Shown piece by piece: positions 1 through 64,000 of a DNA stretch of 64,000 bases. Numbering within the stretch: the first letter of the stretch is position 1; each line of letters starts with the position of its first letter. The stretch is from Elusimicrobiota bacterium (lineage in GTDB: Bacteria; Elusimicrobiota; Elusimicrobia; UBA1565; UBA9628): positions 1-64,000 of the forward strand of contig PLZD01000009.1 of assembly GCA_003151975.1 (NCBI GenBank), in the 5' to 3' direction. The notes beneath the pieces are model-generated. The model had not been told where the DNA came from. It searched no databases and was given only the letters and a program-made list of their open reading frames with translations. Both the position numbers and the translations under genes were made by a program.

Positions 1-152
1 CCAAGCACACCGGCCAGAAGCTCGACAAGATCACCAGGGACATGGAGCGCAACTACTACATGTCCGCCGAGGAAGCCAAAGCCTACGGCATCGTCGACGA
101 AGTCATCGTCGGCGGCAAGCTCGCGGCCCTGCTCGCCGGCGCCAAGAAGTAG
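1..152 (+). CDS. clpP: ATP-dependent Clp protease proteolytic subunit, C-terminal end (partial)
   Basis: The last 49 codons of a gene cut by the left edge, reading from base 3 to a TAG at 150-152. The peptide begins KHTGQ and contains [16 protein letters not shown] followed by AYGIVDEVI. This matches the C-terminal handle region of ClpP; the Asp of the TRDMER segment corresponds to the catalytic-triad Asp of the family. ClpP forms the tetradecameric cytosolic serine protease chamber that works with ClpX or ClpA. Most of the protein, including the catalytic Ser and His, lies outside the window. A strong separate promoter follows it, so hrcA is probably transcribed independently. Confidence 0.9.
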
Positions 153-183
153 TTCTTCCTAAATAAGCAGTCTCGGGGACCCC

Positions 184-212
184 TTGACAGTTTTGGGGTT
201 TTCCTCTATAAT
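184..212 (+). promoter_or_regulatory. Sigma-70 type promoter of the hrcA operon
   Basis: A perfect TTGACA (184-189) and a perfect TATAAT (207-212) are separated by 17 bases, the optimal arrangement for the housekeeping sigma factor. Transcription would start near 219, inside the CIRCE operator, which is the classic layout for HrcA repression. Confidence 0.93.
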
Positions 213-216
213 TATT

Positions 217-243
217 TTAGCAGTCAACCTCACCAACTGCTAA
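217..243 (+). promoter_or_regulatory. CIRCE operator (HrcA binding site), variant arms
   Basis: The inverted repeat TTAGCAGTC-N9-AACTGCTAA has the 9-9-9 layout of CIRCE (TTAGCACTC-N9-GAGTGCTAA). The seventh base of the left arm is changed from C to G and the matching base of the right arm from G to C, so pairing is kept. The innermost pair is broken (C with A). It lies between the -10 box and the hrcA start, so HrcA would repress its own operon until heat shock titrates GroEL. Confidence 0.92.
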
Positions 244-252
244 TTTAGCTCC

Positions 253-1347
253 ATGCGACAGCTCAAGCCCGAAGTCGTCGAAAAGAGAAAGAAAGACCTG
301 CTTCAGTGGGTCATTCACTATTTCATCAAGACCTCCAAGCCCGTTTCTTCTTCAGTAATCGCCGAGGAATCCGGCATGGATTTGTCTTCGGCGACTATCC
401 GCAACATGCTGCAGGACCTGGAAGAGGAAGGCTACCTCCATCAGCCGCACACGTCCTCGGGCCGGCAGCCGACCGACAAGGGCTATCGTTTTTACGTCGA
501 CTACCTGCTCGATTTTCAGCGCTTGGCCTCGGCCGAGAAGGAAAAGATCGAGTCGCAGTACAAGCGGCGCATCGACGAGATGGATACCTTGCTCTCGGAG
601 ACCTCGAAGCTGCTCTCGAAGGTGTCCAACAGCGCGGGCTTGGTCCTGCCGCCGCAGGCGCGCAACCAAACCTTGCGGCGCCTGGAGCTCATCCATCTCG
701 GCGGCCGCAACGTGCTCGGCATCATGGTGACCGAGGCCGGTCTGGTGCGTCATTGGCCTATAAGACTGGGGTTCGCGCCGTCGGCTCGCCAGATCAACGT
801 ACTGAATCGCTTTCTCAACGAGAACATCAAAGGCTGCGGCATCCAGCAGGCCAAAACCGCCGTCATGAACAAGCTCAAATCCATGGAGTCGGAGTTCCGC
901 GAGCTCAACGACCTGGCCGGCGAGCTTTTGAAAGAGCTCGGCCACGTCATCGCCCCCGACGCGATCTATGTCGACGGGACCGACAACATCCTGAGCCGCG
1001 CCGAAGAGATCGGGGATTTGCAGACCGTGCAGTCGCTGATGAAGTTCATGGGCGAGAAGACGGCGATCGCGGGCCTTCTCGAGGACGAGCTCAATTCCGA
1101 GCTCGAGTCCAAGAAGGACGCGACCAGGCCCTTGGTGCGCATCGGCCTGGAGAGCGGCATCCCCCAGCTGTCGGGCCTCTCGCTGGTGACCAAGACCTAC
1201 AAATATAAAGGAAGCGTCGTCGGAGTGCTGGGCATCATGGGCTCCAAGCGCATGGAATATTCCCGGATCATCAGCATCGTCGATTGGATGAGCGAGATGG
1301 TCTCGCGCAAGCTTATGGATTGGGAGAGCGAAGACAGTGGCTCTTGA
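253..1347 (+). CDS. hrcA: Heat-inducible transcription repressor HrcA
   Basis: A 364-residue cytosolic DNA-binding repressor that binds CIRCE operators and needs GroEL to fold into its active form. The N-terminal winged-helix region (about 10-90) contains TSKPVSSSVIAEESGMDLSSATIRNML and GYLHQPHTSSGRQPTDKGYR in pieces typical of HrcA, followed by the GAF-like and inserted dimerisation domains. Length is slightly above the usual 340-350. It is the first gene of hrcA-grpE-dnaK, with its operator immediately upstream. No clear Shine-Dalgarno sequence precedes the ATG. Its end overlaps the grpE start by 11 bases, suggesting translational coupling. Confidence 0.95.
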   Translation: MRQLKPEVVEKRKKDLLQWVIHYFIKTSKPVSSSVIAEESGMDLSSATIRNMLQDLEEEGYLHQPHTSSGRQPTDKGYRFYVDYLLDFQRLASAEKEKIESQYKRRIDEMDTLLSETSKLLSKVSNSAGLVLPPQARNQTLRRLELIHLGGRNVLGIMVTEAGLVRHWPIRLGFAPSARQINVLNRFLNENIKGCGIQQAKTAVMNKLKSMESEFRELNDLAGELLKELGHVIAPDAIYVDGTDNILSRAEEIGDLQTVQSLMKFMGEKTAIAGLLEDELNSELESKKDATRPLVRIGLESGIPQLSGLSLVTKTYKYKGSVVGVLGIMGSKRMEYSRIISIVDWMSEMVSRKLMDWESEDSGS

Positions 1348-1840
1348 GGAACAGGCGGACGAGGTCGTGAACGAAACGGAAGCTTCTCAGGAGACTCCGA
1401 AGAAAGAAGAGAAAGAGAACTTTTACGACCAGCTGTTAAGGCTGAAGGCCGAGTTTGAAAATTACAGGAAGCGCGTCGATCGCGAGAAGCCGGAGCTGAC
1501 GCGCTACGGACGGGCGGACGTGCTCTCGAGACTGCTGCCGATTTACGATCTGTTGAATAAGGCGCACGAGCAGTTGCAGGCCGAACACAAGAAGAGCGAG
1601 CTCGCGAAAGGCATGGAAATGATCTTTAAAGAGTTCCAAAAGATTTTCAAGGAAGAGGGCGTGACGGTGATGGAGCCGGCGGGCAAGCCGTACGACGCGA
1701 GCAAGCATGAGGTGCTGGGCACGGTCGCCAAGGACGACGTCGAAGAGGGCGTCGTGGTGGACGTGCTCCAGAACGGATTTATGATGTCGGACAGAGTGCT
1801 GCGGACCGCGAAGGTGCGCATCGCCAAGAAGGAGGCGTAA
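1337..1840 (+). CDS. grpE: Nucleotide exchange factor GrpE
   Basis: A 167-residue co-chaperone that speeds ADP release from DnaK. It starts with GTG inside the end of hrcA. The charged N-terminus is followed by a long helix with [19 protein letters not shown] (about 34-52), the hallmark of GrpE, and a C-terminal beta domain with [14 protein letters not shown] and [25 protein letters not shown]. These motifs place the DnaK-contacting wing correctly. It sits between its repressor and dnaK, as in many bacteria. Confidence 0.95.
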
Positions 1841-1844
1841 TAAC

Positions 1845-3698
1845 ATGAGCAAGATCATCGGAATCGACTTGGGTACCTCGAACACCGCCGCGGCGGTGAT
1901 GGAAGGCGGCAAGGCCACCATCATCCCGTCGGCCGAAGGCACGTCGCTGGGCGGCAAGGCCTTCCCGTCGTACGTGGCTTTCGCCAAGGACGGACAGCTT
2001 CTCGTCGGCGAGCCGGCGCGGCGGCAGGCCGTCGCCAACCCCGAAGGCACTTTCCAGGCCTTCAAGCGTAAAATGGGAACCGACTTCGTTTACAAGGGGC
2101 CTGACGGCAAGCAGTACACGCCTCAGCAGCTCTCGGCCTTCCTGCTTCAGAAAGTGAAACGCGATGCCGAGGCGTTCTTAGGGGAAAAAATCGAGAAGGC
2201 CGTGATCACGGTCCCGGCCTACTTCAACGACAACCAGCGCCAGGCCACCAAGGACGCCGGCCAGATCGCCGGCCTCGAGGTGGTGCGCCTCGTCAACGAG
2301 CCCACGGCCGCGGCCCTGTCCTACGGCCTCGACAAGGGCGGCAAGGAGCAGAAGGTGCTCGTGTTCGACCTCGGCGGCGGCACGCTCGACTGCACCGTCA
2401 TGGAGATGGGCGCGGAGGGCACGTTTGAAGTCCTCTCGACCTCGGGCGACACTCAGCTCGGCGGCACCGACATGGACAACACGCTCGTCGATTTCGTCGC
2501 CAACGAGTTCAAGAAGGACACCGGGTTCGACGTCCGCAAGGACCCGATGGCCATGCAGCGCGTGCGCGAGGCCGTCGAAAAGGCCAAGATCGAGCTCTCG
2601 ACGACTTTCGAGACCGAGCTCAACCTTCCGTACCTCACCGCCGTCGACAACGCGCCCAAGCATCTGACGATGAAGCTCTCTCGCGCCAAACTGGAAGGTT
2701 TGGTCGAGTCCATCGTCAAGCGCTGCGGTAAGTCCATCGACCAGGCGTTCAACGACGCCAAGCTCAAGACCGCCGACATCGCGCGCATCATACTCGTCGG
2801 CGGACCGACGCGCATGCCGATCGTCGCCAAATTCGTCGAGGACTACGTCGGTAAAAAGACCGAGCGCGGCGTAGACCCGATGGAGTGCGTCGCGACCGGC
2901 GCGGCCGTGCAGGCCGCGGTCTTGACCGGCGAGGTCAAGGACGTGCTGCTGCTCGACGTTACCCCGCTGACGCTGGGCATCGAGACGCTCGGCGGCGTGA
3001 TGACGCCGCTCATCGAGCGCAACACGACCATCCCGGTCGAGAAGTCGCAGATCTTCTCGACGGCCTCCGACAACCAGCCCGCGGTCACCGTCAACGTGAT
3101 CCAGGGCGAGAGGCCTAAGGCGTCGGATAACGTTGCCCTCGGCAAGTTCGACCTCGACGGCATACCGCCGGCGCCGCGCGGCGTCCCGCAGGTCAAGGTG
3201 ACCTTCTCGATCGACGCCAACGGCATTCTCCACGTGAAGGCGGAGGACCTCGGCACGAAGAAGGCCCAACACATCACGATCACGGCCCCGAACAAGCTCG
3301 ACAAGGCCGAGGTTGAGAAGTTCATCAAGCAGGCCGAGCAGTTCGCCGAGGATGACAAGAAGTTCAAGGAAAAAGTCGCGGCCAAGAACGAGGCCGAGGC
3401 CATCCTCTTCGCGTCGGAAAAGGCGTTAAAGGAACACGGCGACAAGGTTTCGCAGGAAGAGCGGACCGCCATCGACGCCGGCATCTCGGAGCTCAAAGAC
3501 GCGCTCAAGGGCGAAGACACCGACCGCCTGAATAAGGCCAAGGAGGCTCTGCTTAAGTCCTCGCACAAGCTCGCCGAGGAAATCTACAAGACCGAGGGCG
3601 CCAAGGCCCAGGACGGCAACGGAGCCGAGGCCGGCCCGAAGAAGGAAGGCGGCAAGGAAGACGTCGTCGACGCCGAGGTGGTCGAAGAAAAGAAGTAG
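1845..3698 (+). CDS. dnaK: Molecular chaperone DnaK (Hsp70)
   Basis: A 617-residue cytosolic ATP-dependent chaperone. The ATPase domain begins [19 protein letters not shown] and contains the phosphate-2 loop [19 protein letters not shown] and the adenosine-loop motif [12 protein letters not shown]. The linker region [18 protein letters not shown] leads into the substrate-binding domain, and the protein ends in a charged tail (DAEVVEEKK), a typical Hsp70 ending. An AAGGAGGCG ribosome-binding site lies in the last codons of grpE. The next gene, dnaJ, is separated by an unusual inverted repeat rather than a normal short gap. Confidence 0.97.
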
Positions 3699-3703
3699 AA
3701 CAT

Positions 3704-3774
3704 GGTGTCAGACGTTGAGTGTTCAGTCTTTTTGAAAAAGATTTAACATTTAGAAAGATTCAACGTCTGACACC
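3704..3774. repeat. 71-bp inverted-repeat element between dnaK and dnaJ
   Basis: Perfect 15-base arms GGTGTCAGACGTTGA (3704-3718) and their reverse complement (3760-3774) enclose 41 AT-rich bases. The enclosed part includes a nested TCTTTTT/AAAAAGA hairpin (3727-3741). The element ends 9 bases before the dnaJ ATG and leaves no room for a normal ribosome-binding site. It could be a REP- or MITE-like mobile element, an attenuator, or a stem that controls dnaJ translation. The sequence alone does not decide. Confidence 0.75.
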
Positions 3775-3783
3775 GCGTTGTTT

Positions 3784-4938
3784 ATGGCAGAAGACTACTA
3801 CAACCTCCTGGGTGTTGCGCGAAATGCTACGGAGGCCGAGATCAAATCGGCCTACCGGAAGCTCGCCATGAAGCACCACCCCGACCGCAATCCGGGAAAC
3901 AAGGAATCCGAGGCCAGCTTCCGCAAGATCAACTCGGCCTACGAGGTCCTCTCCGACCCCAAGAAGAAAGAGCTCTACGACCGCTTCGGAGAAGCCGGGG
4001 TCTCGGGCGCGGGGGGCAATCCCTTCGGCGGCGGCCGCGGCTTCGAGGGTTTCGGCCAGGGCGTCGACCCGGGCGAAGTCTTCGGAGATCTCTTCGAGGG
4101 ACTCTTCGGCCAACAGGGCGGCGGCCAGCGCGGCGCCCCAAGGCGGGGCAACGACCTGAAATATGAGGTGGAAGTCTCGCTCGAGGACGCCTACCATGGC
4201 TCTCAGATCCCGCTGCATTTCGAGCGCCAGCAAAGCTGCGAGACCTGCAAGGGCTCGGGCGCCAAGCCCGGCTCCGGCGTCAAGCGCTGCGGGCAATGCC
4301 GCGGCTCGGGGCGCGTGCAGTTCTCGCAGGGCTTCTTCTCGATGACGCAGACCTGCCCGGTGTGCCACGGCGAGGGCCAGACCGTCGAGAATCCCTGCCG
4401 CGATTGCCGCGGCACGGGCCGCGCGCGCAAAGCGGCCAAGCTCACGGTCAAGATCCCGGCGGGCATCTACGAGGGCGCCACCTTGCGCATCTCCGGCGAA
4501 GGCGAGGCCGGCGGCCGCGGAACGCCGGCCGGCGACCTGTATGTTCACATCCGCGTCAAGGCCGACCCGAGATTTGAGCGCGTCGAGGACGACCTCGTCG
4601 TCGAGCGCCACGTCGACATCGCCGACGCCGCGTTGGGCACGACGCTGGACCTGGCCACGATCGCCGGCGATAGGACGAAAATCAAGCTTCCCGCCGGGGT
4701 CCAGCACGGCGCGATGTTCCGCGTGCGCGACAAGGGCATGCCCAAGCTCCACGGCCGCGGCCACGGCGACATGATCGTCAAAGTGCGCATCATCGTGCCC
4801 ATGGACCTCAACGCCCGCCAGCGCAAGCTGCTCGAGGACTTCGCCAGATCGTTGCATGAAGGTCATGATGACGGCAAGCCTCACGAAGGGGACAAACATG
4901 ACAGAGGCATCTTCGGTAAAATATTCGGTCAGGAGTGA
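3784..4938 (+). CDS. dnaJ: Chaperone protein DnaJ (Hsp40)
   Basis: A 384-residue co-chaperone that stimulates DnaK ATPase and hands it substrates. The J domain (1-70) has the HPD motif in [12 protein letters not shown] Gly/Phe-rich region follows (about 75-115). The zinc-binding centre has four CxxCxGxG repeats ([32 protein letters not shown]), and then the C-terminal substrate domains. I chose the ATG at 3784, giving [11 protein letters not shown]; a TTG two codons upstream is the only alternative. No ribosome-binding site is visible because the inverted repeat occupies the leader. The 3' end overlaps rsmE. Confidence 0.95.
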
Positions 4939-5716
4939 GTCTATCCCCCAATTTTTTCTGCCGCCCGAGTCCCTGCACGACAAGGCCTTTCATCTGATCG
5001 GCCCGGAAGCCTTTCATCTCGTGAAAGTCCTGCGCTACCAGGTCGGCCAGCCGCTGACCTTGTTCAACGGCAAGGGAGGACGCTTCTCAGGCGTTATAGA
5101 GAAGATCCACGCCGACGGTTCCGTATCCGGGCGCCTCACCGCGACGCTCGAGAGCGCGGCCGAGAAGCCCGAGGTGCAGCTCAATCTCTATCAAGGCTTG
5201 CTCAAGGCCAGTCACTGGGAATTCGTGCTGGAAAAGGGCACCGAGCTTGGCGTCTCGGCCTTCTACCCGACGCTGACGCCGCGCACGGTGGTGCTGCTGC
5301 GCGAAGCCGATCGAGTGAAGGCCAAGGCCGAGCGCTGGGGCCGGATCGTGATGGCAGCCTCCAAGCAGTGCCGCCGCGCCGTCCTGCCCGAGGTCAAGGA
5401 GCCCGTCGAGTTCCGCGACGCGATCCGCGCCGTGCAGGGCAAGGGCCTGACCGTGGTCGCTTGGGAGGGACTCTCCGGAGCGACGGCCCGGGAGACCTTG
5501 CGCGAGACCTTCGCGCGCGGCCGCGAGCGTCTTGCCGAGAAAGATTTCGCCGTCAATCTGTTCATCGGGCCCGAGGGCGGCTTCTCCGAAGAGGAAATCG
5601 AGCTCGCCGAGTCCGTCGGCGCGGTGCTCTTCGGCATGGGGTCGCGCGTGCTGCGCGCGGAAACGGCTACCTTGGCGGCCTGCGCGCTCATCCAGTACGA
5701 GCTGGGCTCTCTCTAG
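4898..5716 (+). CDS. rsmE: 16S rRNA (uracil-1498-N3)-methyltransferase RsmE
   Basis: A SAM-dependent SPOUT-class methyltransferase that modifies m3U1498 of 16S rRNA in the mature small subunit. The N-terminal PUA-like domain contains [15 protein letters not shown]. The C-terminal trefoil knot contains [19 protein letters not shown] and [16 protein letters not shown], both signatures of RsmE. The ATG at 4898 is preferred because AAGGGG lies 6 bases upstream. That gives 272 residues, a little longer than the usual 240-250, and overlaps the dnaJ end by 41 bases. Placement directly after dnaJ is common in many phyla. Confidence 0.93.
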
Positions 5717-5737
5717 ATTCGGACAGAGCTCAAGCGC

Positions 5738-6406
5738 TCAGTAGGAAGTCCAAACGCGTCCATTCCCCGTCCCATGCGTGCAATTCACCACTACCGTTCC
5801 CGCGCTTGATCCGCTAACAACGTAAGCCCACCCTCCGCTATCAGAGAATTTGCCCGCCGAGTATTCATCGGTCGTCAATTCTTTGACGGTAGACGAAAAT
5901 CCGTGGTACGCCCCATCATACCCGGCCGGCATGGCCTGCGGGATTTCCGTCAAATTGCTTCCGTTGGCCGTCAAGGCGTCCAGGTGGGCGGGATAGCCGC
6001 CCTTCGCAGCCTCGTGATAGTTTGACAGCTCGGCTCGAAGCGCCTCCAGGTTGTGGCGGGTTCCGGATTCCATGGTCCCATGAACCAGCCTGAGCGCGTC
6101 TGGGAACATCACGCCAAAATATCCGATGACCAAAGCTAACGGCAGATGCGACGACTTTGGGTCGCTCTCCCCGTTTGCAACCCGAACCGTCAAGCGCAGC
6201 AGGAAGGCCGCGACGAGCAGGATGATGAGGAAGGCTCCGGAATAGGCATAGGAAAACCCGAGCCCGCGGAAGCCGCGTCGCGCATGCAGGACGACGTCGA
6301 GCGTTTGCCACAGACAAGCCGCCATAAGCCAAATGACGACGACTCCCACGACGCCCTGGACGAGGATCGCGGCCCAAAACTTCCAGTTTCGAGGAGGCTC
6401 GGTCAT
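5738..6406 (-). CDS. Membrane protein with a pseudopilin-like C-terminal domain
   Basis: A 222-residue protein with three predicted membrane segments in its first 110 residues (around 11-31, 50-72 and 88-105). The C-terminal 110 residues look like the body of a GspG-type pseudopilin: HNLEALRAELSNYHEAAKGGYPAHLDALT, then a short region with IPQAMPAGY, then DSGGWAYVVSGSSAGTVVVNC. No prepilin peptidase site is present, so it is not an ordinary pilin. The gene stands alone on the minus strand, convergent with rsmE, with a TATCAT box 7 bases before the ATG. Function unknown; the pilin-fold assignment is from sequence feel only. Confidence 0.65.
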   Translation of the reverse strand: MTEPPRNWKFWAAILVQGVVGVVVIWLMAACLWQTLDVVLHARRGFRGLGFSYAYSGAFLIILLVAAFLLRLTVRVANGESDPKSSHLPLALVIGYFGVMFPDALRLVHGTMESGTRHNLEALRAELSNYHEAAKGGYPAHLDALTANGSNLTEIPQAMPAGYDGAYHGFSSTVKELTTDEYSAGKFSDSGGWAYVVSGSSAGTVVVNCTHGTGNGRVWTSY

Positions 6407-6413
6407 TCCGTCG

Positions 6414-6419
6414 ATGATA
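6414..6419 (-). promoter_or_regulatory. Putative -10 box (TATCAT) 7 bases before a start codon
   Basis: TATCAT on the minus strand is followed by 7 bases and the ATG of the 5738-6406 gene. No ribosome-binding site is visible. Part of a window-wide leaderless pattern. Confidence 0.45.
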
Positions 6420-6445
6420 GCAATTCCCTGCCGGACAAAAAAAAA

Positions 6446-6470
6446 GACCCCGGGTCGATGACCCGGGGTC
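6446..6470 (-). terminator. Bidirectional intrinsic terminator
   Basis: A perfect 10-bp stem GACCCCGGGT/ACCCGGGGTC with a 5-base loop is flanked by an A-run (6437-6445) and a T-run (6471-6475). It would terminate the minus-strand gene 6485-6919 and also work on the plus strand. Confidence 0.93.
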
Positions 6471-6484
6471 TTTTTAATTGAGCT

Positions 6485-6919
6485 TTACTGGCCGCCGGTC
6501 GGAGTCGCCGGGGCGCCGCCCACGGGCGTGCCGCCAGCGGGAGGGGGAGTCGTGCCGCCGGTCGTGCCAGCGGCCTTCTTGGCCGCGTCACGCTTCTCCA
6601 TCCGGGCGCCCTGATGCTCGACGTGGCGCTCCTCATGGTTGAGCTGGCGCTGCTCGCCCTTGGTGATGTGGCCGCCGTTGGCCTTGGCGTCGGCGCGCTC
6701 CTGAGCTCGGATGTGGTTCTCTTCCTTATCGAGCTTCTTTTCCTGGCCCGCGGTGATCTTGCCGTTCTTCTCGGCGTTGTTGATCTTCGCTTTTTCCTTG
6801 TTCTCGCGGTGGATGACTTCCGCGCGGCGAGGATGGTCCTTCTTAAAATCTCCGTCTTTGGCCTGCGCGCCAAGAGCGCAGAACGACATCGCGGCGACGA
6901 CTAGCAGAATCTTCTTCAT
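6485..6919 (-). CDS. Secreted highly charged protein with a Pro/Gly-rich tail
   Basis: A 144-residue protein starting MKKILLVVAAMSFCALGAQA, a clear Sec signal peptide. The mature part is rich in Lys, Glu, Asn, Gln and His, and has two copies of a roughly 25-30 residue helical pattern (KINNAEKNGKITAGQEKKLDK and a later segment with GGHITKGEQRQLNHEERH). It ends in a Thr/Pro/Gly repeat tail. Similar HITKxEQ-type proteins occur in other bacteria without known function. A GGGGAGG motif lies about 11 bases before the ATG. An in-frame upstream extension of 26 codons exists but would bury the signal peptide, so I reject it. Confidence 0.75.
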   Translation of the reverse strand: MKKILLVVAAMSFCALGAQAKDGDFKKDHPRRAEVIHRENKEKAKINNAEKNGKITAGQEKKLDKEENHIRAQERADAKANGGHITKGEQRQLNHEERHVEHQGARMEKRDAAKKAAGTTGGTTPPPAGGTPVGGAPATPTGGQ

Positions 6920-7066
6920 TCGAATCACGCCTCCCCCCTGTTCGGGTACATAACCGTCATAAATAATACGCCTGGATGATACAAAAGTTCGCGGCAAAAT
7001 TTGTGACTTGCGTCACGGTTCAATATTGTCGGTCGGGGTCCCAAATATATATCATCGGGAGCAGCC

Positions 7067-7402
7067 ATGCCCAGCATCTACAAAGAGGTCGGCGAACACG
7101 TGCGTGCCCGGCGCAAGAAAATAGGCATGACCTTGGAGAGCCTCGGCGACGCTTCGAGCGTTCCCGCCGCCTTTATCGGCCAGATCGAGCGCGACGTCAA
7201 AAAGGCGAGCCTGAAGACGCTCGCGGCGCTCGCGCAGGCGCTGGGCATCCCGGTCGGCGATCTCTTCAGCAAGGAGCCCTTCAACGTTCTCCCGTTGGAG
7301 AAGGAGATAGACGCGATCATGCGCTCAAGTTCTCCGAAAGAAAAGAAAATCCTCATGCTCGCCTTGCGCTCGCTCGCCCACAGCCTCAAGACTCTGCGTT
7401 AG
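7067..7402 (+). CDS. XRE-family helix-turn-helix protein (first of a pair)
   Basis: A 111-residue cytosolic DNA-binding protein. Residues 5-65 form a Cro/C1-type helix-turn-helix: VRARRKKIGMTLESLGDASSVPAAFIGQIERDVKKASLKTLAALAQALG in outline. A C-terminal helix follows with a run of basic and hydrophobic residues (HSLKTLR). GGGAG precedes the ATG. Its closest visible relative is the next gene, which shares the start MxxIY, the FIGQIER recognition segment and the LxxLR ending, so the two are tandem paralogues. Target unknown; phage-repressor-like and stress regulators share this fold. Confidence 0.85.
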   Translation: MPSIYKEVGEHVRARRKKIGMTLESLGDASSVPAAFIGQIERDVKKASLKTLAALAQALGIPVGDLFSKEPFNVLPLEKEIDAIMRSSSPKEKKILMLALRSLAHSLKTLR

Positions 7403-7465
7403 GGTTTAATCCAAGAACACCCTGTAGGTCCTTACAACCCGACGAGCTGAGTGATAACCTATCGT

Positions 7466-7804
7466 ATGACTCATATCTACGGCATCGTCGGCGCGACCAT
7501 CCGTGCCGCGCGCACGGCTCAGGACATGACCTTGGAAGAGCTCGGCAAGCTTTCGGGGTTCAACGGCTCCTTCATCGGCCAGATCGAGCGCAACGAAAAA
7601 AAGACCAGCCTGGCGACGCTCTCGCGGATCGCCAACGCTCTCGACGTCCACCCATCGACGCTGATCGCCGGCGCCGTCGACTCCTCGAAAGACGCGGCCG
7701 ACAAGCGGATCCTGGCCATCCTGCGCGGCGCCAGCGACGGTGAGAGGGATTTGATCGCGACGACGGTGCGGCATCTCTCCAAGGCGTTAAGAAAACTGCG
7801 ATGA
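7466..7804 (+). CDS. XRE-family helix-turn-helix protein (second of a pair)
   Basis: A 112-residue paralogue of the preceding gene, with helix-turn-helix sequence around MTLEELGKLSGFNGSFIGQIER (residues about 20-42) and a C-terminal ATTVRHLSKALRKLR. The ATG at 7466 is chosen over a GTG five codons upstream because MTHIY then aligns with MPSIY of the paralogue. Its stop overlaps the start of the small zinc-ribbon gene (ATGA), so the two are likely translated together and may act together. Confidence 0.85.
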   Translation: MTHIYGIVGATIRAARTAQDMTLEELGKLSGFNGSFIGQIERNEKKTSLATLSRIANALDVHPSTLIAGAVDSSKDAADKRILAILRGASDGERDLIATTVRHLSKALRKLR

Positions 7805-7917
7805 CCGCCGAAGACCTCTGCAAGCAGTGCGGTAAGGCGATCCCCGAGGGAGCCGGCCGCTATGTGTCGGGCACGAGCGACGGCCAAGTCTGCTTGGCTT
7901 GCCACGACAAGAAGTAG
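7801..7917 (+). CDS. 38-residue zinc-ribbon microprotein
   Basis: A short ORF, coupled by ATGA to the upstream XRE gene, encodes 38 residues with two CxxC knuckles: CKQC (residues 7-10) and CLAC (31-34), 20 residues apart, then HDKK. This is the layout of a minimal treble-clef or zinc-ribbon fold and would bind one zinc ion. The overlap and the paired cysteines argue that it is a real gene. It could be a partner or modulator of the XRE protein. It ends 2 bases before the stop of the convergent kinase gene. Confidence 0.6.
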   Translation: MTAEDLCKQCGKAIPEGAGRYVSGTSDGQVCLACHDKK

Positions 7918-7919
7918 CC

Positions 7920-9191
7920 TCACGCCGCGACGGCGGCCGGGCAGCCCGGAAGAAACAGCTCGAAGCGGGCGCCGCCCTCCAAACGATTCTCGGCATGGAG
8001 CCGGCCGTTGTGCTGGCGCGCGATCTCGGCGCAATTGTAGAGGCCCAGGCCCGTGCCGCCCTGCGCTTTGCGGGTGGTCGCGTACGGCTTGAACATGTTT
8101 TTCAGAGCTGCCTCGGGCAGGCCCGGGCCGTCGTCCTCGACGCTGATTTTCACCGCGGTCAAGCCGCCCTTCCCCGTCGTGATGGTGAGCGTGCCGCCCG
8201 GCTTCATGGCGTGCGCGGCGTTCGAGACCAGATTGACGAACAGGCGCTGAAGGTGGCCGCGGCTGGCGTCGATGCGCGGCAGCGGCTCTTGAAGCCTAAG
8301 CTGCAGCCGCAGGCCGGCGGGCCGCAGCAGGCCCTCGAAGACGGGGGCGGCCGAGCGAATGATCTCGTTGATATCGTCGGGGACCAGGTCCGGCGTGCGG
8401 TCGGCGCCCGTCCGGATGAAGGCCGCCAGATGCTCCTCGGCCGCGCGAACGGCCTTGGCGATGCAGCGGGTCTCGGCCTTCAAGTCGGCGAGAGAATCCT
8501 CGTCCTCCATGAGCTTGGCAAAGCCCGCGATGGCCGTAAACGAGTTCTTCAGGTCGTGAGCGAGTCCCGCGACCAGCAGGCTCGATTCATCGAGCCCTTC
8601 GGCGTGCTCCAGCCTCTCGCGGTCGGCGGCTAGCGCCGCTGAAAGTCTCTCGAGGCGCTGCCTCTCGGTGTTGAGCTCGGCGGCGCGGGCCCGCTGGCGG
8701 GAGACCATACCCCAGGTGACGGCCGCGCAGAAGATGAAGAGGCCAGTCTTGACGGCGAGCTCGAAGGCCTCGATGGCGCCGAACTGCGGCGACTGCAGCC
8801 AGACGAAGGCGCCGTTGAAGGATATCGCGCCCGTCGTGATCAAAGCCGCGTCTCTGCCGTTGATGAGAAGGCAGGCCGTGTAGATCGGCAACAGATACAG
8901 AACCCATAGGTTCGATTGCGCGCCGCCGGAACAATTCAGAATGCCCGTGATCGCCGCGCAGTTGGACAAGATGAAAACGGCGGATAGGCCGGTCCTTTGG
9001 GGGAAATACTTCAGCGTCAGGCTCGCGGCGAGGTTGAGCGCCATGAGCGATAGGAAGAGATACAGGATCTGGGGGTAGACGACTTCGGCGTTTTCCCGGC
9101 ATAGGAACGCCGCCGCGGCCATGAAGATTGAGAAGGCCGTCTCATAACGCGTTACGAGGGAACCGTTGTCGGCCGTCGCGGAGGCGTTCAT
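7920..9191 (-). CDS. Membrane-bound sensor histidine kinase
   Basis: A 423-residue kinase. The N-terminal half has about six hydrophobic segments (residues 20-190) resembling a multi-helix membrane sensor with no large periplasmic domain. The phosphoacceptor motif is VAGLAHDLKNSFTAIAGF, with His in HDLKN. The ATPase domain has the N box NLVSNAAHAM, the G1 box DDGPGLP and the G2 box GGTGLGLYNC. The start at 9191 overlaps the stop of the upstream response regulator (ATGA), so the regulator at 9188-9577 is its probable partner. A much longer in-frame extension upstream is Arg/Pro-rich read-through of the regulator gene and is rejected. Confidence 0.88.
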   Translation of the reverse strand: MNASATADNGSLVTRYETAFSIFMAAAAFLCRENAEVVYPQILYLFLSLMALNLAASLTLKYFPQRTGLSAVFILSNCAAITGILNCSGGAQSNLWVLYLLPIYTACLLINGRDAALITTGAISFNGAFVWLQSPQFGAIEAFELAVKTGLFIFCAAVTWGMVSRQRARAAELNTERQRLERLSAALAADRERLEHAEGLDESSLLVAGLAHDLKNSFTAIAGFAKLMEDEDSLADLKAETRCIAKAVRAAEEHLAAFIRTGADRTPDLVPDDINEIIRSAAPVFEGLLRPAGLRLQLRLQEPLPRIDASRGHLQRLFVNLVSNAAHAMKPGGTLTITTGKGGLTAVKISVEDDGPGLPEAALKNMFKPYATTRKAQGGTGLGLYNCAEIARQHNGRLHAENRLEGGARFELFLPGCPAAVAA

Positions 9192-9577
9192 GACGCTGAC
9201 TCCGCCGACCGCCGCTGGAGCAGCATCTCGACGCGGGCGGCCAGCCGGCTGAAATTGAACGGCTTGGTCAGGAAGGCGTCGACTCCTTCCTCGATGGCGG
9301 TTTTCTCGACGTCCGGGCCGAGGCCGGTCAGCATCAAGATCGGAATGTGGAGCAGATCCGGGTCGGCGCGAAGAACCTTGCAGATGCTGTGGCCGTCGAT
9401 TCCGGGCAGGCCGACATCGAGCACGATGACGTCGGGATGGCAAAGCCGGGCTTCGGCCAGCCCGCGGACGCCGTCGGAGGCCTGCATCGTCTCGCGGCCG
9501 GGCGCCGCCAGCCTCCGCGCGAGGATTTGGCGCACCGCGTCGTCGTCTTCTATGATCAGAACCGTTTGCATCTTCAT
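9188..9577 (-). CDS. Single-domain response regulator (REC only)
   Basis: A 129-residue CheY-like receiver. The acidic pocket is IIEDDD, the phosphoacceptor Asp is in VIVLDVGLPGIDG, the switch Thr in LMLTG, and the Lys in LTKPF. No output domain is present. It is translationally coupled to the downstream histidine kinase, so it probably receives or relays phosphate from it. Confidence 0.9.
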   Translation of the reverse strand: MKMQTVLIIEDDDAVRQILARRLAAPGRETMQASDGVRGLAEARLCHPDVIVLDVGLPGIDGHSICKVLRADPDLLHIPILMLTGLGPDVEKTAIEEGVDAFLTKPFNFSRLAARVEMLLQRRSAESAS

Positions 9578-9590
9578 ATCGCCTCCGCCG

Positions 9591-9962
9591 TCACCGGCTC
9601 GCGGGCAAAGACGCGCTGATCTTGGCCATCAGCCGGTCCGCCGCGAAGGGCTTCACGATGAAGTCGTTGATGCCGGCCTCGTAGGCTTTGTCGACGATGT
9701 TCGTATAGCTGACGCCGGTGAACATGAGGATCTTCATGTCCTTGAACTTGTCGCTGGTGCGGAGCATCGCGACGACGTCGGTCCCCGACATGTTCGGCAT
9801 CATGTTGTCGATGATCATGAGGTCGTAGGATTTCACTTGGAGCAAGTCCAAGGCTTGGACTCCGTCGTTGGCCGTGTCGACCGTATGGCCGTGCAGGATA
9901 ACGAGCCGCTTGACGATGGCCCGGATTTGCTCGTCGTCGTCGACCACCAGTATCCTCGCCAT
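9591..9962 (-). CDS. Single-domain response regulator (REC only)
   Basis: A 123-residue receiver with VVDDDEQ, phosphoacceptor in LMIIDNMMPNMSG, switch Thr in LMFTG and Lys in IVKPF. No output domain. It lies 13 bases upstream of the regulator at 9188-9577 and likely belongs to the same minus-strand unit. The 88 bases upstream hold a GGACGC-AG-GCGTCC hairpin and a GCGGGATTAATTC element similar to one upstream of another regulator near 14.33 kb. Confidence 0.9.
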   Translation of the reverse strand: MARILVVDDDEQIRAIVKRLVILHGHTVDTANDGVQALDLLQVKSYDLMIIDNMMPNMSGTDVVAMLRTSDKFKDMKILMFTGVSYTNIVDKAYEAGINDFIVKPFAADRLMAKISASLPASR

Positions 9963-10050
9963 ATGGCCTCCCGGGTTTCCCGTCCTGGTTTCAGTGTAGC
10001 GGACGCAGGCGTCCGGCGGCTTATGGCGGGATTAATTCCGGCTTAACGGC

Positions 10051-10755
10051 TCAGGCGCCGAACTTGTAGCCGTGGCCCAGCACGTTGACGATGAGCTTGC
10101 CCAACTTGGGTCCAAGCTTCTTGCGCAGGTGGGAGACGTGGACCTCGACGGTGCCCGGGTCGTTGTAATCGGCGGGATCGTAGCCCCAAACCGTCTCGAG
10201 CAGGTAGTTGACGCTCATCACGCGTCCGGGGTGGGCGACGAGCGTCGCGAGCAGGTCGAACTCCTTGCGCGTGAGTTCGGCGGACTTGCCGTTGACCTTG
10301 ACCGTTCGGCCCGAGGCGTCCAGCTCGATGCCGGCTTGTTTGAGCTTGGTCTCGCTTTTGACCACGGCCTCGTAGCGGCGCAGCACCGCGCGCAGTCGGG
10401 CGGTCAGGACGGGCAGGGAGAACGGCTTGACGACGTAGTCGTCGGCGCCGCCCTCGAAGCCGGAGAGGATGTCCTTCTCCTCGACGAGCTTGCCCGACAT
10501 GATGACGACGGGAAGATTCTTGGTCTCCTCCTGCTTCTTGATGACGCGGCAGACCGCGTGGCCGTCCAAGCCCGGCATCTCGGCGTCCACGAGCATCAGG
10601 TCGGGCTTGGACTCGCGCGCCAGGATGAGCCCCTCGGAGCCGTTGTCGGCGTAGACGACGCTAAAGCCTGCCGCCCCGAGGTGGCGGACCAGCAGCTTGA
10701 CGATCGCGGGATCGTCGTCGACGACTAAAATCTTCTGGGCCATTCGCGACATCAT
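10051..10755 (-). CDS. OmpR/PhoB-family response regulator
   Basis: A 234-residue transcription factor: receiver domain (about 5-122; VVDDDPAIV, LMLVDAEMPGLDG, VIMSG, VVKPF) and a winged-helix DNA-binding domain (about 138-232) with ELTRKEFDLLATLVAHPGRV and the recognition region VEVHVSHLRKKLG. The ATG at 10755 overlaps the stop of the big hybrid kinase upstream (ATGA); an ATG at 10743 just before the conserved AQKILVVDD is also possible. Coupling suggests it is the output of that kinase. Confidence 0.92.
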   Translation of the reverse strand: MMSRMAQKILVVDDDPAIVKLLVRHLGAAGFSVVYADNGSEGLILARESKPDLMLVDAEMPGLDGHAVCRVIKKQEETKNLPVVIMSGKLVEEKDILSGFEGGADDYVVKPFSLPVLTARLRAVLRRYEAVVKSETKLKQAGIELDASGRTVKVNGKSAELTRKEFDLLATLVAHPGRVMSVNYLLETVWGYDPADYNDPGTVEVHVSHLRKKLGPKLGKLIVNVLGHGYKFGA

Positions 10756-13748
10756 AGCTTTGTTGGACGCGTCTGGCGCGACGGCGCGTCCAGCACCTGG
10801 CGGACCTTCCTCACGAGTCCGTTGGGAGTGAACGGCTTTTGAAGGAAATTCCCTCCCGGGGTCTGCATCTCCCGGTGCAGGGCCGCCTTTTCCGTGTAGC
10901 CGGACATGAGCAGGACCTTGGTCTCGGGAAAGAGTTCCGCCATCCGTTCCGAGAGCTGCCAGCCGTCCATGCCGGGCATGACGATGTCGCTGAGCATCAG
11001 ATGGATCTCGCCCTTGAACTCGGCGGCTAAGCGCAGGGCCTCGACGCCGGAACTCGCCTCGATGACGGCGTGGCCCGCGCCCTTAAGGGCGCGCAGGGCG
11101 ATGCCGCGGACCGCGACCTCGTCTTCGACGAGCAGGATCGTCTCGCGCCCGGTGACCAATCCGCCGTCGGTCTTTTTCTTCGGGCCCTCGGCCGGCTCAT
11201 TGGTGATCGGCAGGATGATCTTGAAGGTCGTCCCCTTGCCGGGCTCGCTGGTGAAATAAACAAAGCCGCCGCTTTGCTTGACGATGCCGTAGACCATGGA
11301 GAGCCCCAGGCCCGTGCCCTTGCCCGGCCCTTTCGTCGTGAAGAACGGCTCGAAGACGCGCGCCTTGGTCGCCTCGTCCATGCCCACGCCGGTGTCGCTG
11401 ACGGTCACCATGGCGTAGATTCCGGGCGCCGCGCCGCGGAAATCTTTCGCGCTCCCCGCGTCGAGCAGAATCTCGGCGGTCTTGATGGTGATCGAGCCGC
11501 CGTTCGGCATGGCGTCGCGCGCGTTGACCGTCAAGTTCATCAGGACCTGCTCGATCTGTCCCGGATCGGCCATCACGGCGGGCAATTCTCGCGCGAGGGC
11601 CGTCGTGATCTTGATGTCCTCGCCGATGAGCCGCGCGAGCATTTTGTGGATGTTGGCGACGATGTCGTTGAGGCTGATCTTCTTGGGCTCGAGGACCTGT
11701 CTGCGGCTGAAGGCCAACAGTTGGCGCGTGAGGCTCGCGGCGCGGTTGGCGGCGATCAGGATCTCCTTGACGTCGGAGACTTGCGCCTTTCCCTCGGCCG
11801 CGTCGGTCTCGAGGAACTGCGCGTAGCCGATGATGGCCGTCAGAATGTTGTTGAAGTCGTGCGCGACGCCCCCGGCCAGGCGCCCGACGGATTCCATTTT
11901 CTGGGCCTGGCGGAGTTCCGACTCCATTTGGACGCGGTCGGTGACGTCCCATTTGACGGCGACGTAATTGACGATTTTTCCATGGGTGTCGAGCACCGGC
12001 GAGATGCTTGCTTCCTTGACCCGCAGAACGCCGTCTTTGCGCTTGTTGATCAATCGCCCTTTCCAGGTGCGGCCCGAGGTGATCGTCGCCCACATCTCGC
12101 GGTAGAACGCCTCGTCCTGCTTGCCGCTCTTGAGGATGCGGGGGTTCTGCCCTATGGCCTCTTCGCGGGAGTATCCGGTCGCTTTCTCGAAAGCCGGATT
12201 GACGTAGACGATCGTGCCTTTCGGATCGGTGATCACGATGCTCTCGCCGGCGTGCTCGATGGCCGTCGAAAGCCGCTGGCGGTTCTCCTCCTCGTGGACG
12301 CGTTGGGTGACGTCGCGGACCGAGGCCTGGATGACGCCCTTGCCGTTTATTTGGAGGCTGGAGAGCAGAATCGTGCAGGGGAATACTTCGCCGTTGAGTC
12401 GCGTGTGAGTCCACTCGAAAGAGTGGTGGCCTTTCTTGATGGTGAGCTCGATCATCTCTCGGGTCTTTTCTTGGGAGAGGCGTCCATCGGATTGGCGCAA
12501 GGGCGACACGTCGCTCGGGCCGACCGACAGGAGGTGGGTCTCGTCCTTGGCCGCGAACATCTTGACCGCCGCGGGATTGCAGGCGGTGAAGTTCCAAGAG
12601 GGAGGTTCGAGGATCATCAGCGCGTCCCAGTTGGCGTCGAAAAGGGCTTTGTGGCGCAACTCGCTTTCAATGAGTTTCTCTTGGGCCTCCCGCACGTCGC
12701 TGAGATCGGCGGCGAAGCCTCCGATGCCGTACAGCGTGCCGTCCGACCGCTTGAGTGGGAATTTGGCGAGCAGGATGCGCGTGGGGCCCGACGCGTACGG
12801 ATAGTTGTGTTCCTCCACGAGCGGCCTCTGGAGGTCGATCACCCTTCGGTCGCTCGCGCGCGAGATCGCGGCGGCCTCCGGCGACGCGAGGTCGTCGACC
12901 CTGCGGCCGATCATCTGTTCCGGGGGCCTTTGAAAGTGTTTAGAGCCCCGGGCGTTCACGAACGTGTACCGGCCCTCGAGGTCCTTGAGGAATATGTCCA
13001 TTGGGCATTGATCGAAGACCTGCTTCATCTGATGGTCGAGCCGGTTGTGCTGCTCGACCATGGCGTTGAAGGATGCGGCTAACAGGCCCAACTCGTCATC
13101 GTACAGGACCGCCGCTTTGGCGGAGGTGTCGCCTTTTTGAAACCGAAGGGTCGCCGCAGTGAGGTCTTGAAGCGGCGCTAGGACCCAGCCGCGCATGAGC
13201 GCGACTCCGATGAAGATAAGCGCGACGCTGATCGCCACAGCGAGGAGCGTCAGTAATTTGAGATGCAGGCGCAGATTGCCGGCTTCAGAGTTCAGCGCGG
13301 CCTGCGTTGCCTGGATGTCGCGTGCCAGCAGGGGAAGCGCGATCCTCAGGGTCGAGCGCTGCGCGTTTTCTTCGGCGCGCGGCGCGCCGCGCGCGACGAC
13401 TGCCAGGCGGGGCTTGATAAGACTCCACCGCCGGTCGATGCGCTTGAGATTCTCCGGCGTGAAGCGGTCGTTGGGACCGCGTAGAGCGACAATGCCTTGG
13501 TCGAAAGCGGCGCTCACCGAGGTCAGCAGTTGGCCGTTATGCGTCGCTTCTCCGCGCGCGATCATGGCCAGCGGTTCCAGTCTTTCACAGAGCTCGTCCT
13601 CACCCAGCAAGAGCTCGTCTTGGCGCGCGATTTCCTGCAAACGCTCGACCCCAAGCAGGCACGAAACGAGCGCGACGGTGGGGACGAGGATGGCGAGCGT
13701 CAGGAAGGCGATCGGCCAGCGTCCCAGCGAAGCCCGGAGCCACCTCAT
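10752..13748 (-). CDS. Hybrid sensor histidine kinase with three PAS domains
   Basis: A 998-residue membrane kinase. Order: membrane helix (about 11-33), periplasmic sensor region, second helix (about 165-188), HAMP, three PAS domains (roughly 245-360, 370-485, 492-615), HisKA with [19 protein letters not shown] (His near 640), HATPase with [17 protein letters not shown] and [11 protein letters not shown], and a C-terminal receiver with [22 protein letters not shown] and LQKPF. The start at 13748 is chosen because GGGAGG lies 7 bases upstream; an ATG 12 codons earlier lacks this. The internal receiver implies a relay, with the coupled OmpR-type regulator as a likely target. Confidence 0.93.
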
Positions 13749-13843
13749 CTTCAGCCTCCCTTGACTTAATTTCGCTCGCAACAATAAGGCCAGTTCGATA
13801 GTCTATATTGTCCCGCGATTTTCAGCGCAAGTCGCAATCTCGA

Positions 13844-14212
13844 TCACTCTCGGACCAGCAAATTGGCCGAGACGCAGGTCCTCAGGGTCTGGATATCGAA
13901 CGGCTTGGTGATGTAGTCGCAGGCGCCGCGGTCCATCGCCGTCTTGGCGTGAGCCTCGCTGTGGTCGCCCGTCAGCATGACGACGGCGGCCCCCGGCTCG
14001 CTCTCGATGATGTCGTCGAGCGCCGCGATGCCGTCGAGGCGCGGCATGTGCATGTCGAGCAGAATCAGGTCGGGATGCTTCTCGACGACGATCGCGACGG
14101 CCTCGTCGCCGTCGGCCGCTTCGAGGACTTCGTAGTCCGGCGCGGGGAAGGTCCGCCGCACCAGGCTTCTGACTCCGGGATCGTCATCGACGATGAGCAG
14201 TCTTTTTTTCAT
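13844..14212 (-). CDS. Single-domain response regulator (REC only)
   Basis: A 122-residue receiver with LIVDDDPGV, phosphoacceptor in LILLDMHMPRLDG, switch Thr in VMLTGDHSEAHA and Lys in ITKPFD. AGGAGAGG precedes the ATG. It is transcribed divergently from the REC-PAS gene at 14415 and lies about 95 bases upstream of the hybrid kinase start. Confidence 0.9.
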   Translation of the reverse strand: MKKRLLIVDDDPGVRSLVRRTFPAPDYEVLEAADGDEAVAIVVEKHPDLILLDMHMPRLDGIAALDDIIESEPGAAVVMLTGDHSEAHAKTAMDRGACDYITKPFDIQTLRTCVSANLLVRE

Positions 14213-14265
14213 ATGTTTGTCCTCTCCTACGAGTTTAGCGGCGCGGAGCGTTGTTGGCGCCTAAC

Positions 14266-14354
14266 GCGCGCTTAAGTTCGGCTTAAGCCGGCGCGCGCTC
14301 GACGGCTGCCGACGGGAGCTCCTTAAGCGGGATTTATTCGCCGTTTAAGCGCGC
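14266..14354. repeat. Nested TTAAGC-containing inverted repeats in a divergent promoter region
   Basis: Outer arms GCGCGCTTAA (14266-14275) and TTAAGCGCGC (14345-14354) enclose a 12-base palindrome CGGCTTAAGCCG (14279-14290) and one more TTAAGCGG. The block lies between two divergent response-regulator genes, where a shared operator would be expected. A TACAAT hexamer at 14371-14376 may be the -10 box of the rightward gene. Confidence 0.45.
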
Positions 14355-14414
14355 GCCCGGCGCCGCCCGCTACAATGGAGGGACGGCGCCGCTCGATCTC
14401 AAAGGAGACTTTCC

Positions 14415-15320
14415 ATGAAAGACAAGATCATCGTCGTCGCCGATGACGAGCAGTCCGTCAGAGCGATCGTCTCGCGCGGCTTGGCCGACCGCGCCAAGAA
14501 AATCATCGAGACCGAAGACGGGACGGGGGCGCTTGCCGTCTCGCGCGCGCACCGGCCCGATCTCGTGATCCTCGACATACGCATGCCGGGCCTGAGCGGT
14601 CACGATGTGTGCCACGCCCTGCGCGCCGACCCGGAGACCGCGGACATTCCCATTTTGATGCTGACGGGCTTGAAGGGAGGCTTGCCGCCGGCCGCCAGCG
14701 CTTCGGCCGGAGCCGACGACCACCTGGGCAAGCCCTTCGAGATCTCCGAACTGCTTCGCCGCGCCGAGGCGCTCATGGACCGCGCGCCTCGCCGCGCGCC
14801 GCGACCCGAGGACGCCGTGCGCCTGGCGCGCGTCTGCGCCTGGTGCGGCGCGGATCTCGGGCAGGGAGAACTTTCGGCGGCGCCCATCGTGTCGCACGGG
14901 ATCTGCCTCGACTGCGCCTTCAACATGAATGCCGAGCTCGGTCTCAAGCTTAAGGAATATCTGGACGGCCTCAAAACCCCGGTCGTCGTCATGCAGTCCG
15001 ACACGACCGTCGTCGGCGCCAACAAGGCCGCGGAGGACGCGCTGGGAAAGAAGTCGAGCGATGCCCTGGGGATGCGGCTCGGCGACGTCTTCCAATGCAA
15101 GAACGCGCGCCTGCCCGGCGGCTGCGGACGCACGGTGCATTGCGGCGGCTGCGCCTTGCGCACGACGGTGGAGGAGACCTTGCGCACCGGAAAGAGCCGC
15201 GAAAAGGTGCCGGCGTTCCTCAACGAGACCGACCAAAAGGTCATGATGCACATCTCGACCGAGAAGGTCGGCGGCGTCGTCTTGCTGCGCGTCGACGGCG
15301 TGGAAGCTGATGGTCGATGA
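14415..15320 (+). CDS. Response regulator with zinc-ribbon and Cys-rich PAS-like domain
   Basis: A 301-residue protein. Residues 1-120 are a receiver (VADDEQSVR, phosphoacceptor in LVILDIRMPGLSG, LMLTG, LGKPF). A linker with CAWCGADL and CLDC (about 136-177) looks like a zinc ribbon. Residues about 190-300 resemble a PAS domain with the unusual insert QCKNARLPGGCGRTVHC followed by GGC. Similar Cys-containing PAS domains are known in deltaproteobacterial sensors and may bind zinc or an iron-sulfur centre. AAAGGAG lies before the ATG. The output mechanism is unclear; there is no DNA-binding or enzyme domain. Confidence 0.8.
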   Translation: MKDKIIVVADDEQSVRAIVSRGLADRAKKIIETEDGTGALAVSRAHRPDLVILDIRMPGLSGHDVCHALRADPETADIPILMLTGLKGGLPPAASASAGADDHLGKPFEISELLRRAEALMDRAPRRAPRPEDAVRLARVCAWCGADLGQGELSAAPIVSHGICLDCAFNMNAELGLKLKEYLDGLKTPVVVMQSDTTVVGANKAAEDALGKKSSDALGMRLGDVFQCKNARLPGGCGRTVHCGGCALRTTVEETLRTGKSREKVPAFLNETDQKVMMHISTEKVGGVVLLRVDGVEADGR

Positions 15321-15322
15321 GC

Positions 15323-15328
15323 TATAAT
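15323..15328 (+). promoter_or_regulatory. Putative -10 box (TATAAT) 8 bases before mtaB
   Basis: Perfect TATAAT just after the preceding stop codon; the mtaB ATG follows 8 bases later, so the mRNA would have almost no leader. Confidence 0.5.
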
Positions 15329-15336
15329 TTCCGTGG

Positions 15337-16560
15337 ATGAAGGCCTATTTCCATACCTTCGGCTGTCGCGTCAATCAATACGAGACGCAGCAATTGCGCG
15401 AGCGGCTCGATGCCGAGCCCGCCGAGTCCTTCGAGGACGCCGATCTCTGCGTCGTCAACACCTGCACGGTGACCGCCACGGCGGACCGCGATGCTCTGCG
15501 CCTCGTGCGCAAGATCGCGCGCCGCAATCCCGCCGCGCGGCTCGTCGTGACCGGCTGCCTCGCCACGCGCGACCCAAAAGCGATTTTGAAGGAAGCTCCC
15601 GCGGCGCTCGTCATAGGAAACAAGGACAAGGACTCTATCCCGGCGCTGCTCGGCTGTTCCGCGGCGCCGATGGGAGTCACGGGGCTGTCCTCGCGCAGCC
15701 GCGCGTTCGTGAAGATCCAGGACGGCTGCAACATGGCGTGCCGCTTCTGCGTCATCCCTGCGATTCGTCCCGAGTTATCCTCGAAACCGTTCGCTGAATT
15801 GAAGCGGGAGATCGCAGGATTGATCGCGCGCGGAATTCCCGAAGTCGTGCTCTGCGGCGTGCGCTTGGGGCGCTATTTGTCGACGGAGAACGGCAAGCGG
15901 ATCGATTTCGTCTCGGCGCTCGAGCGCCTACTCGCTCTGCCTGGCAATTTTCGCGTCCGGCTTTCGTCGCTCGAGATCACTGATGTCGGAGATCGTTTGA
16001 TCGCCGTCATGGCCGAGTCGAACGGAAAGCTTTGTCCCTCGATTCACTCTCCGCTTCAATCCGGCTCGACAGCCGTGCTCAAAAAGATGGGCCGCTGGTA
16101 CTCCGCGGAATTTTACGCGCGGCGCATCGCGGCCTTGAAGGAACGGGTGCCGCATGTCGGTCTCTTCGCCGATGTGATGACGGGTTTTCCCGGCGAGACC
16201 GAGGACGAGCACCAAGAGAGCGTCGCGTTTATCGAGAAAACCGGCTTCTCCGGCCTCCATGTCTTCCGCTACTCGAAGCGGCCCGGCACGCCCGCGGCTC
16301 GCGCGCCGGAGCAAGTCTCCGAGGGGGGTATCTTGCGCCGCGCTCAAGAACTGCGCGCGCTCGACGAGAAACTGCGCGCCGCCTTCGCCGCGCGCGCGGC
16401 AGGCCTAGAGCGCACCGTCGTTCCTGAATTGTCCGGGCTCGAGGCTTTGACCGAGGACTTCCTGACGGTTCGCCTGCCGAAAGCGCTTCCGCCCGGCCTG
16501 CACCGCGCCCGCGTCGAGGGCCGCTTGCTTGACGGCGTTCCGACGGCGCTGGTATACTGA
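15337..16560 (+). CDS. mtaB: tRNA t6A37 methylthiotransferase MtaB-like
   Basis: A 407-residue radical SAM enzyme that would convert t6A37 to ms2t6A37 in tRNA. The N-terminal UPF0004 domain has Cys10, Cys43 and Cys74 for the auxiliary cluster, with HTFGCRVNQYE typical of MtaB rather than MiaB. The radical SAM cluster is C131-N-M-A-C135-R-F-C138. A C-terminal TRAM-like region follows. The stretch after the cluster reads IPAIRPELSS instead of the usual RGxxRS, a noticeable divergence. It lies among two-component genes without functional link. A promoter for the next gene sits in its last codons. Confidence 0.88.
   Translation: MKAYFHTFGCRVNQYETQQLRERLDAEPAESFEDADLCVVNTCTVTATADRDALRLVRKIARRNPAARLVVTGCLATRDPKAILKEAPAALVIGNKDKDSIPALLGCSAAPMGVTGLSSRSRAFVKIQDGCNMACRFCVIPAIRPELSSKPFAELKREIAGLIARGIPEVVLCGVRLGRYLSTENGKRIDFVSALERLLALPGNFRVRLSSLEITDVGDRLIAVMAESNGKLCPSIHSPLQSGSTAVLKKMGRWYSAEFYARRIAALKERVPHVGLFADVMTGFPGETEDEHQESVAFIEKTGFSGLHVFRYSKRPGTPAARAPEQVSEGGILRRAQELRALDEKLRAAFAARAAGLERTVVPELSGLEALTEDFLTVRLPKALPPGLHRARVEGRLLDGVPTALVY
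16529..16558 (+). promoter_or_regulatory. Promoter inside the mtaB 3' end
   Basis: TTGACG (16529-16534) and TATACT (16553-16558), 18 bases apart, precede the response-regulator ATG at 16569 by 10 bases. Confidence 0.6.
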
Positions 16561-16568
16561 CAGACGAT

Positions 16569-17036
16569 ATGGACGAAGAAATGATTCCCGGTCCCGCGCT
16601 CGCCGCGCCCTCGGAAAAGCTCATCCTCATCATCGAGGACGACGAAATTCTGCGCGGGCTTCTCGAGGTGACGGCGCAGCAGGAAGGCTTTCAAGTCGCG
16701 ACCGCATACGACGGCCACGAGGGCGCCCAGAAGGTCGCCGAGCGCGCGCCGGACCTCATCATCACCGACCTCATGATGCCCGGCAAGGGCGGCTACGAGT
16801 TCCTGCGCGACCTGCAGGTCACGGGCCACGGCGCGATTCCGGTGCTCGTGATCTCGGCCAGTCTCGTGAACGACTCCACCGTCAAGCTCATCCGCCAAGA
16901 GGCCAACGTCATCGAATTCATCCGCAAGCCCCTGCCCATGGCCGCCTTGGTGGCGCGACTGCACACCGTGCTCAAGACCCAGCCTCCGGTCCGCGCCCGC
17001 ACGAAGGGCATCAACGACCGCCATCGCGGGGCCTAA
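16569..17036 (+). CDS. Single-domain response regulator with N-terminal extension
   Basis: A 155-residue receiver with a short N-terminal extension (about 17 residues) and a basic tail. Receiver residues: LIIEDDEIL, phosphoacceptor in LIITDLMMPGKGG, the switch position in LVISAS (Ser rather than Thr-Gly) and Lys in IRKPL. No output domain. It has its own promoter overlapping mtaB. Confidence 0.88.
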   Translation: MDEEMIPGPALAAPSEKLILIIEDDEILRGLLEVTAQQEGFQVATAYDGHEGAQKVAERAPDLIITDLMMPGKGGYEFLRDLQVTGHGAIPVLVISASLVNDSTVKLIRQEANVIEFIRKPLPMAALVARLHTVLKTQPPVRARTKGINDRHRGA

Positions 17037-17399
17037 GCCGTCCGGAAAATGGGCGACTCCCGGTCTCGCAGAAGCTTCTCTTGCGATGGCGGGAGTCGTT
17101 AGCGAGCTCGCTCGGCTTGTGCGATGCGGCTTCTACGGAAGCCTTGCGTCCAGCCCGAGCGTGGGCGCCAAACCGGAAATGCCGAGGTCTTCATCAGACC
17201 GTCTCGAGTCATTCCGGCTCCTGATTTCATTATACACCCGGCACGGGGAATAGCAAGCGATATCTTGCGGCGACTTATACGTAGGTTGTACCGAAGCTGC
17301 GTATAAATTCTCGACCTAAGCCGTTTGGCCTAAAGAGCTCCAGTCCTTAAGGCCCTTGCGACCCCTTGTCCATAACGGTATAATCCTCAAGGATAATTG
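17037..17399. other. 363-base intergenic region with two stem-loops, no gene seen
   Basis: No convincing ORF, tRNA or known RNA is visible. One hairpin has a 9-bp outer stem CGACTCCCG/CGGGAGTCG (17054-17062 with 17090-17098) and an inner TCGCA/TGCGA stem (17066-17070 with 17082-17086). A second pairs TTATACGTAG (17275-17284) with CTGCGTATAA (17297-17306), 10 bp with one wobble. A palindrome AGCGAGCTCGCT lies just after the first. The stretch ends with the HIT-gene promoter. A small RNA or terminator is possible but unproven. Confidence 0.5.
17356..17384 (+). promoter_or_regulatory. Promoter of the HIT-rpsU-dnaG-rpoD cluster
   Basis: TTGCGA (17356-17361), a 17-base spacer and a perfect TATAAT (17379-17384). 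The ATG follows 15 bases later with AAGGA in between. Confidence 0.75.
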
Positions 17400-17738
17400 A
17401 TGCCTGACTGTCTATTTTGCAAGATCGTAGCGCGCGAGATTCCGGCTCAGCTGGTCCTCGAAGACGCCCACGCGATCGTAATCAAAGACATCAGTCCGAA
17501 GGCGCCCACGCACGTTCTGGTGGTCCCCAAGAAGCACATCGACCGCCTCTCGTCGACGGACGACGGAGACGCCGAGCTTCTGGGACGCCTGCAGCGGACG
17601 GCCGTGGCCGCCGCGGCGAAGCTGTCGCTCAAAGATTTTCGTCTCGTGACCAATAACGGCCGCGGGGCGGGCCAGTCGGTGGATCATCTGCACTACCACC
17701 TGCTGGGCGGAAGGCCGATGGAATGGCCTCCCGGTTGA
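17400..17738 (+). CDS. HIT-family nucleotide-binding hydrolase
   Basis: A 112-residue Hint-like protein of the histidine triad superfamily, which hydrolyses nucleoside phosphoramidates and related substrates. It begins MPDCLFCKIVAREIPA, the standard Hint start, and ends with the triad HLHYHLLGGRPMEWPPG (residues 95-111). The ATG at 17400 is preferred to the TTG one codon earlier. It precedes rpsU by 46 bases; a shared transcript is likely. Confidence 0.93.
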   Translation: MPDCLFCKIVAREIPAQLVLEDAHAIVIKDISPKAPTHVLVVPKKHIDRLSSTDDGDAELLGRLQRTAVAAAAKLSLKDFRLVTNNGRGAGQSVDHLHYHLLGGRPMEWPPG

Positions 17739-17784
17739 CGCTGAAGATTTAAAAGTTCTCAACAAAAAGGTGGTGAGTTCTTAA

Positions 17785-17982
17785 ATGGTATTTGTGAAAT
17801 TACGCGAGGGCGAGGGCATCGAAGAGGCCCTCCGGCGCTTTAAGCGCGAGTGCGAACGCAACGGGATTTTGAAAGAGATCAAGCGGCGCGAGCATTACGT
17901 TTCTCCCGGCGTCAAGCGCAAGCTGAAAGCGGCCGAAAGCCGCCGCAAGCAGCGCCGCGCCAAGCGACGGCGGGTCCCCTAA
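17785..17982 (+). CDS. rpsU: 30S ribosomal protein S21
   Basis: A 65-residue very basic protein: KLREGEGIEEALRRFKRECE, then KRREHYVSPGVKRKLKAAE and an Arg-rich tail. All are signatures of S21, a late-assembling small-subunit protein. It heads the classic macromolecular synthesis operon rpsU-dnaG-rpoD, which couples translation, replication and transcription initiation. Confidence 0.95.
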   Translation: MVFVKLREGEGIEEALRRFKRECERNGILKEIKRREHYVSPGVKRKLKAAESRRKQRRAKRRRVP

Positions 17983-17993
17983 ACGGGGGGTCC

Positions 17994-19745
17994 GTGGGCC
18001 TGATACCGGCCGACACCATCGAAGCCATCCGCACGCGGGTCGACATCGCGGAGCTGGTGGCCGAGTACGTCAACCCGCTGCAGAGGGCGGGGAGAAACCT
18101 CAAGGGGCGTTGTCCTTTCCACCAGGAGAAGACACCTTCCTTCATCGTTTCTCCCGAACGGCAGACGTTCCACTGCTTCGGGTGCGGAGTCGGCGGAGAC
18201 GCGTTCTCGTTCTTGATGAAGCTCGAAAATTTGAGCTTCATGGACGCCGCGGAGAAGCTGGCGGGGAAGGCCGGTATCAAGCTCGAGCCCGCGGCCGAAA
18301 ATTTCGGCCCGGAGCAGCAAGAGCGCTTGAAGCTCAAGGAGCTTCTCGCGTTCGCGGCGGGGTTCTATCACGAACTCCTGCTGAAGTCGCCGGAGGCGGG
18401 CGCCGCTCGGAGGTACTTCGAGGGGCGCAAGCTGACGGCGGAGTCGTTGGAAAAGTTTCAACTCGGCTTCGCGCCGAGAACGGGTTCTTTGATAAAGGCC
18501 GCGCAAGAGCGCGGCTATGACAAGGGTCAGCTGATCAAGGCTGGCCTGGCGGCGGAACGAGAAGGGCGCCTGCGCGAGTATTTTTTCGACCGCGTGCTCT
18601 TTCCGATCCGCGACGCGAAGGGGACCGTGGTGGGCCTCGGCGGCAGGACGATGGGCGACGGCGTGCCCAAGTATCTGAACTCGCCGGAGACGCCGCTGTT
18701 CTCGAAAGGGCGCGTGCTTTACGGGCTCTTCGAGGGCTTGGCTTCCGTCAGAAAGGCCCGCAAGGCGGTCTTGATGGAAGGCTACATGGACGTCATCGCG
18801 GCGCACCAGCACGGGCTCGTGCAGGCCTGCGCGCCGCTGGGCACGGCGTTGACGCCGGACCACGCGGCTCTGCTTAAGCGTTATGCCAGCGAAGTGGCCA
18901 TCGTGTTCGACGCGGACTCTGCCGGTTTGAATGCGGCAGTCCGCGGCGCCGAGATCGGTCTCGCGGCGGGCCTGGGCGTGCGCATCGCGACGGTTCCGAC
19001 GGGCAAGGACCCCGACGAGTTCCTGCACGCGCACGGCATCGAGTCGTTCAAGAAGGACTGCCTGATGCGCTCGAAGGACATCGCGGAGTTTAAAACCGAG
19101 CTGCTGATCTCGAAAGAGCGCCAGCCGCTGAGCCCGCAGGCCAAGTCCTCGGTCGCCAAGGCGGTGCTCGCGACGATCGACCAGTGCCCCGACGAGATCA
19201 TCAAGTCGGAGTGGACCAAGCGGCTGGGCAAGACGCTCGGCGTGCCGGAAGACGCGCTGCTGCGGCAGATGGAGAAAGCGCCCGCGCATTCGCGCAGGAC
19301 GCATGAGGCTCCAAAGCCGCCGCCGCCGCCGGAAAAGTTGGAGAAGGCCGAGTTCTCGACCGCGGACCGGCAGATCGTCAGCCTGCTGCTCGAGTCGCCG
19401 AAGCTGTCGGAGAAGGTGAAGGAACAAGATTTGTCGTCGTCGGCGGGTGTCGCGATTTGGAAGGCGGTCAAAGGGCTGTCGCCGTGGACGGAGAGCTCCT
19501 GGAGCGCGCGTTTGCTGGACCAGCTTTCGGGCGCCGAGAAGTACGCGGCCTCGGAGCTGATGGTCGAGATCGACAATTTGAAGAACGTCGATCCCGGAGC
19601 GGTGCTGGACAAGCTGCTCGGGCGGCGCCGGACGCAGAGCCGCCTGCGCGAGCTGGAGACTAAGCTGCACAACGGAACGCTGGCCGAAGAAGGCCTGGCG
19701 GAGTATCACAAGCTTTTGACGGAATTAAAAGGGACTAGGAGATAG
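17994..19745 (+). CDS. dnaG: DNA primase DnaG
   Basis: A 583-residue primase that makes RNA primers at the replication fork. The N-terminal CHC2 zinc finger has [11 protein letters not shown] and [10 protein letters not shown] (about residues 38-66). The Toprim core contains [14 protein letters not shown] and the acidic IVFDADSAG. The C-terminal helicase-interaction region is divergent. The start is GTG at 17994, with GGGGGG just upstream, 11 bases after the rpsU stop. A longer in-frame reading into rpsU is low-complexity shadow and was rejected. Confidence 0.95.
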
Positions 19746-19747
19746 GA

Positions 19748-21463
19748 ATGTCGATACAGGCAAGTCAGGCGATGAAGAACCTCGTCGATCTGGGCAAGGA
19801 ACACGGCTATCTGACGCTCGAAGAGATCAGCCGGTCCTTGTCGCAGTCCAATATGAACTCGCAGGAGGTCGAGGAGCTGATGTCCACGCTCGAGGACCTC
19901 GGCATCGAGGTCGTCGACCGCAAGAAATCCGCGGTCGTGCCGATCGTCGAGAAGGAGCGCTTCGCCGAGGAGTGGAACGCTTCCTCCGACATTTCCAACT
20001 CGATCCGGATGTATCTCTCCGAGATGGGCCGCGTGCCCCTGCTCAACCGCGAGGAAGAGGTCACGCTGGCGCGCAACGTGCGCGAGCGCGAAAAAGAGCT
20101 CCGGCTCTTGGTCCTCGAGTCGCCCGTCACCATGCGCGAGATCCGCTCGTGGGAGACGCTCATCGCCCAGCAGGAGATGACGCCCAAGGAGCTCATGCCG
20201 CGCGGCCGCAAGACCGCCTCCGAGCTCTCCGGCATGCGCCGGCGCATGAAGACGGTCGCGGACTTCATCGAGAAGTCCGAGAAGTTCATGGATGTCCTGC
20301 GCAAGAAGCTCCGGGATCCCAAGATTAAACCCCTGGCCCGAATCAAGGTCACCAAGGCCATCGAGAAGCGCAACAAGCAGGTCATCGGCAAGATCGTCAG
20401 CCTCAATCTCAACCAGGACAAGATCAAGCGCCTGACCAACAAGATCAAAAACCTGGCCAACAAGACCTATGAGTGCAAGGACGAGATGGAGCGCTACTCC
20501 AAGCGCTACGGCGCCAGCTACGAGGAGCTCAAGCACTACTTCGCCCAGGTCAAGAAGGGCAAGATGCGCGCCGTCGCCTTCAAGGCCAAGACCGGCTACG
20601 CGCCTTCAGCCGTCGAGGCCGCCTTCGAGAACATGGGCGTAGTCCAAGACCGGATCGACCGCATCCAGCACACCTTGCCCATTCCTCTCGAGCAGTTCCT
20701 CGAGCTCAACGACAAGATCGTCGCGCTTGAAGAGACGATCCTGACCGACAAGCTCAAGCTCATCAAGGCCAACCTGCGCCTGGTGGTCTCGATCGCCAAG
20801 AAGCACGTGAACAGCAACCTCGAGCTCTCCGACCTCATTCAAGAGGGCGGCCTGGGCCTGATGAAGGCCGTCGAAAAGTTCGAGTACAAGCGCGGCTTTA
20901 AGTTCTCGACGTACGCGACTTGGTGGATCCGTCAGTCCATCAACCGCGCCATCGCCGACCAAGCCCGCACGATCCGCATCCCCGTGCACATGAAGGAGCT
21001 CATTTCCAAGCTCACCAAGGTCACGCGGCGCTACCGGCAAGAGTACGGCCGCGATCCCACCCTCGAGGAGTACACGCGTTCTCTTCATATCTCCATGGAC
21101 AAGGTCAAGAACGTCCTCAAGATCATGCAGGAGCCCGTGTCGCTCGCGACGCCGATCGGCGAGGACGAGGATTCTTATCTCGAGGACTTTATCGAAGACA
21201 AGTCCGGCCACGCCCCGTCGAACTCGGCGGTGACCTTCCTGCGCCGCGGCGAGGTCGAGAAAGTTCTCTCGACGCTGTCCGACCGCGAGGCCAAGATCAT
21301 CAAGCTGCGCTTCGGCATCGACTCCGGCTATCCTCGTACGCTCGAGGAAGTCGGCCGCATCTTCCGCGTCACGCGCGAGCGCGTCCGGCAGATCGAAGCC
21401 AAGGCCATCCGCAAGCTGCGCCATCCATCGAGGAGCAAGTCGCTCCGGGATTACCTCGACTAG
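19748..21463 (+). CDS. rpoD: Primary RNA polymerase sigma factor RpoD
   Basis: A 571-residue sigma-70. Region 1.1 occupies the first 75 residues. Region 1.2 has [19 protein letters not shown]. Region 2 has [33 protein letters not shown] and [20 protein letters not shown]. Regions 3 and 4 follow, with [20 protein letters not shown] as the -35 binding helix-turn-helix. The start sits 3 bases after dnaG with AGGAG nearby. The long non-conserved insert between 1.2 and 2.1 marks it as a primary factor. Confidence 0.97.
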
Positions 21464-21777
21464 TGCGCAGGGAGCACGAACGCCACCCGATCCTCGAGTT
21501 TCTCGTGTTCGGGCTGGCGTTCGTGCTGCTGGCGGTCCTGCTCTTCTACGGCGGCAGGGCGTTCATGAATTACCGCGCGTCTCAGCAGGCGCAGACCGGG
21601 CCGGCTCCGGGCCAGGACGTGACGGCCGAGCCAGCCAAGCCGCAGGCCAAGCTCGAGCACGACCTGGATGTGGGCCCAACCGAGAGGGGCGTCAACGTCT
21701 TGCCGCCCGTGAAGGTCACGCGCATGCCCAAATCCGCGCGCAAGTCGCTGGAACGCTCCGTGCCCGCCCCGAAGTAG
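21463..21777 (+). CDS. Single-pass membrane protein of unknown function
   Basis: A 104-residue protein whose GTG start shares a base with the rpoD stop (TAGTG). Residues 10-32 form one membrane helix (ILEFLVFGLAFVLLAVLLFYGG). The rest is a Pro/Gln/Ala-rich then basic soluble tail. Overlap with rpoD argues for co-translation. No family recognised; it could be an envelope-anchoring or assembly factor. Confidence 0.65.
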   Translation: MRREHERHPILEFLVFGLAFVLLAVLLFYGGRAFMNYRASQQAQTGPAPGQDVTAEPAKPQAKLEHDLDVGPTERGVNVLPPVKVTRMPKSARKSLERSVPAPK

Positions 21778-21778
21778 G

Positions 21779-22456
21779 TTAAGTCCGCTTCCGGTTGACT
21801 AGGTCCCGGATCATCTCGGCGGCGACGTCCTTGCCGCCAAGGCCGAAAGCGATCGCCGCGGCCAAGCCCGCCGAACCCAGCAGGATCTGCACCGCCGCCG
21901 ACACGAAGTTCATCTTCATGCCGAGCTGCTCGAAGGCGGTCATGGCCGAAAAGATCAGCACGACGATGTAGGTGGAGTGCGCCAGCACCGAGCCGCCGCG
22001 GATGTTGTTGGCCGCCGCCGCGTTGGCGACGACCTCCGACAGGAAGCGCCCGAACAGCAGGCCCGCGAAGAGGATCAGCAGGGACGCGATCAGGATCGGC
22101 AGGAAGAGCACGAAGCGCTCCAGCAGGTCCGAGACGACCGTCATGTTCACGGCGTTGGCCGCCGAGACGATGAAGATGAACAAGATAAACCAGTAGATCA
22201 GAAACGAGAGCACGTAGGCGGGGGACTTGCCCAAGCCGAGACGCGCGAGGACCTCGTTGACGCCGACCTTGCTCGTGTACTCGTCGAGGTGCGCGCGGTC
22301 GAAGAGCCGCTCGGCCACGGTGCGCAGCAGGCGCGCCGTGAACATGCCCAGCAGCAGGAATAGGAACGCCGCCGCGAAAGACGGTATTTGCGCCGCGAAA
22401 CGGTTGGTCGCGCTGACAAACGGCTCGGTCAAGAAGCCCACTAAGCTCGAGTTCAT
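21779..22456 (-). CDS. MscS-related membrane protein (TM-helix repeat type)
   Basis: A 225-residue membrane protein with about five hydrophobic segments and two copies of the conserved helix found in small-conductance mechanosensitive channel relatives: AFLFLLLGMFTARLLR (about 30-45) and LLILFAGLLFGRFLSEVV. The Gly/Ala-rich LLGSAGLAAAIAFGLGGKDVAAE near the C-terminus resembles the pore-lining helix of MscS. The large cytoplasmic MscS domain is absent. A role in osmotic or membrane-tension response is plausible. It is convergent with the rpoD cluster. Confidence 0.75.
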   Translation of the reverse strand: MNSSLVGFLTEPFVSATNRFAAQIPSFAAAFLFLLLGMFTARLLRTVAERLFDRAHLDEYTSKVGVNEVLARLGLGKSPAYVLSFLIYWFILFIFIVSAANAVNMTVVSDLLERFVLFLPILIASLLILFAGLLFGRFLSEVVANAAAANNIRGGSVLAHSTYIVVLIFSAMTAFEQLGMKMNFVSAAVQILLGSAGLAAAIAFGLGGKDVAAEMIRDLVNRKRT

Positions 22457-22462
22457 GCGTCA

Positions 22463-22468
22463 ATTCTA
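22463..22468 (-). promoter_or_regulatory. Putative -10 box (TAGAAT) 6 bases before a start codon
   Basis: TAGAAT on the minus strand is 6 bases from the ATG at 22456; no ribosome-binding site fits between them. Confidence 0.5.
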
Positions 22469-22545
22469 GCAAACTCGGCTCCGCGCCATCCAAGCCCGTT
22501 TCCTCTAATAAGCGCCCAAACGGGGCCTGTTTCGATCTTATTAAA

Positions 22546-22561
22546 TGTAACAAAAGTTACA
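22546..22561. promoter_or_regulatory. Palindrome TGTAAC-AAAA-GTTACA next to a -35 box
   Basis: A perfect 6-base inverted repeat with a 4-base spacer ends one base before the -35 hexamer of the FecR-operon promoter. The position fits an activator or repressor dimer. I cannot name the regulator. Confidence 0.6.
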
Positions 22562-22590
22562 TTGCGGGAACGGCGCGCGCAGGCTACACT
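22562..22590 (+). promoter_or_regulatory. Promoter of the FecR/giant secreted protein operon
   Basis: TTGCGG (22562-22567), 17-base spacer, TACACT (22585-22590). The start codon at 22611 would leave a leader of roughly 14 bases. Confidence 0.75.
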
Positions 22591-22610
22591 GGAGCATAAG
22601 AAAAAGCCCG

Positions 22611-24167
22611 ATGATGCGACAACCCTGGTACCGGCGTTTGCCCATTTTTACGGCCTGCGCCGGTGTTGTCTTTTTGTCCGGCAACGCTCGGGCCAGCGCC
22701 TACATCTCCAAGGTCTCGGGGATCGTCCAGCTCCAGCACTCGGGGACCGACCGCTGGGAGCTCGTGCGCGACGTGCCGCTCGACGTCGCCGACCAGGACT
22801 CCGTGCGCACCGGCCGCGGCGCGCAGACGACGCTGAGCTTCGACGACGGCTCGCGCGTGGAGCTGGGGCCCAACGCGACCTTCACGCTCGAGGAATCCTC
22901 CCGCGGCCGCTCGTCGATCAAGCTCAATTTCGGCGCGCTCAAGGCCTTCGTCCAGAGGATCGCGGCGCGCCGCTTCGAAGTGAAGACCCCGACGGCCGTC
23001 TGCTCCGTGCGCGGCACCGAGTTCAAAGTCGAGGTCCTGGCGGGCGGGCAGACCGTCGTCGATCTCTACAAGGGCCTGCTCGCCGTCGAGGACCGGCGCG
23101 GCCAGCAGATTCTGCTGCACCCCAACGAGACCATCCACGTCGACCTGCGCGGCCTCAACAAGGCCGCGGGCCTGCCGACGAAGAACCAGGCTAGGCAGAC
23201 CGCCTTCCACGCGATTATGCAGCGCGAGATGGGCCTCGAGCTATCCAAGCACGAGATTCTCGCCTCGGCCGCCCGCGAGGTCAAGCTCGCGGAGTTCCAG
23301 CAGGGCAAGGCGCTCATCGACGTCCACGGAGATCGCGTTCGCCTCGAGGAGTACATCATCCGGCCGAGCCCCAATCAGTTCAAGCTCGTCGTCCTGGATC
23401 AGTCGAAAGAAAATGGCCTGAATTTGTTCTCCTATCTGGGCACCTTCAATCAAAACCTTCCCGCCGACTTGAAGCAGGCTCTCAACCAGCTCAACGGCAC
23501 GGTCGACACGGCGCCGACGTGGTGGCTGACGGGCTTTCAAACGGTGCGCACGAACACGCAGGACTCGATCGTCGAGATCGCCAACGGCGGTCATCCTGTC
23601 GATGTCAACCACAACGGCGTGCCCGGCGACCAAATCGCCTTTCTGTTCAACCCGGTCACCAATACCTACATGAGCGTGGCCGGCCACAACGTCTACCAGA
23701 CGCTCTTCGACAACTACGGCTTCTATGTCAACAGCAGGCTGACTTACGGCTGGGCCACCCCCGGCGGCAATGTCCAGAGCTACACCTTGGTGACCAACGC
23801 CTCGACGGTCGACCCGATCTCGGGGGCGGCCTTGACCGCTGCCAACGCCTGGATCGATCCCAACACCGGCCAGCTCGCCACGCGCAGCGTCAGCTCGACC
23901 TTCCCGGACGCCGACCAAATCCACCAGGTCATCTTCGAGTCCTACTCGACCGGCGACTTCATCCGCTGGGACAATTATATCTTCACCAACGACGGCCAGA
24001 TCGCGACGACGGCGAACTTCAACGCGGCGACCGCGGGGACCTCGTACCTTCAGGGGATTCTGAAATTCAATTTTGAGCAGGACATCACCTCTTCGCAGTT
24101 TTCGGGACGCAAGATCGACTTGGTCGTAGAGCCTAAGATTCTCGTGCAAGCCGGCCTTATCCAGTGA
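22611..24167 (+). CDS. FecR-domain secreted protein
   Basis: A 518-residue exported protein with a signal peptide (residues 1-29, ending ARA). Residues about 30-150 are a FecR-type domain: ISKVSGIVQLQ, DSVRTGRGAQTTLSFDDGSRVELGPNATFTL and VKTPTAVCSVRGTEFKVEV, with a product-activating loop of the sort seen in stand-alone envelope FecR proteins rather than anti-sigma factors. The rest is novel, with many Asn/Thr/Tyr residues suggesting beta structure. It heads a four-gene operon and its TGA overlaps the next start (GTGA). Probably a periplasmic or surface partner of the barrel and giant protein that follow. Confidence 0.8.
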   Translation: MMRQPWYRRLPIFTACAGVVFLSGNARASAYISKVSGIVQLQHSGTDRWELVRDVPLDVADQDSVRTGRGAQTTLSFDDGSRVELGPNATFTLEESSRGRSSIKLNFGALKAFVQRIAARRFEVKTPTAVCSVRGTEFKVEVLAGGQTVVDLYKGLLAVEDRRGQQILLHPNETIHVDLRGLNKAAGLPTKNQARQTAFHAIMQREMGLELSKHEILASAAREVKLAEFQQGKALIDVHGDRVRLEEYIIRPSPNQFKLVVLDQSKENGLNLFSYLGTFNQNLPADLKQALNQLNGTVDTAPTWWLTGFQTVRTNTQDSIVEIANGGHPVDVNHNGVPGDQIAFLFNPVTNTYMSVAGHNVYQTLFDNYGFYVNSRLTYGWATPGGNVQSYTLVTNASTVDPISGAALTAANAWIDPNTGQLATRSVSSTFPDADQIHQVIFESYSTGDFIRWDNYIFTNDGQIATTANFNAATAGTSYLQGILKFNFEQDITSSQFSGRKIDLVVEPKILVQAGLIQ

Positions 24168-25408
24168 GTCAATCGCGCATGCGCCTTTTGAGGATAAGCG
24201 TTCTGCTCGTCGCCCTTGCGGCGGCGGGCCCGTCGTTTGCCGTGGAGTACAGCCCGATCTACATGCTTCAGGTGCTGGGCGGGCAGAGTTTCTACTCGGG
24301 CCAGAAAGGGACCTTGTCGCCGAACGTAAACGGGGCTTTCGCGCCGGCAATGAAATTCAACGAGAACTGGTCGCTGCTGCCGATGCTCAGCACGAACTAC
24401 CAGGGGACCGAGCAGGTCCTCGACGTGGTGGGCGGCCAGACTTTGTTCCAATCGCAGTGGGACAACCTGGCCTCGCTCAAGGGCATCTACACGCCCGACG
24501 ACAGCCAATGGCATCTCAAGCCGTCGGCGTCGTTCAAGTACGAGCTCCTGCAGGAGACCGCCGATGAGACGTTGGGCCACGGCCTCTTCGACTATTACCA
24601 AGGCGACGCGGGCTTCGAGGCGGAGTACACGTATCATGATCCCTTCACCTTTCACGCCGGCGTCGACTACTTCTTCACGCATTTCCCGAACTACACGAGC
24701 CTGGAGTCGCAGGCCGCCACTTCCTTCGGCGGCCAGAGCGTGGCGCGCGAGCTCGTCGGCGATTATGTTCTCGATACGCAGAACGGCCTGCTGCGCCTGG
24801 GCGTCAACATGCCCGTGCAGGACCGCTTCATCCTGGATCTCGGCGGGCAGGTCCTTTTCGAGCACTTTCCGAGCCAGCACGTCGTCGATCCGACCGGCAG
24901 CCTGACCGCGCCCCTGCGCAACGACGTGGCGACGACTTTCTCTGCGGGTCTCAAGATGCCCAACGAATTCAACGCGGACCTGCGCACTCTGGGCTCCCTC
25001 GACGTTTCGGCCACTTACAACAGTTCCAACCAAAACAGCTTCGACGCGACGCAGGCCCAGTACCTGCCCTACTACTACAACTACGCCGAGGTCCGCGTGG
25101 CCCCGACTTTCAAGCTGCTCATCGGCGACGCGCGCCGGCCCGTCGTGCTCGGCATCAACACGGCGTACTGGTACCGCCGCTATCCCTACCGCTTCACGCA
25201 GGACCCCAACGGCGCCTACCAGAGCGACAAGATCCACACCAACAACTGGCTGGTCGGCGCGAATCTCAATTACCCGATGGCTAAGCACTTCGGCTTGATC
25301 TTTGATTTCAGCTACGGCCAGGGCCAGTCGAACATGCAGTACCAGCAGTTCTTCCAGTACAACTACTACGTCGCCAACTATTGGGTCGGGTTCAGGTACG
25401 ACTATTAA
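24164..25408 (+). CDS. Predicted outer-membrane beta-barrel protein
   Basis: A 414-residue protein with a signal peptide (cleavage after GPSFA), then alternating hydrophobic/polar strands rich in Tyr, Phe, Asn and Gly, ending in NYWVGFRYDY, a typical barrel C-terminus with a terminal aromatic. No family recognised. The GTG at 24164 overlaps the FecR-gene stop; an ATG five codons later (24179) is equally good. It lies one base from the giant secreted protein gene, so it may form a pore or anchor for it. Confidence 0.75.
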   Translation: MSQSRMRLLRISVLLVALAAAGPSFAVEYSPIYMLQVLGGQSFYSGQKGTLSPNVNGAFAPAMKFNENWSLLPMLSTNYQGTEQVLDVVGGQTLFQSQWDNLASLKGIYTPDDSQWHLKPSASFKYELLQETADETLGHGLFDYYQGDAGFEAEYTYHDPFTFHAGVDYFFTHFPNYTSLESQAATSFGGQSVARELVGDYVLDTQNGLLRLGVNMPVQDRFILDLGGQVLFEHFPSQHVVDPTGSLTAPLRNDVATTFSAGLKMPNEFNADLRTLGSLDVSATYNSSNQNSFDATQAQYLPYYYNYAEVRVAPTFKLLIGDARRPVVLGINTAYWYRRYPYRFTQDPNGAYQSDKIHTNNWLVGANLNYPMAKHFGLIFDFSYGQGQSNMQYQQFFQYNYYVANYWVGFRYDY

Positions 25409-25409
25409 G

Positions 25410-28400
25410 ATGAGAGCGCGCGGCTTGAAGGCGTTGCTGATCGCGGCGGCCCTGACGGTCGGGGCCGCGCAAAGCGCGCGCGCGGCCTGCGGCACGACAA
25501 AGTTCATCACGAACACGGCGGGCGCCATCCAGAACGCCGTCAATGCGATCGGTGGAGGGCCGCTGGCCTCCGACTACTGCATCTTCCTCGCGACCGGCGC
25601 GTACATAGAGGCCGTCACCGTCCAGAAGATCGCGACGGGGGGATTTCGCATCGTCATCTCGACGTATAACCCCGGCGTCGCCGGCAACACGCAGGTCACG
25701 CCGCTCTTCGGCAACGCGGCCTTCACGCTCATCAACGACAGCGTCACGCTCAACGGCATGACGATCTACCCGTCCGCGACCGGACCCCAATACGGCATCA
25801 CCTCCTCCTCGGCCAACGTCGTGATCTCCAGCGTCATCGTCAACGAGCAGGCCGGCTCGACCTTCGGCAGCGGCGCGATCGTCATCAGCAGCTATACGAC
25901 GATCACCCTGTCGAGCATGACCGCGTCCACCGTGACCTCCCTGGACATCAACGGCTCCTCCAACACGATCTCGCAAAGCACGTTCACCTCGACCTCCGGA
26001 AATTACGCGGTCCTCCTCAATCCCGGCTCCAACGACAATGTCCTGCAGCAAAGCGTCTTTTCCATCGTGGGCAGCGGCGCGGCCGCCATCGCGGGCAGCA
26101 GCAACACCTTCAGCCAGGACATCTTCACGAACAACTCGGTTGGGTTTACCACCGTGCAATTGCTCCCGACGGCGAGCTCCAACACGATTAGGCTGAGCTC
26201 CCTGACGAACGTCGCCGGGACCGTCATCAGCTTCATCGGCGGCGCGAGCGCCAACAACTTGGGTCCCGCGATCATCAGCAACGGCGGCGGCGGCCTCGGC
26301 GTCGATATCGACGGCTCGCCCGGGAACTCCCTCACGGGGCTCAAGGTCACGTGCGGCGCCGGCGGCGGGCCGGCGTTGATCGTCCAGAACGGCTCCCACT
26401 TGACCAGCGTTCAGACTTCGACTTTCAACGCCATCGGCGCCGCCGCTACGGTCTCGTTGACCGGCGTGTCGAGCGTGACCATCACGCAGAGCTCCATCGG
26501 GAATTTCGGCACCGGCTCGGCGCTGGCCGTCGGCGGCCTCGGCGCCAGCTACAACGCCGTCAGCTTGACGACGATGACGGCGACGGGACCGAGCGCGGCG
26601 CTCGTGATCAATTTCGTGGACGGCCATGAGACTTTCGTTCAGGACTACATGAGCAACCAGTCGGGTCTGGCGGGCGCGGTGCAGATCCTTGGGAATTCCT
26701 CGAGCGAGACGATCACGCAGAGCCGGATCGCGGCCAACGCGATCAACTTCCCGGCCCTCTACATGCAGGGCGTCGCGAACAACGCGATCATCCAGACGAT
26801 CGTGACCAACGCGCTCAGCACCGCGGCCTGGCTCGATACCAACGCCAACGGCAACACGATCCAACAGAGCACGTTCACCTCGGGCTTCCCCGGCGTCGTC
26901 GACCTAGGCAATCCGGGCATCTACATGAACCAAAGCTCGACGAACACGATCATCCAGAGCGTCCTCGAGGGCGGACTCGGGCGCAGCAACGCGGCCTCGG
27001 CTTACCAGTCGGGCGCCGGACTCTTGGTCGTCGGTGGCACCTCGAACACGGTCGTCGCGTCCTCCCTGATCGGCGGCGTGGGCGGCAACGCCAACACGCC
27101 CGGCGGAGACGGCCTGACCGTCGTCGGGGGCTCGTCGGTCGCCGTCAGCTGGAGCACCTTGGCCGGCGGCGCGGGCAATTCCGGCGGCGGCCCGCTGGGC
27201 GGCGGCTTCGGCGGAAGCGGCGTCAACATCAGCGGCGGCAACAATTTCACGGTCGCGAACAGCTCGATCACGGGCGGCACGGGGGCGGCCGCCACTCTCG
27301 GCGCCAACGGCGGCAACGGCGGCCAGGGCGTCATCCTGCAGGGCGGCGCCAGCTTCGTCTCGATCGCGCAAAGCGGCATCTTCGCCGGCTCGGGCGGCGC
27401 GGGCTCGCCGGGTGCTGGCATCGGCGGCGGCGGCGGCAACGGCTACGCGGACGTCGGCGCGATGTGGGGCCTCGTCACGAACAGCTTCATGTACGGCGGC
27501 ACGGGCGGCGTCGGCACCGCGGGCGGACCGGGCGGAGCGGGCGGCTCGGGCGCGCTGATCAATTGCGGCCAGCAATGCGCCCAGAACACGATCATTCAAA
27601 GCACGATGACGAGCGCCCTTGGCGCCGCCGGCTCCTCGCACGGCGCCGATGGGCAAGGCCTGCAGATTTTCGGCTCGTCGGGGACCACGGTCACGCAGAG
27701 CTACATGTCCAACGGGGGAACGATCAATCCGGGCGCCGCGCTTCAGCTTCTTCATTATTCGACGAATACCTTCATTTCCCAAAGCACCATGTCGGTCATC
27801 AACGGCGGCGAGTTCGCCGCCTTCGTCGACGTCGGCAACAGCACGATCACCGCCAGCGTCATGCTGAGCCCGCTGGGGACCGCGGCGCGTTTTGGCCCCA
27901 ACGCCTTGGGCAGCGGCGTGACGGCGTCGCTGGTCGCGGGCGCGACCGGCTTCTACATCAACGGCGCGACGGGGACCTTCATCGTCAATGACAACATTAG
28001 AGGCACAGCCGCCCTCTCCGAGGCATTGTTGATCGATGGCGGCATAGGCGTTACCTTTATAGGGAACAGTTCCATGACCGCGACGGGCCTTGGCGGCTAC
28101 GCTCTGCTGGGAGGAGGCTTCTCGGGTCCGATCACGGCGACGGGTCCCGATGTGTTCCGCGGCAAGGTGGCTCTCAACGGCAACGTCTTCCAGCCCGGGA
28201 ACTTCATCCAGCAGTTCGGGGGAGACTTCATCCTCCCGAATATCGCCAACTGGCTTCCGCAGACGAGCACCGCCGTCTTCGACGGCAGCAACGACGTCCC
28301 GGCGATCACATATCAGCAGATCATCGCGCCGACGGGGATCAACTTCAACGGCTTCGCGGTCAACGTGACGAGCGTGCAGTTCTTCGGCAGCGGGGGAAAT

Positions 28401-31400
28401 ACCGCCGTGTTCACGGACAACTTCGCGGGCTCCACCGTCACCTTCCCGGCGGGCGGCGTCATCTATTCTTTCGGCGACTTCGAGATCCACGGCGGGCCGC
28501 CGCCCCTGGGCTTCGTCAACCTGCGTTCGAGCCTGCCGGGCACTCAATGGGAGATGGCCCTGCAGGCCGTTTCGAGCGTGACGGCGGCCAGCGTCAGCGA
28601 TTCCAACGCCTCCTTCGGCATCACCGTGCAGGCCAACGACCAAACCTCGGTCGGCACTTTCAACAACAACACGAACTGGAACTTCCTGCCGTTCTTGGCG
28701 GTCACCTTGCCGGGCCAGGTCTACAACAACGGCGTCGGCAACGTCGGCCCGATCAATCCGCAAACGGCGGGCGTGCCGTTCACGGCCAGCGTCTACGCCG
28801 TGTCCTCGAGCTCCCACATCGTCACCACCGCGGCCTTCCCGTTGGTGCTCAACTCGACCGACGTTTACGGTACGCCCTCAATCGCCGCCGGCCTCACCCA
28901 GACCTTGGTCAACGGCACGACCAACTTCTCAGTCACCCTGCGCACCGCCGAGCCCTCGCCGCATCCGACGCAGATCACAGCTACGCCCTCGATCGCCTTC
29001 GCCGGCTTCGGGCAGGGCTTCGGCATCGTCAACGTCTCGCCCAACGCCTACACCAACCTTCAGGTCCTGCTGCCCGGCGAGGCCACCGACCCCGGCTCTC
29101 CGACGGGCAAGGCGCCGGTCCCGCCGGACGTGCAGGTCCAAGCGGTGCCCATTTCCGCCGTCACGGTGCGCTCGGTGGACCAGTTCTTCAACCTCGAGTC
29201 GGCGTCTCCGGCGCATCCGATCCTGATCCTCGGCACGAGCGCGTCGTCCTCGTCTTGGCCCTCGGCGCCGCAGGCGACCGTGGGAGGCATGACGGCGTTT
29301 GTCAGCACCGTGACGATTTTCTCGACCGGGACCTTCGTGACGATCACCTCGTCGGACAACGCCAGCGGCGTGGCCAACGGGGTCAGCTCGCCGTTCATCG
29401 TGGCTCTGCCGAGCTTCTCCTCGCCCACGGCGAGCTTGAGCTTCGCCAATTCCTACGTGGCGACGCTCGCGGGAAGCCTCAACGGAGGCGCCGCCGACGC
29501 GACGGCCGTCAACAAGGTCCTCATCGGCGTGCAGGACCAGCGCACCCTTCAGTTCCTCAATCGCTGGCCGGCGGCGGGCGGCACGTTCACGAACCCGGGC
29601 GTGGTCTACGGCACCGCCACGCTGAGCGCTCAAGGCCAGCAGGGCTCGGGCTGGACGATCCCGTTCCCCGACTTCATCCTCACGAACAAGGATACATATC
29701 TGGTCACCATGGTCCCGATCGACGCGAGCCTCAACAGCAAGGTGTACGTCGCTTCGTTCACTTTCGAGCCGGGCATACTCGCGGGCGGCGGAGCGGGCGG
29801 GTTCGGCGCCGCCAGCGTCCTGCCGGTCATCTCCAGCGGCTGCGAGATCGTCATCACGACGGTCACCTTCACCGTGGGCGCGGGAGGCATCCAGCCGGGC
29901 GGGGCCGTCGCCGTGCACGAGCCGGAAGGCTGGCTGACCCCGCTGGGCGTCGCGGGCCTCAACCCTCCGCCCGTCGGCTTCGTCCATGTCGCGGCCTCTA
30001 ACGCGCCCGCCCTGGCCGCCAGCGCCGTCACGGTCAATGCCTCGTCGCAGAGCCTGGTGACCTTGGGCCCCGGCTGGATCACGGTTGTGCCCAACGCCGT
30101 CGCCTTCAACCCGGGAGACCAGATCATCTTCACCTACGCGGGCATCCCGGCCCTGAACTCGACGGGCAGAGGCCCTCAAATCTTCACGGTCCTCAGCCAG
30201 CCCGTCTCGGGCGCTCCGTTGTCGGCCGTCGTTCCCTCGCCGCTGATGACGCTCAGCGCGGGGACCACCAATTTTATCCGCTTCGCCGATATCACTCAGA
30301 TGCAGATGGGCTCCCTGCAGAGCTCGCCGACGATGCAGCTCGAGCTCACGGATCTCTGCGGCAATCCCACGTCGATCAGCGTTTCGACGGCGGCCTTCGT
30401 CTTCGCCGTGAACCCCGCCGCCGGATCCGATATCGACGCCAGCGCGATCGTCTACGCCGCCGGAGGCAACGCCATCTCGTCGGTGACCTTCGCGGCCAAC
30501 GCCGCGCTGTCCCAGCCGTTCTACTACCAGACCTCGACGGCCGGCGTCGCCGCGGAACTCCTCACCGCGAGCGGCACCTTCAGCGGCGTCGTGCCTAACT
30601 CCTCGTTTGTCTCGCAGTCGGTGAGAGCGGCCTCGCTGCTTGCCTCGACGCTGACGGTGACCGGCGTTTCGATCGACACCGGCACTCCCAACCCCGGCCA
30701 AACCGTCGCGACGGTGGTCTACGGCATCCCGCACACGCCGGCGGTCCTGCGCTTCAATTCCAATTTCGCCGGGGTCCCGTGGGCGGTCACCATCTCGACG
30801 GACCCGGTGGCGTTCTACCCGGCGGTCTTCCGGGCGGCGGGGGTCACCGACCTGACCAGGCCGCCGAGCGTCTCTTGGGACGGGCTCAACAGCCAGGCCT
30901 TGCTGACCAGCTACGTCTCGCCGTCGACCTACTACGCGCTCATCTCGCTGGCCAACGGCGTCGCGCAGGACACCTCCCTGCAGATCAAGATACCCGCCTC
31001 GCCCTTCATTTACGGCAACTTGGGGGTCGCCGGCGCCGGATCTCTGGTCAAGGCCCAGGGTCCGGGAGGCGGGTTCGGAAACCAGGCGCAGGCGTCGGCG
31101 ACCGGGTACTTCCAGATTTTCGGCCTCGTGGACCAGACTCCCTACGACATCACCGCGACGACGGGCGTCTTCGTCTCCAGCCAAAACGTGTCGATCTCGG
31201 CGGCGGCTCCGGGGATCGTCGCGGCCAACGCGGGCACGGCGATCCCGGGCACGATGAGCTTCCCGCCGACCTCGTTCATCTACGTGAGCGCGACGCTGGC
31301 CACCCCCGCTCCGCGCGACATGTCGGGGGTGGTCTCGGTCCACAACGCGAGCTACACGGTGACCGCCCGCGGCAACCTGCACTTCTTCGCCGGCTTCACG

Positions 31401-34400
31401 AGTTCCGACAACGGGGCGCTCGACTTCAGCCAAACGGCGAGCTCCTGGACCATTCTGGCGCTGCCGCCGGACCTCTACTCGCTCGACGTGAGCATCCCGG
31501 CGCTCGCCATCACGACGTCCGTCGCCGGCGTCTCGTTGGCCCCCGGCGCGATCGCCGCCGTGCCGATCGTCTTGACGAAAAAGACCAACGTCTTCGGCTA
31601 TGCCGTCCTGCCGTCAACCTCGTCATTGGGCCATGAAATTTCGATTTCCGCCCAGGCGCTCGGCGCCCTGAATCCCACGGTGTTCGCCAAGGCCTTCGTT
31701 TCGCCCGCGAGCGCCTTGGTCCGGCCCACGAGCGGGACTTACTCGCTCTACGGCCTCGACCCGGGCTCTTGGACCATCAACGCGCAGTCGCAAGGCTTCG
31801 CCTCCACTCAAACGACGGTGCTGGTCTCGACGGGCGGCATAGACATCGGCGACCCGTTCTTCCTCACGCAGGGCCTCGACCTCCATCTCTCCACGGGCGG
31901 CGTGATCGTGGGGACGATCACCATCGTGGGCAACACCATGACTTACGACGCGATCCCGCCCTGCGGCGCGCACTTGTATCCGTTGGGCATTCAAGCCGTC
32001 GATCCCGTCACCGGCGTCACGGTCAACGCGCCTCCGCTGTGCATGCCGATCAGCCCGACCTCGGCTTCGAGCTCGTTCACGATCACGGGCGTTTCCGCCG
32101 GCACCTACACTCTGACCGCGGCGGCACTCTTCGGCGTGCCCTTGCCGGCGGCGGGCGGGGGCATTGTGTCGGTCACGCCGCCGGTGGTGCAGTTCACGAG
32201 TTTCACCGCCGTGCTCAGCCCAGCTCAAATGGCGATCAACATACAGATCCCGCCTTTGCCCGGCGGCGTCTGTCATTCCACGGGCGACTTCAGGGCCGTA
32301 GGAATCCAGGTCCCCTCGGACGCCTTCGATCCCGCATTCGCGTTCGCCGATGTCACGTTGCTGACGCAGACCGAGATCAGCCCGACGGTATACACGGACG
32401 GAACTGGAATGCAGCTCGAGCAGTACTTCTGCTCGAGCATGACTTGGACCAAACCCAACCTCTATCAAGGCGGGGTCGCCAGGTTCGGGGCGTTCTATAA
32501 TCCGACCGGCGCCAGCGCCTTCTCCTCGGTCTCGGTGATCCCGGGAGGAAGCACCACCGTCAACCTGAATCTCAACGTCGCGACCTTCACCGTCAGCGGC
32601 CAAGCCTCGATGATCGGCTCGGTGAACCTCGTGGCGGCCACCGTCGGGACCGCCATCATCCCGCCGACCTTCTACACGGTCACCGTGAGCTCCATCCCGG
32701 GCCTGATCTCGGCCTCGACGCCGGTGGCCTACTGCCTGCTGTCCTCGACGATGCCGCAGATCGTGAGCACCTTGCACCTCGAGCTTATCCCTCTCGACCC
32801 CGCGGCGCTTGGCAGCGCCCCGCCCTTCTACAAGCCTTTCCCCGGCGCGCCCTGCAACGGGTGGGCGGCCTTCAATGGCCCGCTCTCATTCACGGGCTAT
32901 GTGGCCGCGATCCAGCCGGACGGCTCCTTCCAGTTCCCGGGCGTGACCGCGGGCGACTACCTTCTGCGCAACGATCCCGACCTCGAGAACCACCCGTCCA
33001 ACGGCGTCGAGCTGGCCGCCTACCAGACCGTCCTTCACGTCACCAACGCCACGACGGGCATCGCCGTGCCGTTGGGCCGGGGCAATTCGATCTCGGGGGT
33101 CGTGAATTTGCCGCCCGGCATGACCACGAGCGCCCCGATCATGGTTCTGCTCCAGGATTCTCACGGCAGCACGGTCTCAATCTCGCGCACGAGCTTCAAC
33201 AACGCCAACGGCGCGGCCTACGAGTTCAGCTCCGTCGCCGACGGTCAATACGCCTTGATCGCGCAGGCCCCGAACTTCGCCGCGCGGCCTGTGACGGTCG
33301 CGATGGCCGGCGCCTCCCTGACCGGCCAGAACATCGCTCTGCAGCCGAGCGGGACGATCAAGGCGACCATCGGCGTGCAGTCCCTGACGCCCGGCGGGAC
33401 GAGCCAGTTCACCGTCATCAATCAGGCCAATCAGTCCCTCCTGCCCTCCGCGCTGTACATGGACGCCGTGGCCAACCCTTGGTACCAAGGCGGCATCTTC
33501 TATGCCGACGCTCCCTCCTGTCCGCCGCCGTTGGGCTGTTTGGGAGGCTCGGCGCAGGCGGGACTCAGCTTCGACCCGAACGGCCAAGCCGTCATCCACA
33601 ACGTCCTGCCGGGCACCTACAACGTGGAGTTCAACGTCGGCGCCCTGCTTTCGGGCAACGGCACCTTGGGTCTGGTCTCGACGGTCAAGTCCGGCGTCAC
33701 CGTGTCCGCGGGGCAGACCGTCGACCTCGGGGTGATCGCGATCCTCGGAGGGTCGAACCTCTCGGGCGTCGTCACGGACGCGGCCACCAGCTCTCCGGCG
33801 CCCAACGTCCAGATGGTCGCCCGGCCCTCCGCGGCCCTGCCCGGGCAGACCGGCGCCCGCAACGCCTATCCGAGCGTCACGACCGACGCCCAAGGCCGCT
33901 ACTCCTTCACCGGCCTCGATCCCACGGTGCGCTTTTACGACATCTTCGCCGGCGCTCGCTTGAGCGGCCATCAAGGCGACATCATCTCCGCTTACGATCA
34001 GACCATCGCGCCCTCGGTGGACATCCAGAGCACTCCCACGCTCAACTTCGCGCTGGCCGAGGCGCCCTACTCGGTCTCGGGCCAGATCGTCAGCCAGAAC
34101 AACGAACTGCTTCAAAGCGGCTTCGGGCAGGATCAGGGCACGACGCCGGGTGCCGCCATCTTCCTGCAGAAGTCGGGCAAGGTGCCCACCGCCAATCCTC
34201 TGGCCGACATCGTGTTCTTCACCGACCAGCAAGGCAACTTCACGATCCCAAGCCTGACGGCGGGCACCTATTCCATGATCGTCATGGCGCAGGGCTACGC
34301 CAACGCCAAGCAGACTGTCGTGATCACGACTGCATCCATCGGCCTCGGTCCGATCGCGCTCAATTCCGGCGCGACGCTGACGGGTTCGATCTACAAGCCC

Positions 34401-35912
34401 GACGGCTCCTCGCCCGGGGAGGACGAGATCGGCTGGGTCATCGGCGCCACGCCCTCGATGTCGGACTTCATTTACGGCGCCGCCACCCTGCAGCCCAACA
34501 CGCTTTCGGTGTCCGGCTACCGGATGAGCGGCTTCCAGTTGAACACGCCTTACCGCCTGATCTTCATGAGCAGCGACGGCCAGCAGCTCGTGTCGCCGCC
34601 CGAGGCCTCCAACATCGTCTTCACCAGCAGCGTCCAGGTCCAGCAGCGCGACATAATCTTCAGGCCTTCGAAGCCCTTCGTGGTGGCCAAAGACCGCCGC
34701 GTGGGCGGCACCTTCAACCTCGTGTTCCAGCTGAGCCAGCCGCTGCGCGAAAGAACGGCCGCCGACGACGACTTCTCGGCGATCCTCACAACGGTCAGCG
34801 CCCAGGGCATTCTCTCGAACATCGCCCTCTTCAACAACCGCCAGACCATGACCGCCGTCTATACGCCCGGCGTCAATGAATCCAGCTTCACGCTGAGCTT
34901 CAAGGGCTATACATCGATCAGGGATCCCGATTCAATCGACCCGGTCAATCCGGAGTTCGTGATCGTCTCAACACCCTCTTTCTTCGTCGGGATCGACGGT
35001 GCGCACAAGGCCAACGTCAACAACCTCTCGGGCGGCGTCCTGGTCGTCGAGGGCGATCAGGCGCGCGTGAATCTTCCCAAAGGCGCCTTCGGCGTGGACG
35101 CCTCTTCCGCGGTGACCGTCCTCTTTCAGAAGCTCAACGCCATCATCAACACGAGCGGCGAGCAGAGCACGCTGGGCGTGGCCGCCTCCAACGTCCGGTC
35201 TCTGGCCTACCCCGCCAGCGCTTATCCCGCGCACATGATCCAGGCCATCGCGGCCGTGCCGCAGACCGTCAACCCGTTTTCCGCCTTCTACGACATCCTG
35301 CTGCCTCTGGGTCTGCGCACGGCCTTGTCTCGACCGACGCCGATGACGATCAGTTATTCGACGGGGACCGACCCGACGACTTTGAATCTTTACTGGTACA
35401 ACGCGGCGGCCAACGCCTACATCCTCCAGCAAGACGTGACCGGCGCGCCGCCCGTGATCGACACGGTCAACCACACCATCACGATCAACGTCAACCACTT
35501 CTCGACCTTCGTCCTCTTCAACACGGGCGTCGAGGTCATCACCGGCAACGCCTTCCCGGGCACGGACATCACGGTCTACAACTTCCCCAATCCCTTCGAC
35601 CTCAACGCGAAGAACGTCTTCGCCATCCACGGCGGCTCGTGCGCGGCCGGCGGCGGCTGCACCGTGCGCGGGACCATGATCAGCATCGCGGTCCCTCCCG
35701 GCGTCAGCGGCGACGGGACGATCCGCATTTATAACGTCGCGGGCGAGCGCGTGCGGCAGATCGACCTCGGCAATGTCACGGGCGGCAACTACCTTTATCA
35801 GGATTGGGACGGGCGCAACAACACCGGCTCCGACGTGGCCAGCGGCGTGTACATCGGGCAGGTCAAGATCGGCGATCATGCGAAGTTCTTCAAGATGGCC
35901 CTGATCAAATGA
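25410..35912 (+). CDS. Giant secreted protein: beta-helix, Ig-like repeats, FlgD-like C-terminal domain
   Basis: A 3,500-residue exported protein, start chosen at the ATG one base after the barrel gene; its signal peptide is residues 1-25 (ending SARA). Residues about 40-950 are beta-helix repeats (recurring SNTI-Q-ST-T units), with a Gly-rich stretch near 550-720. The middle has Ig-like and carboxypeptidase-regulatory-like repeats, for example YSLYGLDPGSWTINAQSQGF near 2110 and DAQGRYSFTGLDPT near 2830. The last 110 residues contain IRIYNVAGERVRQIDL and DWDGRNNTGSDVASGVYIG, an FlgD-Ig-like domain resembling type IX secretion sorting domains. Likely a surface adhesin or matrix protein; the sorting role is inferred. 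Confidence 0.85.
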   Translation: MRARGLKALLIAAALTVGAAQSARAACGTTKFITNTAGAIQNAVNAIGGGPLASDYCIFLATGAYIEAVTVQKIATGGFRIVISTYNPGVAGNTQVTPLFGNAAFTLINDSVTLNGMTIYPSATGPQYGITSSSANVVISSVIVNEQAGSTFGSGAIVISSYTTITLSSMTASTVTSLDINGSSNTISQSTFTSTSGNYAVLLNPGSNDNVLQQSVFSIVGSGAAAIAGSSNTFSQDIFTNNSVGFTTVQLLPTASSNTIRLSSLTNVAGTVISFIGGASANNLGPAIISNGGGGLGVDIDGSPGNSLTGLKVTCGAGGGPALIVQNGSHLTSVQTSTFNAIGAAATVSLTGVSSVTITQSSIGNFGTGSALAVGGLGASYNAVSLTTMTATGPSAALVINFVDGHETFVQDYMSNQSGLAGAVQILGNSSSETITQSRIAANAINFPALYMQGVANNAIIQTIVTNALSTAAWLDTNANGNTIQQSTFTSGFPGVVDLGNPGIYMNQSSTNTIIQSVLEGGLGRSNAASAYQSGAGLLVVGGTSNTVVASSLIGGVGGNANTPGGDGLTVVGGSSVAVSWSTLAGGAGNSGGGPLGGGFGGSGVNISGGNNFTVANSSITGGTGAAATLGANGGNGGQGVILQGGASFVSIAQSGIFAGSGGAGSPGAGIGGGGGNGYADVGAMWGLVTNSFMYGGTGGVGTAGGPGGAGGSGALINCGQQCAQNTIIQSTMTSALGAAGSSHGADGQGLQIFGSSGTTVTQSYMSNGGTINPGAALQLLHYSTNTFISQSTMSVINGGEFAAFVDVGNSTITASVMLSPLGTAARFGPNALGSGVTASLVAGATGFYINGATGTFIVNDNIRGTAALSEALLIDGGIGVTFIGNSSMTATGLGGYALLGGGFSGPITATGPDVFRGKVALNGNVFQPGNFIQQFGGDFILPNIANWLPQTSTAVFDGSNDVPAITYQQIIAPTGINFNGFAVNVTSVQFFGSGGNTAVFTDNFAGSTVTFPAGGVIYSFGDFEIHGGPPPLGFVNLRSSLPGTQWEMALQAVSSVTAASVSDSNASFGITVQANDQTSVGTFNNNTNWNFLPFLAVTLPGQVYNNGVGNVGPINPQTAGVPFTASVYAVSSSSHIVTTAAFPLVLNSTDVYGTPSIAAGLTQTLVNGTTNFSVTLRTAEPSPHPTQITATPSIAFAGFGQGFGIVNVSPNAYTNLQVLLPGEATDPGSPTGKAPVPPDVQVQAVPISAVTVRSVDQFFNLESASPAHPILILGTSASSSSWPSAPQATVGGMTAFVSTVTIFSTGTFVTITSSDNASGVANGVSSPFIVALPSFSSPTASLSFANSYVATLAGSLNGGAADATAVNKVLIGVQDQRTLQFLNRWPAAGGTFTNPGVVYGTATLSAQGQQGSGWTIPFPDFILTNKDTYLVTMVPIDASLNSKVYVASFTFEPGILAGGGAGGFGAASVLPVISSGCEIVITTVTFTVGAGGIQPGGAVAVHEPEGWLTPLGVAGLNPPPVGFVHVAASNAPALAASAVTVNASSQSLVTLGPGWITVVPNAVAFNPGDQIIFTYAGIPALNSTGRGPQIFTVLSQPVSGAPLSAVVPSPLMTLSAGTTNFIRFADITQMQMGSLQSSPTMQLELTDLCGNPTSISVSTAAFVFAVNPAAGSDIDASAIVYAAGGNAISSVTFAANAALSQPFYYQTSTAGVAAELLTASGTFSGVVPNSSFVSQSVRAASLLASTLTVTGVSIDTGTPNPGQTVATVVYGIPHTPAVLRFNSNFAGVPWAVTISTDPVAFYPAVFRAAGVTDLTRPPSVSWDGLNSQALLTSYVSPSTYYALISLANGVAQDTSLQIKIPASPFIYGNLGVAGAGSLVKAQGPGGGFGNQAQASATGYFQIFGLVDQTPYDITATTGVFVSSQNVSISAAAPGIVAANAGTAIPGTMSFPPTSFIYVSATLATPAPRDMSGVVSVHNASYTVTARGNLHFFAGFTSSDNGALDFSQTASSWTILALPPDLYSLDVSIPALAITTSVAGVSLAPGAIAAVPIVLTKKTNVFGYAVLPSTSSLGHEISISAQALGALNPTVFAKAFVSPASALVRPTSGTYSLYGLDPGSWTINAQSQGFASTQTTVLVSTGGIDIGDPFFLTQGLDLHLSTGGVIVGTITIVGNTMTYDAIPPCGAHLYPLGIQAVDPVTGVTVNAPPLCMPISPTSASSSFTITGVSAGTYTLTAAALFGVPLPAAGGGIVSVTPPVVQFTSFTAVLSPAQMAINIQIPPLPGGVCHSTGDFRAVGIQVPSDAFDPAFAFADVTLLTQTEISPTVYTDGTGMQLEQYFCSSMTWTKPNLYQGGVARFGAFYNPTGASAFSSVSVIPGGSTTVNLNLNVATFTVSGQASMIGSVNLVAATVGTAIIPPTFYTVTVSSIPGLISASTPVAYCLLSSTMPQIVSTLHLELIPLDPAALGSAPPFYKPFPGAPCNGWAAFNGPLSFTGYVAAIQPDGSFQFPGVTAGDYLLRNDPDLENHPSNGVELAAYQTVLHVTNATTGIAVPLGRGNSISGVVNLPPGMTTSAPIMVLLQDSHGSTVSISRTSFNNANGAAYEFSSVADGQYALIAQAPNFAARPVTVAMAGASLTGQNIALQPSGTIKATIGVQSLTPGGTSQFTVINQANQSLLPSALYMDAVANPWYQGGIFYADAPSCPPPLGCLGGSAQAGLSFDPNGQAVIHNVLPGTYNVEFNVGALLSGNGTLGLVSTVKSGVTVSAGQTVDLGVIAILGGSNLSGVVTDAATSSPAPNVQMVARPSAALPGQTGARNAYPSVTTDAQGRYSFTGLDPTVRFYDIFAGARLSGHQGDIISAYDQTIAPSVDIQSTPTLNFALAEAPYSVSGQIVSQNNELLQSGFGQDQGTTPGAAIFLQKSGKVPTANPLADIVFFTDQQGNFTIPSLTAGTYSMIVMAQGYANAKQTVVITTASIGLGPIALNSGATLTGSIYKPDGSSPGEDEIGWVIGATPSMSDFIYGAATLQPNTLSVSGYRMSGFQLNTPYRLIFMSSDGQQLVSPPEASNIVFTSSVQVQQRDIIFRPSKPFVVAKDRRVGGTFNLVFQLSQPLRERTAADDDFSAILTTVSAQGILSNIALFNNRQTMTAVYTPGVNESSFTLSFKGYTSIRDPDSIDPVNPEFVIVSTPSFFVGIDGAHKANVNNLSGGVLVVEGDQARVNLPKGAFGVDASSAVTVLFQKLNAIINTSGEQSTLGVAASNVRSLAYPASAYPAHMIQAIAAVPQTVNPFSAFYDILLPLGLRTALSRPTPMTISYSTGTDPTTLNLYWYNAAANAYILQQDVTGAPPVIDTVNHTITINVNHFSTFVLFNTGVEVITGNAFPGTDITVYNFPNPFDLNAKNVFAIHGGSCAAGGGCTVRGTMISIAVPPGVSGDGTIRIYNVAGERVRQIDLGNVTGGNYLYQDWDGRNNTGSDVASGVYIGQVKIGDHAKFFKMALIK

Positions 35913-36865
35913 GAACGCTCATTCTTCTGACGGCGTCGCTGCTTCTCCTGGGTCAAGGAGAGGCGCGCGCCTTCGGCAGCGGCGACCGCGGCACCAGCGG
36001 CGGCCAGTTCCTGAAGGTCGCGCCGGGAGCCCGGCCTTCCGGTATGGGGGAAGCCTTCGCGGGCGTGGCCGACGACGTCAACGCGATCTACTACAACCCG
36101 GCGGGCCTGGCGACCTTGACGCGCGTCGAGGTCACCGGCATGCACGACTCGTACTTGCAGGGATTCAATTACGAATATGCCGCGATGGCCGTGCCGATGC
36201 TGGCCTGGACCGATTCGAAGTTGGAGAAGAACGCGTACGGCGTGCTGGGCGCCGCCATCTACAACCTCAACGTGAGCGGCCTCGAGCAGCGCGGCGTCAA
36301 CGAGACCGACCAGCCGCTGAGCACTTTTGCCTCCAACGACTTGGCGTACTCGCTGGCCTACGCGATCACGATTCCAGACACCGGGCTCTCGTTGGGCGTG
36401 ACCGGCAAGGGCATCGAGGAAAATCTCGGCACCGCGCACGCCAGCGCGTTTGCCGCCGACGTCGGCGCGCTGTACCGGACGGGGCGCCTGGGATTGGGCG
36501 CCGGCGTGCGCAACGCCGGCACGCAGGTGCGCTTCACCACGGTCAGCGATCCTCTGCCGCTCGTGGGCTTCGCGGGCGCCGGCTACAAGTTCAACGACGC
36601 CTGGATCGGCTCCGTCGAAGCCGACATGCCCCGGGACAGCAACATGAGCCTGGCCGTCGGCGCCGAGTACCGCAAGAAGTTTGTCGACAAGCTGACCGGC
36701 GCTCTGCGCGCGGGCTACACGACGCGCAACAGCGACGCGGGGGGACTGGCGGGGGCCACGATGGGCCTGGGCGTGGGCTACGGAAACTTAAGCTTCGACT
36801 TCGCGTTCGTGCCCTTCGGGGATCTCGGCAACACCTACAAGTATTCCTTGACCGCGAAGTTTTAG
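35909..36865 (+). CDS. PorV/UPF0164-like outer-membrane barrel
   Basis: A 318-residue protein with signal peptide MRTLILLTASLLLLGQGEARA, followed by GGQFLKVAPGARPSGMGEAF and VADDVNAIYYNPAGLA, the N-terminal signature of PorV/PorQ-family barrels. The remainder is barrel strands ending TYKYSLTAKF. In type IX secretion PorV shuttles cargo carrying C-terminal sorting domains at the outer membrane. The ATG overlaps the stop of the giant gene (ATGA), making a cargo-carrier relation plausible. Upstream extension to 35804 is the end of the giant gene in another frame. Confidence 0.85.
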   Translation: MRTLILLTASLLLLGQGEARAFGSGDRGTSGGQFLKVAPGARPSGMGEAFAGVADDVNAIYYNPAGLATLTRVEVTGMHDSYLQGFNYEYAAMAVPMLAWTDSKLEKNAYGVLGAAIYNLNVSGLEQRGVNETDQPLSTFASNDLAYSLAYAITIPDTGLSLGVTGKGIEENLGTAHASAFAADVGALYRTGRLGLGAGVRNAGTQVRFTTVSDPLPLVGFAGAGYKFNDAWIGSVEADMPRDSNMSLAVGAEYRKKFVDKLTGALRAGYTTRNSDAGGLAGATMGLGVGYGNLSFDFAFVPFGDLGNTYKYSLTAKF

Positions 36866-36874
36866 CGCGGCGGG

Positions 36875-37246
36875 CTAGAGGCTGGTCTTCTTGTCGGCCA
36901 CGCTCTGGAGCTGAGGCATGGCTTTGACGGCGCCCTTGGTCTTGGCCGAGACCTTGATTGTCGCGGTCTTCTGGACGAGACCTTCCACGGGCTTGAGAGG
37001 CTGAAGCGGATCGATGCCGTTGGGGATCAGCTCGATGGTCTTAAGGTTGGCCGTCGCCGTAAACGCGCGGATGCCGCCGTTGGGCTTGGTGAGAGAAAGC
37101 ATGATCTGACGCGTCAGCGGGTCCTGGCTGATGACCGTCGGGCTTGCCGAGGCGGCGGGCTGAGAGGTGCTGACGCCCTCGGCAAAACAAGAGACGGCTC
37201 CGAGGAGGGCCAGGGTCATCGTCGCGGCGACTTTGTGGAGTTTCAT
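36875..37246 (-). CDS. Small exported protein of unknown function
   Basis: A 123-residue protein with a signal peptide (MKLHKVAATMTLALLGAVSCFA). The mature part has no family I recognise; it contains TRQIMLSLTKPNGGIRAFTATANLKTIEL in pieces and a basic C-terminus. Start at 37246 chosen because the signal peptide begins there; GGAAGAAG lies just upstream. A GGCCTA-type intergenic repeat is 47 bases upstream, as for three other exported-protein genes. Confidence 0.65.
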   Translation of the reverse strand: MKLHKVAATMTLALLGAVSCFAEGVSTSQPAASASPTVISQDPLTRQIMLSLTKPNGGIRAFTATANLKTIELIPNGIDPLQPLKPVEGLVQKTATIKVSAKTKGAVKAMPQLQSVADKKTSL

Positions 37247-37292
37247 ACTTCTTCCACTCATAGGATAGCCGCGGAGGAGTCTATCAGGAAGG

Positions 37293-37330
37293 GGCCTTAG
37301 TCCTACTGGGGATTAGGTCGGAAGACCTAC
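37293..37330. repeat. GGCCTA-type intergenic motif, copy 1
   Basis: Contains GGCCTTAGTCCTA and a 6-bp hairpin TAGGTC-GGAA-GACCTA (37314-37329) that overlaps the stop codon of the next minus-strand gene. Lies upstream of the exported-protein gene 36875-37246. Confidence 0.55.
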
Positions 37331-38373
37331 TGCCCGTCGCCCTTGGTGGCGCTGAAATTGTTGGTTTGCTTGCCCGTGTGGCCGGTCTTGAGTCCCTCGG
37401 ACTTGCCCGCGGTGTCGCCCAGCATGCCGCTGGCGTCGCCCAGGGCCTTGCTGTTGTTGATCGCGCCCAAGCTGTCGAAGCTGCCGCCCGTGTAGCGGAC
37501 CTGCGGGGCGCCTCCGGGGGTCTTCTTATCGGCCGTGCCCGTGAACTCGGCGCCGCCGCCCGTCGTCAATGAGCCGTTCTCGCCGGCTTCCACGACGCCG
37601 GCCTTGAGCGTGTCGACCGCAGGCAAGACCACGTCCTGGACCAAAGCGGAGACGGTCTTGGGCTTGGGATCGTCGCCGCGGTGGACCGCCGCGACCGGGT
37701 TGCCGGAGGCGTCGCTCAAGCCCGCCGAGCCGCCGAGCCCGCCTAATATCCCGCCAGTAGGGGCGGCGTTCATCCCGCGCGCGATCGTTCCCGTGCCGCC
37801 GACTCCGCCAGCAGTCGAGCCTCCGCCCAATCCCGAGAGACCGGCGCCGCCGCTCGAGCGGCCGCCCGCGAAATAGTTGACGCCGTTGACGCCGCCGGCC
37901 GCGATCTGGCCCGCGCCCGTCCCCTTGGCGTCCGCGGGGATCACGGAGGAGCAGTCCTGGCCCGGGCAGACGTTGCACCCGCCGTCGTCGCAGTAGTAGC
38001 GTTTGCCGCCGTAGTCCTTGACGACGGCGCCGGCGGGAAGCTGGCCGGGGACGCCGACGCCGGGGCCGATCTCTCCCAGCGCGCTGTCCACGTTATTGAC
38101 GCTCGCGGCCTCGTTATTGGCGTAGATCTGGTCGCCCGGACCCTCGTCGGGGTCGCCTTTCGTTTCGGCGGGCTTGACGACGGGCGGCAGCGCCGAGGGA
38201 TTGGTCTTGCTCAGGGAATCGTAGGCCTGCTGCTGCTTGAGCTGGTCCTCGCTGAGCGGCCCGATGAGGCCCCGATAGTCATGCGGCATGGCTATGTCGG
38301 CGCGGGCGTTGACGCGGGAAAAAAGCAGCAACGCAGCCAGGAGCGGGAGCAGGGGTCTCGAGGTTTTCGTCAT
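37327..38373 (-). CDS. Secreted Gly-rich protein of unknown function
   Basis: A 348-residue protein with a signal peptide (ending NARADIA). After a linker there is a Cys cluster YYCDDGGCNVCPGQDC (about 130-145), possibly a small metal or disulfide knot. A long Gly/Ala/Ser-rich low-complexity region follows (about 155-260), then a more regular C-terminus with repeated Gly-Gly and Asp-Ala-Ser-Gly. No recognised family. Genes like this often encode surface-exposed or matrix proteins. Confidence 0.65.
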   Translation of the reverse strand: MTKTSRPLLPLLAALLLFSRVNARADIAMPHDYRGLIGPLSEDQLKQQQAYDSLSKTNPSALPPVVKPAETKGDPDEGPGDQIYANNEAASVNNVDSALGEIGPGVGVPGQLPAGAVVKDYGGKRYYCDDGGCNVCPGQDCSSVIPADAKGTGAGQIAAGGVNGVNYFAGGRSSGGAGLSGLGGGSTAGGVGGTGTIARGMNAAPTGGILGGLGGSAGLSDASGNPVAAVHRGDDPKPKTVSALVQDVVLPAVDTLKAGVVEAGENGSLTTGGGAEFTGTADKKTPGGAPQVRYTGGSFDSLGAINNSKALGDASGMLGDTAGKSEGLKTGHTGKQTNNFSATKGDGQ

Positions 38374-38436
38374 GGTTGCAGGCTCTGAAGGAGTCTATCT
38401 AATAGTGAGTATGAGCCCGAGGTCAAAAACGCGCCA

Positions 38437-38500
38437 GGGTCTAAAGGCCTATGTGTCAAGGCCCCCAAGGGCCCAGATGTCAATAGGTCTAAAGTCCTAT
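38437..38500. repeat. GGCCTA-type intergenic motif, copy 2 (three tandem units)
   Basis: Three related units about 25 bases apart: GGTCTAAAGGCCTATGTGTC, then GGCCCCCAAGGGCCCAGATG, then GGTCTAAAGTCCTATATTTG. They lie between the divergent genes 37327-38373 and 38586-40061 and are part of a 212-base intergenic region. On the minus strand the units contain two TTGACA words that could act as -35 boxes. Confidence 0.6.
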
Positions 38501-38585
38501 ATTTGGAACCGCGCCCCGCTTCTTATTAAAGGTAGGGACGGGGGGTTGCGCCTTGACCTTCCATTTAGTAGTATTCCCGCGCGAC

Positions 38586-40061
38586 ATGATCCGATTCGGC
38601 ACCGCCGGTTGGCGCGGAGTGATCTCCGACGAGTTCACCTTCCTCAACGTGAGGAAGGTGGCGCACACGATCTCCGGCTACATCAAGGAGAACCCCGAGT
38701 GCGGCGTGACCTCGGCCGAATACGCGACGCATTTGGCCGGCGCCAAGCCCGGCCCCGTGCCGCTGGTCATCGTGGGCTACGACACGCGCTTCTTGTCCGA
38801 GGATTTCGCGCACGAGATCGCGGGCGTGCTCGCTTCCGACGGGGTCAAGACCTTGGTCTCGGCTGGAGACCTGCCCACGCCGGCGGTCGGCTGGGCCATC
38901 CTCGATCGCAAGGCGATCGGCGGCGTGATGATCACGGCCTCCAGCAGCGCCGCCCCGTACAACGGCTTGAAGTGGATGCCGTTTTGGGGGGGCGCCGCCA
39001 TCCCCAGCGTCACCGACGACATCGAGCGGCGCATCGAACTGCTCGGCGCGCATGCCGTGAAGTCGATGGCGCTCGACCGCTCGCTGCGGGAGTCGTGGAT
39101 CGAGGAAGTCGATTTTAGAACGAGCTACTTCAAGCAGCTGAGTTCCCTGCTCGACGTCAAGGCGATCCGCAAGTCGCGCCTGAAGATCGCGGTCGACGCG
39201 ATGCACGGCTCGGCCCGCAATTACCTTCGGCCCTACCTCGAGAGCCTCGGCCTCGAGGTGGTCGGTCTGCACGAGGACCGCGACGTCCTCTTCGGCGGGC
39301 GCGCCCCGGAGCCGACGCCCGAGTCCCTCCCCGAGCTGACCGAGCTGATGGCCAAGAAGAAGGCGCACATCGGCCTCGCCTGCGACGGCGACGGCGACCG
39401 CTTCGGCATCATCGACGCCGGCGGCGAGTGGATCTCGCCCAACGAAGTCTTGGCGTTAGCGGTAGAACACCTCGTGGCAAACCGCGGCCTCAAAGGCAAG
39501 ATCGCGCGCTCGGTCATGACCTCCCATTTCGTCGACGCGGTGGCCAAATCGCACGGCATGGACACGCGCGAGACGCCGGTGGGCTTCAAGTTCATCGGCG
39601 ATCTCCTGCGCAGCGGGCAGTACCTGCTCGGCGGCGAGGAGTCGGGCGGCCTATCGATCCGCGGCCACGTTCCGGACAAGGACGGCCTGCTCGCCTGCCT
39701 GCTCATGCTCGAGTTGGTCGCCGTCGAGCGCAAGCCGCTCAGCGAGATCCGCAAACGCCTCTTCAAGCGCGTCGGCTCGTTCTACAACGTCCGCCTCAAT
39801 TTCAAGCTCGAGCGCATGCGCGAGATGGTGGAGCTGCAGGAGCGCCTGCGCGTCAAGCCTCCTTTAGAGTTGGCGGGAGGTTCGGTCTGGCGCATCGACG
39901 AGGCCGACGGCTTCAAGTTCATACTGCGCGACGGCTCCTGGTTGGGCCTGCGGCCGTCGGGCACCGAGCCCGCCTTCCGCGTCTACGCCGAGGCGCCGAC
40001 GGAAAAGAAGCTCGACGAGCTCGTTGCCGCGGGCAAGAAGCTCCTGCAGGGCAAGTTCTAG
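38586..40061 (+). CDS. Phosphohexomutase (phosphoglucomutase/phosphomannomutase family)
   Basis: A 491-residue alpha-D-phosphohexomutase-family enzyme converting hexose-6-phosphate and hexose-1-phosphate. Visible motifs: [11 protein letters not shown] at the start, the metal loop CDGDGDRFG, the sugar loop GGEESGGL and the phosphate loop [12 protein letters not shown]. The catalytic serine loop reads [13 protein letters not shown], where the family has TASHNP; the Ser is kept but His, Asn and Pro are replaced. Substrate preference cannot be told. I use the ATG at 38586; an upstream extension of 11 codons has no support. Followed by enolase, giving a carbohydrate context. Confidence 0.88.
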
Positions 40062-40086
40062 TTTTACCGGTTCCACGGAGGGCCTC

Positions 40087-41391
40087 ATGGCTGACGCGAA
40101 GATCAAGAAAATCCTGGGTCGCGAGATCCTAGACTCGCGAGGCTTCCCGACGGTCGAAGCCGATGTCCTCTTGGACGACGGCTCCCTGGGAACCGCGGCG
40201 GTCCCGAGCGGCGCCTCCACCGGCGAGCACGAGGCCGTCGAATTGCGCGACGGCGACAAGGCGCGCTATCACGGCAAGGGCGTCACCAAGGCCGTGGGCC
40301 ACGTCAACGACGAGATCGCCCGCGCGCTCTCCGGCAAGTCCGTCTTTGGGCAAGAGGCGCTCGATGAGGCCATGATCGCGCTCGACGGCACGCCCAACAA
40401 AGGCAAGCTCGGCGCCAACGCGATCCTCGCGGTCTCGATGGCCGCCTCACGCGCGGCCGCGGCATCAAAGAAGCTTCCGCTCTACCAATATTTGAGAAAG
40501 GCCTTCGGCCTCGACGAGAAGGAATGGTTGCTGCCCACGCCGATGCTCAACGTGATCAACGGCGGCAAGCACGCGGACTCGGGCCTCGACGTTCAGGAGT
40601 TCATGATCGTGCCGACGGGGATTTCCTCGTTCCGCGAGGCCCTGCGCGCCGGCGCCGAAATCTACCAGACGTTAAAGAAGGACCTCGCCGCGATGCAGAT
40701 GACCGTCGCCGTCGGCGACGAGGGGGGGTTCGCGCCCCAGCTCAAGGACCACGCGCAGGCGCTCGAGGTTCTGACCAAGGCCGTGGCCAAGTCCGGCTAC
40801 GAGGGCAAGGTCCGCCTCGCGTTGGATGCCGCCGCCAGCGAGTTCTACAAAGACGGGAAATACGTCCTTGAGAAAACGCCGCGCACGGCCGCCGAGATGG
40901 ACAAGATCTACGCGTCCTGGGCCGCCAAGTACGGGCTCATCTCGCTCGAAGATCCGCTGGCCGAGGACGACTGGGCCGGCTGGAAGACCTTGACCGCGAG
41001 CATCGGCTCCACGCTGCGCGTTATCGGAGACGATTTATTCGTCACCAACGTCGAGCGCCTCGACCGCGGTATTAAAGAAGGCGCGGCCAACTCGATCCTC
41101 ATCAAGCTCAACCAGATCGGCAGCGTGACCGAGACCGTGCGCACCGTGCTCAAGGCGCAGAAGGCCGGCTACACCTGCGTGATCTCGCACCGCTCGGGTG
41201 AGACGGAAGATCCCTACATCGCGGATTTCGCCGTCGCGCTCAACGCGGGCGCGATCAAGACCGGCGCGCCTTGCCGTTCCGAGCGCCTGGCCAAATACAA
41301 CCAGCTGCTGCGCATCGAGGCGGAGCTCGGCTCGAAAGGCAAATACGCCGGCCAAGCGTGCTTCGCGATGCCGGCCAAAGCCGGACGCTGA
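40087..41391 (+). CDS. eno: Enolase
   Basis: A 434-residue glycolytic enzyme converting 2-phosphoglycerate to phosphoenolpyruvate. Signatures: [17 protein letters not shown], the loop [39 protein letters not shown] and [18 protein letters not shown]. The ATG at 40087 has GGAGG 7 bases upstream. It overlaps the start of the septum-type gene by one base (TGATG), an arrangement (eno with a FtsB/DivIC-like gene) found in many bacteria. Confidence 0.97.
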
Positions 41392-41684
41392 TGAGCTTCG
41401 ACCTTCGCGCGCAGTGGCCGCGTCTGGCCGTCTCGGCGCTGCTGCTCTTCGTGATCTTCGGCAACCAGGGCTTCCGCGGCCTCGTGCGCAATTGGATGGA
41501 GCTGCGCCACCTGCGCTCGGAGATCGCCTCGCTCGAACGCCAGGAGTCCTCCGAGGGCGAGCGCCTCAAGGCGCTCAAGACCGGCGGCGCCTCGTTTGAG
41601 CGCATGGCGCGCAAGGAGCTCGGCTACATCCGCAAGGGCGAGATCGAGTACCGCTTCCCGCCGCCCGTCGAAGAAAAGCCGTAG
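41391..41684 (+). CDS. FtsB/DivIC-like septum formation protein
   Basis: A 97-residue protein: cytoplasmic N-terminus, one membrane helix (about 10-25; LAVSALLLFVIFGNQG), then a coiled coil with RNWMELRHLRSEIASLERQE and the family ending ERMARKELGYIRKGEIEYRF. FtsB-type proteins join FtsL and FtsQ at the divisome. The start shares a base with the enolase stop, so expression is coupled. Confidence 0.88.
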   Translation: MSFDLRAQWPRLAVSALLLFVIFGNQGFRGLVRNWMELRHLRSEIASLERQESSEGERLKALKTGGASFERMARKELGYIRKGEIEYRFPPPVEEKP

Positions 41685-41700
41685 CCTCGCCGCAAAACGG

Positions 41701-41706
41701 TATAAT
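41701..41706 (+). promoter_or_regulatory. Putative -10 box (TATAAT) 6 bases before a GTG start
   Basis: A perfect TATAAT is followed by 6 bases and the GTG of the first Lgt homologue at 41713. No ribosome-binding site is present. Confidence 0.5.
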
Positions 41707-41712
41707 CTCGGC

Positions 41713-42510
41713 GTGCTTCCCACCCTGTTCAGCCTAGGGCCGCTCCATCTTTACAGCTACGGCGCGCTCATAGCCGTCGGCGGCGTATTGTCCTCGGTTT
41801 TCTGGAACAGCCGCCGCGCGCAGATCGGCATCAAGAAGGAAGACGAATTCTGGCTGATGGTCAACGTGATCCTCATCGGGGGCTTTCTCGGCGGGCGCGT
41901 GCTGTTCATGTTCGAGTACGTGCGGCCCTTCAGCCCGGAGTTTTGGGACGTGGCCTTCGCTTTCAACCGCGGCTTCTCGGTGATGGGCGCCTTCTTCGGC
42001 GTGATCGGCGCGATCTTCTGGTTCTCCCGGCGGATTCACGCGGGATTTTTGCACGTGCTCGACTACGTTTGCGTGGCCGCGCCCTTCTGGCATTTCTTCG
42101 GGCGCCTGGGGTGTCTGGCCGCGGGCTGCTGCTACGGCCGGCCGACGGCGGTGCCTTGGGCCGTGACCTTCACCAATCCAAACGCGATGATCGCGCAGGA
42201 AGCGCCCGCGCTGCTGGGAGTTCCTGTCCATCCGACCCAGCTCTACGAAGCCTTCGGCAATCTGGCGATCGCGGCGATCCTCTTCTTCTTCGGCCTGCCC
42301 CGCAAAGAGTCGGGCCTGCTTAAGCCCGGCGCGCTGACGGCCGCTTACTTCCTGTTCTACGGGGCGCTGCGTTTCGTCGAGGAATTTTTCCGCGGCGACA
42401 CCGTCCCGCTCGGCCACGGCCTGACCGCGGGGCAAGGCTTCAGCTTGGCGCTGATCGCGGCAGGGCTCGTGCTCGGAACCGCCGCACAAAACTCATGCAC
42501 CCCGTCCTGA
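41713..42510 (+). CDS. lgt: Prolipoprotein diacylglyceryl transferase homologue (first of two)
   Basis: A 265-residue polytopic inner-membrane protein of the Lgt family, which transfers diacylglycerol from phosphatidylglycerol to the lipobox Cys. Begins LPTLFSLGPLHLYSYGALIAVGG. The signature region is FGRLGCLAAGCCYGRPTAVPW followed by VHPTQLYEA. In E. coli Lgt the signature reads GRIGNFING; the Asn and a downstream Glu are replaced by Cys here. This Cys form occurs widely in Lgt-like proteins of other phyla. GTG start chosen from frame and the MLPTLF-like beginning. Overlaps the next lgt copy by 16 bases. Confidence 0.82.
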   Translation: MLPTLFSLGPLHLYSYGALIAVGGVLSSVFWNSRRAQIGIKKEDEFWLMVNVILIGGFLGGRVLFMFEYVRPFSPEFWDVAFAFNRGFSVMGAFFGVIGAIFWFSRRIHAGFLHVLDYVCVAAPFWHFFGRLGCLAAGCCYGRPTAVPWAVTFTNPNAMIAQEAPALLGVPVHPTQLYEAFGNLAIAAILFFFGLPRKESGLLKPGALTAAYFLFYGALRFVEEFFRGDTVPLGHGLTAGQGFSLALIAAGLVLGTAAQNSCTPS

Positions 42511-43286
42511 TCGACTTCGGCTTCTGGCAGCTCTCGACCTACGGCACGTTGGTCGCGGCCGGCTATTTGGCGGCGATCCTTTGGCTCAAGCCGCGCCTCT
42601 CGAAAATGCCCGGCATGAACGAGGACAAGTTTTGGTTTCTGATCTACGCTTTGTTCTTCGGCGCGGTCGCCGGCGGAAAAATTCTCTACATCGCCGTCAG
42701 CCTGACCGAGATGCCGCTCAGCGAACTGCATATCATCCGGGATTTTCGCTACGGCTTCGTGTTCTTCGGGGGATTCCTGGGCTCAACGGCGATGGGGGCG
42801 TGGGCCGCGCGGCGCTTGAAGCTTCCCTTCTGGTCGGCGAGCGATTATATCGGCGTCGCTTTGCCCCTGGGCCACGCGATCGGGCGGCTCGGGTGCCTGG
42901 CCGCGGGCTGCTGCTACGGCAAGCCGACGGAGGTCGCCTGGGCCGTGCGTCTCGGCGGCTCGCCGCTCTGCGTGACGCCGGAGCGCCTGTGGGGAATCCC
43001 GCTGCATCCGACCCAGCTTTACGAATCCGTCGCCAACGCCTTGATCGCGGCCGCCGTGTGGTTTATTCTCATACCGCGTATCAGGAAGGGCAAGCTCGCG
43101 CCGGGCACGGGCTTTCTCTCTTACATCGTTTTGTATTCCGTCGCGCGCTTTTGCATCGAGTTCTACCGCGGCGACGACCGCGGCTGGTCGTACGCCGGGC
43201 TGTGGGTCTCGCAGTGGCTGGGCATCGTCTGCGCCGGGGCGGCGGGGGCCGCGATCGCGTTCAAGTCGTCACAAAAACAAAAATGA
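42495..43286 (+). CDS. lgt: Prolipoprotein diacylglyceryl transferase homologue (second of two)
   Basis: A 263-residue paralogue of the preceding gene, MHPVLIDFGFWQLSTYGTLVAAGY at the start, the signature IGRLGCLAAGCCYGKPTEVAW and LHPTQLYES, and about seven membrane segments. It carries the same Cys replacements. Tandem, overlapping duplicates suggest either specialised substrates or that one has another acyl-transfer role. It is coupled to the pseudouridine synthase (ATGA). Confidence 0.82.
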   Translation: MHPVLIDFGFWQLSTYGTLVAAGYLAAILWLKPRLSKMPGMNEDKFWFLIYALFFGAVAGGKILYIAVSLTEMPLSELHIIRDFRYGFVFFGGFLGSTAMGAWAARRLKLPFWSASDYIGVALPLGHAIGRLGCLAAGCCYGKPTEVAWAVRLGGSPLCVTPERLWGIPLHPTQLYESVANALIAAAVWFILIPRIRKGKLAPGTGFLSYIVLYSVARFCIEFYRGDDRGWSYAGLWVSQWLGIVCAGAAGAAIAFKSSQKQK

Positions 43287-44221
43287 AAACCAAGACCGAG
43301 ACTTTCGTCTCCGATGTGGCCGGAACCAGGCTCGACCAGTTCCTCGCTCTCAAGCTCCCGCGCTACAGCCGCGGCCACGCGCAGATTTTGATCGCGCAAG
43401 GCGCGGTCACCGTCGACGGCGTCCAGCGTTCCCCCGATCACCGCCTGAAGGACGGCGCGCGCGTCGCGGTGAATTTAGGCGGCTCCGATTGGAGCGGCAA
43501 GGACGAGTTCGAGTCGATGGTCATCTTCGAAGACAAGAACATGCTCGTCCTGCTCAAGCCCGCCGGGCTCTTGATGCACCCGCTCGGCGACAGCTGGCTC
43601 AAGGCGCCCGAAGCGGCGCTGGCCGAAGTCGCGCCCAATCTCGCGGGCCTGCTGCAAAAAGCCCGGCCTGAAATCCTCCGGGCCAAGACGCCGCGCTGCG
43701 GCATCGTGCACCGCCTCGACCGCCAGACCAGCGGCGTTCTTCTGGCGGCCAAGACGCCGAAGGCCTACGAGTCGCTCGTCGAGCAATTCAAGGAGCGCGA
43801 GATCCAAAAACTTTACCGCGCCATCGTGAGAGGCGTGCCCGACGACAGGCTGACGAAGGTCGACGCTCCGATCGGGCGTTTGCCGGGGCACCGCAAGATC
43901 ACCGTCTCGCCGTTCGGCAAGGCGGCCGAGACGTCGTTTAAGGTCGTGGCGTCCTGCAAGAGCGCCGCGATCGTCGAGGCCAGGCCGCTGACGGGGCGCA
44001 CGCACCAGATCCGCGCGCACCTGGGGCATCTCGGCCATCCCGTTATGGGCGACGAGGAGTTCGACACGCCGCGCCTGCGCGCGCCGTGGCCGCCGCGCTT
44101 GATGCTGCACGCGCATCAGATCCAGTTCACGCACCCGCAGACGGGCAAGCCCGCCGAGTTTCGCGCCGAGCCGCCGAAGGATTTCAGGGACTTCTGGGCC
44201 TTATGTCGTGCTAGAATATAG
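43283..44221 (+). CDS. RluA-family pseudouridine synthase
   Basis: A 312-residue rRNA or tRNA pseudouridine synthase. The N-terminal S4 domain (about 10-70) has LDQFLALKLPRYSRGHAQILI. The catalytic motif is GIVHRLDRQTSGVLLAAKT, with the catalytic Asp in HRLD. RPLTGRTHQIRAHLGHLGHPVMGD is a second family block. Closest in layout to RluD, but I cannot assign the target uridine. Start at 43283 overlaps the previous stop. Confidence 0.92.
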   Translation: MKTKTETFVSDVAGTRLDQFLALKLPRYSRGHAQILIAQGAVTVDGVQRSPDHRLKDGARVAVNLGGSDWSGKDEFESMVIFEDKNMLVLLKPAGLLMHPLGDSWLKAPEAALAEVAPNLAGLLQKARPEILRAKTPRCGIVHRLDRQTSGVLLAAKTPKAYESLVEQFKEREIQKLYRAIVRGVPDDRLTKVDAPIGRLPGHRKITVSPFGKAAETSFKVVASCKSAAIVEARPLTGRTHQIRAHLGHLGHPVMGDEEFDTPRLRAPWPPRLMLHAHQIQFTHPQTGKPAEFRAEPPKDFRDFWALCRARI

Positions 44222-44237
44222 GCCTTACGGAGGTCGC

Positions 44238-44375
44238 ATGATCCCCAAGAAGCTCCCGTCTTTGAAGCACTATGAGAAGCCCGCGCCCCAAGAGCCGGAC
44301 CTGGCCTTGGTGAGCAAGGACCAGATGCGCGCGTTGATCGCCGGCCTGGTCGGCGACCCCTCCAACCTCAACTAG
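44238..44375 (+). CDS. 45-residue hypothetical protein
   Basis: A short ORF with CGGAGG four bases before its ATG encodes 45 residues: a basic, Pro-containing first half and a hydrophobic helix-like end (MRALIAGLVGDPSNLN). It lies 16 bases after the pseudouridine synthase gene and 8 bases before the DUF423 gene, so it is probably part of the same unit. Family unknown. Confidence 0.5.
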   Translation: MIPKKLPSLKHYEKPAPQEPDLALVSKDQMRALIAGLVGDPSNLN

Positions 44376-44383
44376 GCTTTTCC

Positions 44384-44755
44384 GTGGAACCGCTCTTCTG
44401 GGTCCGGGCCGGCGGCTTGTTCATGCTGCTGGACGTGGCTTTGGGCGCCTTCGGCGCGCACGCGCTCAAGGACGCGCTCTCTCCCGAGATGAAGGCCGTC
44501 TACGAGACCGGAGTGCGCTACCAGGCCTACCACGCGCTCGCGCTCTTCGTCGTGGCTTGGCTGTCGGTGCAGTTTCCGGGACGGCTCGTGAGCCCAGCGG
44601 GCTGGTGCTTCGTCGCGGGAATCGTCTTATTCTCGGGCAGCCTTTACGCGTTGAGCCTCAGCGGCGTCAAAATCCTCGGCGCGATCACGCCGATAGGCGG
44701 CGTGCTGTTCATGATCGGCTGGATCTTGGTCCTGCTCTCGGCGCGGCGCGCTTAG
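44384..44755 (+). CDS. DUF423 (YgdD-type) membrane protein
   Basis: A 123-residue four-helix inner-membrane protein with a GTG start. Recognisable blocks: LDVALGAFGAHALKDALSPEM, VRYQAYHALALFVVAW and LFSGSLYALSLSG, then ITPIGGVLFMIGW. These define DUF423. Function is not established. Its last bases overlap the convergent GH25 gene. Confidence 0.88.
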   Translation: MEPLFWVRAGGLFMLLDVALGAFGAHALKDALSPEMKAVYETGVRYQAYHALALFVVAWLSVQFPGRLVSPAGWCFVAGIVLFSGSLYALSLSGVKILGAITPIGGVLFMIGWILVLLSARRA

Positions 44756-45594
44756 CGGCTCGCGTCGGCGAGCATGACGGCCGGGGTCTCGGGATTCTCG
44801 AGCTTGGCGAACTGCTGGGCGGGGCCGTTGTAGACGTCCATGTCGACGTCGCCCGCGATCCCGGCCACCTGCCCCTTGTAGGAGAACTGCCAGAAGGTCC
44901 ACGCGCGGTTGTCGGGAAGCGCCGGCGCGGTCTTGGCGTCGGTGATCCAGACGGGGTACGCGTCGTTCTCGCCTTGGAAGTAGCGCGTGTAGAAATCGTT
45001 GTTGACGTAGATCGCGGGCGTCTTGCCGTAGGCCTTTTCGACGGCCGCCACGAAGGTCTTGAGCGATTTGCGCAGGGCCGTCTTGGTCGGCAGGGTCTTG
45101 CAGGATTTCGAGACCTCGAGGTCGATCGCGACGGGCAGGTCGCCGGCGCCGGCCGGCACGATCTTGAGGAAATGGGCGGCCTGCGCGGCGCCCGCCTGGC
45201 AGAAATCGTAGAAGTGGTAGGCCCCGCGGCGCAGCCCGGCCTTTTCGGCGGCCTGCCAGTTGACCAGGAAGTCGTCGTCGGTCAGGTCGTCGCCTTCGGT
45301 CGCTTTGATGTAGGCGAACGAGAGTCCCGAGCTCTTCACTTTGTCCCACGCGATGGCGCCCTGGTAATGCGAGACATCGACGCCCCGGACCGGGTACTCG
45401 CTCTTGGAGGGAACGACGCTCATCGCGACCGCGGCCGTCGCGTCGGCGGCCGAGGCCGGGATCGCGGGCTTGCCGGCTTGGAACTTGAAAGCGCCCACGG
45501 CTTGCTCGAGGGTGGAGAACTCTTGCGCCGAGGCGGCTAGGCTCAGCAGCGAGAGCGCCGCGGCCAGTCCGAGAATCCCTTTCTTGTGCGCCAT
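44752..45594 (-). CDS. Secreted GH25-family lysozyme
   Basis: A 280-residue exported muramidase cutting the MurNAc-GlcNAc bond. The signal peptide is MAHKKGILGLAAALSLLSLAASA. The catalytic domain (about 85-265) has VRGVDVSHYQGAIAWDKVK, FAYIKATEGDD, RRGAYHFYDF, LPVAIDLEVS and GDVDMDVY, which include the family's acidic catalytic residues. Start at 45594 chosen for the signal peptide; an ATG nine codons upstream would hide it. A GGCCTA-type repeat lies upstream. Confidence 0.88.
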   Translation of the reverse strand: MAHKKGILGLAAALSLLSLAASAQEFSTLEQAVGAFKFQAGKPAIPASAADATAAVAMSVVPSKSEYPVRGVDVSHYQGAIAWDKVKSSGLSFAYIKATEGDDLTDDDFLVNWQAAEKAGLRRGAYHFYDFCQAGAAQAAHFLKIVPAGAGDLPVAIDLEVSKSCKTLPTKTALRKSLKTFVAAVEKAYGKTPAIYVNNDFYTRYFQGENDAYPVWITDAKTAPALPDNRAWTFWQFSYKGQVAGIAGDVDMDVYNGPAQQFAKLENPETPAVMLADASR

Positions 45595-45640
45595 GATCTC
45601 AGGATATACCGCAAGGCCCATGCCGCCATGGGCCGTATGG

Positions 45641-45670
45641 TCCTATCTAAAATAGGCCTAAAGGCCTAGG
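45641..45670. repeat. GGCCTA-type intergenic motif, copy 3
   Basis: TAGGCC-TAAA-GGCCTA (45654-45669) preceded by TCCTATCTAAAA. It overlaps the stop of the 45666-46775 gene and lies about 47 bases upstream of the lysozyme start. A separate GGCCCATG/CATGGGCC hairpin lies between it and the gene. Confidence 0.6.
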
Positions 45671-46775
45671 CGCTGACCGCGGCGTTGGGCAGGTCGAGCT
45701 TGAAGCAGCTGCCGCCGCCGGGAACGTCGTCGACCCAGACGCGGCCGCCGAGCTGGTTGGCGGCCATGCGGCAGAAGGCCAGGCCGATGCCCGTGCCGGG
45801 CGCCGCCCGCGAGGTGGCGTGGGTGGCGCGGTAGAACTTGTCGAAGATCTTTTGCTTCTCGGAGTCCGGTACGCCCGGGCCGGAATCCGCCACCTCGAGG
45901 CGCGCGCCCTCGGGCGTGGCGACGGCCCGCAGTATGACGGTCTCGCCGGATCTCGAGAACTTGACGGAATTAGCCACGAGATTGGCGATGATGCGGAGGA
46001 TCAAAGTCGCATCGGAGTTGAGCGCTGGAGGGTCCTTGGGCAGTTCCACGCGCATGGTCAGCTTGCGCGCCGTCACCTGAGGTTGGAAGAGCGAGGTGAT
46101 GCGGTTGGCGATGACGCGCAGGTCGACGGGCGCCAGCTCGACGTGCACCTTGCCGGTGCGCTCGTCGAGAAAATCGTTGACCATGAGCAGCGCGAACTCG
46201 GCGGCGTCCTCGGCGTTGCGCAGGACCAGGCCGTACTGCGTGTTCGAGATGAGCCCCGACTTGTGAAGCAGGTCGAGCGTCATCGTGATCGAGCCCAGCG
46301 GCGTGCGCAGGTCGTGCACGACCATGTCGATCATGTCCTGGCGCACGCGGTCGCGCAGGGCGAGCTCTTCCTTTTCCCGGGTTAAGGTATCAATACGGCC
46401 CTTGATGTCGAGGTGCGCCCGGATGCGGGCCATGAGCTCCTCGATGGCGAAGGGCTTGGCGACGTAGTCTTGGCCTCCGGCGGCGAAACCCTTGAGCCGG
46501 CTTTCGGTGTCGCCTTTGACCGTCATGAAGATGACCGGGACCTTCGCGAGAGCCTTGTCGGCGCGCAGGGCGCGGCAGATGTCGTAGCCGTTGCCGTCGG
46601 GCAGGTGCACGTCGAGCAGGATGATGTCGGGCGCGAATTCCCGCGCGGCCTCGACGGCGCCGGGCGCCTTCTCCCAAACCTTGGCGTGCCAGCCGGCCGT
46701 CTCCGCCGACTCCGAGACGAGCATGGCGACGGCGTCGTTATCCTCGACCATGAAGACGCGGGGCTTTGCGCTCAT
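45666..46775 (-). CDS. Receiver-histidine kinase fusion
   Basis: A 369-residue soluble protein with an N-terminal receiver (about 5-120; MVEDNDAV, phosphoacceptor in IILLDVHLPDGNG, FMTVKGD, VAKPF) joined by a coiled coil to a HisKA domain (MVVHDLRTPLGSITM, His near 155) and an HATPase domain (NLVANSVKFS, DSGPGVP, GTGIGLAFCRM). Such REC-kinase proteins are cytosolic and often sit late in phosphorelays. A TAGAAT box 6 bases before the ATG suggests a leaderless mRNA. Confidence 0.9.
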   Translation of the reverse strand: MSAKPRVFMVEDNDAVAMLVSESAETAGWHAKVWEKAPGAVEAAREFAPDIILLDVHLPDGNGYDICRALRADKALAKVPVIFMTVKGDTESRLKGFAAGGQDYVAKPFAIEELMARIRAHLDIKGRIDTLTREKEELALRDRVRQDMIDMVVHDLRTPLGSITMTLDLLHKSGLISNTQYGLVLRNAEDAAEFALLMVNDFLDERTGKVHVELAPVDLRVIANRITSLFQPQVTARKLTMRVELPKDPPALNSDATLILRIIANLVANSVKFSRSGETVILRAVATPEGARLEVADSGPGVPDSEKQKIFDKFYRATHATSRAAPGTGIGLAFCRMAANQLGGRVWVDDVPGGGSCFKLDLPNAAVSA

Positions 46776-46781
46776 GCGCGC

Positions 46782-46787
46782 ATTCTA
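46782..46787 (-). promoter_or_regulatory. Putative -10 box (TAGAAT) 6 bases before a start codon
   Basis: Minus-strand TAGAAT is 6 bases from the ATG at 46775; divergent to the box at 46827. Confidence 0.5.
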
Positions 46788-46826
46788 TCAAAATAGCGGC
46801 GATTGAGCCCGTGGCGCAAAAAGTGT

Positions 46827-46832
46827 TACAGT
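46827..46832 (+). promoter_or_regulatory. Putative -10 box (TACAGT) 6 bases before a start codon
   Basis: TACAGT, then GGGCCC, then the ATG at 46839; no ribosome-binding site. Confidence 0.45.
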
Positions 46833-46838
46833 GGGCCC

Positions 46839-47687
46839 ATGCGAGCTCTGACCTTTCTCGCGCGCCGCTTCGTGGCGGGAGACACCGTCGACGAGGCCTT
46901 GGACGCCGTCCGCGCGCTCAACCACGACGGGCTCAAGGTCACTCTCGACAATTTGGGCGAAGAGGTCAAGAACCGCGCGCAGGCGGAAGCCGCCCGCGAC
47001 GAGTACCTCTCCATGCTGCGCAAGATCGCGCAGGCCGAAGTCGACTGCAACGTCAGTTTGAAGATGTCTCAATTCGGGCTCAACCTGGACGAGCGGCTGG
47101 CGCTCGACAATCTCACGGCCGTCGTCAAGGAAGCCAAGAAGCTCGGCAATTTCGTGCGCATCGACATGGAAGGCTCGGCCTACACCGAGCGCACCTTGGC
47201 GCTCTTCTACTCGGTCCTCAAGGAGTACGACAACGTCGGCGTCGTGATCCAAGCCATGATGCGGCGCTCCGCCGCGGACATCGCCAAACTCGTCGAGAAC
47301 AAGGTCCGCGTGCGGCTTTGCAAGGGCGCCTACAAGGAGCCCCCCGAGATCGCGTTTCCGGATAAGGCGGACGTCAACGCCAACTACGACAAACTCGTGG
47401 TCGCGCTCGCCGCCGGTCACGCCCCGATCCCGGCCTTCGCGACCCACGACGACGAGCGCATCGATTTCGCGATCACCGCCGCCGAAGGCGCGGGCTTGAA
47501 GCGCGACCAGTACGAGCTGCAGATGCTCTACGGCCTGCGGGCCAAGCGCTGGCGGGAACTGGCGCGCGCGGGCCACGTCGTGCGCGTCTACATGCCGTAC
47601 GGCACGCACTGGTTCCCGTACTACTATCGGCGCATCCGCGAGCGCAAAGAGAACCTGCTTTTTGTCGTCAAAGGAATATTTCAATGA
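46839..47687 (+). CDS. Proline dehydrogenase, monofunctional
   Basis: A 282-residue FAD-dependent enzyme oxidising proline to pyrroline-5-carboxylate. The barrel shows VSLKMSQFGL, RIDMEGSAYTERTL, VRVRLCKGAYKEP, AFATHDDERI and RVYMPYGTHWFPYYYRRIRER, the substrate- and flavin-site motifs of PRODH. It is the short monofunctional form, without the P5C dehydrogenase of PutA. Coupled by overlap to the threonine dehydrogenase gene, pointing to amino-acid catabolism. Confidence 0.88.
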   Translation: MRALTFLARRFVAGDTVDEALDAVRALNHDGLKVTLDNLGEEVKNRAQAEAARDEYLSMLRKIAQAEVDCNVSLKMSQFGLNLDERLALDNLTAVVKEAKKLGNFVRIDMEGSAYTERTLALFYSVLKEYDNVGVVIQAMMRRSAADIAKLVENKVRVRLCKGAYKEPPEIAFPDKADVNANYDKLVVALAAGHAPIPAFATHDDERIDFAITAAEGAGLKRDQYELQMLYGLRAKRWRELARAGHVVRVYMPYGTHWFPYYYRRIRERKENLLFVVKGIFQ

Positions 47688-48721
47688 ACGCACTCTACAA
47701 GTCGGAGCCGGGCCCGGGCGCGAAGTACGGCAAAGTCGACGACATCAAGCTCAAGCCCGACGAGCTGCTCGTCAAGGTTCACCGTGCCTCGATCTGCGGC
47801 TCCGACCTGCCGATCTACAACTGGACCTCTTGGGCGCCCAAGCGCTTCAAGACGCCCTCGACCTTCGGCCACGAGTTCTGCGGCACCGTCGAGGAAGCGG
47901 GCCCTGGCACGCGCGATTTCAAGAAGGGCGACTTCATCTCGGTCGAGTCCCACATTTTCTGCGGCCTCTGTTATCAATGCCGCAACGGCCAGCGCCATGT
48001 CTGCAAGGACGTCAAAATCATCGGCGTCGACGGTCCCGGCGGTTTCGCGGAATACGCCGCCGTGCCGGCGCGCTGCGCGTGGAAGCACAAGGACGGCGCT
48101 TTGAAGGACGTGGGTTCCATCATGGAGCCCTTCGGCAACGCCGTGTACTCGGTATTAGTCGAGGACGTTTCCTGCAAGTCGATGCTCGTCATGGGCGCGG
48201 GCCCGCAAGGGCTGTTCTCGGTGGCCGTCGGCAAGGCCTCGGGCGCCGACCCGATCGTCGTCGTCGAAGGCTCGAAGTTCCGCGCGGAGCTCGCCCGCCA
48301 GATGGGCGCTACCGCCGTCGTCGATCCCGACGACATCAACTCGCTCGACCACGCGCTCAAGGCCGGCGGCGTGCCCGACGGCTACGATGTGGTCGTCGAA
48401 ATGTCCGGGGCGACCACCGCCGTCGAGCTCGCGCTCAAAGCCGTGCGCATGGGCGGTCGCGTCTCCGCTTTCGGGATACCGCCCCGCAGGATCGAGCTCG
48501 ACTGGGCCAACGACGTGATCTTCAAGGGCGTGCGCATTTACGGAATCGTGGGCCGTCAGATCTTCGAGACTTGGTACAAGACCGACCACCTGCTTCGCTC
48601 GGGCGCCATCGACATCAAGCCCATCATCACGCACACGTTCCCGATGAAGGAATACGCCGCGGCCTTCGCGACGATGACCTCGCCCGACCGCAAGTGCGGG
48701 AAAGTCCTACTGGTTCCCTAG
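47684..48721 (+). CDS. tdh: Zinc-dependent dehydrogenase, L-threonine 3-dehydrogenase-like
   Basis: A 345-residue medium-chain dehydrogenase. Catalytic zinc ligands lie in ASICGSDLPIYNW and FGHEFCGTVEE; the structural zinc Cys set is FCGLCYQCRNGQRHVC. The Rossmann motif is VMGAGPQGLFSVAVG. The overall pattern, especially CGSDxxIYxW and the HIFCGxCYxCRxGxxHVC block, fits L-threonine 3-dehydrogenase, which makes 2-amino-3-ketobutyrate. The matching CoA ligase is 2.4 kb downstream, which supports this. Related polyol dehydrogenases cannot be excluded. Confidence 0.8.
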   Translation: MNALYKSEPGPGAKYGKVDDIKLKPDELLVKVHRASICGSDLPIYNWTSWAPKRFKTPSTFGHEFCGTVEEAGPGTRDFKKGDFISVESHIFCGLCYQCRNGQRHVCKDVKIIGVDGPGGFAEYAAVPARCAWKHKDGALKDVGSIMEPFGNAVYSVLVEDVSCKSMLVMGAGPQGLFSVAVGKASGADPIVVVEGSKFRAELARQMGATAVVDPDDINSLDHALKAGGVPDGYDVVVEMSGATTAVELALKAVRMGGRVSAFGIPPRRIELDWANDVIFKGVRIYGIVGRQIFETWYKTDHLLRSGAIDIKPIITHTFPMKEYAAAFATMTSPDRKCGKVLLVP

Positions 48722-49342
48722 CCGGAAGGCGGGATACTCCTCGACGTCTGGCTTCTGCACCTGGCGGCGCAGAGCCTCCAAAGTTTTTCGCGGCCACGAG
48801 CTCTGGAACAAGTTCACGATCCATTTCGGGATCGCGCCCCGCGGGTCGGCCTGGATCTCGAAAGAAACCGCCGTGGTTTGCGGCCCCAGCGCCGTCAAAG
48901 TCCAAACGCTGCGCAGCAGCTCGCCGCGCACGACGCCGCGCAGGCGCGGGACGGCGGCGTCCTCGATCGAGCGCATCGCGATGACGAGGCGCTTGTTGGC
49001 CGGGTCGAATTTCGCGTCGGCGTTGAAGAGGAAATCGCGGTCGGCCAGCGGCCACGGCGTCGAGGTCCGGTTGTAGGCGACGCGCTCGTGATCGGAGATC
49101 TCTTTGATCAGGCGCGCCTCCACGAGGCGGTCCATCCACTCCTTCTCGCGCGTCGCGTCGGCGAGCACGCCGATCACCTTGCCCATAGAGGCCGGGACCT
49201 CGCAATCGCCCCGGAACGCGATGATCGGGCTGCCCGGGACTTCCCGGCTGTAAACCGAGATGCCGTCGCGCGTGCCCGCCGGCTGCCAGGCCGGCGCGGC
49301 GGAAGCGGTGAGGACGGGCACGAGGAGGAACAGCATCAGCAT
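48707..49342 (-). CDS. Exported START-domain protein
   Basis: A 211-residue protein with a signal peptide (MLMLFLLVPVLTASA) followed by a START/SRPBCC-type lipid-binding fold: GISVYSREVPGSPIIAFRG, VLADATREKEWMDRLVEARL and PWPLADRDFLF are typical blocks. START proteins bind lipids in a hydrophobic cavity, so a periplasmic lipid role is possible. Its end overlaps the convergent tdh gene by 15 bases. Confidence 0.8.
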   Translation of the reverse strand: MLMLFLLVPVLTASAAPAWQPAGTRDGISVYSREVPGSPIIAFRGDCEVPASMGKVIGVLADATREKEWMDRLVEARLIKEISDHERVAYNRTSTPWPLADRDFLFNADAKFDPANKRLVIAMRSIEDAAVPRLRGVVRGELLRSVWTLTALGPQTTAVSFEIQADPRGAIPKWIVNLFQSSWPRKTLEALRRQVQKPDVEEYPAFRLGNQ

Positions 49343-49349
49343 CCCTTTT

Positions 49350-49355
49350 ATTATA
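49350..49355 (-). promoter_or_regulatory. Putative -10 box (TATAAT) 7 bases before a start codon
   Basis: Minus-strand TATAAT followed by AAAAGGG and the ATG at 49342. Confidence 0.5.
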
Positions 49356-49395
49356 ACACGCCGGCCGATGAGACTGATGGCGGTCGGCAGGCGCT

Positions 49396-49449
49396 GGAAA
49401 GATTGGCTGCTTTTTTAGCCATATGGCGGGAAAAGTAGCCAATCTTTCC
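49396..49449. repeat. 54-bp hairpin element in a divergent intergenic region
   Basis: Arms 49396-49414 and 49431-49449 pair over 19 bp with one wobble; the outer 13 (GGAAAGATTGGCT with its complement) are perfect. The loop contains the palindrome GCCATATGGC. There is no T-run, so it is not an obvious terminator. It sits between divergent genes and could be a REP-like element or a protein-binding site. Confidence 0.7.
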
Positions 49450-49512
49450 GATGGGTCCTCTGTCCTCGCCGCGCTAGGTCCGTAGCCCCTCCCGAGTCCG
49501 CGCACCTTCCTT

Positions 49513-49518
49513 TATAAT
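49513..49518 (+). promoter_or_regulatory. Putative -10 box (TATAAT) 6 bases before a start codon
   Basis: TATAAT, then GGGACC, then the ATG at 49525. Confidence 0.5.
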
Positions 49519-49524
49519 GGGACC

Positions 49525-50406
49525 ATGCGCGTGATGCTGACGGCGCTGCTTTGCGTTCTGCCCGGGCTCGCCCGCGGCGCCGCCCTCGGCGAGCTGACCG
49601 GCATGGCGGACTCCGTGCCCGAGATCATCGTGACGGCGCACGGCAAGACAATCGCCAAGGACAAGCCCAAGCGCGCCTGCCCCGACGATTACGAGAAGAA
49701 GAAGTCCGGCGACTGCTGGACCAAGGCGGCCCTTTTCGACGGGGAGGGGGAGGTCTTGGCCTACGCGCATCCGGCGGGCTGGCTCGTCGACCCGCGCTGT
49801 TTTGCCGACAGGCGCTTCACCGCCCAGCAGTTCATCGACGCGCTCTCGGTCGCTTCGAAAAAAATGGACCCGGCCGTTTCCAGCGAGAAGGGAGGGTGTC
49901 TCGGCGACTACAACCCCGAATGGGCCCGCGAGCTCAAGGAGCAGGTCTGGAGCCTGCGCATGGTGGTGCAGTGCCCGCAGAATTTCGACGCGACAAGCCG
50001 CACCTGCGCCGACGAGGCTAGCCGGGACGCGTACCTGACCGACGCGGCGGGCCGCAGCCGCAGGGCGGCGGACTATTACCGCATGATCACGGTGCGCAAC
50101 ATCGCGGGCTGCACGGTGGCCGGCAGTTCGGGCTTGGCCGGGACGCTCTTTCACGAGACCCTGCACGGCGCCGGCGCCGACAGCGTGCCCACCGAGGAGC
50201 ACAACAAGGCCTGGGAGCGCGAGCAGATTCACTTTATCTACGACCGCGTTTATGGAACCGAGGCGACCTGTTTTTTTGGAAAGGAAGCGAACATCATTCA
50301 GTGCCGTCAGGCCGCCGGCTACCACACCGACGCTCCGCGCTACGAGCTCTGCAAGGGCTTCAGCGCGGTCTTCACCGACATGCCGCCGGGATTCCTGAAG
50401 CACTAG
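49525..50406 (+). CDS. Secreted Cys-rich putative zinc metallopeptidase
   Basis: A 293-residue exported protein with signal peptide MRVMLTALLCVLPGLARGA and about eleven Cys in the mature part, suggesting disulfides. The segment LFHETLHGAGAD (near residue 210) is an HExxH zinc-peptidase motif, extended as HETLHGAGAD, which resembles but does not exactly match the metzincin HExxHxxGxxH/D. A third ligand cannot be named. No family recognised overall. A leaderless-type TATAAT box lies 6 bases upstream. Confidence 0.65.
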   Translation: MRVMLTALLCVLPGLARGAALGELTGMADSVPEIIVTAHGKTIAKDKPKRACPDDYEKKKSGDCWTKAALFDGEGEVLAYAHPAGWLVDPRCFADRRFTAQQFIDALSVASKKMDPAVSSEKGGCLGDYNPEWARELKEQVWSLRMVVQCPQNFDATSRTCADEASRDAYLTDAAGRSRRAADYYRMITVRNIAGCTVAGSSGLAGTLFHETLHGAGADSVPTEEHNKAWEREQIHFIYDRVYGTEATCFFGKEANIIQCRQAAGYHTDAPRYELCKGFSAVFTDMPPGFLKH

Positions 50407-50439
50407 CGAGGCGTCGGCCCTGGACCACTTTCTTGGTTC

Positions 50440-50515
50440 GTTGCTTTAAAGCAACACCGAGCAAAATAAACCGCTTTTATCGCTTTGTTTGAGGTCGCTG
50501 TTGCTTTAAAGCAAC
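50440..50515. repeat. Two identical 16-bp palindromes 60 bp apart
   Basis: GTTGCTTTAAAGCAAC occurs at 50440-50455 and again at 50500-50515, flanked by partly symmetric sequence. The pair lies between convergent genes. It resembles a REP/BIME-type intergenic element; no copy was noticed elsewhere in the window. Confidence 0.75.
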
Positions 50516-50545
50516 GGACCAGCGGAGTAAGGCCCTGCCGGGCGG

Positions 50546-51121
50546 CTAGCTGATGAACGAGCGCACGATTTCGGCGAGCATGGCCACACCCGCCATGCAC
50601 AGCGCGCCAAGGGCGATGATCCCGAACACCGAGAGCGCGGCCTTGCGCCAGCGCGTGATGCCGCCGCAGATCACGACGCGGGTGCCGGCCAGCGCGTCGT
50701 GCAGGCCGCGCTGATATTGAGTGAATGCGGCCATCGCAAAGCCGAGGCCGAGCGTGCCCGCGCACAGCTGGTAGCCGACCCAGCGCGCGAACGCCTTGCC
50801 AAATCCCAGCCGCCGGCCGTCGGTGGAAACCACCTTGATGACGGCGAGCTTCTTGCCGAAGGTCTGGCCGTCGCTGCCCGTCATGATCGTGAAGTAGCCC
50901 GCCGAGATCGCCGTGACGACGAGGCCCGCCGTGCGCAGAAAAGTCCGCATGAGCGCCGGGTCGGAGTCGATGGCGTCGCGCCCGCCCGCGAGCGCGAGGC
51001 AGACTTCGGCGGCCGCGTAGAACAGCACGAACAGGATCGCCGAATCGGTCGCCGCGGCTCCCGCGCGCAGGAAAAAGGGCGGGGCTTTGAGCTCGCTTTG
51101 GTCCACGGACATATCATACAC
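50546..51121 (-). CDS. RDD-family membrane protein
   Basis: A 191-residue protein with three to four membrane helices. The RDD signature region is FFLRAGAAATDSAILFVLF, then GSDGQTFGKKLAVIKVV, RWVGYQL and YQRGLHDALAGTRVV. Family members are inner-membrane proteins of mostly unknown transport role. The start is uncertain: GTG at 51121 follows a TATAAC box by 5 bases, while an ATG at 51112 is also in frame. Confidence 0.82.
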   Translation of the reverse strand: MYDMSVDQSELKAPPFFLRAGAAATDSAILFVLFYAAAEVCLALAGGRDAIDSDPALMRTFLRTAGLVVTAISAGYFTIMTGSDGQTFGKKLAVIKVVSTDGRRLGFGKAFARWVGYQLCAGTLGLGFAMAAFTQYQRGLHDALAGTRVVICGGITRWRKAALSVFGIIALGALCMAGVAMLAEIVRSFIS

Positions 51122-51128
51122 GAATTGT

Positions 51129-51134
51129 TATAAT
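51129..51134 (+). promoter_or_regulatory. Putative -10 box (TATAAT) 9 bases before kbl
   Basis: TATAAT is 9 bases from the ATG at 51144. The overlapping TTATAA can also be read as a -10 box for the divergent RDD gene. Confidence 0.45.
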
Positions 51135-51143
51135 CAGCGCACC

Positions 51144-52336
<1,193 letters not shown>

Positions 52337-52340
<4 letters not shown>

Positions 52341-52690
52341 ACAAGCTCATTTGGGCCGCGCTGGCGCTGGGACTGGCCGGCTGCACGGGCGTGACCTCGA
52401 CCTTGCGCTACAGCGCCGACGGCCAGGCCGAGTTCTTCATCGACTGCAGCGGGAAGCCGATGACGCGCTGCTACGACCGTGCGCTCGAGCTCTGCCCGCA
52501 GGGCTATTTCCTGACGAAGGATTCGGAAGTCGCCGCGGGCCACAAGAGCGGTACTTTGTTCGGCGGCACCAAGCACGTCGGCGGCGCGTCGCAAGACACG
52601 ACGATCGTGTTCAAGAACGAGATCGCCGTGCGCTGCAAAGGCGGCACCCCGATCGCGCCCAAGTCCCAGCCCTCAAACGACAATCAATAA
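52337..52690 (+). CDS. Small lipoprotein of unknown function
   Basis: A 117-residue protein with a lipobox (LGLAGC, Cys16), so it would be diacylated by Lgt and anchored in a membrane. The mature part has several Cys (DCSGKPMTRCYDRALELCPQG) and ends in a flexible tail. Overlaps the kbl stop (ATGA). Family unrecognised. Confidence 0.8.
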
Positions 52691-52781
52691 GTGCGCTTTT
52701 TGCCGCAAGCCGCTGGCTTTGGGTGAAGTCCGGCGAATCCCGCGCCCGCTGAGGGCGATCATCTCGTCGGCGGCGGCCTTC

Positions 52782-52946
52782 ATGCACGCGGGCATGTGGA
52801 TCGAGGAAGAGTTCTCCGGAGTGTTTTGCGCGCGCGACCGCCTGCTGGTGGGGGGAGTCTTTCTAGGCGTCGCTCTGTTCATTCTGTGCGCGGCGGCTTT
52901 CGGCGTCGCCGTGTGGCTGGCCGGACCGAGTCGATTATGGAGGTAG
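52782..52946 (+). CDS. Possible small membrane protein
   Basis: An ORF of 54 residues from the ATG at 52782 (an in-frame reading extends to 52719) with one membrane helix (LLVGGVFLGVALFILCAAAFGVAVWL). Its last codons contain the ribosome-binding site of the next gene. Position between two real genes and the membrane helix favour it, but there is no start signal. Low confidence. Confidence 0.35.
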   Translation: MHAGMWIEEEFSGVFCARDRLLVGGVFLGVALFILCAAAFGVAVWLAGPSRLWR

Positions 52947-52950
52947 CGTC

Positions 52951-53232
52951 ATGGGTTTCTTGCTGAGCTTGAATGGATTTGTCGCCAACAATCGACAAGA
53001 TGTCGAGCTGGTGGCGGTGCTGATGCGCATCTTCAGCTTCTCGCTGGTGAGTTGGCTCGGGCCCCGCAGTCCCTTTTTCTTCGTCTGGGCCTTTAATACG
53101 GTCGACGCGATACTGTTGTCTTGGGCGGCGATCATCCGAAAAGATCGGGCCTACATTCTGCTCAACGTGTTCTGGATCGGCGTCGGCGTGGTCGGCATGA
53201 TCCGCGCCGCGCACGGATTTTCCAGCCCGTGA
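52951..53232 (+). CDS. Small membrane protein, 93 residues
   Basis: A clear GGAGG lies 7 bases before the ATG. Three hydrophobic segments are visible, with SWLGPRSPFFFVWAFNTVDAILL and IRKDRAYILLNVFWIGVGVVGMI. The pattern vaguely resembles small two- or three-helix PQ-loop or CBU_0592-type proteins. Coupled to the next gene (GTGA). Function unknown. Confidence 0.65.
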   Translation: MGFLLSLNGFVANNRQDVELVAVLMRIFSFSLVSWLGPRSPFFFVWAFNTVDAILLSWAAIIRKDRAYILLNVFWIGVGVVGMIRAAHGFSSP

Positions 53233-53429
53233 GCCGCTGGTCCAAGGCCTGGCCGTTCTTGATCTTCGTGGGCGGCGCCGCGCTGGCGCCCATCACCCGC
53301 GATTTCTTCTTCCCCAGCATCGGGCGGCTATCGGCGGCGACGCAGTGGACGCTCGCCGCCGTGGCGGCCGTCTGTCTCTTGGCCGGGCTGGCCGCGCTCT
53401 TCGCCGCCCGGGGAAACGACGCGAAGTAG
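53229..53429 (+). CDS. Two-helix membrane protein, 66 residues
   Basis: Starts with GTG overlapping the previous stop. Two membrane helices: WPFLIFVGGAALAPI (about 8-22) and WTLAAVAAVCLLAGLAALFAA (about 41-60). Coupled expression with the upstream gene suggests a small membrane complex. Family unknown. Confidence 0.55.
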   Translation: MSRWSKAWPFLIFVGGAALAPITRDFFFPSIGRLSAATQWTLAAVAAVCLLAGLAALFAARGNDAK

Positions 53430-53467
53430 GCCTAAGGGCCTAATTTTTTCTGGACCTAGGGCCTAGC
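53427..53467. repeat. GGCCTA-type intergenic motif, copy 4
   Basis: TAGGCC-TAAG-GGCCTA (53427-53442) followed by GGACCTAGGGCCTAG (53453-53467). Lies just upstream of a secreted-protein gene and overlaps the previous stop codon. Confidence 0.6.
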
Positions 53468-53474
53468 CCCATGG

Positions 53475-53480
53475 TATCAT
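53475..53480 (+). promoter_or_regulatory. Putative -10 box (TATCAT) 7 bases before a start codon
   Basis: TATCAT, then AGGACCC, then the ATG at 53488. It follows a GGCCTA-type repeat. Confidence 0.45.
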
Positions 53481-53487
53481 AGGACCC

Positions 53488-55794
53488 ATGCTGATAAAAC
53501 GAATCGGAGTTCCTGCTCTACTTCTTATCATCGCTTCCTTTTCTAACGCCCAGACCCCTCCTTCCGACGGCTCGACTCTCTTCAACGGTTCCGCAGAGCA
53601 GGCTTTTTCACTCAAGTTCGCGCCGGGCAAGCCCGGCAAGCCCGCCGAGGGCGTCCCTCCCGCCAAGCCGGTCAAGGTCGGGCAAAGCGATTGGTACGCC
53701 GGCGATCCCGACGAGGCCACCAAGGACGACAACGCCTCCTCGCGCGAGAAGACGCGCTTTGAAGAAGGCATGCAGAAATCCGTCATGGATGCCTGCAAGG
53801 GCGTCAGCCTGACCGTCAGCCAGGAACCTTTAATCGGAGGCGTGCTGACGATTGGCGGCCAAGTGGGCCGCTCGATGGAACGCTACGCCAACGGTTCTCT
53901 CGCATACATTGATGAGTTCTCGCCGCACGCCGGCATCGGCTACACGCCGGTGCCGTGGTCGGGCACGGAAGGCCAAGTCGGCGAAGGCTCGTCGGTTTAT
54001 GTGGGAGCGGATTTCACGGGCCAGTCGTTCATCGTGCGCCGCGTGCCCAAGGGCGTCTCCTCGTGCAAACAGCTTTTGAAGCAGCTCGATGTGCGCACTT
54101 ACAAGACCGTTCTCCCGGCCAAGGCTCAGCGCTTTCACGACATGGAAGTCGGCGAGCTTTGGAAAATGGGACTCGCCTTCAAGTTCGGCTTCCAGCCCGC
54201 GGTGAGCGCGGCCACGCAGTATGTGTCGGTCACCTTGTACTGGGGCAAGTTCCACGAGAACAAGGAAAACCTTTCGCTGTATCGCATGGATAAGGACAAG
54301 CTGCGCTTGCGCCTGAAGCTCGACAAGGCCGACATCGGCACCAAGGGCGGCTCGGTGGTGGGCGCGCTCACGCCCGACCAGTTGGGCACGCCGATCGCGC
54401 AGGACTTGTTCCTGAAGGCTTTGGGCGGCACGGTGGGCACGCCGGTCGGCAACGCGCTCAACAACGCCATCGTGCGCAACATCATCAGCTACCTGCGCGC
54501 CTCGGTGGATGTCTCCGACAACCACCGCGTCGGCGAGATGATGGTCCTCGAATTTATTCTCGACCCGAACGACCAGACCCAGATGGAGCTCGTCGCCAAG
54601 CTCATGAAGGGCGACTTCCTGTCGCTCAAGGCGCTGGCCAAGCTGGTCCATCCGAAAGACGGCATGGATGTTGTCGGAGAAGAGGGGCGGCTGGATAATT
54701 GGAAAGGGGATAAAAAAGAAGAAGTGGGCAAGTCGCCGACTTTCTCGGGCATTGATAAGTACAAGAGAGATGGCAAAGGCTTCCACTTCAAGATTCCGAT
54801 CATTTGGGATCACCAGACGACCTGGAACAAGTCCGACGAAAAAATCACGCTTCAGAACGCCGACGGCACCAAGCTCAATGTTTATCAGACCGAGAAGCGC
54901 GGCTCGAATAAATTCCTCGAAATCCCGATCTTGGGAAATGTGACCACGCACGACAAGTGGCGCAGCGCGCAGACCTTCACCTCCAAGGACAAGAACGGCA
55001 AAGTGCAGACGCCGGCCGTCATGTACGTCCATCAAGAGGGCTTCCATCACGAGACCGCCGACTCCATGCGCGACATGGTCAAGCAAGCCGACGACATCAT
55101 GAAGCTCGTGGGCACGCACGGCAGCGGCATCAACCCGAACACGGGCCTGCCCGTGGATGTCTTGACGCCCATGCCGCCGCCGGGGCCTCCGCCGTCGCTC
55201 AACGGCGATCAGCAAGAGAGGGCGGCTCCGATGTACCGGAGCGCCACCACGGCGTTGACCGTCGTCTTCAACCAGAAAGCCGTGCAGGACATCATCCACG
55301 CTTCCGCGGACGAGATCACCAAGGCCTTTTATAACGCCAAGAAAGCGACCGAGAACATCATGATGTCCGAGCTCGTCGCCCAGGCCGCGGTCAAGACGGT
55401 GGGCCAGCATGCGGGCGAACAGGACCCGGCCCAGAGCGCGCGCGTGGAGATCGCCTCGCTGGCGTCGACGGCCGCCAAGATCGTGCAGGATCTGGTGGCG
55501 GTTGCAAGCGCCAAGACGCCGGAGGAGCAAGCGGCGGCGTTCTCGAGAGTCCTGGCGGGTTCGGGCAAATCCGGGCTGGCGTACGAGAATATTTTGAAAG
55601 TCCTGGTTCAGCTGATCGATCCGATGGATATTTCGGCTGAGTTCTGCGCGCGCACGGACAAGCACATCAAGGGCGAGAAGGATGTGAAGGCGCGGTACAT
55701 TTTGAACGACCGCAAGGTCTCCGACGATAAGCTGCTGGGGCAGATGCTGGATGCACGGAAGCGGTTTGTTGAGCCTACCAAGCTGACGGATTAG
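53488..55794 (+). CDS. Large secreted protein of unknown function
   Basis: A 768-residue protein with a signal peptide (ending FSNAQ). The N-terminal third is Pro/Lys-rich then globular, with Cys at DACKG and SSCKQ. The middle has beta-rich charged segments, for example YVSVTLYWGKFHENKENLSLYR. A Pro-rich linker (PMPPPGPPPS) near 565 separates a helical Ala-rich C-terminal domain (about 590-768). No family recognised. It has the same upstream motif as three other secreted genes. Confidence 0.75.
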   Translation: MLIKRIGVPALLLIIASFSNAQTPPSDGSTLFNGSAEQAFSLKFAPGKPGKPAEGVPPAKPVKVGQSDWYAGDPDEATKDDNASSREKTRFEEGMQKSVMDACKGVSLTVSQEPLIGGVLTIGGQVGRSMERYANGSLAYIDEFSPHAGIGYTPVPWSGTEGQVGEGSSVYVGADFTGQSFIVRRVPKGVSSCKQLLKQLDVRTYKTVLPAKAQRFHDMEVGELWKMGLAFKFGFQPAVSAATQYVSVTLYWGKFHENKENLSLYRMDKDKLRLRLKLDKADIGTKGGSVVGALTPDQLGTPIAQDLFLKALGGTVGTPVGNALNNAIVRNIISYLRASVDVSDNHRVGEMMVLEFILDPNDQTQMELVAKLMKGDFLSLKALAKLVHPKDGMDVVGEEGRLDNWKGDKKEEVGKSPTFSGIDKYKRDGKGFHFKIPIIWDHQTTWNKSDEKITLQNADGTKLNVYQTEKRGSNKFLEIPILGNVTTHDKWRSAQTFTSKDKNGKVQTPAVMYVHQEGFHHETADSMRDMVKQADDIMKLVGTHGSGINPNTGLPVDVLTPMPPPGPPPSLNGDQQERAAPMYRSATTALTVVFNQKAVQDIIHASADEITKAFYNAKKATENIMMSELVAQAAVKTVGQHAGEQDPAQSARVEIASLASTAAKIVQDLVAVASAKTPEEQAAAFSRVLAGSGKSGLAYENILKVLVQLIDPMDISAEFCARTDKHIKGEKDVKARYILNDRKVSDDKLLGQMLDARKRFVEPTKLTD

Positions 55795-55813
55795 GAGCAA
55801 TTGACGGCGTTCG

Positions 55814-56716
55814 ATGAGTCTATTACGCCAGATTCAAGATGATGCGGTAGACTCTTCCAAGCCGCTGGGCGACCTCCTAAGAAAGTGCCGCGTATTAGCA
55901 TATCGGCTCGGGCACGAAGAGTTTAAGGAGTGGGTCGAGTTCGAACTAAACGGCTACCCAGACGAGAAAGACACCCCTCCGTATCGAGTCGCACACGCAG
56001 AATCTTACGGTGATTTCTCTGGACCTTTCCAATCGGGGCTTCGCAATGCGCCGATTCCTCCCTCGAATGTGCCAGAGAAATTCAGAGAGATTGCCACAAC
56101 TGTCTATTTCAGGGAAAGCATTTCTGCCCTCGAAGACTTGGTTAAGGACAAAAAGGGCGGGACTCTTCGCTCCGCATTCCCCGGCGATCTCGTCCCGCTC
56201 CTCAAGGTGTATGAGCACATGAACTGCCTATCAGCTTGGCGGCAAATCGCCCCTGGCTCAGTGATTTCGATCTTAGACAATGTGCGCAACAGAGTGTTGA
56301 ATTTTTCCTTAGAGATTGAGGCGAAAGCTCCTGCTGCGGGCGAGGCCAAGCCTGGTGAGCATCCTGTGCCAAAGGACAGTATTAATCAGATTTTCAACAT
56401 GGTCGTATATGGCGGCACAGTGGCTGCGGGCAGTCATCATTTCACTCAGTCGTCTATAACAGAAATAAAGCAGGGTGATATCGATTCGCTCGTGAAATTC
56501 TTGGAATCCCAGGGAATCTCTAAGGAGGATTCGAAACAGCTTGTTGAAGCGGTGAAGGAAGATCCGCCTCCGAAAGACGCGAGTCACTTGGGGTCTCGAG
56601 TCAGCAGTTGGATGGGACGCATGATAGCGAAAACCGCTAGCGGTGCCTGGAAGATTGCCACGGAGGAAGGCGCGAAGATTCTCATGGAAGCGGTAAAGCG
56701 GCATTACGGGCTATAG
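55814..56716 (+). CDS. AbiTii-domain protein, probable phage-defence component
   Basis: A 300-residue soluble protein. Residues 1-190 match the AbiTii pattern: SLLRQIQDDAVDSSKPLGDLLRKCRVLAYRLGHEEFKEWVEFELNGYP at the start, then a region with VPEKFREIA and YFRESISALEDLVK. The C-terminal third is a variable region with TQSSITEIKQGDIDSLVKFLESQG. AbiTii proteins are linked to abortive phage defence, with mechanism not well defined. Base composition is clearly AT-richer than the genes before it, marking the start of an acquired island. Confidence 0.72.
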   Translation: MSLLRQIQDDAVDSSKPLGDLLRKCRVLAYRLGHEEFKEWVEFELNGYPDEKDTPPYRVAHAESYGDFSGPFQSGLRNAPIPPSNVPEKFREIATTVYFRESISALEDLVKDKKGGTLRSAFPGDLVPLLKVYEHMNCLSAWRQIAPGSVISILDNVRNRVLNFSLEIEAKAPAAGEAKPGEHPVPKDSINQIFNMVVYGGTVAAGSHHFTQSSITEIKQGDIDSLVKFLESQGISKEDSKQLVEAVKEDPPPKDASHLGSRVSSWMGRMIAKTASGAWKIATEEGAKILMEAVKRHYGL

Positions 56717-56743
56717 TCTGAATTGCGATCTCGACCGAAATCG

Positions 56744-57226
56744 ATGGCAAACCTTTCCTACGGTGAGACCATTACGGCGGTTTCCTCAGCCATTGCGCTG
56801 ATTATCTCCGTAGTGTCTCTGGTGCGAAGTGGCCAGCTTGAACAGGAACAGAAAAATCTTCGTCGCATTACGGAAGAATTGAACTCAAAGCAACTTCAGA
56901 GGCTTAATGCCGAGGAAGCCGCAGGGTTAAGGACGCGGGTGGTTGTTAGCCTTGAGGGAGGTACGAGTAACTGGAGGTTCAGATTGCGAAATATCGGCGC
57001 AAGCGAAGCGCGGAATGTTAATTTAGAGTTTCTTAAATGCTCAAGATCTCCTCTTGTGCCGGGGCAGGCCACGGAGGTTCTTCCGTTCAAGGTTCTCCAG
57101 CCCGGAACCAGTGTCTCACTTTATGCAGCAATTAATTTGGGGAGCCCGCCAGTATTTCATGCGCGGGTCTCGTGGCAGAATGTCGACGGCTCTCCCGATT
57201 CTGCAGAATATCCTTTGACGGTCTGA
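56744..57226 (+). CDS. Membrane-anchored Ig-like protein in the defence island
   Basis: A 160-residue protein. One N-terminal membrane helix (about 10-28; TAVSSAIALIISVVSLVRSG), a coiled coil (EQEQKNLRRITEELNSKQLQRLN) and a C-terminal beta domain with WRFRLRNIGASEARNVNLEF. It follows the AbiTii gene by 27 bases. This layout recurs in small proteins of anti-phage islands, but I do not know the function. Start at 56744; seven upstream codons exist in frame. Confidence 0.6.
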   Translation: MANLSYGETITAVSSAIALIISVVSLVRSGQLEQEQKNLRRITEELNSKQLQRLNAEEAAGLRTRVVVSLEGGTSNWRFRLRNIGASEARNVNLEFLKCSRSPLVPGQATEVLPFKVLQPGTSVSLYAAINLGSPPVFHARVSWQNVDGSPDSAEYPLTV

Positions 57227-57332
57227 CCTTTGGACTGGGATTCTTTGCGTCAGGGTGCGTGTCAAGTGATGAAAAAAATCCCTGGACCAGGAATTGAACA
57301 TCCGCGGTGTAAGTACTAAAATCATTCCTAAG

Positions 57333-57746
57333 ATGGCGAACAATCCACCCATCATACCTCATGATCCGAAACCGCTGAATCGGTTCACCGTATATGAACA
57401 TGATCTGAGGGCCCTCTCCTCCGGCAGCTCCGAGGGACAAATCTATCTGAACTTGGCTTGTGCCCTGGTCCCTTTGGGGGTGGCCGGAATTGTTGGTTTA
57501 GCCAGCACTGATGCTTCACACATTAAGCTCGTAATTTTTCATTCAGTTCTCGCAGTTTTCGGAGTAGGTCTTGGATTGGTTTTTCTCATCTTATGGCGAC
57601 GTGCGATCAAGGACAAAAAACCTCTGCTTGATTCACTCTTGGACGCCCCGATTTCTTCTGGTCCGCTGGGAGAAGATGGGAACGAAACCGATCCGACGGC
57701 GGCGGGACAGCAACAAGCCCCGAAGCCCAATGCGCAATCATCATGA
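57333..57746 (+). CDS. Two-helix membrane protein in the defence island
   Basis: A 137-residue protein with two membrane helices in the middle (about 39-56 and 64-84; LACALVPLGVAGIVGLAS and IFHSVLAVFGVGLGLVFLIL) and soluble ends; the C-terminal tail is Asp/Pro/Gln-rich. Its stop overlaps the Cas2-like gene (ATGA), so the pair is likely expressed together. No family recognised. Confidence 0.6.
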   Translation: MANNPPIIPHDPKPLNRFTVYEHDLRALSSGSSEGQIYLNLACALVPLGVAGIVGLASTDASHIKLVIFHSVLAVFGVGLGLVFLILWRRAIKDKKPLLDSLLDAPISSGPLGEDGNETDPTAAGQQQAPKPNAQSS

Positions 57747-58030
57747 TTATCCTAGTCGCTCTTGATTTGAATAGTAAGACCCGCGACTACACACCGCTTT
57801 ATGACTACTTGAAGAGTCATAAGGGTTGGATGCACTACATCAAGTCGACATGGCTTATCGATACCGAGAAAACCCCTGATGATGTGGCTGCTTCCATTAA
57901 GTCGTTGACGGATAACCAACCCGCTGGCGGTGATTTATATATCGTCGCACAATTAAATGATCTGCCAGCAGCTTGGCTTCCCAAAGATGCCGCCGACTGG
58001 ATATCAAAGCGTCAGTTCGTTAGGAAGTGA
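57743..58030 (+). CDS. SinR-family (Cas2-like fold) small protein
   Basis: A 95-residue protein with MIILVALDLNSKTRDYTPLYDYLKSHKGWMHYIKSTWLIDT in outline, then GGDLYIVAQLNDL and a basic end. This matches a small ferredoxin-fold family related to Cas2 and VapD, often annotated as SinR family. There is no cas1 or CRISPR repeat array nearby, so it is not part of a CRISPR adaptation module. Members occur in defence islands; nuclease activity is uncertain. Confidence 0.68.
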   Translation: MIILVALDLNSKTRDYTPLYDYLKSHKGWMHYIKSTWLIDTEKTPDDVAASIKSLTDNQPAGGDLYIVAQLNDLPAAWLPKDAADWISKRQFVRK

Positions 58031-58202
58031 AATGCGGGTCATTGGGTTTCGCGACGCTGATGTTTGACTTGTTCCGGGTCTAATCGCGTCAGACCTTGAA
58101 TTATCTTCGCTGTCCTGTCGACGGATTAGCTAAGAATTTCTGCGCTCCCATGTTGCACATCCTATCCGCTGCCTAAGGTGTTGAGCGGTCGACATCGCGA
58201 CG

Positions 58203-58979
58203 TCAAAGATGCGAGGTGTTCCCATTCCAGGTTGCGCCGAATCGTAGCTTGGGGTTGTTGGATTTGGAAAACTCAATAAGTATAAGTCGCGGTGCCAAAC
58301 CATCACAGGCAACGCTGACATCGGGTAGCCCGGTCCCAAGGTACGCTCCTAGAATGCCCTTATTCTGGACCGATACGGCAGATTCGGAAATGAAAATGAG
58401 AGGCTCCGTATTTGGCAAATCTTCCGAATGGGCTGTGTGCCAATCCGGAGACGTAGACTTCAGTTTGCAATCCTTAACAATGAGACTAATGAAATATTTG
58501 GAGACCACCTGGTCGGTGGTGTTGTGAATGGCAAGTTGAAGGTTTTTGCTGTCAATGATGGGAGCCGTGGTGCTAAGCCTGTCCTTATTCAAGGCCGGAA
58601 CGCGGTGGCCGCCGATTGAAACGACGAGATCTTTGGCCTCGAGTGAAAAGGGCTTGGGAAGCTTTTTCGCGGTAAATGTGCCCAGTTGCTTTATCAGAGT
58701 TTTCATCTGGGAGGAGGTTGCCTGATGGCCGGCCGCATAGAGAATGCTTCCGATCTCTGTCTTGTGATCCGCATCTTGGCTTAATCTTTCGTAATGACTT
58801 GAGATCACTCCTGTAAGTCCGAACAGGGCGCAAATACAAAGGGCGACTGTCCGCTTGATATCATCATTCTCGATGGCCTGTGCTTTACTCGGCAAGCACA
58901 TATAGATTCCAAACCAGGTCAAAATCGCCATGGAGAAATCGGCCCAATCGGGAGCGAAATATTTCAAATAAGGCGGCAT
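58203..58979 (-). CDS. Membrane protein with extracytoplasmic beta domain
   Basis: A 258-residue protein with two N-terminal helices (about 13-33 and 43-62; FSMAILTWFGIYMCLPSK and VALCICALFGLTGVISS) and a longer soluble part that looks like a beta sandwich (QLAIHNTTDQVVSKYFISLIVKDCKL). It is divergent from the isoprenoid gene at 59084 and belongs to the AT-richer island. Role unknown. Confidence 0.55.
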   Translation of the reverse strand: MPPYLKYFAPDWADFSMAILTWFGIYMCLPSKAQAIENDDIKRTVALCICALFGLTGVISSHYERLSQDADHKTEIGSILYAAGHQATSSQMKTLIKQLGTFTAKKLPKPFSLEAKDLVVSIGGHRVPALNKDRLSTTAPIIDSKNLQLAIHNTTDQVVSKYFISLIVKDCKLKSTSPDWHTAHSEDLPNTEPLIFISESAVSVQNKGILGAYLGTGLPDVSVACDGLAPRLILIEFSKSNNPKLRFGATWNGNTSHL

Positions 58980-59068
58980 ATGCTGCGAATATGATAACTC
59001 TTGTTATTCAATGGTTCCACGGTTTATCCCTAGGCCCTTCGGCCCAAGCCTTCCGACGGTGAATTTGG

Positions 59069-59074
59069 TAGAAT
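59069..59074 (+). promoter_or_regulatory. Putative -10 box (TAGAAT) 9 bases before the operon start
   Basis: TAGAAT followed by 9 bases and the ATG at 59084. No convincing -35 and no ribosome-binding site. A GGCC-rich block at 59022-59045 precedes it. Confidence 0.4.
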
Positions 59075-59083
59075 GTCGTTGTC

Positions 59084-60019
59084 ATGCCGACGCTTTTGTC
59101 ACTCGACTCATCCCTCGCCCGCGTCCGTTCCGGCCTCGAAACCCGCGCCCGCCGCATCGAAGGCCGTGTCGGCCAGGAGCTCGCGAGCCATGTCGGCAGA
59201 CCCGGCAAGATGCTCAGAGCTCGCTTCTGCCTGCTCCTGGGCCAGGCGCTGGGCGCTAAACCCGAAAAAGCCGAAGGCGCTGCCCGCGCCATGGAACTGG
59301 TGCACAACGCCAGCCTGCTCCACGACGACTGCGTGGACTCCGCTGATACCCGCAGAGGCGTCCCGACCCCGAACGCCGTCTACGGCACGACCGTGGCCCT
59401 GCTTCTCGGCGATCTCGCCTTTTCACAAGGTCTAGAAGAAGCCGTCGATATTTCACCCAGCGCTCCGCGCCTGCTCGTCACGGCCGTCAGAGAGATGACC
59501 GTCGGCGAACTGCAGGAAGAATTCCTCAAGGGCTCTACTGATATTTCGATTGAAGCCTACATGGGTGTCGCCGCGCGCAAAACCGGCGCGCTCTTTGAGT
59601 GGTCGGGCTCGGTTCTGTCTGAATTATCTCCGTTCCCGCACGAAGACTCCGACCCGCCGCGCCTGGCGTGCGCCGCCGGCATTTTGCTTCAAATCGTCGA
59701 CGACATCCACGACTACACGCTCTCCGAAAATGTCACCGGCAAGCCTCAGGCCCAGGACATGATCAACCGCCGGCTGACTCTGCCCTGCATACTCGCTTTG
59801 CACTCCCCTAAGCGCGCCCAGTTCCTGGAACTCTGGGAGAAGAACGACGCTCAGGGCATCTCAACCTTCCTCAACGACAGCGGCTTCATAAAGGAAACGA
59901 GAAAGAAGGGCCGCGAGCTCGTCGACTCGATGCTCTCGCTCTGCACCAAGCTCCCCTGCAAAGCCGAAGCCAAGGAGCTCTCGAACTTCGTCGAGCTCAT
60001 GGCGAAGAGGGAGTTCTAG
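59084..60019 (+). CDS. Polyprenyl diphosphate synthase (trans-isoprenyl type)
   Basis: A 311-residue cytosolic enzyme that condenses isopentenyl diphosphate with allylic diphosphates. The first Asp-rich motif is D81-D82-C-V-D85 and the second is D206-D207-I-H-D210, the Mg2+ sites. GRPGKMLRARF and DTRRGVPTPN are substrate-site blocks. Residues just before the first motif (Ala76, Ser77) are small, which usually allows a chain longer than C15. As first gene of the peptide/radical SAM operon it would supply the prenyl chain for the UbiA-type enzyme. Only 1 base separates it from the next gene. Confidence 0.88.
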   Translation: MPTLLSLDSSLARVRSGLETRARRIEGRVGQELASHVGRPGKMLRARFCLLLGQALGAKPEKAEGAARAMELVHNASLLHDDCVDSADTRRGVPTPNAVYGTTVALLLGDLAFSQGLEEAVDISPSAPRLLVTAVREMTVGELQEEFLKGSTDISIEAYMGVAARKTGALFEWSGSVLSELSPFPHEDSDPPRLACAAGILLQIVDDIHDYTLSENVTGKPQAQDMINRRLTLPCILALHSPKRAQFLELWEKNDAQGISTFLNDSGFIKETRKKGRELVDSMLSLCTKLPCKAEAKELSNFVELMAKREF

Positions 60020-60020
60020 G

Positions 60021-60461
60021 ATGTCGTACTTCGCTCTTTTAAAAACCGCTTGGAAGTCCGGACAATTCCGCATCACCGACTCTGCCGCATCGGAAAAGGA
60101 TGCCGATCCGGCGCTCAGCCGCGCTCGCGTCCAGAAGGAAATCGAAGAAATCATCGAAAGAGAAGCCGGCGACGCGGTTTACTGCCTCAACGTCGCCCGG
60201 GAGGGAATCATGAAGCTCGCTCCATTCGTGAAGTTCCGTGAAGAGAAGTTCGGCGCCGTCTTGTTCGAGACGCGCTCCGAGAAGGTCTACACGCTGTCGC
60301 CTACGGGTGCTGCCGTGGTCCGCGAGGTCATCGCGGGGGCCGACTCCAAGTCCCTCATCGACAACCTCAAGATCAAGTACGAAGACAAGACCGGCAAGAT
60401 GGAGAAGGAAGCCGTCGACTTTCTCGCGTCGCTCAAAGAAAAAGGCCTCGTCACGGAGTAG
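60021..60461 (+). CDS. PqqD-type RiPP recognition protein with N-terminal extension
   Basis: A 146-residue protein. The C-terminal 75 residues fit the PqqD winged-helix fold: FREEKFGAVLFETRSEKVYTLSPTGAAVVREVIAG, then a helix ending FLASLKEKGLV. PqqD-type domains bind the leader of a precursor peptide and present it to a radical SAM enzyme. The first 65 residues form a charged helical extension unlike PqqD, possibly a docking segment. AGGGAG precedes the ATG. It is followed by a radical SAM gene after 3 bases. Confidence 0.8.
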   Translation: MSYFALLKTAWKSGQFRITDSAASEKDADPALSRARVQKEIEEIIEREAGDAVYCLNVAREGIMKLAPFVKFREEKFGAVLFETRSEKVYTLSPTGAAVVREVIAGADSKSLIDNLKIKYEDKTGKMEKEAVDFLASLKEKGLVTE

Positions 60462-60464
60462 ACC

Positions 60465-61430
60465 ATGCAAACCGCGGTAAAGTCCGAGGACGCCGCCTCG
60501 GAGGACTTGGGCGCGCCTTTATATGTCGCCTGGCAGATCACCAACGAGTGCAACCTCGCGTGCCTGCATTGCATCGAGGAGAGCGGCCCGGGCAAGGCGT
60601 TTAAAGACGAGCTGTCGACCGAAGAAGCTCTTTCCATCATAGACCAGCTGGTCAAGTCCGAAGTGCCCTATGTCTCGTTCTCTGGCGGCGAACCGATGGT
60701 TCGCCCGGACTTCTTTCAGATGGTCGAGCGCATCACGGCCGGCGGAGTCGGTCTAAAGATCGAAACCAACGGCCACTACCTGACGCCCGAGAACTGCAAA
60801 CGGCTTAAGGATTTGAACGTGAAGGCGGTTCAGGTGTCCATCGACGGCGCCACCCCCGCGTCATTCAACAAGATGCGCGTTCATGGGCGCTTTGATACGG
60901 CCATCGACGGCATCAAGCGGCTGGGCGACGCCGGCATTCCGATCGAGATCAACTTCGTCCCGGCCAAGTTCAACATCTTCGAGATCGGGGAGGCCGTCGA
61001 TCTAGCCCATCGCTTGGGCGCGTACAGCTTTTACACGGGCAAGATCATGTACACGGGCAACGCCGTGCGCACTTGGTCGATCACCGCGCCCGCCGAGACC
61101 GACTACCCGAAGTTCTTCGAGACTTTGCACGCCAAGTCAAAAGAATACGAAGGCAAGATGCGCGTGTACTTCCACGAGATGGGCCTGCTGGAAGAACTGC
61201 GCTACCGGATCATCAACCCCGCGGCTTTGTTCATCATCTTGCCCAACGGCAAGGTGAAGCTCATCAACGCCCTGCCCTTCATCTGCGGCGATTTGCGCAC
61301 GCAGAAGCTGGGCCAGGTTTGGGCCAACTTCCAGACCGCCTGGAAGGATCCTCGGGTCGCCCAGTTCATCGACAAGCTCGCCGAGGACCCCAATACCGTG
61401 TCCCAGCTTCACAAATGGGTGGAAGTCTGA
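60465..61430 (+). CDS. Radical SAM enzyme 1 (SPASM-like, lacks the usual auxiliary cysteines)
   Basis: A 321-residue radical SAM protein with C29-N-L-A-C33-L-H-C36 for the 4Fe-4S cluster, then SFSGGEPMVRPDFF and KAVQVSIDGATPASFNKMR. The C-terminal 80 residues look like a SPASM/twitch remnant: ILPNGKVKLINALPFICGDL and a GQVW-like end, with only one Cys there, so the normal auxiliary clusters cannot form. Such enzymes form carbon-carbon or other cross-links in RiPPs. It is coupled to the UbiA gene by a 16-base overlap. GGAG precedes its ATG. Confidence 0.85.
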   Translation: MQTAVKSEDAASEDLGAPLYVAWQITNECNLACLHCIEESGPGKAFKDELSTEEALSIIDQLVKSEVPYVSFSGGEPMVRPDFFQMVERITAGGVGLKIETNGHYLTPENCKRLKDLNVKAVQVSIDGATPASFNKMRVHGRFDTAIDGIKRLGDAGIPIEINFVPAKFNIFEIGEAVDLAHRLGAYSFYTGKIMYTGNAVRTWSITAPAETDYPKFFETLHAKSKEYEGKMRVYFHEMGLLEELRYRIINPAALFIILPNGKVKLINALPFICGDLRTQKLGQVWANFQTAWKDPRVAQFIDKLAEDPNTVSQLHKWVEV

Positions 61431-62362
61431 AGACCAACGCCGTCATCCCCGACATGCTGAAGGCGCCGCACGCGCCGGAGGATCAGCACCTCGTCCTCAA
61501 GATCGCCTCCGTCGTGCGCTACCGCTTTTTCTTGTATGCGGGGCTGCTGCCGTATTTTCTTGGCGCGGCGTATGCGTACGGGATCGAGAAGACTTTCCGG
61601 CCCGGGGTCTTCTGGCTTGGCCTCTTGGGCATCTTCCTGTCCGTAGTCGGAGTTGAGAGCTTCAACGAGTACTTCGATGCGAAGATGGGGACGGACCGGG
61701 TGTTCAATCCAAGCGACGACGAATATATCCCGGAATGGATGTTCAAGCTTGGCGTCTGCGCCTTTGGCGCAGCCGCCGCAATCGGCCTGCTTCTGGCAAA
61801 GGAAGGCGGATGGCCGATTGTCGCGTACACCCTGCTCGGCGGGGCGGCGGCGGTTTGGTATGTGGGACCGCCGGTGCGTTGGGTCTATCGCGGGTTGGGA
61901 GAACTGGTTATTGGGCTATCCTACGGGCCGTGGATGACTCTTGGAAGCTTGCAGCTCCACACGCATCGCTTTTCTTCCGGAGCGCTGCTCGCTTCGCTCG
62001 TCCCCGGGCTGCTCATTATGGCACTGGCTGTCGTGAACAACATCCCCGACTTCCACCAGGACCGATTGGTGGGCAAGCGCAATCTCGTCGTGCGCCTCGG
62101 CCGCCACAACGGCGTCTATCTGTATCTCGCTCTGGCTTCCGCCGGCCTCATCATCGCCGCCGCAGGCTCCATCATCGGCGTTTTCCCGCGCGCCTCTCTC
62201 CTCTGCCCCATCGCCGGGCTCCCGCTTCTTTTTCTTAGCGCCAAGGCTGCCTGGACGACCTGGGACACGCCGCGCAAATTCGTGCCCGCGGTCAAGTTCA
62301 TCGTGATGTGCTACGCGCTCTCCACGACCGTCTTCGCGCTTTCCATGCTGGCGGGCAAATGA
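61415..62362 (+). CDS. UbiA-family prenyltransferase, MenA-like
   Basis: A 315-residue membrane protein with about eight or nine helices. The first Asp-rich motif is N84-E-Y-F-D88-A-K-M-G-T-D94 and the second NNIPDFHQDRLVGKRNLVVRLG. Both follow MenA, which prenylates dihydroxynaphthoate, more closely than UbiA proper. The acceptor here is probably different, because no other menaquinone gene is present in the window. The start at 61415 overlaps the radical SAM gene; an ATG at 61454 is an alternative. Its stop overlaps the next start (ATGA). Confidence 0.85.
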   Translation: MGGSLKTNAVIPDMLKAPHAPEDQHLVLKIASVVRYRFFLYAGLLPYFLGAAYAYGIEKTFRPGVFWLGLLGIFLSVVGVESFNEYFDAKMGTDRVFNPSDDEYIPEWMFKLGVCAFGAAAAIGLLLAKEGGWPIVAYTLLGGAAAVWYVGPPVRWVYRGLGELVIGLSYGPWMTLGSLQLHTHRFSSGALLASLVPGLLIMALAVVNNIPDFHQDRLVGKRNLVVRLGRHNGVYLYLALASAGLIIAAAGSIIGVFPRASLLCPIAGLPLLFLSAKAAWTTWDTPRKFVPAVKFIVMCYALSTTVFALSMLAGK

Positions 62363-63297
62363 AGATCGACTCTCTATCGACGCCGGCGATGATCACCTGG
62401 CAGGTCACGCGCGACTGCGACCTGGCCTGTCTGCATTGCTGCACGGACTCCGCTCCAGGCAAGGCTCTTCCCGGCGAGCTCGATCGCGAAGAGGCCCTCG
62501 AGCTCGCGGACCAAATCATCGAGGCTCAGGTTCCTTATGTCATGCTGGTGGGGGGAGAGCCGACGATCGCGCCGTACTTCTTCGAGCTCGCTCAGAAGCT
62601 GGCCGACGGCGGCGTTCTGCTCAAGATCGAGACCAACGGCAACAAGTTCGGCGACGCTCAGGCCGCCAAGCTGCCCAAAGAGGCGATCCGCTCGCTCCAA
62701 ATCTCCATCGACGGCGCCACCCAGGCGGTGTATTCCAAGCAACGCCCCGGCGGAGCACTCGGGAAGGCCAAGAACGCCGCCCGCGCGGGCGGCGCGGCCG
62801 GCCTGCCGCTCGAAATCACATTCGCTCCGTCGAGGATCAACATCCACGAAGCCGAGGCCGTCATCGACCTCGCCCTCGAATTGGGCGCTTTCCGCTTCAA
62901 CACCGGCCGCCTGATGCGTCTGGGCACGGCCGCCAAGCTCTGGGATAAGCTTTGCCCCGATGGAAACGAGTACGAGATATTTTATAATCTGCTTGTCCGG
63001 AAAGAAGCCGAGCTTGCCGGCAAGATGGAGCTCTGCTTCCGGCCGTTCTCTTTGAAAGAGGAACTCGAGTCTAGGACCACCGAGCCCTCCGCGACGCTGT
63101 TGGTCCTGCCGGACGGCAAGGTGAAGGTCGCAGCGCCCTTGCCGTACCTGTGCGCCGATTTGAAGAAGCAAAGCCTGCGCGAGGCTTGGGACGCGTATCG
63201 CGAAGCGTGGAAGCACCCGAAGGTCGTCGCGGGGCTTAAAGAGTTCGCGGCGAACGAAGAGCGGCTGGCCGAGGCCAACCGCTGGGTCATGCTCTAA
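62359..63297 (+). CDS. Radical SAM enzyme 2 (paralogue, SPASM-like, Cys-poor)
   Basis: A 312-residue radical SAM protein, C20-D-L-A-C24-L-H-C27, then LVGGEPTIAPYFF and SLQISIDGATQAV. The C-terminal region ending with VLPDGKVKVAAPLPYLCADL and AWDAYREAW parallels enzyme 1, again with a single Cys. It is clearly a paralogue of enzymes 1 and 3 but diverged, so each probably performs a different step. Coupled by overlap to the UbiA gene. A hairpin and the peptide gene follow. Confidence 0.85.
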   Translation: MKIDSLSTPAMITWQVTRDCDLACLHCCTDSAPGKALPGELDREEALELADQIIEAQVPYVMLVGGEPTIAPYFFELAQKLADGGVLLKIETNGNKFGDAQAAKLPKEAIRSLQISIDGATQAVYSKQRPGGALGKAKNAARAGGAAGLPLEITFAPSRINIHEAEAVIDLALELGAFRFNTGRLMRLGTAAKLWDKLCPDGNEYEIFYNLLVRKEAELAGKMELCFRPFSLKEELESRTTEPSATLLVLPDGKVKVAAPLPYLCADLKKQSLREAWDAYREAWKHPKVVAGLKEFAANEERLAEANRWVML

Positions 63298-63304
63298 AAA
63301 GATT

Positions 63305-63327
63305 TGCAGGTCGTGGTCTGACCTGCA
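63305..63327 (+). promoter_or_regulatory. Stem-loop between radical SAM gene and peptide gene
   Basis: A perfect 8-bp stem TGCAGGTC/GACCTGCA with a 7-base loop. There is no T-run, so it is not a classical terminator. It may protect the 3' end of a processed transcript and let the downstream peptide be made in excess. A strong AAGGAG then lies 6 bases before the peptide ATG. Confidence 0.6.
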
Positions 63328-63360
63328 GTACGGTACGGTACCGACCAGAAGGAGAATCAA

Positions 63361-63477
63361 ATGAACGACCAGAAGACCGTGGCCGATGCAAAGGCCGCCA
63401 AGCTCGACTGGGAGACCCCTTGTCTTGAGGAAGTCTCCGAGCGCGTGATGGCTCAGCCTTACATTCGGTTCACCTGA
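63361..63477 (+). CDS. Putative RiPP precursor peptide (PqqA-like)
   Basis: A 38-residue peptide with an excellent AAGGAG site. The N-terminal half is charged leader-like sequence. Then W17-E-T-P20-C-L22, a W/Y-x2-P-x-L pattern recognised by PqqD-type domains in lasso peptides and related RiPPs, then EEVSERVM and the end AQPYIRFT. Tyr34 lies 17 residues after Trp17, the same W-to-Y distance as in PqqA, and Pro20 also matches. The PqqA Glu four before the Tyr is Met30 here. Its stop shares a base with the next start (TGATG). Precursor identity is inferred from context. Confidence 0.72.
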   Translation: MNDQKTVADAKAAKLDWETPCLEEVSERVMAQPYIRFT

Positions 63478-64000
63478 TGCAAGGGAGGGGGGCGTCCGTG
63501 GGCGACTACGGCGCCCCCCTCTTTCTTGCGTGGCAGCTGACCAATAAGTGCACGGGTTCCTGCCTCCACTGCTGCGAAGAGAGCGGGCCTGACAAGGCCT
63601 GGAAGGACGAGCTCTCGCGCTCCCAAGCTCTCAATTTAGCCCGCCAGATCGCGGACATGGGCATCGCCTATGTCGCCTTCGGCGGCGGCGAGCCGATGGA
63701 GTGCCCGCATGTGTTCCAGATCTTCGAGATCTTGGCCGCGGGCGGGGTTGAGATCAAGATCGAGACCAACGGCCTTGCGATCGACGACCGGGTCGCGAAC
63801 AAATTAAAAGCTTTGAACGTCGCGTGCGTTCAGATTTCTATCGATGGGGCCGCCGCCGGGACACATGAAAAACTTCGGCCGGGTTCCGGTTACCAGCCCG
63901 CGCTCGACGCGATCGACAGACTCGCCGATCGCGGGCTGGAACCGGAATTGGTTTTTATTCCGACGAAAATTAACGTGTCCGAGGCCGCCAACGTATACGA
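63477..64000 (+). CDS. Radical SAM enzyme 3 (partial, cut by window edge)
   Basis: The first 174 codons of a gene that runs off the right edge. C25-T-G-S-C29-L-H-C32 is the cluster motif, followed by FGGGEPMECPHVF and VQISIDGAAAGTHEKLR. It is a third paralogue of the two radical SAM enzymes upstream, most similar to enzyme 1 near the start (GAPLFLAWQLTNKC versus GAPLYVAWQITNEC). It is translated with the precursor peptide through a TGATG overlap. Its C-terminus cannot be judged. Confidence 0.85.
   Translation, partial: MQGRGASVGDYGAPLFLAWQLTNKCTGSCLHCCEESGPDKAWKDELSRSQALNLARQIADMGIAYVAFGGGEPMECPHVFQIFEILAAGGVEIKIETNGLAIDDRVANKLKALNVACVQISIDGAAAGTHEKLRPGSGYQPALDAIDRLADRGLEPELVFIPTKINVSEAANVY

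Follow-up and report, generated by a model that had tools for sequence, protein, structure and literature searches.

Known respiratory quinone routes take their head group from chorismate or from tyrosine-type small molecules, and we know of no such quinone pathway that starts from a peptide. The redox quinone PQQ is made by PqqA-E from a ribosomal precursor, with PqqD as chaperone and PqqE as radical SAM enzyme; mycofactocin (MftA-F) is built on a short peptide with an invariant C-terminus and has an electron-carrier role; and the leaders of lasso peptides share the consensus YxxPxL. The methyl-plastoquinone pathway of Nitrospirota is built from UQ/PQ/MK-type enzymes, as cited in a 2026 survey that asks why many lineages seem to be without quinone genes (PMC13386864).

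The window analysed here, 64,000 nucleotides of an Elusimicrobiota contig that reaches 199 kb, contains seven genes on its forward strand (59084-64000) that place RiPP machinery beside isoprenoid enzymes. An open reading frame check found all seven where the initial annotation had placed them, and Pfam upheld its calls of a polyprenyl diphosphate synthase (PPS), a PqqD-type protein, three radical SAM enzymes and a UbiA-family prenyltransferase. The first gene encodes the chain maker PPS (59084..60019, PF00348 E = 1.3e-42, motifs LLHDDCVD and QIVDDIHD intact), followed by the PqqD-type RiPP recognition element (60021..60461, PF05402 E = 7.8e-9), the radical SAM enzyme rSAM1 (60465..61430), a MenA-like UbiA-family membrane prenyltransferase (61424..62362, PF01040 E = 6.8e-18, conserved motifs FNEYFDAKMGTDR and NNIPDFHQDRLVGKRNLVVRLGR), rSAM2 (62353..63297, alternative start at 62359), a 38-residue peptide (63361..63477) and the 5' part of rSAM3 (63477..64000, possible start at 63498), which the window edge truncates. 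The tight packing also holds, with gaps of 1 and 3 bp and then short overlaps; the largest gap (63 bp) lies directly before the peptide gene and contains an RNA hairpin (GCAGGTC-GTGGTCT-GACCTGC, 63305..63327) and a strong Shine-Dalgarno sequence (AAGGAG, 63349..63354). Hairpin counterparts in relatives have paired changes (for example GCCGGTC..GACCGGC and GCCGGCT..AGTCGGC). The operon is not a chance arrangement, because the same gene order is found again across the family and the order. The suggestion that it continues beyond the right edge is correct insofar as rSAM3, complete in relatives, runs past position 64000; judged from those relatives, the conserved set ends at rSAM3 and the genes downstream are not conserved.

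The 38-residue open reading frame (MNDQKTVADAKAAKLDWETPCLEEVSERVMAQPYIRFT) is predicted to be a RiPP precursor peptide, being a conserved short frame with leader and core beside modifying enzymes. Its leader contains WETPCLEEV (63409..63435), a putative PqqD-binding site of the form WxxPx[LIM]E[DE]V that resembles the lasso leader motif, and its last ten residues, VMAQPYIRFT (63445..63474), are identical in all 34 neighbouring peptides found via PqqD (34/34), with synonymous differences in the codons. A pan-genome scan yielded 101 genuine homologues ending in (V/I)MAQPYIRFT from at least five major groups (Elusimicrobiota, Omnitrophota, Planctomycetota, Lentisphaerae and Proteobacteria); six of 107 pattern matches (L131, L136, L138, L156, L213 and L217) were dropped as chance, and the names given to metagenome bins, for example 'Bordetella parapertussis' for L123 and 'Ktedonobacter' for L154, were treated as unreliable. 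A literature search that left out preprints and most subscription journals returned no relevant paper on the peptide sequence or on a peptide-derived quinone.

The PqqD-type protein (PF05402, 36 bits against a cut-off of 23) has an N-terminal helical extension and a recognition element at about residues 65-146. Its AF2 model (pLDDT 75.7) has as best PDB folds the lasso-peptide B1 proteins with bound leader (5v1v and 6jx3, TMt 0.79-0.80), and by this model it is a winged-helix RRE of the lasso-RRE fold. All three radical SAM enzymes score above the PF04055 cut-off (E = 8.9e-26, 7.7e-16 and 9.6e-23 for rSAM1, rSAM2 and rSAM3, thus spanning about 1e-16 to 1e-26) and have the conserved CxxxCxxC. 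Their conserved cysteine columns do not include the SPASM set for auxiliary clusters: a single C-terminal conserved cysteine is present in rSAM1 (in PFxCGDL) and in type B, and none in rSAM3. The closest NCBIfam families of rSAM1 are AhbD and MftC, both below their cut-offs. In a phylogenetic tree, rSAM2 forms its own clade (support 1.0), and rSAM3 is the sister clade to the single radical SAM enzyme of minimal cassettes.

The prenyltransferase has a clear UbiA domain (PF01040, 65 bits against a cut-off of 34), and its top NCBIfam matches are DHNA polyprenyltransferases; it stays below the MenA equivalog cut-off (96 versus 264 bits; TIGR00751, 64 versus 102), and its sole PDB sequence match is UBIAD1 (E = 5e-4). 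Close homologues were found only where the peptide and radical SAM genes occur, so that the isoprenoid genes do not stand apart from the RiPP genes, and the UbiA gene adjoins the peptide gene in 55 of the 56 loci whose sequence extends far enough, a linkage seen in two gene orders and five groups. PPS is the conserved first gene of non-proteobacterial type A loci and is absent from all proteobacterial loci (9/9). It is the sole dispensable isoprenoid gene, and proteobacterial hosts should already make the ubiquinone chain.

The gene set, peptide included, is conserved far beyond the relatives of the window. The minimal form comprises, in this order, the peptide, PqqD, one radical SAM enzyme and UbiA, with or without PPS; the Omnitrophota set at L219 includes PPS. 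At the level of sequence comparison, the peptide, PqqD, one to three radical SAM enzymes, UbiA and, where the host needs it, PPS travel together. Minimal cassettes of Planctomycetota, Omnitrophota and Lentisphaeria lie directly downstream of or inside genes for an NQR-type NADH:quinone oxidoreductase in 9 of the 27 loci with upstream sequence, the NQR subunits other than NqrD scoring below NCBIfam cut-offs; an additional locus (L202) has UbiA adjacent to nqrF. An NqrF-like protein at L151 is by context a hydrogenase-type flavoprotein and was left uncounted. A glycine C-acetyltransferase-like gene upstream of PPS (16 loci, representing 11 genomes and duplicates) was set aside as lineage-specific context.

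Carriers of the cassette appear to be without the known menaquinone routes, which were judged by the markers MenD and MqnA/D and, in relatives only, MqnC. The window's own genome has no MenD, MqnA/D or MqnC at curated cut-offs, and relatives have no menaquinone genes just past the edge, where they would have given the two isoprenoid enzymes an ordinary function. No carrier has MenD above the cut-off, and neither MqnA/D nor MenD exceeds it in 23 carriers of other groups. Among 47 carrier relatives there is no MqnA/D save one distant 33-bit match in G078, a genome with the cassette and without MqnC; this single MqnA-like protein is common to cassette-free sister genomes and was rejected as a sign of a full futalosine route. 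MqnC is found in none of the 47 carrier relatives versus 20 of 50 non-carriers (Fisher 2e-7, a value that overstates independence because the exclusion is clustered by family). Some non-carriers are likewise without known pathways: of 97 relatives, 29 have no cassette and no Mqn genes, and COX1 exceeds its cut-off in 15 of these. Complex I is present in relatives, and COX1 in most of them; many encode just two UbiA proteins, that of the cassette and another that neighbours COX1 (for example the closed genome G037, CP096137.1).

Two cultured genera of purple bacteria, Rhodopila and Rhodovibrio, both carry the cassette, and searches of their genomes found no MqnA/D and no MenD. R. globiformis is reported to make MK-9 together with UQ-9 (PMC12542754). 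For Rhodovibrio, unlike its family, MK-10 is reported (PMC7179689, PMC11316597), where the listings refer to the genus and to R. salinarum rather than specifically to R. sodomensis; the MK reports come from old chemotaxonomy. The absence of PPS from exactly the Proteobacteria fits the equal chain lengths of MK-9 and UQ-9 and of MK-10 and Q-10.

The proposal that the RiPP and isoprenoid modules form one undescribed pathway is supported by this retained linkage and by the lack of ordinary Men and Mqn genes. On balance, the cassette is probably a peptide-derived route to a membrane lipoquinone, probably of the menaquinone type. The initial annotation had left the product as either lipoquinone-like or membrane-anchored; the former is favoured by NQR-type co-location, by Mqn exclusion and by the fact that menaquinone has been reported in cultured carriers. 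PqqD would bind the WxxPxLEEV leader and present the peptide to the radical SAM enzymes, which may rebuild the MAQPYIRFT core into an aromatic head group (Tyr34 or Phe37 being the likely ring donors), one enzyme presumably sufficing in the minimal form. A host protease would free the head group, UbiA would attach the polyprenyl chain, and the quinone would serve the NQR-type NADH dehydrogenase, complex I and the oxidase chain, in place of the chorismate-derived Men and futalosine (Mqn) routes. Only tentatively do we suggest that the radical SAM enzymes cut the naphthoquinone ring out of MAQPYIRFT and that the product is true menaquinone (vitamin K2); as part of the same reading, such a third route might serve Elusimicrobiota, Omnitrophota, Planctomycetota, Lentisphaerae and some purple bacteria. 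The chemistry from this peptide to a naphthoquinone is proposed in outline only.

The set conserved in the loci of relatives includes no leader peptidase, hydroxylase, exporter or immunity gene. The want of a peptidase would suit a modified peptide prenylated whole, a lipopeptide anchored in the membrane with an electron-carrier or cofactor role next to the NQR-type dehydrogenase, as would invariance of the entire 9-10 residue core, where excision of a single residue would predict one or two; this is nevertheless rather unlikely, given a UbiA that resembles MenA, an enzyme of small aromatic acids, and it leaves unexplained the menaquinone reports in carriers without markers of known pathways. 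That same core invariance across several phyla is cofactor-like and, with the lack of exporter and immunity genes, the cassettes within or behind NQR-type operons and the exclusion of Mqn genes, makes it very doubtful that the cluster yields a conventional RiPP natural product (a signal or antimicrobial) that is incidentally prenylated and has no respiratory role, even though PqqD, radical SAM and short peptide are a common RiPP layout.

It is also unlikely that UbiA and PPS use a head group from an unrecognised chorismate-type route while the peptide and radical SAM enzymes form a separate cofactor or scaffold. Undetected routes may exist in this group, to judge from the relatives in which complex I and COX1 are present and both the cassette and any known pathway are missing, but UbiA keeps its company with the peptide in both gene orders and all five groups, and no second head-group gene set is conserved beside it. 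Hardly credible, and already contradicted, is an ordinary menaquinone MenA and chain synthase adjoining an unrelated RiPP cluster: the MenA-like character of UbiA would agree with this, but carriers are without MenD and Mqn genes and the linkage is kept across phyla.

If true, the peptide-derived lipoquinone route would link research on RiPP cofactors with that on respiratory quinones, possibly answer the survey's question about missing quinone genes, and explain the menaquinone of cultured purple bacteria whose genomes showed no known pathway markers. The cassette is open to direct study, as carriers are cultured and its minimal form has four or five genes.

Compared with PQQ biosynthesis, whose general plan it shares, the cassette has no PqqA, PqqB, PqqC or SPASM cysteines and adds a MenA-like prenyltransferase and a chain synthase; all Pqq models fall below cut-off (PqqD 19 bits versus 46, PqqE 84 versus 381). 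From mycofactocin, MftC is one of the two closest radical SAM families (142 bits versus a cut-off of 265) and MftB is PqqD-like (23 versus 33), and the short peptide and proposed electron-carrier role are alike; the cassette core, however, ends in PYIRFT, not VY, there is no MftD, MftE or MftF, and prenylation takes the place of glycosylation. The PqqD-type protein is like the lasso B1 recognition elements (TbiB1, FusB1) in fold and type of leader motif, but scores 36 against a cut-off of 70, and the cassette has neither lasso cyclase nor leader protease. UBIAD1, the menaquinone-4 synthase, is an animal enzyme of remote similarity to the cassette UbiA. The Men and Mqn pathways share with the cassette a MenA-like prenyltransferase and a polyprenyl diphosphate synthase, and quinone-using complexes are present in carriers, in which the head group, with the Men and Mqn markers missing, is apparently derived from a peptide. 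The methyl-plastoquinone of Nitrospirota, although no peptide is involved there, is a precedent for new quinones in lineages without known pathways.

The cassette (59084-64000, forward strand) opens with the gene for a polyprenyl-diphosphate synthase (PPS), followed by those for a PqqD-type protein of 146 aa, the radical SAM enzyme rSAM1, a UbiA-family prenyltransferase, rSAM2, a 38-aa peptide and rSAM3, of which the last is truncated by the window edge (the contig continues to 199 kb). The genes abut or overlap, with the sole exception of 63 bp ahead of the peptide, a spacer that contains a hairpin (63305-63327) and an AAGGAG ribosome site. Similar hairpins, with compensatory base changes, are found at the rSAM2-peptide spacer in genomes of the same family; the hairpin perhaps sets peptide dosage inside the operon. 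An AbiTii-type abortive-infection gene (55814-56716; PF18864, E 9e-49) is located in the stretch that separates the cassette from the genes upstream of it, a possible insertion. A glycine C-acetyltransferase-like gene (51144-52340), about 6.7 kb from PPS in the window, adjoins PPS at several loci of the same family (L040, L044, L062, L167, L185), and a MarR/GbsR-like regulator of 153-175 aa (family assigned by eye) is encoded 14-24 bp 5' of PPS at loci L038, L039, L041, L042, L059, L061 and L074. Farther upstream is a very large repeat-rich surface-type ORF (25302-35912, 3536 aa).

Carriers of the cassette, defined as the union of PqqD matches and matches to a peptide DNA pattern (the reversed-pattern control gave none), make up 47 of 97 related genomes, in which the order PPS-PqqD-rSAM1-UbiA-rSAM2-peptide-rSAM3 is retained. 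Thirty-four peptides were located beside PqqD, independently of the DNA pattern. All of them end in the ten residues VMAQPYIRFT, encoded by differing codons, so that the protein is what is under selection; the leader motif is WxxPx[LIM]EEV. Two loci of genus g17 (L052, L053) have a second, divergent PPS-PqqD pair without rSAM or peptide and with a response-regulator gene behind it.

When 84,980 species were scanned for QPYIRFT-stop, a pattern that leaves peptides with other cores outside the count, 107 matches were obtained, 101 of them real peptides with the consensus W..P.LE(D/E)VS..(V/I)MAQPYIRFT. The hosts are Elusimicrobia, Omnitrophota, Planctomycetota, Lentisphaerae, one "Deltaproteobacteria" MAG and alpha-, beta- and gammaproteobacteria, including the named isolates Rhodopila globiformis DSM 161 (L175), Rhodothalassium salexigens DSM 2132 (L155), Rhodovibrio sodomensis DSM 9895 (L191) and Betaproteobacteria bacterium GR16-43 (L179), the last with a closed genome. 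The layout of the window (type A) occurs in Elusimicrobia and Proteobacteria, and a minimal type B, peptide-PqqD-one rSAM-UbiA(-PPS), mainly in Omnitrophota, Planctomycetota and Lentisphaerae. Some Elusimicrobia (L127, L148) have the type B form of the peptide, so that one phylum has both layouts. Where sequence sufficed, UbiA was present at 35 of 36 type A and 20 of 20 type B loci. One Burkholderiales contig (JADGRP010000208) has two peptide loci (L137, L225), the second without UbiA within the stretch examined. The type B rSAM clusters with rSAM3 in a FastTree tree of uncertain root, a grouping compatible with an origin of type A by duplication.

The best profile matches of UbiA are MenA-type models (96 bits, versus a cut-off of 264), its sole relative of solved structure is UBIAD1 (E 5e-4), and both Asp-rich motifs are conserved. 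For the rSAM proteins the closest NCBIfam families are AhbD and MftC, and the closest entries of the structure database are SkfB, cytosylglucuronate decarboxylase and PqqE; the rSAM proteins retain CxxxCxxC but, unlike SPASM maturases, lack the SPASM cysteines. The predicted PqqD structure (pLDDT 76, moderate) matches leader-bound lasso B1 proteins (TMt 0.80), which agrees with the WxxPxL leader of the peptide.

Gene neighborhood suggests a link to quinones. Of the 27 type B loci for which upstream sequence is available, 9 have the peptide directly behind an NQR-type (NADH:quinone oxidoreductase) operon; NqrD scores above its NCBIfam cut-off, and the NqrA, B, E and F models are the closest for their genes, at scores slightly to clearly below the cut-offs. 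The cassette of one Lentisphaeria bin appears to be situated within the NQR operon, because two of its contigs read PPS-nqrABCDE-peptide and peptide-PqqD-rSAM-UbiA-nqrF.

The relatives are respirers: NuoH is nearly universal in carriers, and COX1 is common. As for known menaquinone routes, MqnC is encoded by 20 of 50 non-carriers versus none of 47 carriers (Fisher 2e-7, the genomes being clustered by family). MqnA/D is distributed in agreement, except for a distant 33-bit protein in genome G078 and its cassette-free sisters, and is above cut-off in none of 23 carriers from other groups; MenD is above cut-off in none of the carriers searched. G078 and G057 (L232, L233), both lacking MqnC, encode a remote homologue of MqnA (PF02621, about 33-35 bits) next to a lyase-like gene. 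The UbiA family has just two members in many carriers. Of the pair in the closed genome G037, one is in a cytochrome oxidase cluster and by position is the heme O synthase, and the other belongs to the cassette; if such cells make lipoquinone via the UbiA family, the latter is the candidate enzyme. The argument from absence is weakened by 29 of the 97 relatives, which lack both the cassette and Mqn genes. Some of them are small genomes without oxidase, and 15 have COX1 above cut-off (e.g. G001-G004, G017 and G057, all six also with NuoH); such relatives may use yet another, unknown route or take up quinone from outside. The linkage and NQR evidence is unaffected. Complex I and cytochrome oxidase matches without cassette or Mqn/Men marker were recorded in G001, G002, G003, G017, G050, G057, G066 and others, and several of these relatives have a single UbiA, beside COX1.

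Among cultured carriers, R. salexigens is listed with menaquinone MK-10. Rhodovibrio is likewise reported to have MK-10, alongside ubiquinone Q-10, differing from other genera of its family (PMC7179689; PMC11316597), and R. globiformis produces MK-9, UQ-9 and rhodoquinone (PMC12542754). PPS is missing from all nine proteobacterial loci with upstream sequence and present in nearly all others, as would suit hosts with a ubiquinone chain of their own; the matching lengths of MK-9/UQ-9 and MK-10/Q-10 fit this as well.

What the analysis shows is confined to gene linkage, motifs, folds and distribution. In the most likely scheme, PqqD would bind the peptide leader, radical SAM chemistry would build an aromatic head group on the invariant core, host proteases would free it, and UbiA would attach a polyprenyl chain, the resulting quinone supplying the NQR-type dehydrogenase, complex I and oxidases. 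It is conjecture where the head group originates, with Tyr34 or Phe37 as putative donor, how proteolysis proceeds and what final structure results. No NCBIfam model (June 2026) covers any cassette member at cut-off, and no mention of the peptide or of a peptide-derived quinone was found in the literature searched, which excluded preprints and most subscription journals. To our knowledge, a peptide-derived lipoquinone route would stand apart from every known quinone and RiPP-cofactor pathway.
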